A stretch of DNA of 64,000 nt from Saccopteryx bilineata (taxonomy: Eukaryota > Chordata > Mammalia > Chiroptera > Emballonuridae): contig NC_089493.1 in assembly GCF_036850765.1 (NCBI RefSeq), positions 296,738,849 to 296,802,848 of the forward strand. The letters run 5' to 3'. Of this stretch, positions 1 through 64,000 are shown piece after piece. Within the stretch, counting starts at the first letter, position 1; every line of letters begins with the position of its first letter. A model generated the notes under the pieces. The model did not search any database, had not been told where the DNA came from, and saw only the letters and a program-made list of their open reading frames with translations. The position numbers and the translations under genes were made by a program.

Positions 1-225
1 GCCCAAGGTCACTGGCTCGAGCAAGGGGTTCCTCGGTCTGCTGTAGCCCCCGGTCAAGGCACATATGAGAAAGCAATCAGTGAACAACTAAGGTGCCACA
101 ATGAAGAATTGATGCTTCTCAACTCTCCATTACTGTCTCTGTCTGTCCCTCTCTCTGTCTCTCTCTTGCTAAAAAGAAAGAAAGAAAGAAAGAAAGAGAA
201 AATAAATCTTAAAAACAAGCCAAGC
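1..225 (+). mobile_element. VES-type SINE (long form), cut by window start
   Basis: Contains the body of the long bat SINE (repeated CTTGAGC/CTCGAGC-like motifs, CAAGGCACATATGAGAAAGC, then pyrimidine-rich end) and a (GAAA)n tail at 176-205. Confidence 0.85.
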
Positions 226-1529
226 TTTTAATAGTGAAGTTAAAGGTGGTTTTTATTTTCACATTTCTGCTTCCCTGGGTCCCCTCCGTTTCCTGCAGGG
301 GGGTAAATAACAGTATTTTAATCAGTGTAAAGAGGTTTTTCAATGGTAATAGGACATATTTCTTTAGTATTGTGGAAGGTCATTTTGATAACTTAGTTCA
401 AAGGATTTGGGCCTAATCCTTAATATAAGGGTAATCCCAACACCGCGTAAAAGCCACATTTCCGTTCCGTTTCGTAGGCATTCGTAGTTTGGTTTGTGTC
501 TGTCTTTTCCTGGATTCCTGGTCAGGTTCTATGGTTGCAAATAGGCGTTGATAGAACCCTGTTGGCCTTTCTTTTCCAAACGTTGGCCTCAGTTGTGCAG
601 GTGGCCTATTTATAGCTTCAGTGCACAGCCTGAGCCTTGTGCTCATAGCTGCGGCAACCTTCTGTGCAGATTTCAGGGTGTGCGAGGTAGCTCACAGCTC
701 CCGAACTCGGGTCCTCTGCCTGTGCGCCGACGTTTGCTAACCCCTGTGTTCTCTCCCCCTGTTCTGCCTAATCTCCCCTGTTCCAGAGACATGAACTCTT
801 TTTGGTACTTGAAGTTTAGAATCTTGGCAGCCCATGCAAATTCATCTGAGACTATGTATCAGAGAGAGATTCCGACTTGAGAAAACCACATGAGCAGCCA
901 TATCTGGGTCCCTTTAAGTGAAGGGTAGACAGTAAGCTCATCTGTTCCCTTCTGGAGACGGAAGAAGTGGGTGAGCACTGATTTGGTGGTTCAGAAGCTC
1001 AGCCGGAAAGCAGGGTCCGCCCGGACCAAGTTCCGAGTCAGCACAGGCTGGAAGAGTGAACCGTTTTTCCCTTAAGTGGCTGCCCAGTTTGGGCTCTCTT
1101 GCTAGGTAACCTATCACAGATCCTTGGATTAGTTTTGATTTACTAATAATACGATTAAACTCCGACCACGTGAAAACAAGCTCCCTGCCGCTCTTTGGCT
1201 TATCCTTAAAGCTGAGTCCTCAATGGTGTCATTGTGTGTTCACCACAGGCTTTTATCTGTCCAATGAGGGGACTTACTGAGTTTTTCAAATTGCCTCTTT
1301 GTGCTTAGTTGCATATTGACTTGTTACCTTTCTGTTGGTCACAACTCTTAATTTGAGCATATCTTGAAAGAGGAGCTACATAGTAGCTGGTAGGAATTGT
1401 AAACGGTTCTTTCAGATTACCGGGGAGTGTCCGCGCCATGGGAATAAATAGAGAATAATCTGTAAATGGGGCAAGAGAGGAGCGGATTAGTGGCTATCCG
1501 GGCCTTTTCCCATGAGGGCTATCGCCAAT
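226..1529. other. CDR2 intron 2, unique part
   Basis: About 1.3 kb of A/T-balanced intronic sequence. I see no exon, RNA gene or recognisable repeat in it. Short open frames are not supported. Confidence 0.6.
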
Positions 1530-1546
1530 GCCCTTCTCCAAGTCTT

Positions 1547-2265
1547 TTTTTTTTTTTTTCTCAGAGACACAGAGTCAGAGAGAGGGATAAACAGGACAGG
1601 CAGACAGGAACAGAGAGAGATCAATCATCAGTTTTGGGTTTTTTTAATATAATTTTAGTAATTAACTTTACTTTTTTTGTATTTTTCTGAAGTTGGAAAC
1701 AGGGAGACAGACAGACTCCTGCATGCGCCCGACTGGGATCCACCGGGCATGTCCACCAGGGGGCGATGCTCTGCCCATCTGGGTCATTGCTCCATTGCAA
1801 CCAGAGCCATTCTAGCGCCTGAGGTGGAGGCCATGGAGCCATCCTCAGCACCCAGCCAACTTTGCTCCAATGGAGCCTTGGCTGTGGGAGGAGAAGAGAG
1901 AGGGGGGGGAGGGGGGGAGAAGCAGATGGGCGCTTCTCCTGTGTGCCCTGGCCGGGAATCGAACCCGGGACTCCTGCATGCCAGGCCGATGCTCTACGAC
2001 TGAGCCAACCGGCCAGGGCCAAATCATCAGTTTTTCATTGCGACACCTTAGTTGTTCGTTGATTGCTTTCTCATATGTGCCTTGACCACAGGACTTCAGC
2101 AGACCGAGTAACCCTTGGCTCGAGCCAGCAACCTTGGGTCCAAGCTGGTGAGCTTTGCTCAAACCAGATGAGCCCACGCTCAAGCTGGCGACCTCGGGGT
2201 CTCGAACCTGGGCCCTCCGCATCCCAGTCCAATGCTCTATCCACTGCGCCACCACCTGGTCAGGC
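1547..2265 (-). mobile_element. Long VES SINE carrying a nested second SINE
   Basis: The outer element (1547-1635 and 2022-2265) ends with the head GCCTGACCAGGTGGTGGCGC on the - strand. It is flanked by a 17-bp perfect target duplication GCCCTTCTCCAAGTCTT at 1530-1546 and 2266-2282. Confidence 0.93.
1636..2021 (-). mobile_element. VES SINE (GGCCGGTTGGCTCAG head) nested in the outer SINE
   Basis: Complete element with intact A/B-box head near 1960-2018. Its own target duplication AATCATCAGTTTT lies at 1623-1635 and 2022-2034, inside the outer SINE. Confidence 0.93.
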
Positions 2266-2282
2266 GCCCTTCTCCAAGTCTT

Positions 2283-6499
<4,217 letters not shown>

Positions 6500-7535
6500 T
6501 GGGCTCAGCCCCCTCCCCCTTCCCCATCACCCTCTGCGCTCCTAACGGGGCCCAGCCCCCCGTCCCCCCATCACCCTCTGCCGCTCCCTCAGACAAGCGT
6601 TCTCAGGCCCCAGAGCCTGGAGCTGCTCCCCGCCCTGCTTGCTTAGCAAGCGAGATATGTGCAGCGAGGAGATGGTCCGTCTGATCAGTTCTCTAACCCA
6701 GTTCCCTTCAGGCCCCCCCCCCCCCCCCCGGGAAGTTCCCATGACAGACTGGCCTCCCTCCGCCTGGCGCGCTGATGAGGTGCCGTTCCGTCCCAGTCCG
6801 GTCAGTGGGAAACCCCAGAGGCAGCGGGGCAGGCTGTGCCCCGGGAGCTAGCACGCGGTGTGGTCACGGTGCAGGGTATGTCCGGAGAGGGCGAGGCTGA
6901 CGCTCAGCCAAGGCCTCCCTGCTGCCTCCGCGCTGAGCTCCTCAGACCCGTGGAAGTCAGACGGCGCCAGCCTGCGCTGACACTGTGGCTTCACAAACAC
7001 CGCGGGTACTGTGAATTCATTAAGAAGATTCAGCTGGGAGTAGGGATCTAATCCAGAGAAACAGTATTAACAAAGAGCCCACACCTGAGTCCGGTTTGCT
7101 ACCAGCCGAACTGCGTGGCGGGTAATCCTAACAGGTGTAAATCCACTGAGCACCGCCCCCGAAGGCCAGCGCTGCTTGACCAGTCTGCCTGGCCGCCTCT
7201 GCCCCGAGGGCCCCTACCCCTCATCCCAATGTCTTCATGCAAAGCAGCGGTTAGGACAGCGAGGACACACACCTCTCCTTCCTTCTTAAATCCAAACAAG
7301 GGGGACCGACCGCCCCTGTGCTCTGAGCTGGACGTCTGCCCGGACCCGCTGCTTGGCCAGCACTTGGACTTGGCCGCCCGACGTGACTGCTGCTTCCCCG
7401 ACCAGGACTGGCGTTCTGACTGTGGAAATAGATGACTCCTTGCACTTGCTTTAATTTAAAACTATTTAAAAGAACTGAGTTCTATTAATTGTTTATATTT
7501 TTCTAAAAGCCAAATAAAACTACCTAGAAAAATGA
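6500..7535 (+). other. CDR2: CDR2 3'UTR
   Basis: Mostly unique sequence follows the stop, with a G/C homopolymer run near 6713-6730, up to an AATAAA at 7513-7518. The 3' end is placed 15-20 bases beyond that signal by inference. A VES SINE begins just after, near 7556. Confidence 0.7.
7513..7518 (+). promoter_or_regulatory. CDR2: CDR2 polyadenylation signal AATAAA
   Basis: Canonical hexamer in an A/T-rich context about 1 kb after the CDR2 stop, and the first strong signal downstream. Confidence 0.65.
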
Positions 7536-7555
7536 ATGAATGTTATCTATTATTA

Positions 7556-8187
7556 TTGTGTTTTGTTTTCTTTTTGAGAGAGACTGGAAGGGAGAGAGAT
7601 GAGAAACATCAACTCATACTTGAGTCTCTTTAGTTGTTCATTGGTTGCTTTCTCTTCTGCGCCTTGACGAGGGGGGTGGGGCTCCAGCCAAGCCAGTGAC
7701 CTTGGGGTCATGTCTCTGATCCCAAGCTCAAGCTGGCAACCGAGCTCTCAAATCAGAGGCCTCAGGGTTTCAAACCGGTGGGCTCAGGGTCCCAGGTCGA
7801 CACACTGTGGGGCAGGCAGCTGTGTTGGGCTTGCTGGCGGGATTACCAGCTGCAAGCACTTTGCCTGATTGGTGCGTGGGTGCATGACTGCACCACGTGT
7901 GTGTGGCCAGTGTAAGGCTGTGGGCGCTGGAGAGAGAGGGGGGATGGTGGGTGGAGGGTTGCCTGCCTGCCCGCCACTGTGAGGGGCCCTCCTTGCTGTT
8001 TGCGGGAGAAGCGGTTTCCCTGCCTGTGTGCTTGTCTGCCGTTGTGAGACTCTATTAGACGTAATGGCCCCAACGCTTTCCCGCTCCACAGTTCCTCTGC
8101 CGTCTGCCCGAATCCAGCGTGGACCTGCCTGGCCTCGGCCACCGGCCTTACACACACCATCCACTGCGCCACCACCGGTAAAGCTGA
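7556..8187 (-). mobile_element. Long VES SINE interrupted by an unclassified repeat
   Basis: SINE tail and body at 7560-7800 and the head GGTGGTGGCGCAGTGGAT on - near 8161-8180. About 350 bp of foreign sequence separates the two parts. Confidence 0.75.
7803..8155 (-). repeat. Unclassified dispersed repeat, copy 1
   Basis: On the - strand contains GGGCAGACGGCAGAGGAACT, GACAAGCACACAGGCAGGG and CACAGTGGCGGGCAGGC. All recur in the same order at 15145-15290 (+). No TIRs or coding capacity recognised. Confidence 0.6.
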
Positions 8188-8900
8188 ATCTGTTGTTATG
8201 TTAAGTTTAAGCCATTTCATTAAATAACCAACTGTTCACTCTCTTCTTCCAACAACGTCTGGGAAGATTTGATAGTGTTTCTTCCCCCATGTTTTTTAAG
8301 CAAGTCCTTGGGATTCTGTAACAATGCCAGTTCTGTTCAGATGGACAAGAGCTGCTTAAAATGACAGTATGGTTGAAAACACTTTCAGATTTATATACTC
8401 TAATAATTTTTCACTATTTTAGAAGTATTAGATTTGGTTCTGAATTAATAGCATCTGACCAGTTGATTCTCAATGCTCACTCAATTATAGGAAACTTTAC
8501 AATATTCAAACACTAAACGAGCTTTGAATTTGTTAGTTCTGCTTTTGGATTATTTAAGTTTTAAAAATGTGGGTTAAGATCATTGTTTTTTCAAACAAAG
8601 AGCTTGTAAAATTGTTTTCTCTGACCTCCCACCCCATCTCCTCCCTAGAATCCACTAGTTATGATTCTTCTTCCAAAATATTCTCTGTGTTAGTACAGGA
8701 GTATGTGTATATGACCCATTTTTTAAACGAGTAAGAGTATACTGTAAGCACTCTTCAGTACGCACCTGCCGTTCGTACTGAACCATGTATCTTTGGAGTC
8801 CTATCTTTTATCTGACCAACTGCATTATTTATGATCGATACTCCCCAGTGGTTAGATTGCTTCTAGTCTTTGGTACTATCAAAAAAATCTGTAATGAACT

Positions 8901-8933
<33 letters not shown>

Positions 8934-8953
8934 TTTGTTCCTTTTTGTCTTTG
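8188..8953. other. CDR2-POLR3E intergenic, A/T-rich unique/old-repeat sequence
   Basis: No gene seen. Includes the (GT)n microsatellite at about 8903-8931. Part of 8590-8900 resembles ancient L1 3' sequence but is too diverged to assign. Confidence 0.5.
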
Positions 8954-8954
8954 A

Positions 8955-9143
8955 TAATTTATCATTTTTATTTTTTTAAGACTTGACTCATTTTAGAGAG
9001 CGGGGAGAGAGAGAGAAAAGCAGGGAGGAGCAGGAAGCCTCGACTCCCACAGGTGCCTTGACCAGACAAGCCCAGGAATTTTTGAACTGGCGACCTCAGT
9101 GTTCCAAGTCGACGCTTTATCCACTGCGCCACCACAGGTCAGG
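8955..9143 (-). mobile_element. Short VES SINE (ACCTGTGGTGGCGCAGTGGA head)
   Basis: Head CCTGTGGTGGCGCAGTGGAT on - at the right end, GTCGACTTGG after it, pyrimidine-rich end and A-rich tail at 8955-8980. Confidence 0.88.
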
Positions 9144-9146
9144 CAA

Positions 9147-9250
9147 CAATTTTTTTTTTTTTTTAGATTTCATTTATTCATTTTTAGAGAGAGTGAGATG
9201 GGGGCAGGAGTAGGAAGCATCAACTACCATGTGTGCCTTGTCCTTGATAC
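9147..9250 (-). mobile_element. Truncated short VES SINE
   Basis: T-run, GATTTCATTTATTCATTTTTAG and GGAAGCATCAACTACCATGT identify the 3' half. The head is missing. Confidence 0.7.
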
Positions 9251-9327
9251 TTCTTTGACCCATCTGAATTCATTTTATTTATTATGGTAAAAGTACAAAG
9301 AGGATAACAATGTCAGTCATTTTTAAG

Positions 9328-9516
9328 CAGGCGTCCCCAAACTACGGCCTGCGGGCTGCATGTGGCCCCCTGAGGCCATTTATCCGGCCCCCTGCTGCAC
9401 TTCTGGTAGGGGCACCTCTTTCATTGGTGATCAGTGAGAGGAGCAGTGTATGTGGTGGCCCTCCAACAGTCTGTGGGACAGTGAATTGGCCCCCTGTGTA
9501 AAAAGTTTGGGGACCC
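9328..9516. mobile_element. Non-autonomous hAT transposon
   Basis: Terminal inverted repeats CAGGCGTCCCCAAACT and AGTTTGGGGACCCC; near-matching 8-bp target duplications TTTTTAAG/CTTTTAAG. Same family as 12884-13049. Confidence 0.85.
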
Positions 9517-9944
9517 CTTTTAAGTGTCCAGTTCAGGGGTAGTAAGCACACATTGTTGAGCAACCACCACCACCCTCCAATTCCCTTTAAAACTGAAAGC
9601 CTGTCCCATTGAACAGGGACTTCGATTCCCGCCCCCCCCCCCCCCCCGCCCCGGCTCCTGGCAACCAATGTTACACTGTCCTGACGAATTTGACTACTCT
9701 GAGTTCCTCCTATAAAAGGAATCAAACAGTACTTGTCTTTTTGCGATTGGCTCATTCTACTTTGCGTCATGACCTTGAGGTTCACCCGTGCTGTAGCATA
9801 CTGCAGGATTTCCTCTTGAAGGCTGAAGAACACTCCATTGTAGGTATACGTGTGTCTATGTATATACAACATATTGTTTACTCATCACCATATAATTAGG
9901 TTGCTCCCATTTTTCAGCTCTTGTGACTAAAAAAGAATTTTTTT

Positions 9945-10284
9945 TTGTATTTTTCCTAAGTTAGAAGCAGGGAGGCAGAGACAGACTTGCACGACCGGGA
10001 TCCACCCGGCACGCCCACCAGGGGTCGATGTTCTGCCCATCTGGGGCGTTGCTCCATTGCAGCGGGAGCCATTCTAGCACCTGAGGCGGAGGCCATGGAG
10101 CCATCCTCAGCGCCCGGGCCAACCTTGCTCCAATGGAGCCTTGGCTGTGGGAGGGAAGAGAGACAAAGAGAAGGGGGGAGGAGCAGGAAGCATCAACTCC
10201 CATATGTGCCCTGACCAGGCGAGCCCAGGGTTTTGAACTGGTGACCTCAGTGTTCCAGGTCAACGCTTTATCCATGCGCCACCA
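9945..10284 (-). mobile_element. Chimeric VES SINE (short-form head, long-body tail)
   Basis: Read on -, the head is the short-SINE type (GGTGGCGCATGGATAAAGCG, GGCACATATGGGAGTTGATG). From about 10165 downwards it switches to the body of the other family (CCAAGGCTCCATTGGAGCAA, GGTGGGCGTGCCGGGTGGAT). The switch lies in the shared pyrimidine tract. Confidence 0.85.
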
Positions 10285-10439
10285 CAAGTCAGGCCCATTT
10301 TAAAAAAATAGTAGCCATTCTAATGGGGTGAAATGGTATCTCACTGTAGTTCTGATTTGGATTTCTCTAAGGATTAGTGATATTGAACATCTTTTCATGT
10401 GCTTGTTGGCCATTTGTTTATCTTCTTTGGATAACTATT

Positions 10440-10606
10440 TTTTAGAGAGAGAGAGAAAGGGGAGGAGAGAAAGAGCAAGTGATTTATTCCACTTATTTAT
10501 GCAATTGTAGGCTGAATCTCGGATGTGCCTTGACCAGGGATCAAAGCTGCAATCTTGGCATATTGGGACAACACTAACCAATGGAGCTATCCGGCTGGGG
10601 CTCAAC
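10440..10606 (-). mobile_element. Diverged tRNA-derived SINE
   Basis: AGCCCCAGCCGGATAGCTCC on - at the head, TTTAGAGAGAGAGAG at the tail. A different, more diverged subfamily, similar to 34205-34375 and 24500-24660. Confidence 0.75.
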
Positions 10607-12277
10607 TTCTATTTTAAGAGTATAGTTGTTTTAGGTCTGTCTTACACTGAGGTCCTCGATCCATTCTAAGTTGTATGTGATGTGAGGTAGGGGCCCCATG
10701 TCATTCTCCAGCACGTGGATGTCCCGTTTCCACAGCACCATTTGTTGAAGACTGTCCTTTCCCCCACTGAGTGATCTCAGAACCCTTGACAAAAACAATT
10801 TGACAATCTATGTGCGGGCTTATTTCTGGCTCCTCTATTCTATTCCACTAGTCTAAACGACAATACCACACTGTTTTGGTTCCTGTAGCTTTGTAATACA
10901 TTTTGAAACCAGGAAACGTGTCCTGTAGTCTTACTTTGTGGTTGTCTATTTGGGGTCCTTTAACCCATATGAATTTTAGAATTGGTTTTTCTAGTTCTGT
11001 AAGAAACCATCATTGGGGATTCGAAAGGGGTTGCATTTAAGCTGTAGATATCCTGGAGTCATATTGACATTTTAGCAATATTAACTCTTCCAATTCACGA
11101 ACATGAGCTATGTTTTGTCTTTAATTTTTTTTAGCAATGTTTTATAGTTATTGGGTTCATTACCCAGTATAATTTCATTACCAAGTATAAGTATTTTATT
11201 CTTCTTGATGCCATTGTAAATAGAATTGTTTTGTAATTTTTTCATATTGTTCTTTGGGTATAGAAGTGCAACTTTTTGTGTTTACTTTGTATTGTGCTAC
11301 TTTGCTGAATTCATTCTTCTAACAGTTTTTTAGTGGAATCTTTGGTTTTCTACATATATCATCTCTAAACAGATAATTTTATTTCATCCTTTATTTATCT
11401 TGCCTATTTGCTTGACTAGACCTTCCAGTGCTGTGGTTAAAGTGGCCCCCCCCTGGACCTTAGAGGAGTGGCTCTCCATCTTTCAACACAGTACGACGCT
11501 CACCGCATTTTTCATATACGAGCTTTTTACCTTCTGTTTCTAGTTTGTTGTGTTCATCACAAAATGAGTTGAATTTTGGCAAATGCTTTCTCTGTATCAA
11601 CTGAAAGTTATGTGGGGTGTTTCCCCTTTGTTCTGTTGATGTAGCGTTATATTTTCATGTGTTGAATCACCCTTGCGTTCCAGGGATATATATTTGCTGC
11701 CTATATATATATATTTATATATATTTTGCATCAGTGTTCATTAAAGATATTGGCCTGTTGTTCTTAGTTTCTTTTTTTTCTGGCTTTAATATCAGAGTGG
11801 TCTCCTAAGACTAAGTTAGGTAATGTCCCCCTCAGTTTTTTCTGAAAAGGCTGAGTAGAGTTGGTATTGCCTTTTATTTAAGTATTTGGTTGAATTCATC
11901 AGTGAAGCCATCATCAGCTCCAAGGCTGTTCTTTGTTGGGAGACTTTTTCTTTTATTATTCCTGACTCAGTCTTGTTACTATTCAGATTTTCTGCTTCTT
12001 TATGAGTTGGTCTGGGTAGGCTTTGTGTTTTTAGGAGTTTGTCCATTGCAGCTAGGTTATCTAATTTGGCAGAGAATTGTTTACTCTCAGTCTTCTTTAT
12101 TTCTGTAGCATTGGTAGCAATGTCCCCACTTTCATTTCTAATTATAGTAATTTGAGTCTTGTCTGTTTTCTCCTAGTCCAGCTAAGGATTTGTCAACTTT
12201 CTTGATCTTTTCAAAGAACTTTTGGTTTCAATGATTTTTCTCTATTTTACTAATTTCTGCTCTAGTCTTTATTTTTA

Positions 12278-12628
12278 TTTTTTACTTTTAAATGAGGAGG
12301 GGAGATAGACAGACTCCATCATGCATCCTGACTGGGATGCACCTGGCAACCCAGATCTAGGGCTGATGCTCTGCCCATCTGGGGCCATGTTTGCAATGGA
12401 GCTATTTTTAGCACCTGAGGTAGAGGCTCCACAGAGCAATCCTCAGCACCTGGGGCTGATGTGCTTGAACCAATGGAGCCACGGTTGCGGGAGGGGGGGG
12501 GCCAGAGGGAGCAGGCGTGGGGGGAGAAGCAGATGATCACTTCTCCTGTATGCCCTGACCGGGTATTGAACCCGGGCCTTCCACACGCCAGGCTGATGCT
12601 CTACTGCTGAGCCAACCGACCAGGGCTG
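12278..12628 (-). mobile_element. VES SINE in L1
   Basis: Head CCCTGGTCGGTTGGCTCAGC on -, body GGAGAAGTGATCATCTGC, tail of T on +. Confidence 0.88.
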
Positions 12629-12689
12629 AAATTTAATTTCTAAATTAAAAAAAGAAAAAACTTTGTTGCAATTTTTTTTTCTAGCCAGC

Positions 12690-12877
12690 TTTCTAAAAAG
12701 ATTTTATGTACAGGGTAGGAGGAAGGAATGAGACATACCAACTCATAGCTGCTTCACTTTAGTTGTTCTCTGATTGCTTGTCATATGGGCCTTGACTAGG
12801 CAAGCCCAGGGTGTCAGACCAGCGACCTAAGTGTTCCAGGTCAACGCTCTGTCCACTGCGCCACCACAGGTCAGGCT
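12690..12877 (-). mobile_element. Short VES SINE
   Basis: Head GCCTGACCTGTGGTGGCGCA on - at the right end; 3' body at left. Confidence 0.85.
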
Positions 12878-12883
12878 CTAGCT

Positions 12884-13049
12884 CAGGCATCCCCAAACTA
12901 CGGCCCATGGGCTGCATACAGCCCCTGCCACACTTCCGGAAGGGGCACCTCTTTCATTAGTGGTCAGTGAGAGGAGCACTGTATGTGGTGGCCCTCCAAC
13001 GGTCTGAGGGACAATGAACTGGCCTCCTGTGTAAGTTTGGGGACCCCTG
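12884..13049. mobile_element. Non-autonomous hAT transposon
   Basis: TIRs CAGGCATCCCCAAACT and AGTTTGGGGACCCCTG; sequence closely related to 9328-9516. Flanks TCTAGCT/CCTAGCC are a decayed target duplication. Confidence 0.85.
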
Positions 13050-13889
13050 CCTAGCCAATCTTCACCATTCAGGTCTTGCTTCTATTGTCCATTGTTGGGT
13101 TGCTCTGTGAAGTGTCCGCCTCGCTGTCTATCTGGGCTGCCGGTTCCCTTCTCCAGCTCACTGCTGGAATTTACATTCCTCTTGACTTTTTTTTATTTTA
13201 ACAGCTTCCTCCTCCTGTGTTTCTTGTTTCTTTTTCTTGCCCCGGAAGCCCATGTTCCCTCCACCCTCCTTGTCCAACAGTGTACATGGCCCAGGCTCGG
13301 CCTCAGTACGGGCCCCGTGTCTTGTTCTGAGGTCCTGTTGTTCCGGGTGCACAAGGGTCCCCCTCTGTGCTGGACCAGGAACAGCTGGACATACTCCAGA
13401 GTAATTCTAGTAACGTTCTGCTCCCAGGCTCAGGCATATAAACAGAACCGAAAGCATCGTCTATAGTTGACGTGTTACACTGACCACACAGCACAGCTTG
13501 TTTGGTGGCCGGACAGTGAGATGCACAGACCTCTAGCCCTCTGAGTGCTGGTGGCTACTGCCTAACACACATGCTGGCAAAGCCCGTCGGCAGCCAGATG
13601 TCACGTCTTGCCCAGCTGAGCTCACTCTTCCTTTCCCGTGCTCCTGACACCACACCCTCAGGAAGGCGGCCACCGGGGGCAACGGGCTCTTGAACTGTGG
13701 CTGGTGCACACTGGGGCTGTTGTAAGTGTGAGACACCAGGTGGCAACGGGCACTTGAACTGTGGCTGGTGCTTATTTTTCATCACGTTAATATTAGGCTA
13801 AACAGAATATTGAACTTGTTTCTCTTCACTCTCTGGCTGTGTCCACCGGGACACTATCCCTGTGGCCAGCTAAAGACAGTAGCGCTACA
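13050..13889. other. Intergenic sequence beyond the POLR3E 3' end
   Basis: No gene recognised. 13685-13770 contains two copies of a phrase around GAACTGTGGCTGGTGC, a short local duplication. Confidence 0.5.
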
Positions 13890-14632
13890 ATGCCCAGTTC
13901 ATGTTAAGATTTATTTTAAAAATACACAAAATATAAATTTTTTACATCAAAGTGTGATAACCTCATTTATACACTGTTCCGTACTTACCTGATTTTGTTT
14001 GCATCCTTTGCAAACGTACAAATAGATGGATTTGATTCGGATTTTCTGCTAGGGTTCACGTCAACAGCCGAGACTGCTACAGAAAGTAGGTTGTTGTACA
14101 AGGTGAAGTGGCCACAGAAACCCAGCATTAAAACAATTCGATTTGGTTTGTTTAATGAAATTGGCAGAAGTCTTAGCAGATAGATAATCAAAGACTAAAG
14201 TTGGCTTCTAGGCATTTTAAATATTAAAAACCTTGAGGTTTTCTTTATCTTGTAAACATAACTTAGACCTTGTTGGCATTAAGTTTGAAAAGTAAAATAT
14301 CAAACCATGATTTCCATCATTCTGCCCATGTCAGAACACACTCCAGTATGAGAATGAACCCAAACAATATGCCAAGTACATCGGGGATTTCAAGGTGTAG
14401 TGCCAAGGGAGGTGTCGCTGGTCTCGTCCAGGAGTGGTGCAGCTTCAGTGACCCTCGCACTGGCCGAGTGCCGCCCCTCTGTCCACGGGGCAGGGCGATG
14501 CCTCGGGCCGCCGGTGGCCAGTCCCTCCTGCTCTGCGTCCTCTGGGGCAGCGGAGACTCAGCCTGCACGCCTGCCGGCTGTGCGGTCCTTCCTGGGGCTG
14601 AGATGCGCTGGGGTGGCCGTCTGAGACGACTG
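13890..14632 (-). other. POLR3E: POLR3E 3'UTR (end inferred)
   Basis: Largely repeat-free, moderately A/T-rich sequence between the stop and the first canonical polyA hexamer, AATAAA on the - strand at 13915-13910. The end is placed about 20 bases past it by inference. Confidence 0.6.
13910..13915 (-). promoter_or_regulatory. POLR3E: Probable POLR3E polyadenylation signal AATAAA
   Basis: Canonical hexamer (TTTATT on +) about 720 bp after the stop codon, in A/T-rich sequence. Confidence 0.55.
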
Positions 14633-14689
14633 TCAGGACTGGACCGTCCCCTTAAGGTACCACATGCCCCCGTAGCTCACGCAGCAGTC
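14633..14689 (-). CDS. POLR3E: POLR3E terminal coding exon 21 (residues 692-709 and stop)
   Basis: Encodes DCCVSYGGMWYLKGTVQS then TGA; acceptor CTCTCCGCAG. This matches the RPC5 C-terminus. Confidence 0.96.
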   Translation of the reverse strand, partial: DCCVSYGGMWYLKGTVQS

Positions 14690-17163
14690 CTGCGGAGAGA
14701 GGAGCACCCTGAGGGCGGGGGTCCGCAGGAAAGGTGGGGACCAGAACGTCACACCCCGACTTGGGAGTGGACGGAACCCAGTGGGAGGCTGCGACCCGCC
14801 TGGTCTCTGCCGTGTCCGGCCTCGGCCCCTTCTCCTCACGGGCCTACCAGGGAGCCCTGCTCTTGATCCTGCACTCTGAGCACACGACACAGACACCGGA
14901 CCAGCTGGCCACAACAGGCGCTTCGTCCACAGGGCCACTGCAGTGGCCGTGGAGCCTCCGCTCTGTGTCCCCGAGTGTCGGGAGCACACATGCTGGGTGG
15001 TCGGACACTTCAGCCCCTGCACGTACTAGACGAATACGTGAGTGACAATGGCCTGTCCCGAGAGCTCGCAGCTCTGAGTCGGAGCGTGGCTGTGGCCGCC
15101 GTCAGCGGTGGTGCAGGCTCCAGGGGACTATCGGGGCTCTGGAGGGCGAGGTGCAGAGGCCGGGCAGACGGCAGAGGAACTGCGGGGCTGGGAGCGGGGG
15201 GCCCTTCGCATCCCAGTGTCAGCGGTGGACGAGCACGCAGGCGGGAGAACCGCCTCTCAGGGTGGCGGGCAGGCCTCTGCCGTCTGTGCTGAGCACAAGC
15301 CCCACAGCCTTCCACGACTGTGCACACGTGGCACTGCTGTGTGCTCACACTCATCAGCAAAGGACAAACGAGCAAACCTAACAGCCGTCTTCCCAACGGT
15401 GACCCACAGACTACGCTGTTTGAAGGGGCAGGCACACCTTACTCAGCTCTGAACTTCTGCACAGACCCCCCCCCCCATGCCCATCATCTTCAGCTGCTCA
15501 GAACCTGATTTAACAGTCACCGAGGGCCAGGAGAGGCTGGGCTAGAGCCCTTTCCACGCACAGGGGAGAGCCCATCATGAGTACGTGGGCCTGGAAACCC
15601 CTGACCAGTGCAGGAGCCCAAGATGGTGTTACACTGTCACACACAGACACCCCCGGGAGCCCTGCATAGTGCTACACTGTCGCACACAGACACCCCCCCG
15701 GGAGCCCTGCATAGTGCTACACTGTCACACACAGACACCCCGGGAGCCCTGCATAGTGCTACACTGTCACACACAGACACCCCGGGAGCCCTGCATAGTG
15801 CTACACTGTCACACACAGACACCCCGGGAGCCCTGCATAGTGCTACACTGTCGCACAGACACCCCGGGAGCCCTGCATAGTGCTACACTGTCACACACAG
15901 ACACCCCGGGAGCCCTGCATAGTGCTACACTGTCGCACCCCCGGGAGCCCTGCATAGTGCTACACTGTCGCACACAGACACCCTGGGAGCCCTGCATAGT
16001 GCTACACTGTCGCACACAGACACCCCGGGAGCCCTGCATAGTGCTACACTGTCACAGACACCCCGGGAGCCCTGCATAGTGCTACACTGTCACACACAGA
16101 CACCCCGGGAGCCCTGCATAGTGCTACACTGTTGTACACAGACACCCCGGGAGCCCTGCATAGTGCTACACTGTCGCACACAGACACCCCGGGAGCCCTG
16201 CATAGTGCTACACTGTCACACACAGACACCCCCCAGGAGCCCTGCATAGTGCTACACTGTTGTACACAGACACCCCGGGAGCCCTGCATAGTGCTACACT
16301 GTCACACACAGACACCCCGGGAGCCCTGCATAGTGCTACACTGTCGCACACAGACACCCCCCGGGAGCCCTGCATAGTGCTACACTGTCACACAGAAACC
16401 CCGGGAGCCCTGCATAGTGCTACACTGTCGCACAGACACCCCGGGAGCCCTGCATAGTGCTACACTGTCACAGACACCCCGGGAGCCCTGCATAGTGCTA
16501 CACTGTCGCACAGACACCCCGGGAGCCCTGCATAGTGCTACACTGTCGCACCCCCGGGAGCCCTGCATAGTGCTACACTGTCACACACAGACACCCCGGG
16601 AGCCCTGCATAGTGCTACACTGTCACAGACACCCCGGGAGCCCTGCATAGTGCTACACTGTCGCACACAGACACCCCGGGAGCCCTGCATAGTGCTACAC
16701 TGTCACACACAGACACCCCCCAGGAGCCCTGCATAGTGCTACACTGTTGCACACAGACACCCCCCAGGAGCCCTGCATAGTGCTACACTGTCACACAGAC
16801 ACCCCGGGAGCCCTGCATAGTGCTACACTGTCACAGACACCCCGGGAGCCCTGCATAGTGCTACACTGTCGCACACAGACACCCCGGAAGCCCTGCATAG
16901 TGCTACACTGTCACACACAGACACCCCCCAGGAGCCCTGCATAGTGCTACACTGTTGCACACAGACACCCCCCAGGAGCCCTGCATAGTGCTACACTGTC
17001 ACACAGACACCCCGGGAGCCCTGCATAGTGCTACACTGTCACACACAGACACCCCCCAGGAGCCCTGCATAGTGCTACACTGTTGCACACAGACACCCCG
17101 GGAGCCCTGCATAGTGCTACACTGTCACACAGACACCCCGGGAGCCCTGAAGGGCGTTGCACA

Positions 17164-17206
<43 letters not shown>

Positions 17207-20200
17207 GGACCTACCTTTAGCACTTTATCCACCGCCTGCTTACTCAGCTCCTCTCCACACTCTTGAACCAACCGTGACTGGATTATGTTCCGGCGTACCC
17301 GGTAGTTTTTGGAGAAAATTTCAAGCAGAACCTGTCGATGCTTTAGTAGCAAAAACACATTACTATGGGAAGCAATCACCTAGAGAAACACTCCCAAACC
17401 AGAAACCCAAAGCTCTGGCCCTGACTGACTCCACACAGCAGTTTGTGGAAAAGGTGTTCTTGCTCAGGAACTTGGATTAAAGAACATCTAGCAATTTGTC
17501 ATCAAGACCCCAATGAAATGAAGAATAAAAATAAAGGTACGTGCCCACATGAGCTGGCGAGGGGTCAGCAGAGCCGGGCACAGAGACACAAGTCTGCACG
17601 CCATACAGGGGCAGTTGGCGGGGCAGGCGGGAGGCCGCTGTCCACGGTACACACAGACCGACAGGGGAGGGTAGGCAGTGTGTGGCTCACGGGGCTGGCA
17701 CCCAGGACAAGCGCTGCAGCCCCAGATAAAGACACAAAGGACAGAAGAGAGAGCAGAAGTCCCCCCGAGGCAGAAAAGTGTTCAATGAGAGAAAAGCTGG
17801 GACATGAGGATTCTGAAACGATAGCAAACACAGGTACATGACCCCATCTCTCAGAGCTTCGGAAGAATGCCCCGCGTGTCCGGCACTGACCTGCCCGGGC
17901 GGACCAGGAACGGCACGGATGCACAACACAGAATAAAGAGAAGGACCTCGGACCCGGGTTCGATTCCCGGCCAGGGCACACAGGAGAAGCGCCCATTTGC
18001 TTCTCCACCCCTCCGCCGCGCCTTCCTCTCTGTCTCTCTCTTCCCCTCCCGCAGCCAAGGCTCCATTGGAGCAAAGATGGCCCGGGCGCTGGGGATGGCT
18101 CTGTGGCCTCTACCTCAGGTGCTAGAGTGGCTCTGATCGCAACATGGCGACGCCCAGGATGGGCAGAGCATCGCCCCCTGGTGGGCAGAGCTTCGCCCCT
18201 GGTGGGCATGCCGGGTGGATCCCGGTCGGGCGCATGCGGGGGTCTGTCTGACTGTCTCTCCCTGTTTCCAGCTTCAGAAAAATGAAAAAAAAAAAAAAAA
18301 AAAAAAAAAGAAGGACCTCAAGTCTAAGATGAAGGTAAGGATGTGAGTTCAACTTAAAGGACCAAGGAGCAGAATGTCATTGAAAAACAACTCTGAAACC
18401 TTGAATACAATGGAAGATATCTTAAATGCAGAGAAAATGGTCTACCCTGTAAAATTCTAGCCCCAGACAAACAAGAGAACTTGGGGTCCAGACAGCCCTG
18501 GAAGACACACGAGAACACAGACACCACCTCTGCCCCCTGGCGGCTGAAACGAACGAGGAGGAAGCCACGGGATTCCACAGGGCAGTCCCGCCGGGCGCTT
18601 CCCGGGGCTCAGACCCAACACCGTGTCACCATCGGTGTCTGTTCAGAAAACCACGCCACGGGGAACAGCAGGGAGCATAAGAGGAGTGCAGCCACAGCAC
18701 AGCACAGCACTGACGTGGCTTCCAGGGAACAAAGCTGCAGCCGTGACGAGCAGCATGGACTCCTGACGGCACTGCTGGCTCCCCTCCCTGCCGAGAACGG
18801 CCCCGCCCCGCCACGGAAGCCCACCCACGGGGCTGCGTGCTGACCCCGCAGCAGGCGCAGACGTGCTGCACAGAGCAGACACTGGAGGCTCTTGGGGCGT
18901 CATCTTTGAGGTTAGACAGGGACGGCCTCGGAGTGGGGATCGGGCCAGGCCGGGCAGGAGGCGGCTGTTACCCACGAAGCTTCCCGTCTTACTGGATTTA
19001 AAAAATATGCTTTTTTTTTTAACTCCTGGAGAGTCTCGGGAGGAGGAAACGCAGATGCCCCGTGCTGGCCAGAGCGCAGGGTCACTCGGGGAGACCATTC
19101 CAGACTGCCCACCATCTGCAGCCGCATCAAAGCCCCTTTCTGTCCTGCCAGCCGGCCGGCCAGTCCCCTTCTAAGAGGCGAGGGGACCGAGAACCTAGTG
19201 GGGGCTCTGGTTCACCCCCCTCCTGACATCTTTGGAGCTTCAGCAATTAAACCTCATCTTTACAGCTGTGCTGGTTTCATTCACGTTCACAGGCCCCACG
19301 ACACTTCCAGGTGTGACGAGAAAAACCACCAACCTCTCCAACATAAAAACCCAGCACCCAGCGAGAAGGGACCCTGGTGACCCCTACCACAGAGGCCCCG
19401 TGAGCAAGGGTCCCTCACTGGTTTCCCAGCCAGCTGGACAGGAGAACCATCCAGAACACTTTGTAGAAGTCCAAGTTCCTGAGACACTACCCCACTCCTG
19501 ATGAACTGAATTCAGTGTCTGGGGTCAGTCCTGGGAACCCCCATGCTTTTCAGAAGGCAGTTCGCACGCAGGGCCAGAGACTGGCATTTGGAACTACGAC
19601 TTGGCCTCTAACGACCAGCACCTCCGGCCTGTCTGACGGTGAACACAGTACTCAGAATCCAGGGGGAGGCGGCCGAGCTGGGGAGTCGGCACTGTGACCG
19701 TGTTCTGGGTCCGCCAAAGGCCCCACCCCTGCAGGAACTCCCCCCAGCCGCGAAGGGGGCCTCACCTGGTCACTCATGTCCCCGGACTCCCAGAGCGCAA
19801 ACACCTTCTGCTCATCCGGGGAAGCGGCTGTCTGTGGGGGAAACTAAGGGGGTGCAGGAGTGAGCGGGGTGTCCGCACCACGTGGACCCGCCCCCCTGCC
19901 GCAGCAGCCAGGCCTCGGGGAGCAGGCCAGCCACCCCTCGGGCGAGCAGGGCTGCGAGCAGCAGAGGGTGGCACCTGGCTTGCAGCCCAGTGTGCTGCCT
20001 ACCGTGGAGGGCCGGCTCTCCCATTCCTCCCGCGGGCCACCAGCTCCGCTGTGACAACATCCTTTTCCTTCCCAAGTACCGACCCTCAGATGTGTCCTAA
20101 GCAGCCCCCCAACTCGGGGGGGCATCCAGGCTCCTCCAAGTCCCTCCCCACAAGGGCTGTGTCAGTGGCAGCTCTGAGGCCCGCCCCGCCTCCCACGCCG

Positions 20201-23200
20201 CTGGGCTCTGCAGAGCCCGCAGGCTGACCCGGGCTCTGGGCACCGGGAGAAGGGGAGCGAGGAAGGTGGCACCTGGCACAGTGGGTCCCAGTCTTGGTGC
20301 CACAACAGATAACGGTCCTGGTCACTACCCCAAAAGTGCCCAGGCGGGGCTTTAAATACGGTCTTGTTTGACCATCAGAAACCAGAGGCCAGCACCCCCC
20401 ACTCCGTGAGGAAACCCCAGGTCAGGGGCTGACCCGCCGCCCCCGGTCACAGCATGGCAGCAGGGGCCTGGAAGTGCAGCTCAAGTCTGTGCAAGTCCAC
20501 TCGTCCCCGGGACCTCTTCTACCTCGCACGTGCTGTGGTCTGGTCCCCACAGCAGGGGACCGCAAGCTGCAGAGGCCACGGCATCCCGAACACCGGCCTC
20601 CTGGAGCAGCAGCACCACAGCCAGAGCCGGTCCTGGGTCCTGGGGTGGAGCAGGGGTCCCTAACCTCCGGGCAGCCAGGCTGCGGTGGGCAAGCAACCTC
20701 AGAGAGGAGGTGGCCCTGAGATGACGGGGGGGGGCAGGGTGGCGGGGCCCCCAGCAGCTGCCCCGAGGCCGAGGTGCAGCCTGCAATGCACCCTCCGCGA
20801 AGGAGAAGGGTCCCCAACACGGGCTCTGCGCCTCCACCTCCTCCACTCTAGGGCCCCGCCCATGACACAGCAGCCGAGGGGTGGCCAGCTCCGGACAGGC
20901 GACCTAGCCCGTGCGGACAGGGAGGACCCAGTGTGGCCTGGGCTCTGGTGAAAAGCTCAGCTGTCTCAGGTAAAGCAGAAAGGACAGAACGGAGCTCCTA
21001 TGCCAACGTTCTTCCTGGGCAGGGGGCCTTGATTGTCCCGGCCCCTCAGCTGTTCACTGACTGCTTTCTCATGTGCCCTGACCCGGGGCTCCAGCTGAGC
21101 CAGTGACCATGGAGTCACGCCTATGATCCTGCACTCAAGCCTGTGACCTTGGGGTCTCGAACCTGGGTCCTCTGCGTCCCAGTCCGACACTCTGTTCACT
21201 GAGCCACCACCTGGTCAGGCTGGGCACGTGACCTTTAAGCAGGTTCCTCTCACTCCTCTGAATCTCGGTCTCTTCACCTGTGGGCTGTGGAGATCAATAC
21301 TAGAAACCTTCTCAAAAACAGCCAGGCTGTCAGCACAAGCTGCCATGCTGGGGATGCTAGAAGTGGGGTCGGGGGGAGCACACTCCCCTGGCCCCTCGCC
21401 CACTTCAGAAGAGGGTGCAGAGCCCAAGGCCGGCTGGCCCGAGGTTGTTCACAGCCACCGCCTGAGAGGCAAGACTCCTCCCAGGCCAGTGGTCTTCCCA
21501 GTCCCCATGCCCCGTGCTGGCTCCCCCAAAGCTGGCACGCACAGGCCACCCGGAGGGACAGCCTGCCTGTCCCACCCGCCCGGTGCTCAGGCCCACTTAC
21601 AGGCACCAGTATCTGCTTGCAGCCGGCGGCCAGCACTGTGTCCTGCAGCATTCGGTCCGAGATGCCACTGAAGAGCGTGTGGCCTGGGGGCAGGCCAGCC
21701 AGGTGCAGGTTGAAGAGGCGCTTGAGCTCGCTGAGCGTAAGCACAAACTGTCTCTGGAAGGTGGACTCCACGAAGGCCCGCAGCTCCTGGGCCACGGGGG
21801 TGCTGGTGCAGCCAGGGGGGGGGTGCCCATTGAAGCTGTCCCCCACTGCGGCCCGTCCACTCGGCAGCCCGTTGGTCAGCCGGCTGTGGAGGCCACCACT
21901 GGGCACGGTGTCCATGGGCTCGCCTTCCTCCGCGGCCTGCTCCTCCTCCTCCTCCCCCTCCTCGCTCAGAGGCTCCTCCTTGATCCGCACGCCAGGCAGA
22001 ACCGCAGGCGCCCGGGCCTGCTCCCTCCTCCGCTGCAGCTCCCGGTCCAGCAGCGTGTGGTTCTGCTGGGCCCTGCTCTTGGCTGCTTGGACCCGCTGGT
22101 CCCCAGAGACCAGCCCTGCAGGGCCTGTGAGGAGAGGAGGGCAGAGCTCAGGCAGACGGAGGCCCACAGCCCCTCCGCCCTGAGGACGAGTCGAGACTGT
22201 TCAGACGGCTGGGGCGGCAGCAGTACCAGCCCGGGCCCTGGACCACCAGACCCAGGGTGTGGTGCTGCCCCAGGACGAGGGAGGACACTGGGACGGTCAG
22301 CTTCGCACGCTCACAGATCCACGCCAGGATGGCTGAATGCTGAGCTCTGTCCCCCGCCCCCCACCTCCCGCCAGCCCGTAACAGCAGGCAGGTCTCGGGT
22401 CTGGGACCTAACACAGCCCTCGGTACACAAGTCCTCAGTCCCCGAGGCCCAAGCTCTGCCCAGATCTGTGGGAAGGGGAGGAGCCTGAGGGAGCAGCTAG
22501 CTCTGAGAGCCACACCCCGTCCCAGGCCCCGCCCCCCAAACAGGTGGGGCCGGGCAGGCCTGAGAGCCCACCCACCTGACTGTCCTTCCGGCTTCTTTGG
22601 CATGGTTTCCTTCACAAGGTTGTAGACTTTTTCTAATCTGAAAAAAAGAGCCAACATTTAACTGCAAACCATGTCCCTCACCGTCTGCACCCCACCCAAG
22701 CCCCAGGACAGCCAGTCACTGAAGACGCCGCGGGCAGGGGCTCTGGTGGCCCGGAGCCGCTGATCCCTCCGCCTGGCCTGCTGGGGGACACACAAGACCG
22801 GACTCCGCCCTGAGCGCCTCCTCCAACCTTCGTACACAGCCTCCCCGACTCTCCTGACCCCAAACAGCAGCCTGCCGAGATTCTGGCCAATCTGACCAGC
22901 AGGGAGGGGCTGTCAGGCCTCTGTCGGGGGGCTCTGGGGTCAGCGAGCAACGTCCACCTGAGTGCGAAGGGGGCCCGTGGCCCCCAGTCTGCCTCCACGC
23001 CCCTCGCGGTGCCCAGCGAGCCCTTACTTGGCCTGGATGCCCGTCCACAGCATGTGCTGGCGCTGGACCACATCCGGGTGCTTCCTGATGAACTCCCCGT
23101 CGTGCGGCAGGACGAACTCCCAGCCTCTGTTGACCCTCACCACGGCCATGTGCTCCAGAAAGTCCCTCACGTCCTCCGCGCAGAGCTGGTGGGGGTGGGG

Positions 23201-26200
23201 TGCGGTGAGCAGCATGCCCAGTGCCCCAGCCCACCCCTCCCTGCCCTCCAGACCGAGACTGTCATGTCACTCACCTTTGTCACCACTGCCACCTCTTTCC
23301 TCACCACCCACCGGCTCTGCGTGAACTTCCACATCTGCGGAAGAAAGCATGTCTCCAGGAGGCACGAGGCTCTCCTGACCTGTCCTGTCCTGTCCTGGGG
23401 GCCGGCCACGCCCACTCACCCCACCCGGACCACAGAAACCCCAGGTCGGGGCTGTCCTGCCCGTCTGTTGCCCAGTGACTCAGATGTGGCTAGGCCCTCT
23501 CCTGCCCCGCGGTGAACGGCCGCTGCCCGGACAGAGAAGGGCTGGCGGGCAGTGCAGGGCGAGTGGCACACGTGCCAATGGGCACAGGTGCGGGCGGGCA
23601 CAGGCTGCACCGACCCTCGCAGACACAGGGCAAGTGCACAGGTGCCTGGACACTGCCCAGACGCTTCCAATTACGCAGAAACTTCAGCCCTAGGGGCCAT
23701 GTCACCAGGCCTGCGCATGAGCCCCCCACGGCCACGGGGGACGCTGCAGGGAGACAGACTGCACACCTCTGACCATGTGGCTGAGGCCTGGCCTGAGGTT
23801 TAGGATGAGGGCAGTGGGGGGGGGCACAGGGAGGGGGATGACCGAGCTCTGAAGCTGTGAGCCCACGGCAACGTCGGACACACACACACACGGAGCGCAG
23901 ACCTGGTGCCGTGTGACTGGGACGCCACAGCCCCGCCCAAGTCAGCGGCTCAGGGCGGGGGTCCGGCTTTACCAGACTCCCCCACTATTCACGACGGGTC
24001 AGAAACCCACTCCGTATCGCAATTCTACTTGTGAAAATCAACCAAGTGAGCGTTTTAAAACACCACACACACCGTGCGAAGCATGCTCCTTGGCCAGAGT
24101 CGCCTGTGAGCCTCCAGAGTGCCGCCCCCACGAGGGGACTCCCCCGTTCCTCTGAGGCCTGGAGCCCAGGGTTCCGAGAGGAGGGGAGTCCGAGCCCCCG
24201 CCCCTCCCACGCCGCCTGCCCCCGCCCGGCCACACACAGCTGCCCCAGCGCCTCCCCCGCCCCCCCCCCAGGCAGAGCCTGCACTCACCACGAAGTCCCG
24301 GCCCCTGCAGAGGACCTCAGCAGGCACGCCGCTGTGCGGGCTGCAGGAGTCCTTGGGGTACAGGATGTCACTGTCGATGGAGTGGGTGGCCGGTCAGCTC
24401 CTGTCCACACCCCGTCTGCCTCCCGCCCCTGCCCAGGGCCAGAGCGAAGCCCCAGACCTCAGTGTGAGCACCCGCCCACCCAATCCATCCAATCCAATGC
24501 CTCTTTTTAATTTATTGCGTTTTAGAGAGAAACACGCATCTTTCCTCCCACTTGTTTATGCATTCATTAGTTCCTCTTGCACCTGCCCTGACTGGAGGTC
24601 GAACCTGCAACCTTGGAGTCTCTGGATGACGCTCTAACCACCCGAGTGACCGGCCTGGGCCCACAGCTCCCCTTACACCCTGCTTTGCCACAGAAGTCTG
24701 GCTCTGTGAACACACACATAGGAAAGAAGCACCCCCTCACATGCACCCCAAGAGTTGTTCTTCCTGCCACTCTGGACAAACCCCGCTCACCACGGGCCCA
24801 GCCCCAAAGCCCACGGCAGTCACGAAGGGGCCAGGGGCTCAGACAGGCACGGCCAGCCCAGGACTCTGGGAAGGCAGGTGCAGTCCCCAGAGAGACTGCT
24901 GACGGTGGGGGTTACGGGGACAGGGAGAGGGGACTGAGACCGTCCTGAGCACAGGGGGGTTGCAGCGTTGAGAGGACAGGGCCGGACCAAGCTCAGGGAG
25001 CTCAGGCGGGCGGGCAGGCAGGCAGGCATTGCGGCCCCCTACCCACACTCCCACGGCTCAACCCCCGCCCCCGCCCCAGCCCCAGCCCAGAGACCTGTCT
25101 CCCAGGAAACACACCGCCCCGGACATCCCAGGCCGGTGGGACCTCTGCCCCTGCTGCCCGCACCCCCCCAGTCCTACCCGGCCACCAGCTAGCACCACCC
25201 TTCAAGGTCGAGCTGTGTCCACCCCCTTCCCAGGGACAGGGACCTGGCCCTGCTGTTCCCTGCGACCAGAAAGAGGAGGCAGCCGCTAAGCAGGTGCTGA
25301 ATGCCGTGACCCAGGCCCTGTGTCTGCGCCCACGTGCCCGCTCCTGCCCACAGTGCACAGAGGACAAGCAATCAGACACAGGGGACAGGGCAGAGGGCGC
25401 CGCAGGGCCCGAAGAGCATGGCAGGCCCAGCACTAAGGGCACATGTGAGCGCCGATCCCAGCGTGGGCGGCGTCGGCCTCTCTGGGCCAGTGCCCAGCGG
25501 CGTACAGGCCAATGGCCCCTGGGTCTCCGTCAGGCACCAGACACAGGGCCCCCTCTAGGGGGCGCCCTGCCATCGCGAAGGTCTTCCACAGGACAGACAG
25601 CGGCCACGTAGGCAGGACCTGTGTCCTCAGAGGAAGGGCGCCCCCGTGTGGCGTGACAAGCACATACGTCACAATTTACTTAGCCGGCCAATTGGGAAAT
25701 GATCGACTCTGCAGTGAATTACTTCCTTAAAAATTTGCAGTAATTCATTTTTTGAGACTTTTCACTTTGCACCACACTTTCTGAAAGGCGCACACTTTAT
25801 ATTCTACCACTTAGAACTAATATGATTCAAATGTGCATAATTATGTTGATGGCCAGACTGCATTCACCAACGGCCCGTCCTGTGCCAGGCACTGCACTAG
25901 GCACCGGGCACCTGGGGACTGACTCCACATGGACAGTCCCTACCACCTGGCCAGTCTGGGCAGGAGGCAGGCAGAGTAACGGAGGGGTTCCAGGAAAAGA
26001 GAAACTACTGAAAGACATCAAGTTACAGATTTAAGTCCTAAGAACTCAACGGGACATGTCACAAGAAATTCACTGAGACGCAGCTTAGTGAACCATGGAA
26101 AGTCAGAACAGAAAACGACCGTAGGAGCAGCCGGAGGGAAATAAAAGCAGGATGAGAAAGGGACAGGTCTCAGAAAGACCGTGGGCTCGGACGTCAGAAC

Positions 26201-29200
26201 ACAGGACGGGGGAAAATGATCTACCTAGAATTTACACCCAGTAGAGAACATCCTCCAAGAACAAAGCTGAGAGAGAAACGTCCAGATGACAAACACCCAG
26301 GGACTTCACCACCTGCAGGTTTCCTGGAAGGAAACGCACCCCAGTGAGGGCGCACCCAGGGTCACCCAGGGACTTCACGCCTGCAGGTTTCCTGGAGGGA
26401 AACGCACCCCAGTGAGGGCGCACCCAGGGTCACCCAGGAACTTCACCACCTGCAGGTTTCCTGGAGGGAAACGCACCCCAGTGAGGGCGCACCCAGGGTC
26501 ACCCAGGAACTTCACCACCTGCAGGTTTCCTGGAGGGAAACGCACCCCAGTGAGGGCGCACCCAGGGACTTCACCACCTGCAGACTTCCTGGAGGGAAAC
26601 GCACCCCAGTGAGGGCGCACCCAGGGTCACCCAGGGACTGTGAGATGCAGAAAAACAAATCCATGTCTCTCTCTCCCATGAAATCAATAAATTACAATTA
26701 TTTTCTTTTTCCATCTCCTCAGATGGGCAGATCCCGCACGCACCCCGACAAGACCCACCCGATCACCCCCAGCCCCATCTGGGGCCAATGCTCTACCTGT
26801 CTGGGCTCATAATGGCAACTGAGCTATTAAAATTTTTTTAAAGGATATGCCAGGGCATACTTGAGCAGAAGGAAATATCCCATATAGAAACTCAGAGATG
26901 TAGAAAGAAATAATGAACAGAATCAAAAGGCAAATGTCTGAGCAGACAAAAAAATGACTACATAATATGTCTTGTGAGGTTTAGACAGAATTACAATATA
27001 AAGATACAAAAGCACATAAGTTACATTCTAAATTCTTTGAATTGACCTGGATCATCAGTGAGTGTAAAAAGCAGCAATTAATATAAACGAAAACAAGTCA
27101 CAAATGGACGCTGGAATCTGTAGAGAATGACTAAAACAGTTAAGATAACTTGAAAATTAGCAGAAAAAATGAAATGACAGAAGAATCCAGTAGAAGGTAA
27201 GAGGACGAACAGAAAGCCACTGGCCGGTTGGCTCAGTGATAGAGCACTGGACCAGCATGCGGACATCCAGGTTCGATTCCCAGTCAGGGCACACAGAAGA
27301 AATGACCATCTGCTTCTCCACCCACCTGCCCCCCTCCTGTTGGTCCGAGCATGTCAGCCTCAGGCACTAAAAGTAGCTCAGCTAATTTGAGCATTGGCCC
27401 TAGATGGGGGTTGCCGGGGGGATCCCTGCCGGGGCACATGCAGGAGTCTATCTCCTTCCTCTCACTTTAAAAAAAAGAAAAAGAAAAAAGAAAGCACTAT
27501 GGTAGACTCACACCCATTCAATTTAAGTGGATTAAGTGCTCCCATTAAGGGGCCACATACCAGCTTACCTCTTCACCACCCAATTTCCTTGGACTAACAT
27601 CGCCACCTTCTGGATGCCACGCAGAACAGCCACAGAGTCCACGGAAGGGCCCAGGAGGCTCATCAAGTTGGCAAAAGGCATAACCTTCACTGAGGACGCA
27701 GAGACGTCAGACAGGGGAGAGGACCTGGGCCCTGCCCTGCCCCCCACCCGTCTGCTGTGTCAAGTTCAAAAGCAGCCCAGCAACAGGGGAACGACAACCA
27801 GGACACCACTAAGCAACAGCGCACTGGGTCCTGGAGGAAGTGCCCGTGAGGGAGCTGAGGAATGTCGGCAGGCACACCCCATTCCACTCAGGCCCAGAGG
27901 GGTCACTCTCCCATGAGCCTGGCCTGTGGAGGCGCAGTGGACAGAGCATCAACCTGGAACGCTGAGGTCACCGGTTGGAAACCCTGGGCTTGTCCGGTCA
28001 GGACACAGATGACCAGCAGTCAGTGAACTGAAGTGAGGCAGCTATGAGTTGGTACCTCTCTGCCCCTCCTCTCTCTCAAATCAATAAATAAAATTTAAAA
28101 ACCCCACTCTTCCATGTTCACCTGGCTAGTAAGCGGCAGTAGATTCAGACCCCTGGCCCCCGGGGTCCATGCACCTAACCACCATGCTCTGCTCATGCCA
28201 ACCAGCTGAGCCCCCGCCTGAGTGGGCAGGGCAGGGCCCAGTCCCTGCAGCCCAGGCACAGCAGGGAGCTCCCCTCTGCTCAGGGCCCGAGACCCTGGAG
28301 TGGGCACATCAGAGGAGCCCACGGCATTGGACTCGGCTCTGAGGCTCAAGGCTCACGCCTGCTGCTCACCAGCTCCAGGCCTGACCGGGAACGGCGCTCC
28401 GAGTCCCTGCCATGCGGGCATCCCCCCCAACAGCACCAGCACCAGCACCGAGACACCTCCAGCTCAGCCTCACCAGCAGGGCTCAGCACCAGCACCTCGC
28501 AACCTCTGCTGAGCCCTCACCCCCACCCCAGCCCCCAGGAGCTGCCTGAGCCCTTTTTATAGCTCCACAGACTACGGCTCACGGAGGTCAGTGACCTACC
28601 CAAGCTCCTGGTGGGGGAGCAAGGGGGAGGGGGGCAGGCTGCACAGTGTGCCCTCTGCAAGCCAGCAGAGCTGTAAGGCCGGGCACTGGGGTCAGAGGGG
28701 CTCTGGCCACGCCCCTGGGCCCTCAGTCTGTCAGACTCGGGGGGAGGGAGCGACAAGCTCCAGGCGCACCCACCGTTCTTCATCAGGATCTTGATCTGAT
28801 CGGCCAGGGGCAGCGTGCGCAGCTGGGCCATGGACAGCACATTGCTGGGGGCCATGGGCTTGTCTCTGCTGGAAACAATGGCCACGGGTCAGGGGGGCAG
28901 ACAGAACGGTGGGGGGGGGGGTCCAGCCCGCGCTACTCACCTCTCTTCCTCCGGGCTGGGGGGCATCAGCATCATGAGGTACTCGCTGCAGGGGGTGGTG
29001 GGGGTGGTCAGTACCGGGTTGTCTCCAGGCTGAGCCTCCTGGCCAGCAGGCAGCGATGGGCCATCCCCACCCACCCGACAGAGGAAGGAGGACAGGGACC
29101 CGCTCCCCACCCCCCAGCCACAGGAGGACCCCCACCCATGTCAGCCCTGGCCAGGCCCACCTGGGCGCCTTGACCAGCTCTGTGTTCTCCACGCCAGAGC

Positions 29201-32200
29201 CCTGGCACAGCAGGGACTGGCGTTCATGCTCGGAGCGACTGTCCTGTGGGGAGGAACCTCAGCTGAAGCCCTGGCCTGGCAGCCCCATGCCCCTCAGCCA
29301 CTGGCCCTTCTCACCACACTGCTCCCTGGCCACCCTCTGTGCCGCCCCAAGGCTGGCCGCGGGCCCACAGGCCACACCGAGCTCGGCACTCCGGGCCTGT
29401 GGGACACGGCCTTGACCAACTGTCCCCCAGATCTATGGCTGCATGGCCCCGCATGGCACCTCGGTGCCGTGACCCAGGGACACCAAGAGCAGTGACACAG
29501 GGACAGCTGGCATTCTATGAGCTCCTGTCATGTGCTAGAGCCCAGACCACGGCTGTGTATGTAACACTGACTCACCCCCCCTCCTACCACTGTTGTTCCC
29601 ATTTTACAGACAAGATAACAGAGGTCAAGTGACTGCTCAGGCCACACCAAGGAGACAGCACAGCTTCTGGAGGTCAAAGGCTATGTCAACAAAGTCTCCC
29701 AGGAAAGTTCTAGAAAGTGAGGACTCCACCCCCACAGAAATGCTGGGGCTCCTGGCCTAGCCTACGGTGTGCTGGGAGCTGACACTCAGTTGCCTGTCTC
29801 TCGATACAGTTTTAAGAACCGGGGTCAGAAGTCAGTGCAGGAGGTGAAAACCAAGCACAGTGAGTCACCCTCACAGGCGCTCTGGATTCTCCACCGAGCA
29901 CGGGGTGAAGCGTGCCCAAGTTCAGGGGCGCAGTGCACGGAAAGCATGCCACCCAACACGGGACGCTCACGCTGGGGGGACCCTGGGGCCGCATGCTGCT
30001 CCCGCAGGGCGGACCCCCCCACGCTGCCGCCCTCTGCGGCACGGAGCCCACCAGTGGGCGTGGAGGCCACACTGCCCGCAGGGCTCTACCCGCTCTGCGT
30101 GCAGCACTGCCAGTGGCCACGGCTGACCCCGAGGTGAGGCAGCGGGGAGACCCCACGCTCTGCCCAGGCCCCGCCCAGGAAGCCGGCGTGACCCGGGCGG
30201 CTCACCCACCCTCAGGCTGTGGTGGTGCAGGTGGACCCAGGGCTCCTCCGCGTGCCTCTTCTGCAGGAACTCGTAGGACTGCACGCGGCGCTGGCGAGCC
30301 TGCTCGGACTCGGGCCGGGAGAACCGCACCTGGGAACGGAAGCGCAATGGCCTCAGGCCTAGGACACCTCCGGCTGCAGCCCAGACCCCTAGGGGGCCGG
30401 AGGACCCATGTCTGGGGTGCCCCACTCCTGCCCTCCCCCATCTCCTAGCACAGGACTTTCAAATTCAGTTCTAACCACGGGCCTCTGTGACCTGCCAACA
30501 CAGGCACCCCATCTGTCTCCACCCTCCCTGGTGGCGGCACCCCCTCCTCCTCTGAGAAACACCAAGAACCCTCTGTCCCCCAGCACAGGAGTGGGCAGGT
30601 GAGCCAGAGCTGGACGTGTGAGCACCAGGCCCTGAGCCACAGGGACCGGAGCAGGGAGGGCCAAACCCGTGAGTCCAGTCTGAAGCTTCCCTTAGAAGGA
30701 ATGAGCAAGTGTCTCTGCCCCTGGGGTCTGGGCGCTGGGAGGGTGTAAGCCTGGAGCTCAGACACCTCTACCCCTGGGGACAGACAGACGGAGAAAGAGA
30801 CAGAAAGAGAAGCAAGCCACGCTCTGGAGAAGCCAGGTCTCAGTAACAGAGGCTGAGCACCTGAACTCCGCCACACTGGAAACGACCCCTCACCCTGCCA
30901 GTAACAAGGACCAACACATTCCTTTTCTTTTAGTGGGGCTTCAAGGGGACAGGCAGGGACACACAGGAAGGGAGAGAGGTGAGAAGCATCAATTCTTCAT
31001 TGCGCTCCTTAGTTGTTCAGTGATTGCTTTCTCATATGTGCCTTGACCAGGGAGCGAGAGCAGAGCCAGTGACCCTCTGCTCAAGCCAGCGACCCTGGGG
31101 TCACATCTCCAATCCCACGCTCAAGCTGGTGAACTCAGGATTTCGAACCTGGGTCCTCAGTGCCCCAGGCTGACGCTCTGTCCACTGCGCCACCGCTGGT
31201 CAGGCTCACAGTCCCTGTTCCACCTGTGCCCTTCAGATCTGGAACCTCCTGCTCAGAGGCCAGGTGGAGCGGGCCACGCGCCAGTCACCTCTCTGAAAGG
31301 GGTGCTGGGATGTCGGCTGGACTCTAGAATTCTGGGGTTCTATCGGGGCCTTGAAGGCACAAGGGCCTGATACCTTCTTAAAGAGCCAAAGAGTCCCCCT
31401 CAAAGGGAAAGCGGTATTTAAGGTCATCCAACAAGCTACGGAGAGAACAGAGGAGTTCTCCACGCTGGTTACCCCGGAATTCACCAAGCTCCAAGGATCC
31501 ACAACATGCGCTTCAGCCACACTACACCGTCTCGTCACCTGTGTAGTGTTGTTCTCTACGTACTTACTCACTTTAACCTAAACGTACTGAAATGGGGAGC
31601 CTTCGTAAGCCATAAATGGAAGGTCAGTACTCTTGTAACAGTCTTGAACACACTGGGATAGGTAACTACTAAGACGCACTCTTCCCATGTGCACACTGAA
31701 GAGGCTGAACCACACCTGAGTTCACACGGGGCTGTGCCGTTAAACAAGGGCTTCAGGGCACAGGGTCTGTGAGCGCTGGGACCCTGGGTCCGCTGCCCCC
31801 GCCCCGCCCTCCAGACACGGGGCTGTGCTGTTAAACAAGGGCTTCAGGGCACAAGGGCTTCAGGGCACAGGGTCTGTGAGCGCTGGGACCCTGGGTCCAC
31901 TGCCCCTGCCCCGCCCTCTAGACATGGGGCTGCTCCCGCCTGCACCCTGCCTCCCAGGCCGGAGCTCACCGTGATCTGCTTCACATCCTCTTCGGCCTCG
32001 TCCTGCGAAGAGTCCCCGGCTGCAAGAGAAGCAAGGCCTGTCTGCAGCCTCTGTGGAGCCCCGGCTCCTGCTCCACCCCTACCCCCTGGGGGTTCCCCAA
32101 GCAGCCGTGTCTGTGGACTGTCCTTCTAGAGGCAGGTAGCTGCATGTCAGTGGTTCTAACGGGGTGCGATTTTGCCCCACGGGGACATGTGGAGATGCCC

Positions 32201-35200
32201 GGAGGCGTTCGGGGGGCTCGGGGCTACTGGCACCCAGTGGGGAGAGCCCAGGGGTGCCACTGAGCATTTACATCCATCCCTTCGAGGCCTTCCCCACGAC
32301 CAACCCGTCCCACCAGGCCAGACCGAGCGGGGCTGGGACGGGCTCACCCTCAGTGGCCGCCTCCCTCTCGCGGTGCTTGGCGTCGGCCTTGTCCAGGTAG
32401 GAGAAGCTGGGCCGCAGCTGCAGGACGCCGTGCAGAGGGGTCAGGTGCAGCTCACCTGGCAGAGCAAGGAGCCCTCTGAACCGACCCTGGGAGGGTGCCC
32501 CCCAGCCCAGCCTGGCTCAGGGCAGCCAGGCAGCAAGGGCCCCGCCCTCCCCTCAGGCCGTGGCCCAGACCACCTCCCACCCCTGACCCTGGAGCCTCGG
32601 GACCCCCAGGCTGACCCCAGCTGGCCCGGCTGGGCTGGGTACAGGACACAGCCGGGACGAGGACACGAATCCAGACTCAAAGCCGCTTCCTGCCGCCTGG
32701 CTGTGAACCCGCCTCCCCGAGCACTGAGCGCGCTCCCTACAGCCGCGTGCTTCCACCTCCCCGGCCAGACCCACACCCACGGGCCACCCCTGCTCTCCCC
32801 CTGCCAGGCCTCCTCGGCCCCCTCAGTGCCCCCCAGCCCCACACTCACCCCGAGCTCCCCCCTCCCGTCCTCTCAGTGTCTGCCGGGACCCCACCCAGCC
32901 CACTAGGAAGTCAGCGACCCCAGGTGTGGCTGGAGGACTGTCCCCAGTCTCGGATGAAGGTCGTGCCTTTTCCCTGTGAACCAGACCTTGCCCCTGGGAG
33001 GGGTGCAGAAACGATAAATTTTACAGGTGAGTGTGGGCTTCACAGAGACGAAATCAGAGGCTGAGGCTCTGAGAATGCTGCCCCAACCCCAAGCGGAGCA
33101 GAACACCCGGTAGGAAGTAGACAAGGATGGCCTGACTACCAGGAATGTGGTGTTAAAGATCTATGTCCTTGAGGGCCCGGGCTGGTTGGCACGGCAGTAC
33201 AGTGTCAGCCGATGTGTGGCCATTCTGGGTTCGATCTCCAGTCAGGGCCCACAGGAGAAGTGACCATCTGCTTCTCTTCTCCTCCCTCCCCCTTCTCTCT
33301 CTCTCTCTCTTCTCCTCCCGCTGCCAGTGGCTTGATTGGTTTGAACATCAGCCCCAGGCACTGAGGATAGCTCAGCTGGTCTGAGCATGTCAGCCACAGG
33401 TGCTAAAAACAGCTCGGTTGATTTGAGCATCGGCCCCAGACCAGGGTTGCCTAGTAGATCCTGGTTAGGGTGCATGTGGGAGTCTGTCTCCTCCTCTCAC
33501 TTAAAAAGTCCCTAATATGTAGAATTATCTGATGCTGCTTTTAACTCAATTCTGTTTTGTTTTCTAAGTGTTTCAATTAGTTTCACTTATTGCTTCATAA
33601 TCTCTAAATACTTAGAGAACCTTGCATTCAAACGCCATACAAGCCCTGGCCGGCTGGCTCAGTGGTCGAGTGTCCGCCCAGCGTGTGCAAGTCCCAGGTT
33701 TGATTCCCGACCAGGGCACACAGGAGAAGCGCCCATCTGCTTCTCCGCCCCTCCCCCTCTCCTTCCTCTCTGTCTCTCTTCCCTTCCTGCAGCCAAGGCT
33801 CCATTGGAGCAAAGTTGGCCCGGGTGCTGAGGATGGTTCCATGGCCTCTGCCTCAGGCACTATAATGACTCTGGTTGCAACAGAGCAACACCCCAGATGG
33901 GCAAAGCATCGTCCCCTGGTGGGCGTGCCGGGTGGATCCCGGTCTGGCGCATGCGGGAGTCTGTCTGACTGCCTCCCCGTTTCCAACTTCAGAAAAAAAA
34001 ATTTTTTTAAAAAAAACGCCATACAATTCACCCAGTTAAAGACTACAGTTCAACGTGTTCTATTTAGAATGTACAACCAGCACCAGAGTCAACTTAAGGA
34101 TATTTTTATATCACGCCCCGGAAGCCCCTGTGCACCAGCGGTCACTCCTGGGCCTGCAGCCCCTGCTCTCCCTTCTGTCTCTGTGGAGAGGTCTGTGCTG
34201 GAGGTCTCTTTTTCTCTTTTTTTTCATGTTTATTTTATTGATTTTGGAGAGAGGAAGGAGGAGAGGGAGAGACAAGCACAGATCCGCTCCTGTCTGTGCC
34301 CTGACCTGGGATGGAACCTGCAATCTCTGTGCTTCAGGGCAGTGCTCTAACCAACGGAGCTAGCCAGCAAGGGCTTGGATGTTTCATGTCAATGGAATCA
34401 CAGAACAGTGGCCTTTGTGACTGGCCACGAATGCTCTCCCGCTCGTCTGTGGAGTACGTGCCTGTCCCTCTCTCTGAGGAACCTGAGCAACAGATACTCC
34501 GAGTGGCTACCCTGCGCTGTCATCTGACCAGCAGCCCATGGACAGACAGCTGGACGTTCCCTTGTATGGCCCTCATGAGTAATGCTGCTGTGAGCACCTG
34601 CAGGCAAGCTCTAGTGTGGACAGAAGCCTCCATACCCCTGAGGAGATGCTGGGTCACAAGTACCTTGTATTTGAAACAGAAGTCTATCACCTGCCTCAAA
34701 AGTTAGGCTGTGTCCAGGGCCAGTGTTCTGGGTCCCCAGGGGTGCCAGGACCCGCAGTGCTAGCCAGAGCCCGTTAGGATGGCCACCACTGGCTCCCTGG
34801 CACTCGGTTCTTTGCACACGCTGCACTGGGGGGAGGGGCAGGACACCCCGCCAGGGCAAGCCCCTCCCATCCCACCCGGCATGCGGCCCTCCACCATCAG
34901 CCCAAGTCCCAGCAGCCCCGGGCGCCCTGCCACGGTACCTTGCCTGTAGAGCGCAGCCGCGTAGCGGGACGTGTTGCTGGTGGTCTGGGAGGAGCAGAAG
35001 GTCTGCTTGTCCATCAGCTTCCTGGGGACACAGGGAGAACCGGCGTCCAGGCTAGGAAGTGCCCGACCCGGGCCTGACGGGCACAGTTCCGTCCACCCAG
35101 ACAGCTTCTGAAACCCAGCAGCCAGCAGCCAAGCCCACAGGACAGACCCATGGGGTGGAGGGCGACTGGCTGGCCGGTGTCCCTAAGGCCTCGCAAGGCT

Positions 35201-38200
35201 CACTTGTCGACAGGGACGCTCAGACCCAGGGCTGGGACTCACGAGGAGTACGTGCTGGTCTCGTCCGTGCAGGCGCCGTCCACATTCAGCGCAATCTGCT
35301 CCCCTTTGCTGCGGCAGTAGTTGGGGTTCACGGTGTCGATGGCCATCTCAAGCTCCACCTGGAGACACAAGCACCCCCACCAGCCATGAGGGTCACGAGG
35401 CACGGTCCTCAGAGGACACCGACGACACCAGTCCTGGTGCTGCCCGGAACCGGATATGTGTCCCTCCCCGGGGGCCCGGGGGCTGCAGCCGATACCACGG
35501 GCCACACCCCCCACTTCCCACAGAGGGGACCAGGGTCGTGTCGTTGTGTGTGCCCTCACCCCAGCTCCACCCCTGGAGACTTCCTGTAAAAACCTCACTT
35601 CCACTTTCTCCTGGAAAGTCAGCAGTACCTACGATGCTAGACGCTGGAACGCCCTGTCTCCGTGGCAACAGGCGTGGTGCTGCAGCCACCTGGACGGCCT
35701 GTGTCCAGTTAGCCGGGCGCCCACCCCCCGTCCCCCACCCCTCCCAGGCCTGTCCCACGCTGTGCTCAGCGGGAGTCTCCCTCCCCGGGCCTCCCTGCAG
35801 CTGCCCCCTCCGTCTGGAGGCTCCGTGTCCTGTGCCCAAGGCCCTGCACGCTGCTGCTTCTCCTCACGTCCCACTCACCCCTCCAAGCTCCACGTCCCCA
35901 AGGGCCCCTCTCCCCGCCTCTGCCAGCGCCCCCCACACCCCACCTCCAGCCCACAGGGCAGCCCACCTTCTGCTGCTTGGGCTTGATCTTGGCGGAGAGG
36001 TGCGGAATATCGTCGTAGGGCATCGAGGCTGGACGCACAGGGTACTGGGGAGGGAGGGAACCATCAGCGCACCTCGCCCAGCCCTGGCCAGGGCCACCCA
36101 GAACTCCGGCCAGGACACCCCAGTCCTCCCACCCCTACCGAGCCCAGGGGCCCCTGGTCTCCGCCTTCGCACAGCTCCACTTGCCCCTTCCACAGAACCG
36201 CTCCAGCCGTCTCTGACTTCTGAGAGCCATGCCCAGGCCTCAGAAACCCAAAGCCCACACGTCACCCCGTGGGCTCGGGTGCCCAGAGAGCACCGCCCTG
36301 GGAGTCACACGTGAGGTCCAAGGTGGAACTGCCCGTCTGCAGGCCACCGGGAGCAGAGACACAGGGCTGGCCGCGGGGTGCTCGCTGCTGAGGCTGGACA
36401 AGGCTGCACAGGAGTGTGCCCAGCCTCCCTCCTTCGGCTCATGCGTGGCTGTCCCCTCACAGAGAGCCGAGGACAGGAGGGAGCTGGTCCACCTCTGGCC
36501 CCAGAGCCTCTCGGGCCCCAGCCCACCACGTGCAGGATGACTTCTGTGTCACACCTGAGGCACTCATGTCCACGTCAGTCCTCAGTCACACTTCTCTGTC
36601 TCCCCACTGCACGCATGCTACTGGGTGGACAGAGGGGTCAGTCTGGACGCACTCTTGAAAGGCACCAGGACAGCCTTGGGAGTGAGCTGGGGTAGCGGCA
36701 TGGAGTCAGGGGCCCACCTCGGGTCGGCCACATTCCAGCCCAGAACACGGCTGTTTCCAAAAAGCTCACTCCCAGGGCAGCTCAGGGACACCCCTGCTCT
36801 GGCTGGTGCTGGGGGCAGGGGCGGCTGGAGCCCAACCCGTCTGGCCTGAGCCCCAAGAGGGGCCAGGGCTGGGGAGGACGGGGGTGAAGGACACGGTTCT
36901 GGGACCAGACAGGCCTGCGCTCCGGCCCGAACGCTGCCCCTTGCTGCCCGTGGTCTTCCCCAGCACGCGTCCTCACCACGCAGGGCCCCGCCTGTCACAC
37001 CGAACACAGACGGGGTCCCTGCCACCAGCTGCAGTTCCACTGGCACTGGGCAGCCAGGGAAACAGACTCAGAAGTCCCCAACGAGGGCTCCCAGCCCCAA
37101 GGCCTACAAAGGCAGAGCCTGTGGGGACAGACGGCAGCCCCCACCCCAGCACAAGCGTGAAGCACCACTGCAGGTGGCTGCCCCGGCCCCGGGGCCAAGT
37201 GACCAGCCTCCCCGCTCCTGGTTTTCTCATCTGTGACGGGGGGACAAATACACTTACAACAATAACCTGATTGTCAGGGACAGAAAATGGTGCCAACGCT
37301 GAGTCCCCATGTGTCCCAGCAAAGCCTCCTAGGGACACGCCCACCTCCACTCAGACACCCGGGGTGCTCACAGCAGCCAAGAGGGGGAAGCCACCCCCAC
37401 GGCCACCAGCCAACGCACGGACAAACAAAACGTGAAGCGGATGGGGATCCAGATCACGGAGCGTCTCCTCCGTTGACGGCAGCAAGGTGATGGTACCTCG
37501 CGGACCCTGAAAACTTCACGCTACGGCACGGAAGCCAGACACGAAAGGCCACCTAGTGCACGATTCCAGAGCAGCCACTCAGGGACAGGACAGAGTAACG
37601 GTTGCCTGGGGTTGCGGGGGGGGGGGCACATCCTAGAACAGATGCAGCACTGGCTGCACGGCCCCGTGGACTAGAACCCAGGTGGTGTGCGCTGCTATGA
37701 AATGACAGTCACAACCACCACAGGGTGACGGTGGAGGAAACGAGGTCACAGGGTGAAGTGTGCCGTCACCCTCAGCACCTGGGAGCCACAGCGGGAGGGC
37801 AGGGGCTCAGGGATACTATCACCATTCTGCAAGGAGGGAAACTGAGGCCCAGAGAGATCAGGGAACTCGACCCAGGCTGGCACTACAGGGAGACGAGGGA
37901 CCCCAAGCCCGAGCTCCGACCAGCGCACGGCTGTCTCCACGGAGGCTCCGGTTTCTCGGCTTGGAGATGAGACAGTCTGATGCGCCCACAGGACGAAGAG
38001 AACTGTCCCGTTCCCCACGCTGGGTCCCCGGTGGTTCCCATACCCACTCCCCCGTCACCTCCAGGCCCCCAGTTACCTGAAACAGGTAGAGCTTCTCTGC
38101 CAGGCTTTTGGCCAAGTACACGTCAATCTGGGGACAAGGGGAGAAGACTTGAGCAGGGACAGAACCCGCCGAGCTGCCCTGCTCCCAGGAGGGGCCCCAG

Positions 38201-39242
38201 GCAGCCTGAGGCTGGAGGGAGGAGCTCAGCTGGGGCTACAACCAGAGGGAGGCTGGTATCCACCCTGGACACGTCCAGCGGCCTCCCTACGGCCCCCAGG
38301 GGCCAGCACCCAGGTTCACTAAGACCCAGTAAAATGCATCCTCCCTGGGGGGCTGCTCAGACCACGCTGCAGCCCAGAGTGGGATTCGAGGCTTTTCTGA
38401 CGCAAAGGAGAACGGGAGGCTGTCTTCCTGTTCCCCACACCACCCAGACCACCCGGCTCAAGGCGGTCAGTCTACAAGCCCTGCTCCCCCTGCTGCCCAG
38501 CTCCTCACAGGAACCATGTCCTCTCCCACCTCTTGGCCCCCCGACTAGTGCAGGGTCCTCAGGCACAGAACAGGCACGTGTGACGGGCTTTCTAGGTGGA
38601 CGGAACAGCACGTGCAAAGGCCTAGAGGCTCTAGAATGTGACCCGATCGGGCAACAGAAACCCCCTCCCGGTGTCTGCTCCTGAGACTCCTCCCCGTCGC
38701 CTCTGCCCAGAGCTGCCCAGCTGCCCAAGGGGGGCACAGACCGCCCGGCTCACTGCTGTCACCCAGCTGGACTCAGTGAAGAACTGCAGGGTAACTGAGC
38801 TCAAGGGGAGATGTCAGGCCCATTTGTTCCCTCGACAGATCAAGCCACTGAGCCTCTGTGACGCCCACGGAACTGGACGCTGTGGGTGTGATGCAGGAAT
38901 GACAGCTCTGCTCTCACCAGGCTCGCAGGCCAGCAAAGGAGACCCCTGTCTAGGAGCTAATGAGTGTCGAGTGCAGGGCAAGGCCGAGGTCAGGGGCAGT
39001 GCCACACGACCACAGGGTGGTCAGGGAAGCCGCTCGGACAAAGAAATGCCGGACCAGAGACTGAGGGAGTGACGGTCAGCCAGGCAGGTGCCGGGGAAAG
39101 AGGGCGCAGGCCTGAGGAGGATGGGAAGCGCTCGCCCGGCCTGGCCGCCCTGAGCACCGGCACTTCTCCCTGGCAGCCCCGGCCGCGGGTGGGGAGCAGC
39201 GGTTACCTCCTGTACGACTGGGTCATCCTCTTCATTGGCCAT
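14633..39242 (-). CDS. POLR3E: POLR3E, RNA polymerase III subunit RPC5 (complete, 20 coding exons)
   Basis: Coding exons in transcript order: 39207-39242, 38077-38127, 35967-36044, 35243-35358, 34939-35021, 32348-32455, 31970-32019, 30210-30329, 29161-29243, 28941-28985, 28774-28865, 27569-27689, 24289-24370, 23275-23334, 23028-23185, 22576-22637, 21601-22124, 19766-19843, 17215-17340, 14633-14689. They total 2130 bp, or 709 codons plus TGA. Human RPC5 is 708 residues as I recall. All phases join and all borders are AG/GT. RPC5 is a nuclear Pol III subunit. Its N-terminal part pairs with POLR3D (RPC4), and its metazoan-specific C-terminal extension carries winged-helix domains reported to stabilise the enzyme. 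Exon 18 holds the acidic linker (EEGEEEEEQAAEEGEPMD) and a VRIKEEP sumoylation-like motif. The start MANEEDDPVVQ matches the family. The gene is convergent with CDR2. Confidence 0.97.
15095..15380 (+). repeat. Unclassified dispersed repeat, copy 2
   Basis: Shares GGGCAGACGGCAGAGGAACT, GACGAGCACGCAGGCGGGAG, GGTGGCGGGCAGGC and a CACAGCCTTCCAC.../GTGTGCTCACAC end with the - strand copy at 7803-8155. Lies in the last POLR3E intron, antisense to the gene. Confidence 0.6.
15613..17158. repeat. 1.5-kb VNTR in the last POLR3E intron
   Basis: About 36 head-to-tail units, consensus near 42 bp, built from GGAGCCCTGCATAGTGCTAC followed by ACTGTCACACACAGACACCC. Units vary by loss of CA steps, C-run length and C/T at TGTCACA/TGTTGCA, in blocks suggesting higher-order copying. 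All frames are open because 42 is a multiple of 3; not coding. Confidence 0.97.
17162..17206. repeat. (CT)n(CA)n microsatellite beside POLR3E exon 20
   Basis: Runs of TC then AC end about 9 bp from the exon-20 splice donor. Confidence 0.95.
17215..17340 (-). CDS. POLR3E: POLR3E exon 20 (residues 650-691)
   Basis: Encodes HRQVLLEIFSKNYRVRRNII and QSRLVQECGEELSKQAVDKVLK. Donor AAG/GTAGGT. A (TG)n/(AG)n tract starts within about 10 bp of the donor. Confidence 0.96.
17950..18308 (+). mobile_element. 5'-truncated VES SINE with target duplication
   Basis: Begins at the B box (GACCCGGGTTCGATTCCCGG), lacking the A box. Body and A-tail are complete. Target duplication AGAAGGACCTC at 17939-17949 and 18309-18319. 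Carries two copies of the internal GGGCAGAGC(A/T)TCGCCCCTGGT block. Confidence 0.93.
19445..19575 (+). mobile_element. MER5-family (hAT-Charlie) fragment
   Basis: Diverged match to the MER5A body (GTAGAAGTCCAAGTTCCTGA, CACTCCTGATGAACTGAATT, GGGAACCCCCATGCTTTTCA). Confidence 0.5.
19766..19843 (-). CDS. POLR3E: POLR3E exon 19 (residues 624-649)
   Basis: Encodes FPPQTAASPDEQKVFALWES and GDMSDQ using acceptor CCCCTTAG. A second in-frame AG lies 12 bp inside (CCCCCACAG). Confidence 0.94.
21000..21221 (-). mobile_element. Long VES SINE
   Basis: AGCCTGACCAGGTGGTGGCT on - at the right end, then CTTGAGTGC and TGGCTCAGCTGGAG motifs; 3' end at left. In POLR3E intron 18. Confidence 0.85.
21222..21310 (+). 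mobile_element. MIR fragment
   Basis: GTGACCTTTAAGCAGGTTCC...CTCGGTCTCTTCACCTGTG-type wording matches the MIR core in sense. Confidence 0.5.
21601..22124 (-). CDS. POLR3E: POLR3E exon 18 (residues 449-623)
   Basis: The largest exon (524 bp). It holds a charged linker with VRIKEEPLSEEGEEEEE, a variable Pro/Gly stretch, then the conserved ELRAFVESTFQRQFVLTLSE and HTLFSGISDRMLQDTVLAAG blocks of the C-terminal extension. Donor CCT/GTAAGT. Confidence 0.96.
22576..22637 (-). CDS. POLR3E: POLR3E exon 17 (residues 428-449)
   Basis: Encodes LEKVYNLVKETMPKKPEGQS; acceptor TTTTTTTCAG, donor TCAG/GTGGGT. Confidence 0.95.
23028..23185 (-). CDS. POLR3E: POLR3E exon 16 (residues 376-428)
   Basis: Encodes LCAEDVRDFLEHMAVVRVNR through RQHMLWTGIQA; acceptor CCACCAG, donor CCAA/GTAAGG. 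Confidence 0.96.
23275..23334 (-). CDS. POLR3E: POLR3E exon 15 (residues 356-375)
   Basis: A 60-bp exon encoding MWKFTQSRWVVRKEVAVVTK; phase 0 at both ends. Confidence 0.95.
24289..24370 (-). CDS. POLR3E: POLR3E exon 14 (residues 328-355)
   Basis: Encodes DILYPKDSCSPHSGVPAEVL and CRGRDFV; acceptor ATCGACAG, donor GTG/GTGAGT. Confidence 0.95.
24495..24662 (-). mobile_element. Diverged tRNA-derived SINE
   Basis: TTTATTGCGTTTTAGAGAGA, CACCTGCCCTGACTGGAGGT and GACGCTCTAACCACCCGAGT mark an older SINE subfamily. In POLR3E intron 13. Confidence 0.7.
24700..26290. other. POLR3E intron 13, mid part
   Basis: No gene. 25836-25985 shows old-repeat wording (CCTGTGCCAGGCACTGCACT) that probably belongs to an ancient LINE/MIR-class element. 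Confidence 0.45.
26296..26637. repeat. 69-bp minisatellite in POLR3E intron 13
   Basis: Five copies of a unit of about 69 bp (CACCCAGGGACTTCACCACC, TGCAGGTTTCCTGGAGGGAA, ACGCACCCCAGTGAGGGCGC). The last junction is shortened. Confidence 0.95.
26720..26840 (-). mobile_element. Partial VES SINE
   Basis: CCCATCTGGGGCCAATGCTC, GCAACTGAGCTATT; 3' part only. Confidence 0.6.
27219..27495 (+). mobile_element. VES SINE
   Basis: Head CACTGGCCGGTTGGCTCAGT with GGTTCGATTCCCAG B box, body CATCTGCTTCTCCACCC, A-rich tail. In POLR3E intron 13, just upstream (in + coordinates) of exon 13. Confidence 0.88.
27569..27689 (-). CDS. POLR3E: POLR3E exon 13 (residues 288-328)
   Basis: Encodes VKVMPFANLMSLLGPSVDSV through MLVQGNWVVK; acceptor CCTCAG, donor AGAG/GTAAGC. 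Lies in the winged-helix region by family knowledge. Confidence 0.95.
27918..28105 (+). mobile_element. Short VES SINE
   Basis: CCTGGCCTGTGGAGGCGCAG head, GGTTGGAAACCCTGG, then AAATCAATAAATAAAATT tail. Confidence 0.85.
28560..28680 (-). mobile_element. MIR fragment
   Basis: ACGGAGGTCAGTGACCTACCCAAG-type wording is the MIR core in antisense. Confidence 0.45.
28774..28865 (-). CDS. POLR3E: POLR3E exon 12 (residues 257-288)
   Basis: Encodes DKPMAPSNVLSMAQLRTLPL and ADQIKILMKN; donor AACG/GTGGGT. Confidence 0.95.
28941..28985 (-). CDS. POLR3E: POLR3E exon 11 (residues 242-257)
   Basis: A 45-bp micro-exon encoding EYLMMLMPPSPEEE; acceptor CCCTGCAG, donor GAGAG/GTGAGT. Phases agree with exons 10 and 12. 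Confidence 0.93.
29161..29243 (-). CDS. POLR3E: POLR3E exon 10 (residues 215-242)
   Basis: Encodes DSRSEHERQSLLCQGSGVEN and TELVKAP. It looks one residue shorter than the human segment I recall (SSGVEN versus SGVEN). Confidence 0.94.
29540..29700 (-). mobile_element. MIR fragment
   Basis: CCCATTTTACAGACAAGATA...GAGGTCAAGTGACTGCTCAG is the familiar antisense MIR core. Confidence 0.65.
30210..30329 (-). CDS. POLR3E: POLR3E exon 9 (residues 175-214)
   Basis: Encodes VRFSRPESEQARQRRVQSYE and then FLQKRHAEEPWVHLHHHSLR; donor AGG/GTGGGT. Confidence 0.95.
30930..31205 (-). mobile_element. Long VES SINE
   Basis: AGCCTGACCAGCGGTGGCGC on - at the right end; GTGCCTTGACCAGGGAGCGA and GCTCCTTAGTTGTTCAGTGA in the body. 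Confidence 0.88.
31206..31969. other. POLR3E intron 8, unique part with a local duplication
   Basis: No gene. Contains the tandem duplication at 31715-31925; otherwise unremarkable. Confidence 0.5.
31715..31925. repeat. Tandem duplication of about 100 bp
   Basis: The phrases GTTAAACAAGGGCTTCAGGG, TCTGTGAGCGCTGGGACCCT and GCCCCGCCCTC(C/T)AGACA recur in order. The second copy has an extra CACAAGGGCTTCAGGG step. Confidence 0.9.
31970..32019 (-). CDS. POLR3E: POLR3E exon 8 (residues 158-174)
   Basis: A 50-bp exon encoding GDSSQDEAEEDVKQIT; acceptor CTTGCAG, donor ACG/GTGAGC. Acidic linker. Confidence 0.94.
32148..32285 (+). mobile_element. MER20 (hAT-Charlie) fragment
   Basis: CAGTGGTTCTAACGGGGTGC, GATTTTGCCCCACGGGGACA and GGCTACTGGCACCCAGTGGG match MER20 in order. 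In POLR3E intron 7. Confidence 0.75.
32348..32455 (-). CDS. POLR3E: POLR3E exon 7 (residues 122-158)
   Basis: Encodes GELHLTPLHGVLQLRPSFSY and LDKADAKHREREAAT. The exon itself begins with GTGAGC right after the acceptor CAG, so a donor-like hexamer sits at its 5' edge. Confidence 0.94.
33175..33510 (+). mobile_element. VES SINE
   Basis: GCCCGGGCTGGTTGGCACGG head, GGGTTCGATCTCCAG B box, CATCTGCTTCTCTTCTCC body, CTCACTTAAAAAG end. Confidence 0.85.
33643..34013 (+). mobile_element. VES SINE inserted in L1
   Basis: Complete head-to-tail element. Target duplication AAACGCCATACAA at 33630-33642 and 34014-34026 interrupts L1 3' sequence. Confidence 0.93.
34014..34705 (-). mobile_element. Old L1 3' fragment, split by a SINE
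   Basis: CCATACAATTCACCCAGTTAAAG and TGTCAATGGAATCACAGAAC-type wording is antisense L1 3'UTR. A diverged SINE occupies 34205-34375. Confidence 0.65.
34205..34375 (-). mobile_element. Diverged tRNA-derived SINE
   Basis: TTTATTTTATTGATTTTGGAGAGAGG tail region, GTGCCCTGACCTGGGATGGA, and GCTCTAACCAACGGAGCTAG head region on +. Confidence 0.75.
34939..35021 (-). CDS. POLR3E: POLR3E exon 6 (residues 94-122)
   Basis: Encodes KLMDKQTFCSSQTTSNTSRY and then AAALYRQ; donor CAAG/GTACCG. Confidence 0.95.
35243..35358 (-). CDS. POLR3E: POLR3E exon 5 (residues 56-94)
   Basis: Encodes VELEMAIDTVNPNYCRSKGE through TYS, part of the N-terminal domain that pairs with RPC4. Donor TCCTC/GTGAGT. Confidence 0.95.
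35967..36044 (-). CDS. POLR3E: POLR3E exon 4 (residues 30-55)
   Basis: Encodes YPVRPASMPYDDIPHL through KIKPKQQK; acceptor CCCCAG, donor AAG/GTGGGC. Confidence 0.95.
36885..37290 (+). mobile_element. MIR fragments
   Basis: GGTTCTGGGACCAGACAGGC (MIR head) and TGGTTTTCTCATCTGTGACG with CAAATACACTTACAACAATA (MIR core/3' part). The B box is decayed here. Confidence 0.55.
37345..37705 (+). mobile_element. Old L1 3' end fragment
   Basis: GTGCTCACAGCAGCCAAGAG, GCCACCAGCCAACGCACGGA and GGACAGAGTAACGGTTGCCT keep the order of an L1 3' end, with heavy CpG-rich change. Confidence 0.6.
37800..37960 (-). mobile_element. MIR fragment
   Basis: GGAGGGAAACTGAGGCCCAGAGAG with following AACTCGACCCAGGCTGG is the antisense MIR core. 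Confidence 0.65.
38077..38127 (-). CDS. POLR3E: POLR3E exon 3 (residues 13-29)
   Basis: Encodes IDVYLAKSLAEKLYLFQ between CCCCAG and GTAACT, phase 0 at both ends. Confidence 0.95.
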
Positions 39243-39279
39243 ACTAGGGGGCCGCCGGCCGTGAGGTCCTCAGACTCAC
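39207..39279 (-). CDS. POLR3E: POLR3E exon 2 (5'UTR end plus start codon, residues 1-12)
   Basis: Acceptor CTCCCTGCAG gives 37 bp of 5'UTR, then ATG at 39242-39240. Encodes MANEEDDPVVQE; donor GAG/GTAACC. Confidence 0.93.
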
Positions 39280-40344
39280 CTGCAGGGAGAGCACAAGGCC
39301 TGGCCTGTCAGTCAGCTGCCTGGCTGACACCACGCAGCGCCCACCCTGTAAGACGCTGCTCAGGGTCCTGGAGCCCAGGACAAACGGAGTCCACCTTCCT
39401 TCTGCACTACGCTGGGGTACACGGTGGACGGCCAGGTGGACGGCCAGCTATATAACCCATCACCCCCCCCCAAGAAAGAAGAAACCAAACAATGGGCAGG
39501 AGCAGGTGGATGTGAGCCACTGTCGTCACAAAGAAGAGCGCGCCAGCAGGAGTGGGGCTGGCTGAGCCGCGGCCATGGCCACAACCTCCAGGACCAACAG
39601 GGCCACGGGGAGACTGGAAGGGGAGCCAAGCTTCCGGTCACGATGGTGGAGAAGGAAAGAGCAGAGCTCGCCTCTTCCCACGGCCGTGTCCAACTCACAC
39701 CCAATTATGAGACCGCCAGCCTGAGGACCACCGAACACTCCTGAACGGACTCCACAACTGAGGACGTGGAGAAGCCACGTAAAGACTGGGAGGGAAGGAC
39801 CATGACAGGCGGGCCCCACACCCACTGTGGAAGCCCCCAGGAGCGAGGCCTCCCCGCCTCCCGGCCCCCAGCCCGAGCCCCCGAGCCAGGAAGAGGAGCC
39901 CCCACAGCCCACAGCCAAGGTGCCCCGCAGAGCGCACTGGCCCTTGCTCCAGCTGCAGGGCCGCAGCTCGAAGGCCCAGGGACAGACAGGGAGCGGCTGA
40001 CCGCCTTCAGGACCGGGCTGGAGGGGCAGCGTAGGGGGCAGCTCTTCCGGGGACAGAGGTGCTCAGGTGCCTCCACTCCTTTGTGCACCTTCTCCTGCCC
40101 AGCCGAGTATCAGGGACATGGGGGGAGGTGCTAAAATCTGAGCTCTCCATTAACCTGGTGACCCCCTCAACCCCCAGGTGATTCCCCGAGACCCTGCCCC
40201 ACCCAGAGCACCTGACCAAGGCTTTTCGGTGACTCTGTCCCTGGTATTTAACTCTCAAGCTGACTCTAAGCCCGGCCCCAGGTGAGACGACCCTCCTCTG
40301 TGATTCTGTGTATAGAAACAGCCCTCTCCCGCTCTCCCTGACCC

Positions 40345-40450
40345 TCCTCCCACAGCCCCATGAGGCAGCCTGGCCACCCCCATTTCACGAGGAGGAAGCT
40401 CAAACTACTGAGCCGAGACGCTTCGTGGGGATCACCAAAGCCACACGGCG
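40345..40450 (-). mobile_element. MIR fragment
   Basis: CCCCCATTTCACGAGGAGGAAGCTCAAAC-type wording is an antisense MIR core. Confidence 0.5.
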
Positions 40451-40577
40451 ACCAAGAGGACCCCTGGAGTGCAGCCAGCAGCTCCAGGAGGGGTGCCCAG
40501 AGGCGGGAAGGGAAAGGGACTCCTGCTGAAGACGGGGTGCTGGCGCCTGGCCTCAAGTGACAGTAGGGTTTAACCTG

Positions 40578-41225
40578 AGCAGGTGGTGGCGCAGTGGATG
40601 GAGTGTCGACCTGGGTCGCTGAGGACCCAGGTTAGAAACTCAAGGCCTCCAGCTTGAGCGCAGAATCACAGACATGACCCCGGGGCCGCTGGCTTGAGCA
40701 AGGGGTCACTCGCTCTGCTGGAGCCCAGAATCACAGACATGACCCCGGGGTCGCTGGCTTGAAGCCCAAGGTCGCTGGCTTGAGCCACCCCCCCACCCCC
40801 GCCCGGCCAAGGCACATATGAGAAAGCAAACAATGAACAACTAAGGTGTAAGGCAGGGGTCCCCAAACTTTTTACACAGGGGGCCAGGTCACTGTCCCTC
40901 AGACCGTTGGGAGGGCCGCACTATAAAAAAAACTGAACAAATCCCTATGCACACTGCACATATTTTAAAGTAAAAAACAAAACGGGAACAAATACAATAT
41001 TTAAAATAAAGAACAAGTAAATTTAAATCAACAAACTGACCAGTGTTTCAATGGGAACTATGGGCCTGCTTTTGGCTAATGAGATGACGGGCCGGATAAA
41101 TGGCCTCAGGGGGCCGCATGGGCCGCGGGTCCTAGTCTGGGGACCCCTGGTGGAAGGTGCTGCAACTACGAGCTGACGCCTCTCATCCCTCCCTTCTCGT
41201 CTGTCTCCCTGTCCGTCTTTCTCAG
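40578..41225 (+). mobile_element. Long VES SINE split by an hAT insertion
   Basis: GCAGGTGGTGGCGCAGTGGA head, TTGAGC repeats (with a local duplication of CAGAATCACAGACATGACCC), CAAGGCACATATGAGAAAGC. It resumes at 41158 with TGCTGCAACTACGAGCTGAC. Confidence 0.9.
40854..41149. mobile_element. Non-autonomous hAT transposon in a SINE
   Basis: TIRs CAGGGGTCCCCAAACT and GTCTGGGGACCCCTG; 296 bp; 8-bp target duplication GTGTAAGG/GTGGAAGG at 40846-40853 and 41150-41157. Confidence 0.92.
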
Positions 41226-41819
41226 CTAGACAGACAGAAGGACTTGGAGGAGCCGCGGGAGCAGAGGGACGGAGGGACTCTTCCAGCAGCAGGAAGCACT
41301 CAGCACCCCGATGAGGAAGGCTGCCGGTCTCCCCAGCTGGGCAGTTCAGCCAGCTGCTCTCCAAAGAGGGGGAGACGGCTCATTAGCCAAGCACCTGGGC
41401 ACTCTCAGACCCCAGTCCCCAAAACCTCTCCTCTACTTTGGGGTAAGACCAGCACACCTTCTGTCCTGACTATGTAATATGTAAATGGGCACAATACCTT
41501 CCCCTCGGAGTCAAAGTCCTGGAAGACCCCGGTCCCGGCCACCGTGGGAAACCATCTCCCTCCTGCAGACCCTGTTCCGTGTTCCGCACTCTAAGACTGC
41601 TGGGGCCAGAACACTGCACCACCCTCACCGCTCCTCTTCCTCTCAGCCCACACGTGCAAATCCTAACACTTCCCCCTTCGAAGTACCCCGGGACTGGCCA
41701 CTCCCACTGCCGCCTCCGTCCAGCCAGCTCATCCCCGGCCTGGGACAGCCACAGCCCCCGAACCGGTCCCACCGCTTCCACCCTTGTCCCCGGCGATCTG
41801 CTCCCAACCCCACGGCCAG

Positions 41820-42300
41820 CAATGCTCTGAAAGCCAGGCTGGGTCAGGCCACCCCTCCACCTGCAAAGGCCTCCCATCTAGTCCTGACCACTCGCTGGGA
41901 GGGCAGAAACTCGCCCTCCGCCTTCACTTCTCAGGCCTGGCTGCCCACGCCCCCCCCACGCCCACCTCTAGGCCGGTGGCTGCTCGGCCGAGACCAGCGT
42001 GGCTCCCCCCTGCACCTCTCTCAGGTGTTTGCTCAGTGTCACCTCATCAGTAAGACCGCCCCTTTCCACCCAATTCAGAATCACACCCTTCCCTGGGCAG
42101 GTCCCCCAGCAGGAGTCACCGGGGGACAGCGCAGACCCTGTGTTTACTGTCTGTCCCACCCCGACCACCACTACACTGGGAGCTCCGTGAAGGCAGAGAT
42201 CCTGGCCTAGTCTATCCCGTGCTGTACCCCCTGTGCCCAGCACACAGCAGCACTCAACACACGGCTGTTCTGTGAATGAATGAACCACAGGAATGTTATT
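41820..42300 (+). mobile_element. L2 (LINE-2) 3' end
   Basis: ACTGGGAGCTCCGTGAAGGC, CTGTGCCCAGCACACAGCAG and GTGAATGAATGAA are the hallmark L2 3' end; the upstream limit is unclear. Confidence 0.7.
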
Positions 42301-42448
42301 TAATGGGGAGCTCACATGGACTTCTGAATTGAGGATGATCTCGGGGTGGGGAGGGGTGAAAAGCTGGACAAGTTAGGAGATGGAAGACTGGGTGAAAATC
42401 AAAAGCCCCAAATCCACAGGCCTTTGGGTGCCTTCTGAGGGTCAGGCA

Positions 42449-42625
42449 GCCTGACCTGTGGCGGCGCAGTGGGTAAAGCACTGACCTGAAATAATGAGGT
42501 CAGGGGTTTGAAACCCTGGGGTTACACGATGAAGGCACACAGGAGAAGCAACTACGAGCTGATGCTTCCGCTCCCCCCTTTCTTCTCTCTCTCGCCGCCC
42601 CTCCCCAAAGTAATTAAGTAAACAA
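42449..42625 (+). mobile_element. Short VES SINE
   Basis: CCTGACCTGTGGCGGCGCAG head, GGTTTGAAACCCTGG B box region, pyrimidine tract. Confidence 0.88.
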
Positions 42626-43059
42626 CATCTTTGGGGGGGGGTGAAGGCCCAGCCCAGATGGGCAATGGGAGAGCAAAGACCCCCACCCCTCTGCCCTGGC
42701 TGCCAAGTTCCACAGATGTCAAGACGGCTCCGTGGACAGCTGAGAGACGGGACGTCCAGGTGTGGTCTGGGAGGGTCCTGAGACGCAGTCACCCCTAACA
42801 CAGGCTCTCTCGCCCTTCTCAGGCCCCACTGGCCTCCAGGCAGGACGTCCGATTGGGTCAAAGCAGGGGTTTCCACCTCCCTCACCCTCTCACCGCGCCA
42901 TCGACTCCGCAGCCCGGCAAAGTTCTCAACCTGAGACGCACAGTAAGAAGCCCACCTCACACAGATACAGGCGACCCAGAATATACACACGGCCGCGTAA
43001 CAAAACAAGGCTTCACAGCCCTAACCGTCCGGACTCCCTGTAGGCACAGAGGTTCTCTC

Positions 43060-43585
43060 CATACTTAATCAAAAAGTTGATTTCACATCCCACAAATATA
43101 TCCTGACGTGCAATCTGAAAAGTACCGCCCCAGCAAGTCCCCTCCTTCCCACTTCCGATCCTCCCAGGAACACCCACAGGTGTCCCTGTAAAAAAAAAAA
43201 GTAGAACACATCGACCCCCTGGCTCAAAACCCTTGACTGTCATGCACAACAAAGAGCCAAACTCCCTTCCATGGCCCCAAGGCCCTACATGCTCTTATCC
43301 CTGCCATTCCCCCATCATCCACTTGGCCAGCTGGCCGCTTGCTGGGCCTGCATGCCCCAGCCTACCTCAGGACCTTTGCACACACACCCCAGTCATTACA
43401 AGGCTGGCTGCTCCCTTCCATTAGCTTTCACTACCAGCCCTTCCAGGAGGAAATAGGTCCCCTGACCACCCCTCCTAAGCATGCCCTACCCCTGCCCCGT
43501 ATTACATCTCCTCACTCTAGGTCCTCTGTGGGTCATCGCTCCACCTGAAACTACCTCCCTATTTGCTTGTGTATTGTCTATCTTT
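43060..43585 (+). mobile_element. L2 fragment
   Basis: CTCAGGACCTTTGCACACAC, CTGACCACCCCTCCTAAGC and TGTATTGTCTATC follow the L2 order in sense. Confidence 0.65.
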
Positions 43586-44546
43586 TGCGCCAGGCATGGA
43601 TACAAGCTCCCACATGGCCTCTCAGAGCTTCTACCAGAAAGTGGAGATGATTACACTTACTTCATCAAGTTAAGGGGATTATTGTCTCTATCTTAAAAAA
43701 AAAAAAATTCACACCGTTCTCTCAATACCTAAAATAGTGCCTAGCACAATATATATAGTACAAAAAACAGCTGAGTGAACGAGTAGATGCGAAACCTCAA
43801 CCCAGAGCCTCACTGAGCACCGTCCACAGGGCGGGACTCACCGCTGGGACCACATGGGCACCGGAGAACAGACAGGGGCTGTGACCCACGTGGGAGCCAG
43901 TGGCTGGAAGCCACCAGAGGCCAAGCTGTGGCTCAGCAGGGAGTCTGGTGGCCACAGGGGTCCTGCATGGCCTTGGGCACAGCAAACTTCCCCCAACAGT
44001 GAGGGGCTCAACACACAGGAAGGGACGAGGGACAGTTGCAGCTAAAGGAGGTGGGGGCAGTGCTAGAGCAGACAGGTGCCTTAGGGCCACGGCTAGGCGC
44101 ATCTATGTGGCACCTGAACTCGAACTTGTCCTGTCAGCCAATCAAAAAAAGCAGAGGCAACTTCAAAGCGCTCCAGCTACTGGAGGGAGCGACAGAGGTC
44201 ACAGAGGACACAAGACAAAGCGAGGGCCCCGGGGCCAACAGTCTCAAGGCCCGGCTTCTTTCTGGTCACCTCTCACCCCCCAGAACAAGGCACCTCCCTT
44301 CTGAGTCACCGGTTCCAACTCTGTTCCAGGCCGCGCTGGCCCTCCGTGAGTCGGGTCAGTCCCTCCTTGCAAGGACCTCGCCATCCACTCCCATCCGGTG
44401 GTCTTCTCGACGGCCCAGCCCACCAGGAGGTGTCGTCCCCGCCTAGGAAACAGGTCAAGGCAGCCAGGGACCAGAGGGGACGGCCACCTGGGTCCAGCTG
44501 GTGTCCAAGACCCTGATTCTCATTCACACGTAAGAGCAGCCGGGTC

Positions 44547-44557
44547 TGGTGCAGCGG
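44547..44557 (+). promoter_or_regulatory. A box of the intron-1 MIR
   Basis: TGGTGCAGCGG; complete match to TRGYNNARNNG. Confidence 0.75.
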
Positions 44558-44591
44558 GCAAGAGCCCGGACTGCGGAGCAGAACTGCACGG

Positions 44592-44600
44592 GTTCAAGTC
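44592..44600 (+). promoter_or_regulatory. B box of the intron-1 MIR
   Basis: GTTCAAGTC; complete match to GWTCRANNC. Confidence 0.75.
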
Positions 44601-44672
44601 CCGCGTGTGCCGCCCGAGAACACGCCCGCCTGCCCCGGGGCTGCGCGGCCCGCGTGCCCGCCGCTCTCGTTC

Positions 44673-44678
44673 TTTTTT
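44673..44678 (+). terminator. T6 Pol III terminator of the intron-1 MIR unit
   Basis: TTTTTT within CGTTCTTTTTTCGC, in an otherwise G/C-rich island where a T run is unexpected. Confidence 0.7.
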
Positions 44679-45426
44679 CGCAGTGGTGACAACAGGCGCA
44701 GACTCACGGGGGGACCATGGTGAGGGACACATCCCGTGACCAGCGTGACCCGGGGAAAGTGTGCTGTCCCCGCACCGCAGGCTGCGGTCCCGTCCCCAGT
44801 GTCGCCTGTTCCGCCCTCGCTCCACCCCGCGGGGGACACTGAGGTCTACGAGGCCCGCTTCCCGGAGGAATTGCGGGGGGCACCGGCTGAGCCCCCCGCC
44901 CCAGGCACGCCGGCTCCGGAGTGGCCGGCAGGTGGGGCCGACGAGCTCCCCGGACGCCGCCTGCGGCCGCACAGTCCGGCCCGGGCCCCGGGAAGGCCGA
45001 GCGGAGGCCCGATAGAGGGGACGCAGAAGCTGGGCCGGGCCGGGCCGGACCGGACCGGGTCGGACGCTGGGGCCCATCGCGGGCAGGCCGCGGCCCCGGA
45101 GCCTCCCTCGCGGGGGGTCCGGCCCCCGCCCGGTGCCCCCCACGGGCCGCCATGCCTTTGGCCGCCTCCGGACAGGCGCTCCGGCCGCGGGCCCAGCCGG
45201 ACCGGACCGGGCCAGGCGGCCGGACCCTGAGTCAGCGCCCGCGGCTGCGGCCTGGCAGGCTGCCCCCGGGCCCAGGTCGGAGCGCGCAGCCGGCTGGGTC
45301 TCCTCCCCACCGGACCGCAGGGCAGCCCCGGGACTCCCGGCCTCGCACGGCGGCCCAGCCCCCGGCTCATGCCGCGAGTGGGCCCGGCCCCCAGCCCGGC
45401 GGGCGGGCGGCAGGCTCGGCACTCAC

Positions 45427-45560
45427 CTCTGCGCGGCGGCCGCGCGGGCAGGCGGGCGGGCGGGCGGCGTCAACGGCCCGGGGGCCCGCGGTCTGCAGAG
45501 GCGGCGGCGGCCCAGTGCGCGGCTCAGGCGGCAGCCATGTTGCTGGTGGACAAACTCCCG
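45427..45560 (-). other. POLR3E: POLR3E non-coding exon 1 (5' end approximate)
   Basis: A strong donor CGCAGAG/GTGAGTGCC (intron begins at 45426) lies at the CpG-island core, upstream of exon 2. No coding is expected, because the start codon is in exon 2. The transcription start is not visible. I place it near the YY1-type motif at 45530-45542, so the upper border is a guess within about 60 bp. Confidence 0.6.
45530..45542 (-). promoter_or_regulatory. YY1-type motif CAACATGGCTGCC
   Basis: Reads CAACATGGCTGCC on the - strand and matches the AANATGGCNGCC core that is often found just downstream of the start in TATA-less CpG promoters. Orientation fits POLR3E. Confidence 0.6.
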
Positions 45561-45602
45561 CGGACACGTGGGGGGAGCGGGGCGGGGCCTCGCGCTTCCT
45601 TT

Positions 45603-45620
45603 TACCCACAACGCCCCGCG
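45603..45620 (+). promoter_or_regulatory. ZNF143 (Staf) site-like sequence
   Basis: TACCCACAACGCCCCGCG fits the ZNF143 consensus YWCCCRNMATSCMYYRCR at all but one position. ZNF143 serves both Pol II promoters and certain Pol III genes. Binding is inferred from the motif only. Confidence 0.45.
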
Positions 45621-45750
45621 CCGGCGCGCTCAGGCCCCGCCCCCGCCGCCGCGCCAATCGCTCGCTCGCTCGCTCCGCCCGGCGGCAGGAGGCGCTCGTG
45701 CGCCCGCAAAACAGCGAGCAGCGGCCCCGCGGGAGGAGGGCGGGGACGCC

Positions 45751-45755
45751 AAAAA
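45751..45755 (-). terminator. Pol III terminator of the tRNA-Leu gene
   Basis: A TTTTT run on the - strand (AAAAA on +) just downstream of the tRNA 3' end. Confidence 0.8.
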
Positions 45756-45766
45756 GGAAACCACTT

Positions 45767-45848
45767 TGGCAGCGGTGGGATTCGAACCCACGCCCCCGAA
45801 GAGACTGGAGCCTTAATCCAGCGCCTTAGACCGCTCGGCCACGCTACC
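45767..45848 (-). tRNA. tRNA-Leu (anticodon AAG)
   Basis: An 82-nt intronless type II tRNA. Acceptor GGTAGCG pairs with CGCTGCC (one G-T pair), discriminator A. D arm is GCCGAGCGGTCTAAGGC (A box). Anticodon stem CTGGA/TCCAG encloses loop TTAAGGC, so the anticodon is AAG. The long variable arm TCTCTTCGGGGGC is typical of Leu. T arm GTGGGTTCGAATCCCAC carries an intact B box (GGTTCGAATCC). A T5 run on the - strand at 45755-45751 follows 12 bases after the 3' end as terminator. Every feature of a functional gene is present. It lies 0.2-0.3 kb upstream of the POLR3E start on the same strand, as I recall for the human locus. Confidence 0.95.
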
Positions 45849-46570
45849 TGGGTGCCACAACGCCGCTCCAGTCAACCCTTTAGTACCCACATAAGACCTC
45901 GCAGTATCTTTCCGCGGTAGCTTGACCTGCGTTCTCTGATTGTGATACAGATATTTAAATGTGCTATCTATTGATAGTTCAAAGGCAGAGCTGCTCCGCT
46001 CTTTAAACCCAGACGCGTTCCAGTTGGGTTTAGACCGGAAAGCCGCTGAAGAATCTGTCTTCTGAGTATAAATAACCAGGAGCCTCAATAAGATGAAGTG
46101 AACCCCAGGAGCCTTAGGTGAACCCCTGGAAACTCGGGTAGGAATCTCAGCGAGGTGACGGTTGCCGCAGAAACCGGTCCCCGGCGGTCCTCTGTCCCCC
46201 AACTCCCCCGGGCGGGGCTCGGGAGGTCTGGGCACAGATAATAGGTGAGTGACTGCGAAGGCGGACCGCCTGGGACCCTCCCCCGAAAGCCCCCCCAGCA
46301 GAGGGAACCAGGAGGAAGCAGCTGACTCGAGGTCCTTCTGTTCTCTTTCGCTGCGAATTCATCTGGAACTAGGGATCCTTAATAAAGACTTTTTTTTTTT
46401 TAATTGAGGATGGATTTTTACAGAAATAGTAGCGTGCTATAACGGCAGTTGACTTCTTTTTTCACCCTACTGTTATTTTAAAATAGTAAATATCTATCCA
46501 TGTTGATCTATGTAACTATATCTATTCTTGTTGATCTATGTAACTATTTAAAATAGAGGGAAGTCTCTTA
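45849..46570. other. Unique sequence upstream of the tRNA-Leu gene
   Basis: I see no gene. From about 46380 the sequence becomes A/T-rich and looks like decayed L1/L2. Confidence 0.5.
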
Positions 46571-46574
46571 ATCT

Positions 46575-46702
46575 AGAGTGGAGCAGTGGGGTAAAGCGTC
46601 CACCTGCAACACGGAGGTCTGGGGCTCGAAACCCTGGGCTCGCCGGGTCAAAACACCTTCTTCTCCTCTTGCTCTAAAAATGAAGTCATTAAAAAAAAAA
46701 GG
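46575..46702 (+). mobile_element. Short VES SINE, diverged
   Basis: GAGCAGTGGGGTAAAGCGTC, GGGGCTCGAAACCCTGGGCT and an A-rich tail. Confidence 0.75.
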
Positions 46703-46986
46703 TACAGGAAAAGATAAAATAATGACCCAGATTGTCACTACCAGTTCTTTTCCTATGTGCATAGGTGTATACCTTCTATTCAAACTTAAGCAGGGAATGG
46801 TATGACTATGTTGTCTGTTTAAAAAGCCGTGAAACATTGTATATATTTGATCATTACAAATAAAAAGAAAGCCCCCTTCTCCAACATCCTCCCCTGTTTA
46901 TAACCTGTTATCGTGAATTTCATGTGTATCCTTCCAATCCACTTCCTATACTTCCACGTGTATTTGTGTGTGTGTATGTATATGTA

Positions 46987-47024
<38 letters not shown>

Positions 47025-47714
47025 CCCATGAACAATGTATAGGATGGTCTCTCCTATGTTTTTCTTTTATAGAAACATTACTACATTGCGCCAATACCAT
47101 TCTGAAGCTTGGTTTTCTACTCCAACATTATGTTTTTGAAGCCTGTTATGACACTCATAGATCTAATTTATTCCACACTGTGAAAATGGACATTTAAGTT
47201 GTTTATATTCAGTTGCTATATATAAGAAAAGTTTTGTGTGTTTTTTTTAAAAAACGAGAAGGTATTATATTCAAGTTTTGGCTAATGTCCATTTAGCACC
47301 CACCCTAACATGTGGCATTCCATAGTTCTCCATCTCTTCATTTCCTCTTTAAGCTGTTTTATTTCTCCGTTTACCTTTATCATAAGTGCTGAAATGCAAT
47401 ATTTCACGGTACTAAGAGAGCTTGTTGCTTTTAAAGGAATTCTTTTAAAATACAGAAGCAGCCATCTGTTGAGGATATTGTCCTTGAGATCAATGGGACC
47501 ATGGATCTAGTCATGGTGCTTTTCTACCCAGAAGGACTGTATTTGTCTGTGACTTGCAATGCTGGGTTTTCTAAAAGGAAATATCCCCCATAGTGAAAGA
47601 TAATTGCTGGAGTCTCTGCCTAATCCCACTCTTCTGGGAACTGCCTGATCAGCCCCGATTGCGGGGTCCCTGGAAGCCACCTTTGTGCTGTGCTTCTCTG
47701 CCTTCACACCATGA
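46703..47714. other. Intergenic A/T-rich old-repeat sequence
   Basis: Probably decayed L1 3' sequence antisense; no gene. Confidence 0.4.
46960..47025. repeat. (TG)n(TA)n microsatellite
   Basis: TGTGTG run followed by TATATA run. Confidence 0.95.
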
Positions 47715-48240
47715 CCAGGGGTGGGAGTCAGCCGGTTCGCCCTGGTTCGCCCTGGTTCGCCAGAACCCATTCCTAATTTTTTTTTGTTGAGCTCGGTGAA
47801 CGGGTTGTTAAAATGTCACTTATCATGAGGGTTCTCTCTCAGGTGGGCGCCTGGGCAGCTGCCCAATGTGGAAATCACAAATCTACATTCCTTACTCTTT
47901 TTTAACGTTCATCTGTGCAACAGCGTATTCTAAGCACCCGTAGTCATGTTCATGCCGTCCATAGGTGAAAAAAATTGCAAGGGAGGATGCCAATCAAGAA
48001 GCAATATAGAAATATCTTAAATAACAATATCTTTTTATATTGTCAGGTATTAATATTTTTCATTAATATTTTAAAACTTTTTCTTATAACATAACCAGTT
48101 TTGTGTACCTCTTTTATTGTTCTTATTTAAGTATTCAGTGCATGAAATAATAAACTATCTTTCAGGATATCATTTTCTTATACTTAAAATGGTCATTAAG
48201 GCAGAGAACCGGTTGTTAAATTATTTGAATCCCACCACTG
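47715..48240. mobile_element. Non-autonomous hAT-like element
   Basis: CAGGGGTGGGAGTCA at the left and TTGAATCCCACCACTGG at the right are inverted. A/T-rich 0.5-kb interior without coding; GGTTCGCCCT is tandemly repeated near the left end. Confidence 0.75.
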
Positions 48241-48479
48241 GAAGAGTACCACCCAGCCAGGGAGCCTGTGGCTTAATTTGACTCAACACAGCAAATCTAA
48301 TTTAGATCTAGTACATTTTTTTTTTCACATTTCACTATCTCTAAAATTGACCTGCATCTAATGATCAATGGCATCTAGTTGATTTCATTAACTCATAAAA
48401 TAATGGTGCATCTTAAGATTGTCTTAGATTCAATAATAACACATTGTACCCAACACATGAATTAGTATAATGAATCTTT

Positions 48480-48935
48480 AAAATTTATTGATTGATTTTT
48501 ACAGAGAGAGGACGGGAGAGACAGACAGACAGAAACCTCAGTCTGTTCTTGTATGTGCCCTGCTCAGGGATCGAACCGGCAACTTCGGTGCTTCTGGGCG
48601 ATGCTCTAACTCAGTGGTCCCCAACCCCTGGGCCACGGACTGGTACTGGTCCACAGAGAAAGAATAAATAACTTACATTATTTCCGTTTTATTTATATTT
48701 AAGTCTGAACGCTGTTTTATTTATAAAAAATGACCAGATTCCCTCTGTTACATCCGTCTGAGACTCACTCTTGACGCTTGTCTCGGTCACGTGATACATT
48801 TACCCGTCCCATCCTAAAGGCCGGTCCGTGAAAATATTTTCTGACATTAAACCGGCCTGTGGCCCAAAAAAGGTTGGGGACCACTGCTCTAAACTAACCA
48901 ATAGAACCATCCACCCAGGGCTCCTAGACTTTGTT
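48480..48935 (-). mobile_element. Diverged SINE split by an hAT insertion
   Basis: TTTACAGAGAGAGGACGGGA at the 3' end, GGGATCGAACCGGCAACTTC mid, CTAACCAATAGAACCATCCA near the head. Confidence 0.8.
48612..48886. mobile_element. Non-autonomous hAT transposon in a SINE
   Basis: Perfect 15-bp TIRs CAGTGGTCCCCAACC and GGTTGGGGACCACTG; flanks CTCTAACT/CTCTAAAC are an 8-bp target duplication. Confidence 0.93.
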
Positions 48936-49969
48936 TTTAAGCGACGTTTTGTTTCAGTAATTAAGACTTTACTTTTCTTTTTCAAACTGACGCTCCTTAA
49001 TATGAAAAGCTCTAATTCTTTGGAATGGGCTTAGCTTAGAATGGGGGCCAACTAAAATTGTGCATCAAGTCAGAAAGAAATCTACTCACTGTATAGAGGA
49101 AGAAAAACAAGTGGATTCCTCAAAAGGGATCATAAAAGGGGGGGGGGACCCAAAAACAGTCCCAACCAGATGATGAAAACTGGGTTGTTTCTCAGATTCC
49201 CTGACTGCTGACCTAGGATGCAGTCTTTCTGGAGGGATTTCTAATTCAATTGCTAAATTCCATGACAGCCCATCTGCTCCCCGGCATCCAAATTCTGTTG
49301 CTGCGGACAGATCACAGCTCTTCACCTTCATCGCCTTGGGCTCCTGCCGTCGACACCATGTCGACACCATCTCCTTCTGGTCACGTTAGTGGAGAGTCAG
49401 GAGCATGCCCCTAAACAGGTGTGTGTGCAGCCCACCCTCACAGCTATGCTCCTCTGCACATCTCTTAAAATTAAAAAAAAAAAAAATCCCTCAGCTTAAA
49501 ACCAAACGATCAGCCCCACGGCCAAGGCTTTCTTCAAGCCTTGCGTCACAGAACATCGTGAATATCTGCCTACCCCTCCGTCAAGTTGATGGCAACTCTG
49601 TCAAGATGATTCTGGCTGTTTCATCGCTGAGGAAAATAAAACACCAAGGAACAGAGAGGGGCTCCCCGACTTGATCTAAAGCAGAGGGACAGCACACAGG
49701 TGACATCCGGAAGGCTTCTTACAAAATCAGAACTGATGAGAAATGTTCAAAACCAGAAGAGCTGGCATAAAAAAATAAAAATAAAAATCCAGTTTTCAGC
49801 AGCTCTGAGAAACCGGGATGCGGGCCCACGCTCTTCACGATGACGACCGCCCTTTGGGGTGGGGGGTCCCCGTTGCCCCTTTCTATGTGGGGACCTCCAG
49901 CTCACCTCCGCCTCCAGCCAGCCAGCTCCTCCACGTGGGCTACCAGGACACATTCCAATTTGGGAGCGG
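48936..49969. other. Unique intergenic sequence past the candidate EEF2K 3' end
   Basis: No gene recognised; short A-runs only. Confidence 0.5.
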
Positions 49970-49984
49970 AAGGGAAGAAACCAC

Positions 49985-49990
49985 TTTATT
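49985..49990 (-). promoter_or_regulatory. EEF2K: Candidate EEF2K polyadenylation signal AATAAA
   Basis: TTTATT on +, reading CCAAATAAAGTGG on -, outside any recognised repeat. Confidence 0.4.
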
Positions 49991-50461
49991 TGGAAACACA
50001 AAATGGAACTTAATACACATGCCCCCCCCCCAAAAAAAAAAAGTCTATACTAGCAAGTGACTTCTCTGCATCCCACCCAGTGTCTGTCTACCCTGTCTGA
50101 GCTAAATGGTTACCCCAGAGATCAGAATGAGTAACAGTCACAAATCCATGCAGGACACGCCTGTGTTGTCCCCTTTCCCACACAAGCTGCATATACTTGT
50201 GTAAACATTTGTGGATTGGTAAACCATGTCCGGTATGTAAATAAATGTGTGGGGGGGTATGCAAATGAAGACACTAATACAGCTGGGTCATCAAGGTGGC
50301 ATTGGATAAATTTCCATAGTACCTCAGGTGAGGGGAGGGGAGAGGAATTTTCAGATGTACTGGGGGCTAGGATTTTTGTTTTCCTTCTTCTATCCAGTCT
50401 TCTCTCCCCCCTCCCCCCCAGGGCAAAACTGAAAGGGATATTACCATCCAGTTTCACTTTA

Positions 50462-50493
50462 TTTATTTTTTAGATTTTATTTATTCATTATAG

Positions 50494-50540
<47 letters not shown>

Positions 50541-50659
50541 GGGAGGACAGGAAGCATCAACTCCCATATGCACCTTGACCAGGCAAGCCCAGGGTTTCGA
50601 ACCGGCAACCTCAGTGTTTCCAGGTTGACGCTTTATCCACTGCGCCACCACAGGTCAGG
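50462..50659 (-). mobile_element. Short VES SINE with (GA)n tract
   Basis: Head GCCTGACCTGTGGTGGCGCA on -; target duplication CCAGTTTCACTTTA at 50448-50461 and 50660-50673. Internal (GA)n at 50494-50536. Confidence 0.93.
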
Positions 50660-51299
50660 CCAGTTTCACTTTAAATTCGATTCCCAGGAGCCTCTAAATA
50701 ACAGCAGCTTTCAGATCCCAATTCCAGCTTCGTGGCTAACCAGCGGTGTCACCGGTAAAGACTCGACCTCCCAGAATCTCAGTCTGGGATTGATGGGATC
50801 CCCAACTCTGCTCAGCTGTCAATCTCCCAGAGAGCACTGCCTGCTTCTGATGCCTGAAGACTTCAAAGACAGCCTCTGGTATCTTCCTAGCTGGGGTGGA
50901 CTGTCCTGGGCTTTCTTTTTCTTTCTTTCCTCTTTTTTTTTTTGCACGCTTAACATTTGTGGGAAGAGATGCCCCAACCACCTTTAGAATGTGGAGCAAG
51001 TTCTTCTGCAGATCGTTTTGCTCTCAATGGGTCTTTAAAGAAGCATTTGCTTCATTCTATATCCTGGCCACCACAACCCCCAGAGGAGAAGGAACTACCC
51101 AACTCACATTAAGGCCATGTGGGTGGGTAGAAATGTGGGGGTGGGGGGACCAAGCCAATCCAGACAATGAGCCATTAAGTGGCTGGAGAAACCAGAGCTG
51201 TAAAGAGTGCCTGCAGTGACCAGGGCTGCCTCTCCATCTGCCTGCATTGACCAAGCGCCTACCCTGTGCCACACCGCTGTGTGTTGGAGGCCAGCCGGG

Positions 51300-51595
51300 G
51301 CTGGAAAATTGAGATGGGCCACGCCCAGAGCTTAATACCATAGCTCGCTGTCGAGGATCCAAGCAGGGGTTGTGAAACAACCACCCAGGCCGGCCACCTG
51401 CATTTGTGATAAAAGTTTTATTGGAAACACCAGCCACGCCCATTCATTCAGGTATTTTGTCCACGGCTGCTTCTGCTCTGCCACAGCGAGGATGAGCCTC
51501 TGCAGAGCCCGGACGGACCCACGCAGCCTCCAACATTTACTATCTGGCCCTTTACAAAAAGGTTTGCCAGTCTCCGCATTAAAGAAAAGTAGTGT
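51300..51595 (-). mobile_element. Ancient hAT-Charlie-type element fragment
   Basis: GTTTTATTGGAAACACCAGC, CCACGCCCATTCATTCAGGT and TACTATCTGGCCCTTTACAA are a well-known ancient mammalian MER element order. Exact family name uncertain. Confidence 0.6.
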
Positions 51596-51733
51596 GCATA
51601 ACTCAGAAATGAGACAGGTGTTCGGGGAACAAATGATTTGTGTAACAGAGTCTCAGAAACAGAAGAGACTGGCTGAATTAATTACAAAAAGCAAGCTTGA
51701 ATTATATGAGGCTTGAGTACTTTGAAGAGGTAA

Positions 51734-52326
51734 GAGCCCTGGCTGGTTGGCTCAGTGGTAGAGTGTCGGCCCAGCGTGTGGAAGTCCTGGGTTCAGTTCC
51801 TGGTCAGAGTACACAGAAGTGCCCATCTGCTTCTCCACTTCTCTCTCTCTCGGTCTCTCTTCTCCTCCCCTCCTGTAGCCATGGCTTGATTGGAGTGAGT
51901 TGGCCCCTGACACTGAGGATGACTCCATGGCTTCCACCTCAGGTGCTAAAAATAGCTCGGTTGCCAAGCAACAACATCATGGCCCCAGGCGGGCAGAGCG
52001 TCACCCCCTAGTACCTTGGTTGGCAAACCCATTAGTCAACAGAGTCAAATATCAACAGTATAACAACTGAAATTTCTTTTGAGAGCCAAATTTTTTTAAA
52101 CTTAAACTATATAGGTAGGTACATTCCTTATCAAGGTAGCGCCCACACATGGTATTTTGTCGAAGAGCCACACTCCAGGGGCCAAAGAGCCACCTGTAAC
52201 TCGCGATCCGCGGTTTGCCGACCAGGGCAGTGGGCTTTCTGGGTGGATCCCAGTTGGGGTGCATGTAGGAGTCTGTCTCTTTGCCCCCCTCTTCCCGTTT
52301 CTCACTTAAGAAAAAAAAATTTTTAA
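51734..52326 (+). mobile_element. VES SINE split by an hAT-like insertion
   Basis: Head GCCCTGGCTGGTTGGCTCAG; outer target duplication TGAAGAGGTAA at 51723-51733 and 52327-52337. Body resumes at about 52228 with GTGGGCTTTCTGGGTGGATC. Confidence 0.92.
52014..52227. mobile_element. Non-autonomous hAT-like element in a SINE
   Basis: Ends CCTTGGTTGGCAAAC and GTTTGCCGACCAGGG are inverted repeats at 13 of 15 positions. No clean 8-bp duplication. Confidence 0.75.
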
Positions 52327-52339
52327 TGAAGAGGTAAAT

Positions 52340-53770
52340 AATAACAATAAAGTTGCTTGTTGCTTACATTGAACATACGCAGTTTAACTATATGCACTGG
52401 TTTGAAACAAAAATACCCACTTCATCTGCCACAGATGGAAAAAGCGATCGGCTCCAGCGTCTAAAGGAAACTGGCTGTGCTGAGTCCATAGATGAGTAAG
52501 GCATCCCGTCAAGTATTTACAGGTAGAGCCTGGATAGCGCTTCTCGAGGGTGACGTTAGCGCTGCTTGATTCTTTTTCCTTTAGTTCACACGCACGACTT
52601 TGGAACCGAACGCTCGCACAGGTCCACGGCTCCACAGCAAGGACCTCCTTCAATGAGCAAATGAGAATGGTCTACTTTCGCTTCTGATTTTTAAACAAAG
52701 GAGAGGAGCTCCTCCATCTCCTGGGGTCGATCGAAGAAGCAGTCTTGTTTTCTTTGCTCTCTGAACGACCCACTGTAATCCTACAGATACGAACGGAACC
52801 CCCTCGCAAGGAAAAGCTCGTTGCGTCCCCGTCAGCCACAAGCCTGGTAGTGCGGAAATGACGAGAATGAGCGTCTCCAGTCCGTTCTCACCCCCTCCGT
52901 CTCCGATGTGGTTAAACTTCAAGGGGCCGCCGCTGCAAGCGCCCTGCTCTGAATGAGACGTGCACCCGTCTAGCTTCAAGCAGAACCTGTCCAGGAGAAG
53001 GGCTGGACAGCAGATGCTGAGAAAACAGGACGGAACCCTGTCCAAAGGGTCCTCGAGTCACGCTGTGGGATGCTGCCCCTAGAGGCAGAGGCCACATCTG
53101 CTTGCAGGAAGGGCTTCCCCAGGCCAAGCCACTGTCCTTCCGCGTGAGAGTCTGGAGGCACACCCACCTCCACAGCAGCTGGCGAGCTACCAGAGGCGGT
53201 CAGCGTGTGCATGCAGACACCACGCCTATCTCCAAAGCCCACTTAAAAAAACGGAATCTGGCTGTAGTACAGGAAGTCAGCTGCGTTTAGGGAAGGAAAT
53301 TAAAACCGACAGATGAAAAGACAGTCAGTGTCCGGGCCCACCCCCACGGCAGAAGGTGGAGCAGCAGGGTGTGGTACCGTCTCACATGCATGGGACAGAG
53401 GCCGTGCACGCTCCCAAATGCTGAGAAGGGAGGCTCTGTTTGCACAACGCCATGACAACACATAACTCCATGGAGTTCCTACGCAGCAGCGGTGCATTCC
53501 CCACCTCACTCAGGGAACACAGGCCCGGTGGGTGCCTGAGACCGCAGCCAGCCTGACAGCGCCGGTGAGCAAAGCCCTAACATTTCCCAAGACTGAAAAG
53601 CACTTTCTTCCATCTCACAACAAAAACAAAACAAAACCATAAAAAAGAACCTCAAAAGGATATGCTGGTTCATTAGGCTGTTTTTCCAATCCCCACGCCC
53701 CCAAAATACTGCCAGAGGGGACAGCTACAGTATCTCTGCTGAGAGCAAAGACATTTTTCAAGAGTCAAAC
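52340..53770. other. Unique block, probably EEF2K 3'UTR
   Basis: No exon or repeat recognised; small scattered open frames only. Confidence 0.45.
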
Positions 53771-53781
53771 AATGACATACA

Positions 53782-54112
53782 GCCCTGGCCGGTTGGCTCA
53801 GTGGATAGAGCATCGGCCCCTGGCGTGTGGACGTCCCAGGTTCAATCCCCGGTCAGGGCACACAGGAGAAGCGCCCATCTGCTTCTCCATCCTTCCCTCC
53901 TTTCTCTCTCTCTCTCTCTCTCTTCCCCTCCCGCAGCCAGTGGCTCGACTGGTTCGAGTTGTGGCCCCAGGTTCTGAGAATAGCTCCATAGGAGCGCAAT
54001 AGCCTCAGATGCTAAAAATAGCTCAGCTGATCTGAACATTGGCCCAGATGGGGTTGCCGAGGATCCCAATTAAGGAGTCGGCCTGTCTTCCCTCCTCTCA
54101 TCTAAAAAAAAA
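53782..54112 (+). mobile_element. VES SINE
   Basis: GCCCTGGCCGGTTGGCTCAG head with CAGGTTCAATCCCCGG B box, (CT)n, A-tail; GACATAC flanks. Confidence 0.92.
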
Positions 54113-54127
54113 ACAAAACAGACATAC

Positions 54128-54392
54128 AAGCTTGATCAACCTGGGCTGCTGAGGAATCCGGTTCAAATCCCTCGAAGTCACAGGCTTGAGCACGGGGTCG
54201 CTGGCTTGAGCCCAAAGGTGGCTGGCTTGAGCAAGGGGTCACAGGCTCAGCTGGAGACCCACCCCCAGCCCCGTCAATGCATGTATAAGAAGCAATCAAT
54301 GAACACCGAAGGTGCTGCAACTACGAGTTGATGCTTCTCATTTCTCTCCCTTCCTGTCTGTCTCTCTCTCAAAAACAACAAAAAAGGATATA
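54128..54392 (+). mobile_element. Long VES SINE, head truncated
   Basis: TTGAGC repeats (GCTGGCTTGAGCCCAAAGGT), CAACTACGAGTTGATGCTTC, CTCAAAAACAAC end. Confidence 0.88.
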
Positions 54393-54528
54393 CAAAAGTT
54401 GATTTACAACACACTAAAAATCCATACCCCTTTCCCCCAAAAACAACCCCTAAACAAGTCAGGAGGTCCTTCTTGCTCCACTGCCCTTCTGCTCAGGACT
54501 GGCCGGCAGAGAGCGCCTCCCCAGCAGG

Positions 54529-54638
54529 TCACTCCTCCATCTGGGCCCAGGCCGCCTCCGCCTTCTGGTAGTACTGGTTGGCCAGCCGGCCCTTCATGGC
54601 TTCCATCGCCACCTCGGCTGCCTGGGTGTACAAGTCAC
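54529..54638 (-). CDS. EEF2K: EEF2K terminal exon (C-terminal tail and stop)
   Basis: Encodes DLYTQAAEVAMEAMKGRLAN and QYYQKAEAAWAQMEE then TGA; acceptor CTTGCAG. Confidence 0.95.
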
Positions 54639-55617
54639 CTGCAAGACAGCAGAGCGGGCCACACACAGCTGAACCACCTGGTGCCTCTGCCAGCCCAGGG
54701 TCCCCCAACCTCCCGGGGCACAGCATCCAAACGACCAGTCCCGCCCCGTTTCTCCGCAGGCTCTGGGTGGAGCTCTGGCCAATCAGAGGGGACCCTCTCA
54801 ATGAGCACTGGGATTGGCTGGCGGTGAATCCATGTGAGCCAATGAGAATCGGGCTATTTGGGGGCATGTCTGAAGGTGGAAGAAAGAAAGATGATAAACA
54901 GTCAACAGATCAGTTCTGCACGCGTTTGGCCACCAAATAAATTTGCACCAGACGAACAAAAACACTTGATGTGCAGAGCTTTGGGGATTTAGATATGTCA
55001 ACTATGGCATTCTAGAACTGTATTATTTCCTTATTTTTTTTTTTTTAAATACAGCCTTAGAGAAAAAACTTTTAAACTTAGCCTCATCCTCTACCTGTGA
55101 AATGAGGAGTTCAGTACGTTTATTAAAAGTAACAGAAAAGAAGACATCTAATGCATGCCTCAACTGAATGGATAAACAGAATGCGGTGTATCTATACAAT
55201 GAAATATTGTTTGGCAATTAAAAAAAAAAAAAGAAATTTTCACAACATGGATGAACCTGGAAAGTATTATGCTCTGTGAAAGAGGCAGACACAAAGGCCA
55301 GGTGTTGTACGATCCACCTGTAGGAAATGTCCAGAGCAGGCGAGTCCACAAAGAGAAAAAGTAGGTTAGGGGTTTCCAGGAATGGGGTGCCAGGGGAGGG
55401 GGGTAGAGAAAGTCATGCTAACAGGGACTGGTTTTCTTGTTTGACATGGTGGAAATATTCTGGAATTAGACAGTAGTGATGGACGCACCACATCATGAAG
55501 ATACTAAATAAATACCACTCAACGTGTACATTTTAAAATGGTACATTTTAGGTTATGACAATGTCAACTCAATATTTTTTGTTATTTTTTTAAAAAGATA
55601 TCATTTATTCATTTTAG

Positions 55618-55659
<42 letters not shown>

Positions 55660-58600
55660 GGGGGAGGAACAGGAAGCATCAACTCCCGTAGGTGCCCTGA
55701 CCAGGCAATCTCGGGGTTTCGAACTGGCAACCTCAGTGTTCCAGGTCAACGCTTTATCCACTGCACCACCACAGGTCAGGCTTTAATTGTTTAAAACAAC
55801 AACAACAAAAACCCAGCTTGACCAAGTGGTGGCACAGTGGATACAGCGTTGGACTGGGATGCAGAGGACCCAGGTTCAAAACTCTGAGGTCTCTGGCTTG
55901 AGCCCAAGGTCACTGGCTTTAGCAAGGGGTCACTGGATATGCTGTAGCCCCCTGGTGAAGGCACACATGAGAAAGCAATCAATGAACAACTACAGGACAA
56001 CATGGGTATCAGCCTGGCAATAAGAAAGGGCCCATGCGACTCCTCCTCCCGCCAGGACTGACAGAGGAGACCCCGCCTTGCGTCCTTCTGTGATTCTCAG
56101 TGGCACTGGAAGGACCTCCCTCCCTGTCCAGCCCTCTCCTGCCGCAGGGGCTGGCCGGGCAGGCCCTACCTGCTCGCTGCGCATCCTTGTCCAGCCCGCA
56201 GCCGCCTGCCAACAGCATCTCAGCCTCCCTGGCCAGCAGCGCATAGCGGGGCTCGTCCTGCATGCCGTCATACTGCCCGCCCTCATCACAGTCGGTGGTC
56301 TCCAGGGCCGTGTGGTACCAGTGCAGAGCCTCCGGCCAGTCCCGGGACCTTCGCGGGGAGAGAGAGTGAGTGAGAGAGAGAGAGAGAGAGAGAGAGAAAC
56401 AGAGGGGGGTTACCGTGACAACCAGACCTTCGCGGGGGGGGAGAGAGGGGGAGAGAGAGAGAGAGAGAGAGAAACAGAGGGGGGTTACCGTGACAACCAG
56501 ACCTTCGCGGGGGGGGGGGGGGGAGAGAAACAGAGGGGGGTTACCGTGACAACCAGACAGGAGGGAGAAGGCCCATCAGGAGGGACCCCAAGGGGCCCAC
56601 CAACCATGAAGCCATGACCCACGGCGCCTGATGCCAGCGGCTCTGAGGGGCATCGTTCACACCCGAGATTCACACGTTCGCTGCGATAGCGGTCTCTAGC
56701 TCTCCCCCACAAAACGGGTCTATTGCAACAATTTTCCAACCGCGGAGGTGGAGCCTTGTGAGGGACAGGAGGGGTTCCCCAGTTTGAGTAAGATATCAAT
56801 CACCCCGTGGGCCAGCATCAGCAGTGGCCATGACTGAGCCCAGTCAACCTGCCTTAGGACCCAAGGAAAGAGAGTTGAGTGGGGCCCCTTGGCCAAGGTC
56901 TCTGGAACCATCTGAGGGAACAGTCATGGGGGGGGCACCTCATCTTAGGCCTGGGCAGCCAGCTCCAGCTCCCCCTCTGGCAGGATGCAGGGTCCCCTGG
57001 GAGGAGCGGGGTCCCCCTCTGGCTCTGCCCCCCTAGCCTGGGTACTCCCTCCTGCTGTGGCCTGGGAACAGCCGACCCACCAAGGGCAAACACAGGTTCC
57101 CACCGAATCTCAACACACAAGGCGGGGCGGCGGGCTCTTTCTCTGTGGTGTACTGATGGCACTGCCGGGCACGGGAGTATTCACAGCACGTCAGGGAAGA
57201 CGGAAGAGAGACGAGATAAGGTCTGGGGGTTTTATGAAACATTCCAGGAAAAAAAAAGAACAGCTCTGTCGCTGGCCAGTTGGCTCAGCAGTAGAGCGTC
57301 GGCCCAGCATGTGGAAGTCCCAGGTTCGATTCCCGGCCAGGGCACACAGGAGAAGCGCCCATCTGCTTCTCCATCCTTCCCCCTCTCCTTCCTCTCTGTC
57401 TCTCTCTTCTCCTCCCACAGCCAAGGCTCCACTGGAGCAAAGTTGGTCCAGGCGCTGAGGATGGCTCTATGGCCTCTGCCTCAGGCGCTAGAATGACTCT
57501 GGTTGCAACAGAGCGATGCCCCAGATGGGCAGAGCATTGCCCCCTGGTGGGCATGCCGGGTGGATCCCAGTCGGGCACATGTGGGAGTCTCTCTGGCTCC
57601 CTACTTCTCATTTCAGAAAAATACAGGGAAAAAAAAGAAAAAAACCGGCTCTGACACCTTGCTGTCCTCCCAGCCAAGGCTCTACCTGACCTAGTTTGGC
57701 CCCTAGGCTTGGCTCCTGACAACCTCTGCCCACGTCAGGCCTTCTGTTCCCAGACGAGCCCACTTCTGTCTGCACCTTGGCCTTCGCCAAGCTGCTCTGT
57801 CTGCTTTGGGATAATGTCCTCTCCCCCTTTCCACACCTGCTCCTCATCCCTGCAACCTCAGCTCATGTGACCCCTCTGCAGAGGGCTGTTCCCAAGCACA
57901 ATTGCTTTGATCTGTAATTCTTTTTTTTTTTAATTCAGTAAGAGGTGGGGAGGCAGAGACAGACTCCCGCATGCACCCCGACCAGGAACCACCTGACAAA
58001 GCCCACTAGGGGGCGATGCTCTGCCCATCAGGGGTGTTGCTCTGTTGCTCAGCAACTGAGCTCTTCTTAGCACCTGAGGCAGAGGCCATGGAACCATCCT
58101 CAGCATTCAGGGCCAAGTTGCTCCAATCAACAGAGCCATGGCTGCAGGAGGGGAAGAGAGAGAGAGAAAGAGAAGCGAGAAGGGGAGGGGTGGAGAAGCA
58201 GATGGGCGCTTCTCCTGTGTGCCCTGACTGGGAATCAAACTGGGGACTTCCACACTGGACCGACACTCTACCACTGAGCCGGGCCTGTAATTCATTGTTG
58301 GTTACACTTTCCCTGACCAGCACGAAAACTCGGGAAGGCAGGAACCAACCGAGGGTCCGCACGTGGACCTTCCCTCCACTTCCTGGTAGAGAAAGGGGAA
58401 ATCTTCCGAGAATTACTGGTGACACACCTAACACAGGTTTCCACATTTGCCTGGAGGCCACTAAACTGGTTTCACACCCTCACCTCTCACCCTCCCTGGT
58501 CTCGCAGGCCCGTGCAGAACTTCCCTGAAAGGACAGAAACAGGGAAGAGGCGAAAGAAGGGCCTGAACCACACCCACACCTACCCAACCACACTCAGTGG

Positions 58601-59719
58601 GCAGGGTGCCTGCCTCGTTTTAGAACTTCCAACGACTTCTCCTTCCCCTAAGGGGGGGTTTTATCTGAGAAGGTGGAGACCACTAAAAGTACATGTTGGG
58701 GCCAATATGAGTCCTGCCTTACCCGGAATGGCCCTTAAGGAATGAGTGCTCCCAGATTGGGAGAGGCTGGAACTGCTTGGAACAAGGAAGAAGAATAAGA
58801 AAATGACTAGAGTAGAAGCTATTAAACGAAAAACTTGGACAGATTTAACTACATAAATATCAAACATCGAAGCCCTGGCCGGTTGGCTCAGCAGTAGAGC
58901 GTCGGCCTAGCGTGCGGAGGACCCGGGTTCGATTCCCGGCCAGGGCACACAGGAGAAGCGCCCATTTGCTTCTCCACCCCTCCCCCTCTCCTTCCTCTCT
59001 GTCTCTCTCTTCCCCTCCCGCAGCCAAGGCTCCACTGGAGCAAAGATGGCCCGGGCGCTGGGGATGGCTCCTTGGCCTCTGCCTCAGGCGCTAGAGTGGC
59101 TCTGGTTGCAACATGGCGACGCCCAGGATGGGCAGAGCATCGCCCCCTGGTGGGCAGAGCATCGCCCCTGGTGGGCAGAGCATCGCCCCTGGTGGGCGTG
59201 CCGGGTGGATCCCGGTCGGGCGCATGCGGGAGTCTGTCTGACTGTCTCTCCCTGTTTCCAGCTTCAGAAAAATGAAAAAAAAAAAAAATCAAACATCGAC
59301 ATATCCCCCCCATCCAGTAAATAATGGTCACTGAGGGGCACACATGCCGTCCCCTGGCCCCTCTCATTTATGCTAATTATCTCTGGAAAAATTTGTTTTT
59401 CTTTTCCAAGTGAGAGGAGGGGAGATAAATAGACTCCCACGGGATCCACCCGGCAACCCCCATCTGGGGCCATGCTCACAACTAAGCTATTGAAAAAGAA
59501 ACTTTTTTCTTCTCAAGTGGGGAGGCAGAGAAACAGACTTTTGCATGTGCCCCAACCAAGATCCGCCCAGTAAGCCCCCTACTTGGGCAATGCTCTGCCC
59601 AACTGGGTCCATTGCTCCGTTGCTTGGCAACCAAGCTATTTTAGCACCTGAGGTGAGGCCATGGAGCCATCCATAGCACTCGGGGCCAACTCGCCCCAAC
59701 CAAGCCATAGCTGCAGGAG

Positions 59720-59789
<70 letters not shown>

Positions 59790-62700
59790 GGATGGGGGAA
59801 GGGTGGAGAAGCAGAGGGTTGCTTCTCGTGTGTGCCCTGACTGGGAATTGAGCCCGGGACTGATGCTCTACCACTGAACCAACCAGCCAGGGCTGAAAAA
59901 GAAAATTTTAAGCCAACCCCTATGCCAAACAGTTAATAGCATTAATATATGAAAAATCCTCACAAATCAAAAACAAACAAAAAACAAAAAACGATCATGT
60001 CAAAGGAAACGTGGACAAAGGGCATGAAGACGCACAGTGAAGATTGGTAGGTGCTCACCCCACGGTCGAGTCCCTTCACTTCTCAGAACTACGGGTCACT
60101 CATCCAGAAAATGGGGCCAAACATCCGTGCTCTGTCTGCCACGGAGAGGTGGCATTCACAGAATGACTGAGCCGGGCCCTGCCTCACGCCCCGGGGCTGC
60201 AGACATGCACAGGCCTGATTCCTGTTCTCAGTGAAATAAAATCACCCGTGTCAAAGACTGGTTCAAATATAAGGGACTGATACTGTGGGTGTCTGATACA
60301 TTTTTGCACAGGATGTAATACAGGCAGCGGGTCAGGTATCTAGAGGTTCTAGACCAGGGGTAGTCAACCTTTTTATACATACCGCCCACTTTTGTATCTG
60401 TTAGTAGTAACATTTTCTAACTGCCCACCGGTTCCACAGTCATGGTGATTTATAAAGTAGGGAAGTAGCTTTACTTTATAAAATTTATAAGGCAGAGTGA
60501 CAGCAAGTTAAAGCATATAATAATAATTACTTACCAAGTACTTTATGTCGGATTTTCGCTAAGTTTGGCAGAATAAATCTTTATAAAACAACTTACTCTA
60601 GTTAAATCTGTCTTTTTATTTATACTTTGGTTGCTCCGCTACCGCCCACCATGAAAGCTGGAATGCCCCCTAGTGGGCGGGAGGGACCGGGTTGACTACC
60701 ACTGTTTTAGACCCTGAGAGCTTAGTATGATAAGAGCCACGACCCTGACTTTCCTTCTAAACCCAGTGAGAGGGAGATAAAACCTTGTACCGAAGAAGAA
60801 GAAGAAGGCAGCCCTGGCCGGTTGACTCAGTGGTAGAGCGTCAGCCCGGCATGTGGAAGTCCCGGGTTCGATTCCCGGCCAGGGCACACAGGAGAAGCGC
60901 CCATCTGCTTCTCCACCCCTCCCCCTCTCCTTCCTCTCTGTCTCTCTCTTCCCCTCCCGCAGCCAAGGCTTCATTGGAGCAAAGTTGGCCCGGGCGCTGA
61001 GGATGGCTTCATGGCCTCTGCCTCAGGCGCTAGAGTGGCTCTGGCTGCAACAGAGCGACGCCCCAGATGGGCAGAGCATCGCCCCCTGGTGGGCATGCCG
61101 GGTGGATCCCGGTCAGGCGCATGTGGAGTCTGTCACTCTGCCTCCCCACTTCTCACTTCAGACAAATATAAAAAAAAAAGGAGGAGGCTGCTCCAAACCT
61201 GCAGGTTGCAATGAGTTTGCTCACTCTGTTCCCTTCCAGAATGACACAGGCTCCTGAGGTCAGCAGGGGTAGCTGAGAGCCAAGGGGAGCCACAGAGGGC
61301 CGGCAATGGGTCCCATCACAAGTTCAATTCCCCCAACTACCATCCGGCTCAGCTTGTGCGTCTGAGACTCCCACCAGCCGAGCCGAGGGGATGAGATGCA
61401 GCCGGGCCGTCCTCCCCTCCTTCCCACTGCGAAAACCAGTCTGGAAACTCAGCCTGAGCGGTGACAGAGGGAGCTGAGTGCAGAGTCCTGGCCCTCAGAA
61501 GCCTCGGAGCCGCTCTGGAAAAGTCACACTCAGCCTGAAGTCACCCCGGAGCTTGCTTCCTTCCTTCCTGACCCTCCCTCTCAGGAGTGAAAAACAACAA
61601 AAAAGTAGGAAGAATAAATGCTCACCCCCTATAACCCTAACATCTAGAGACAACCACTAGAGGCTAAGGTGGCCACATTGTCTCCCTCCCTCCCTCCCTT
61701 CCTTCCCTCTCTCCCTCCCTCCCTTCCTTCCCTCTCTCCCTCCCTCCCTCCCTCCCTCCCTCCCTCCGTCCCTCCTTCCTTCCTTCCTTCCTTCCTTCCT
61801 TCCGTCCTTCCTTCCTTCCTTCCTTCCTTCCTTCTCTTCCTCCCTCCCTCCCTTTTGAAAGACAAGGGAGAGAGATGAGAAGCATCAACTTATAGTTGCA
61901 TCACTTTGCCTGTTCATTGATTGTTTCTCGTATGTGCCCTGACAAGGGGGCTCCAGGCAAGCCAGTGACCTCAGGGTTTGGAACCTGGAACCTCCGTGTC
62001 CCAGGCGAACACCCTGTCCACTGCGCCACCAGCGGTCAGGCCGGTCACCCTGCATCTTGTGTTTTATGTGCCCGGCACAGTGAGAATTATAGGCAGCATC
62101 CTCGTCAACCCTCACTCAACAACACTAGGATGCAGGTTCTATAATTATTCCCATTTTGACACAATCAAGAAACTGAGGCCGGGGAGGTCGAATAACTTGC
62201 TCATGATGATCTCGTCGGTCTGGAACTCCGTGGGGAGCCATGCCTGGAACCTGGGTCTGTACTGATTAATGGAAGGGAAGCTCCCACCTGCAGCCTACCA
62301 GGGAAGCTCCCACCTGCAGCCCCCACCGCCGGGTCCCACCGGCTCCATCCACCTGAGCAGCGGCCACAATTAGTTACCTGTCTGGGCTGAGGTTCTGGCC
62401 AGTGTCAAAAGCTCGTGCCACCAGGATCATGGACTGCCGGTCACCGGCTTCCGCAGCTTTCAGTAAGTAATCAAACCCTTTGGTCTTGTTTTCGTCTGTC
62501 CCCTGTCAGCAGCCATCAGAGAGGGGGACAGGAAAGGGAATGAGGTTTGCACTGAGGGGCTGCCAGCATCCCACTGGTCAGTCTTGTCCCCACGTCTGGA
62601 ATTGTTCTGAGCGCTCCGGGCTGGGGCTGCCCGGGAAGTGCCTGTCCTGAGACAGAGCAGGGCTATAGCCCCTCTGCTGCACGGAGCTCCTGGGGTTCCC

Positions 62701-63755
62701 GTCAGGAGGCAGAAGGAGAAACTGGTTCTCCGATTCTCCCAAAGAGACACATCATCTGGCCTCCAACACAGCTGTTTCAGCTCTTTTTAAAAAATTTTTT
62801 AGCAGCTTTATTGAGACAGAATTCACGCACCATGTGATACATCCACGGAAGGGTCCCATTCAATGGTTTTTAGTCTAATCACACCAGATGCCGCTGTCAC
62901 CATAACAATTTCAGACGACCAAAACACCACACCCCTGAACGGTCACCTCCACCTGGCTCCATCCTACCCAGCCCTGGGCAACGACTCATCGACCATCTGT
63001 TGCTAGAAAAATGTCCTGTTCTGGACATTTCATATAAACATCATCACACACTAACGGGCCTGTCACCCTCCACACCGTCCCCACGGGTGGAGACCGGGTC
63101 TACCAGCTTCAACCACCATCGAGGTGCCTGGCCCCTCCCCGGTGAGTGGAACTGTCTGTGGCGCGCAGAGACCCCCAGGATCCGGAGTGGGGGCGGCGTG
63201 TGTGTGTGTGTGTGTGTGGGTGACAAAGGCCACCCACCAGGCTGGGTCCCAGCCCCTCTCACCTTCAGGGAGACGTCGGCCAGGATGTGGTGGGGCAGCT
63301 GCGAGTACATGAGCCCCAGGCCCACGATGGCCTCCAGCTCGCCCAGGCCGGCCGCGTGTTCCAGGTGGAAGACGGCCGACTCGCGGTCCCACTCCTCGTC
63401 CTTCTCGCAGAAGCGCCCGCCCTCGTGGTAGCGCACCATCGCCAGGTGAACCTGCCGCACAGACCAGGCGGGTGTCGGCCGGGCGGTCTGGGAGGCCGAA
63501 GCCGGGCCGCCAAGCAGCCGTACCCTGGGGGGGCCCCAGCCGGCCTGCAGGAGGAAGCTCAGAGCGGAGGCGAGAGCCGAGTTAGTGCGGAGAGGGCTCC
63601 GAAGCAGGTGGCACCGGTACCTTCCCCAGAACGGACTTCCCGATTTTCTGTTCAGGGTCCAGAGCATTAAGCCATTGCCGCTCCAGGGCCACGGCCGAAG
63701 CCCTCGGCAAGTGCAGGCGGGAGGCGTTCCGCAGATGCCACTTCTCCACACACAC
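54529..63755 (-). CDS. EEF2K: EEF2K, eukaryotic elongation factor 2 kinase (last five coding exons)
   Basis: Exons in transcript order: 63621-63755, 63263-63451, 62378-62502, 56170-56348, 54529-54638. Phases join to give 245 residues plus TGA, equal to human residues about 481-725. EEF2K is the cytosolic Ca2+/calmodulin-dependent alpha-kinase that phosphorylates eEF2 on Thr56 and slows translation elongation. This part holds the PKA-type site LPRAS (Ser500 by this alignment), the SEL1-like helical repeats (LGELEAIVGLGLMYSQLPHH, KGFDYLLKAAEAGDRQSMIL, DEPRYALLAREAEMLLAGG) and the C-terminal tail ANQYYQKAEAAWAQMEE, needed for eEF2 recruitment by family knowledge. Kinase and calmodulin-binding exons lie beyond base 64000. 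It is upstream of POLR3E on the same strand. Confidence 0.96.
55120..55572 (+). mobile_element. L1 3' end fragment
   Basis: CAACTGAATGGATAAACAGA, CACAACATGGATGAACCTGG and GGTTTCCAGGAATGGGGTGC, in order, are the L1 3' end in sense. In the last EEF2K intron. Confidence 0.85.
55575..55790 (-). mobile_element. Short VES SINE with (GA)n
   Basis: Head GCCTGACCTGTGGTGGTGCA on -; (GA)n at 55621-55654; GGAAGCATCAACTCCCGTAG. Confidence 0.92.
55815..56002 (+). mobile_element. Long VES SINE, 3' truncated
   Basis: CTTGACCAAGTGGTGGCACA head, GGTTCAAAACTCTGAGG, TGAGAAAGCAATCAATGAAC. Confidence 0.88.
56170..56348 (-). CDS. EEF2K: EEF2K penultimate exon
   Basis: Encodes SRDWPEALHWYHTALETTDC, then the DEGGQYDGMQDEPRYALLAR block through DKDAQRA. 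Acceptor CCCCGCGAAG, with a polypyrimidine tract that lies in a tandem repeat (56349-56560). Donor GCAG/GTAGGG. Confidence 0.94.
56340..56560. repeat. EEF2K: Tandem repeat overlapping the EEF2K 3' splice site
   Basis: Three copies of a unit of 75-79 bp: ACCTTCGCGGGG, (GA)n, GAAACAGAGGGGGGTTACCG, TGACAACCAGA. The first copy includes the exon acceptor at 56349-56351; the others start at about 56426 and 56501. Confidence 0.93.
56561..57265. other. EEF2K intron, unique part
   Basis: No feature recognised apart from G-runs. Confidence 0.5.
57268..57645 (+). mobile_element. VES SINE
   Basis: Head GCTGGCCAGTTGGCTCAGCA, B box GGTTCGATTCCCGG, one copy of the GGGCAGAGCATTGCCCCCTGG block, A-rich tail. 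Confidence 0.93.
57921..58284 (-). mobile_element. VES SINE
   Basis: Target duplication CTGTAATTC at 57912-57920 and 58285-58293. Head CCGGCTCAGTGGTAGAGTGT on - near 58262-58281, with the outermost head bases lost. Confidence 0.9.
58871..59287 (+). mobile_element. VES SINE with triplicated internal block
   Basis: Complete, little-diverged element with intact A and B boxes. Target duplication ATCAAACATCGA at 58859-58870 and 59288-59299. Three tandem copies of GGGCAGAGCATCGCCCCTGGT at about 59130-59193. Confidence 0.95.
59400..59490 (-). mobile_element. Partial VES SINE
   Basis: AAGTGAGAGGAGGGGAGATA and CACCCGGCAACCCCCATCTG are the 3' end; the rest was lost at or before the next insertion. 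Confidence 0.75.
59502..59893 (-). mobile_element. VES SINE with expanded (GA)n
   Basis: Head CCCTGGCTGGTTGGTTCAGT on -; target duplication TGAAAAAGAAA at 59491-59501 and 59894-59904; (GA)n at 59722-59787. Confidence 0.93.
60040..60200 (+). mobile_element. MIR fragment
   Basis: TCGAGTCCCTTCACTTCTCAGAAC and CTCATCCAGAAAATGGGGCC fit the MIR core. Confidence 0.5.
60355..60704. mobile_element. Non-autonomous hAT transposon
   Basis: TIRs CAGGGGTAGTCAACC and GGTTGACTACCACTG; 350 bp; 8-bp target duplication TTCTAGAC/TTTTAGAC. Interior ACCGCCCAC motifs near both ends. Confidence 0.93.
60812..61176 (+). mobile_element. VES SINE
   Basis: Head GCCCTGGCCGGTTGACTCAG, B box GGTTCGATTCCCGG, a single GGGCAGAGCATCGCCCCCTGG block, A-tail. 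Confidence 0.94.
61679..61855. repeat. (CTCC)n/(CTTC)n microsatellite
   Basis: About 175 bp of CCCTCC and CCTTCC tetramers preceding a SINE tail. Confidence 0.96.
61856..62042 (-). mobile_element. Long VES SINE
   Basis: GCCTGACCGCTGGTGGCGCA on - at the right end; GTGCCCTGACAAGGGGGCTC in the body. Confidence 0.85.
62060..62265 (-). mobile_element. MIR fragment
   Basis: TTCCCATTTTGACACAATCAAGAAACTGAGG is the antisense MIR core. Confidence 0.6.
62378..62502 (-). CDS. EEF2K: EEF2K exon, SEL1-like repeat
   Basis: Encodes GTDENKTKGFDYLLKAAEAG through FDTGQNLSPD; acceptor GCTGACAG, donor ACAG/GTAACT. Confidence 0.95.
62785..63058 (-). mobile_element. Old L1 3'UTR fragment
   Basis: TTAGCAGCTTTATTGAGACA, GAATTCACGCACCATGTGAT and CAATGGTTTTTAGTCTAATC in order match antisense L1 3'UTR. 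In an EEF2K intron. Confidence 0.75.
63263..63451 (-). CDS. EEF2K: EEF2K exon, first SEL1-like repeat
   Basis: Encodes VHLAMVRYHEGGRFCEKDEE through YSQLPHHILADVSLK; 63 codons, phase 0. Donor AAG/GTGAGA. Confidence 0.95.
63621..63755 (-). CDS. EEF2K: EEF2K exon with the LPRAS phosphosite
   Basis: Encodes VCVEKWHLRNASRLHLPRAS and AVALERQWLNALDPEQKIGKSVLGK (quoted in two pieces); 45 codons, phase 0. The serine of LPRAS aligns with human Ser500. Upstream, NAS replaces the NSS I recall for human. Confidence 0.95.
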
Positions 63756-64000
63756 CTGAGGGGGAGACACCGGGCGGGACAGCTGTCCAGGCCGGAGAGG
63801 CCAGAGGCCGGGGTGGGGGTGGACACGGGGTCACCAGCCACCGCCGGCCCCTACGACACACGTCCGGCTGGGAAGGTGGAAAGTGAACCCCTCACGGGGT
63901 CGTGCGTTCTTGCACAGACACAGCTCCGCTTCCTGCTGCTCAAGTCTGTCCGCTCGGGGCGCTGAGGGGACCAGGCCAGCCACGGGACACAAAGGCCGGC
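63756..64000 (-). other. EEF2K: EEF2K intron to window end
   Basis: No exon recognised; upstream EEF2K exons should lie beyond the window. Confidence 0.6.

Follow-up and report, generated by a model that had tools for sequence, protein, structure and literature searches.

The first intron predicted for POLR3E in the bat Saccopteryx bilineata carries, on the opposite strand, a sequence with the layout of a type 2 Pol III gene, namely an A box, a B box and a T run downstream. As POLR3E encodes a subunit of Pol III itself (RPC5), the locus raises the question of whether this sequence is a Pol III unit acting on the gene that harbors it or the remains of a SINE in which the promoter boxes happen to have survived. 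The question was examined in a window of 64,000 nucleotides, which is the whole stretch of DNA that was analyzed, and all coordinates given are positions within it. We conclude that the element (44533-44678, plus strand) very probably corresponds, as its orthologue, to the MIR already published from intron 1 of POLR3E, a Pol III unit slowing Pol II on POLR3E.

POLR3E and the antisense unit in its predicted first intron

Using a working human RPC5 sequence as a tblastn query, 19 collinear rows with E values of up to 0.009 were obtained on the minus strand, running from 39242 down to 14636; eight further rows from the same search were scattered and had E values of 2.9 to 9.0. The coding sequence starts with the ATG at 39242, and for two of the exon pieces PDB searches gave chains named DNA-directed RNA polymerase III subunit RPC5, with E values of 1.3e-30 and 3.1e-91. 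Exon 1 is apparently noncoding and has a GTGAGT donor at its end (45427/45426), while the acceptor terminates at 39280. The limits of intron 1 are a prediction from these splice signals, read by eye and not from a transcript.

14636..39242, minus strand: POLR3E (RPC5) coding exons (tblastn rows and PDB RPC5 matches)
39280..45426, minus strand: predicted POLR3E intron 1, 6147 bp (both splice sites read by eye: GTGAGT donor, CTCTCCCTGCAG acceptor)

The MIR-like unit is on the plus strand and so lies antisense within predicted intron 1, with a distance of 748 bases from the predicted exon 1 donor to its T6 run. The RPC5 tblastn rows, the PDB matches and the predicted splice signals together bear out the preliminary description of this DNA, which had been made from the letters alone and had placed the element antisense in intron 1 of POLR3E. 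The motif scan for the boxes used working consensus sequences, TRGYNNANNNG for the A box and GGTTCRANNCC for the B box, and located the following features.

44547..44557, plus strand: A box TGGTGCAGCGG (zero mismatches to TRGYNNANNNG)
44591..44601, plus strand: B box GGTTCAAGTCC (zero mismatches to GGTTCRANNCC)
44673..44678, plus strand: T6 run 71 bases past the B box, probably a terminator for Pol III (motif scan; outside recognizable MIR similarity)

Both boxes had previously been described as free of mismatches, the B box within the narrower limits of 44592 to 44600, and the scan agreed. The distance of 45 bp given for them holds from start to start with that nine-base B box, but the true gap is 33 bp with the 11-base box definitions used here. 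The T6 run was found where it had been described, and it is the sole T run of at least five on the plus strand of the region from 44300 to 45700. The surroundings had also been called C/G rich, which fits a GC content of 0.71 and a CpG observed/expected ratio of 1.03 in the element. Box, box and T run thus follow one another in this order and in antisense orientation to an identified gene. A further Pol III unit was identified upstream of exon 1.

45767..45848, minus strand: gene for tRNA-Leu(AAG), lying upstream of exon 1 of POLR3E (ARAGORN; Rfam 57.3 bits; T5 run 22 bases past the B box)

As this tRNA gene, with its T5 run, lies on the other side of exon 1, the POLR3E promoter region is flanked by two Pol III units.

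Assignment of the element to MIR

Working consensus sequences of MIR and MIRb were used for all comparisons in this section, and local alignment to them defined the repeat.

44533..44611, plus strand: tRNA-related part of a MIR/MIRb-like repeat, antisense to POLR3E (local alignment to the MIR and MIRb consensus sequences)

Within this interval, 59 bases (44553-44611) align to MIR without gaps at a score of 25.0, where none of 300 shuffles scored above 17.5, and the alignment to MIRb starts at 44533. When the whole window was scanned for MIR in 150-base tiles, the element ranked first and was followed by the tRNA-Leu gene at 19.0. Its z scores were 12.7 against MIR and 11.4 against MIRb, and at best 4.6 against the ten other units of the window with paired A and B boxes; on these scores the alternatives to a MIR, a Ves-type SINE and a tRNA pseudogene, were rejected. 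The element was detected by full local alignment, unlike in seed-based BLASTN, where it was absent from the 14 rows returned for the MIR query (word size of 7, E values up to 1).

Past 44612, similarity to the core and tail of the repeat gave a score of 10.0, which was equalled or exceeded by 51 of 500 shuffles for MIR and 78 of 500 for MIRb. The missing core and tail are likely due to decay or deletion. As they are unrecognizable, it is the tRNA-related part, together with the published position, that justifies the label "MIR", and, because the similarity ends with that part, the T6 run cannot be assigned to the MIR. Elsewhere in the window, one other MIR copy (28193-28112, minus strand) retains the box region, and both of its boxes were judged by eye to be lost. 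The earlier statement that the other MIR fragments had lost their boxes was not confirmed in that form: it rests on this copy, the sole one with a box region, and the remaining non-tRNA-type MIR matches fall in the MIR core or tail.

Other Pol III-like units and SINEs of the window

Intact boxes are not unique to the element within the window, and this candidate distinction was rejected: 11 pairs of A and B boxes were found in the whole window, against a mean of 0.09 in 100 shuffles. The A-box motif alone was uninformative, with 114 occurrences compared with 124.45 expected. Eight of the 11 pairs sit inside matches to two tRNA-type SINE families, and the remaining three are the element, the tRNA-Leu gene and a unit near 48567. 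A T run of at least five within 200 bases was present in only two of the 11, the element (T6) and the tRNA-Leu gene (T5), with a T4 run in two more. A looser B box raised the number of pairs in the window to 14 and gave a third pair with a T5 run, at 55768. The pair at 48567-48635 (minus strand) has a gap of 47 and a T4 run 83 bases on; it lies outside both of the SINE families matched and could be due to chance.

The first of the tRNA-type SINE families has 14 matches including the query, among them 1926-2030, 4611-4704, 53782-53878, 57272-57362, 58872-58965 and 60811-60904. Four of its copies (at 1944, 4629, 12551 and 58877) exceed the Rfam tRNA gathering score and would therefore be false tRNA calls. 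The second family, which we take to be Ves-like, has 12 matches including the query, among them 50561-50668, 55683-55781, 10197-10295 and 9044-9144, and finishes around 50440 in (CT)n sequence with an AATAAA-like tail. Two reports place SINEs of the Ves type in yangochiropteran bats (PMC8466645, PMC4436864), and the presence of Ves-like copies suggests a bat of that clade as the likely source of the window.

Preservation of the boxes and the published POLR3E MIR

One alternative to a functional unit is a passive relic that Pol III uses rarely if at all, its boxes having survived by luck or because mutation is locally biased in this CpG-rich sequence. No pair of A and B boxes with a gap of 28 to 40, on either strand, arose in 2,000 dinucleotide shuffles of 44300-45700, but plus-strand T runs of at least five appeared in 99 of the 2,000, and a T run is to that extent compatible with a relic. 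The preliminary description held that only the parts needed by Pol III had remained exact, which was contradicted by the alignment to the MIR consensus: identity was 6/11 in the A box and 9/11 in the B box, together 15/22, and 22/33 in the spacer, so that raw identity is no higher in the boxes than in the spacer, as a relic would have it. Relative to the MIRb consensus, each box carries two differences. However, every box change from MIR falls at a degenerate position of the Pol III consensus. Calculated from working consensus sequences, with transitions assumed to make up two thirds of the changes and for one sequence chosen for having boxes, the chance that all changes would be tolerated by the Pol III consensus is 0.026 for the A box and 0.043 for the B box with a MIR ancestor, jointly about 0.001. 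For a MIRb ancestor it is 0.31 × 0.042, or about 0.013. The choice of the case for its boxes and the ease with which the A box fits by chance from MIRb (0.31 of cases) both count toward passive survival. In neutral simulations on the same basis, with 0.30 to 0.35 changes per site, both boxes still fitted in 0.4 to 1.0% of runs, although this rose to 2.4 to 2.5% at 0.25 and 5.6% at 0.20; the spacer differs at 11/33 positions. The claim of the preliminary description that the element is under selection thus finds modest support, not proof, in these chances from a single sequence. As the site is also reported to be occupied in mouse and human (PMC5358760), passive survival appears unlikely.

The POLR3E MIR is a studied case, a Pol III unit restraining the Pol II gene for one of Pol III's own subunits. 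Yeganeh et al. 2017 (PMC5358760) reported Pol III occupancy and box-dependent transcription of the MIR in mouse Polr3e, with occupancy in human as well, at a high level described as unlike that of most SINEs. In all mammals that its authors examined, including the bat Eptesicus fuscus, they noted a MIR in antisense whose A and B boxes are potentially functional. In reporter constructs, the antisense MIR cut expression by 20 to 30% given intact boxes, while the sense orientation did not. Deletion of the MIR in mouse ES cells increased Polr3e mRNA and also, in one line, the protein almost 1.5-fold, and abolished the Pol II pile-up; the effect acts in cis (PMC5358760). The mouse findings given in the preliminary description, occupancy by Pol III and a rise in Polr3e on loss of the MIR, are therefore those of the published account. 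Depletion of Pol III has been found to give more Pol II signal at the MIR, and depletion of Pol II more Pol III binding (PMC9703767), and a review terms the influence of Pol III on POLR3E corroborated (PMC11346459).

The copy in this window has the parts needed by the published mechanism. By analogy with the mouse and human work, TFIIIC would bind the A and B boxes of the element, and TFIIIB would then recruit Pol III to the MIR. Pol III would transcribe a short plus-strand RNA of about 140 nt, stopping at the T6 run, and would run head-on against Pol II arriving from the POLR3E promoter; Pol II would be slowed and POLR3E output would be modestly lower. For this bat, occupancy by Pol III, transcription of the element and interference with Pol II are inferred from that work. 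Gene identity, the antisense position in the intron, the MIR z score of 12.7, the intact pair of boxes with T6 and the upstream tRNA-Leu gene were counted in favor of this explanation. Against it were counted the box identity no higher than that of the spacer, the unrecognized MIR core and the gap between the boxes, together with two published observations described below, on Pol III products after MIR deletion and on regenerating liver.

Those observations bear on the feedback loop that the preliminary description had proposed, in which Pol III activity limits its own subunit, an idea put forward as a hypothesis by Yeganeh et al. (PMC5358760). For the loop to close, a shortage of RPC5 would in turn have to reduce Pol III output. 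The arm leading from Pol III activity to POLR3E mRNA is supported in HEK293 cells, where POLR3B-variant and La-knockdown cells had less MIR RNA and more POLR3E mRNA, the rise being weaker for one clone and for one of two siRNAs (PMC10896340). However, in the mouse ES cell results as reported, 5S, pre-tRNA Ile and U6 were not raised by MIR deletion (PMC5358760), and in regenerating mouse liver Polr3e mRNA and Pol III transcription increase together (PMC6393285).

The element might instead be an enhancer or boundary for POLR3E bound by TFIIIC or a zinc-finger protein, with Pol III transcription incidental. A passing statement that the MIR was shown to be a POLR3E enhancer, and the finding of ZSCAN5B bound there (PMC5340127), point this way, but Polr3e goes up, not down, when mouse ES cells lose the MIR (PMC5358760) and a T6 terminator is present at the element here, which makes such a role very improbable. 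That the antisense RNA is itself active, either in trans or by way of its structure, can be given hardly any credence: the unit is indeed predicted to yield a short RNA ending at a definite position, but this RNA folds no better than shuffles (z score of 0.25, with 115 of 200 shuffles at least as stable), Rfam gave no match inside the element at E values up to 5, and overexpressed MIR RNA was reported to leave Polr3e unchanged in mouse ES cells (PMC5358760). Conserved RNA structure as the thing kept was rejected, being supported neither by folding energy nor by Rfam. The lone nearby Rfam match, to mir-150 (E value of 4), is outside the element at 44450-44477.

Returning to a Pol III unit that slows Pol II, we tentatively suggest, with slightly more doubt than confidence, that the MIR here may be a trimmed Pol III gene, in which the tRNA-derived promoter was kept, the SINE core dissolved and the T6 run arose outside the recognizable MIR, such that selection would keep the act of Pol III transcription and not the RNA. 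The element is a real and correctly recognized instance of a published mammalian element and is already known. A literature search on the element in bats, judged by titles and the beginnings of abstracts, gave no paper on that subject. No new principle follows, because the published account (PMC5358760) already covers conservation across the mammals its authors examined, an example from a bat and the idea of feedback. What a further genome contributes is one data point on which parts persist, namely boxes that fit the consensus and a T run, and on which do not, namely the SINE core.

Among known systems, Ves-type SINEs are likewise tRNA-derived, have A and B boxes and are present in several copies in the window, but the element reaches a z score of at most 4.6 against the window's other units with paired boxes and 12.7 against MIR. 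MIR SINEs in general share with it a 5' part of tRNA origin that carries A and B boxes in the working consensus, whereas the core and tail that belong to the family are unrecognizable here. The closest likeness is to the published Polr3e/POLR3E MIR (PMC5358760). The boxes are 25 to 26 bp apart there and 33 bp apart here, perhaps owing to different box definitions, while gene, intron, antisense orientation and type 2 Pol III promoter are the same, and a tRNA-Leu gene lies upstream in the published mouse locus as it does in this window.
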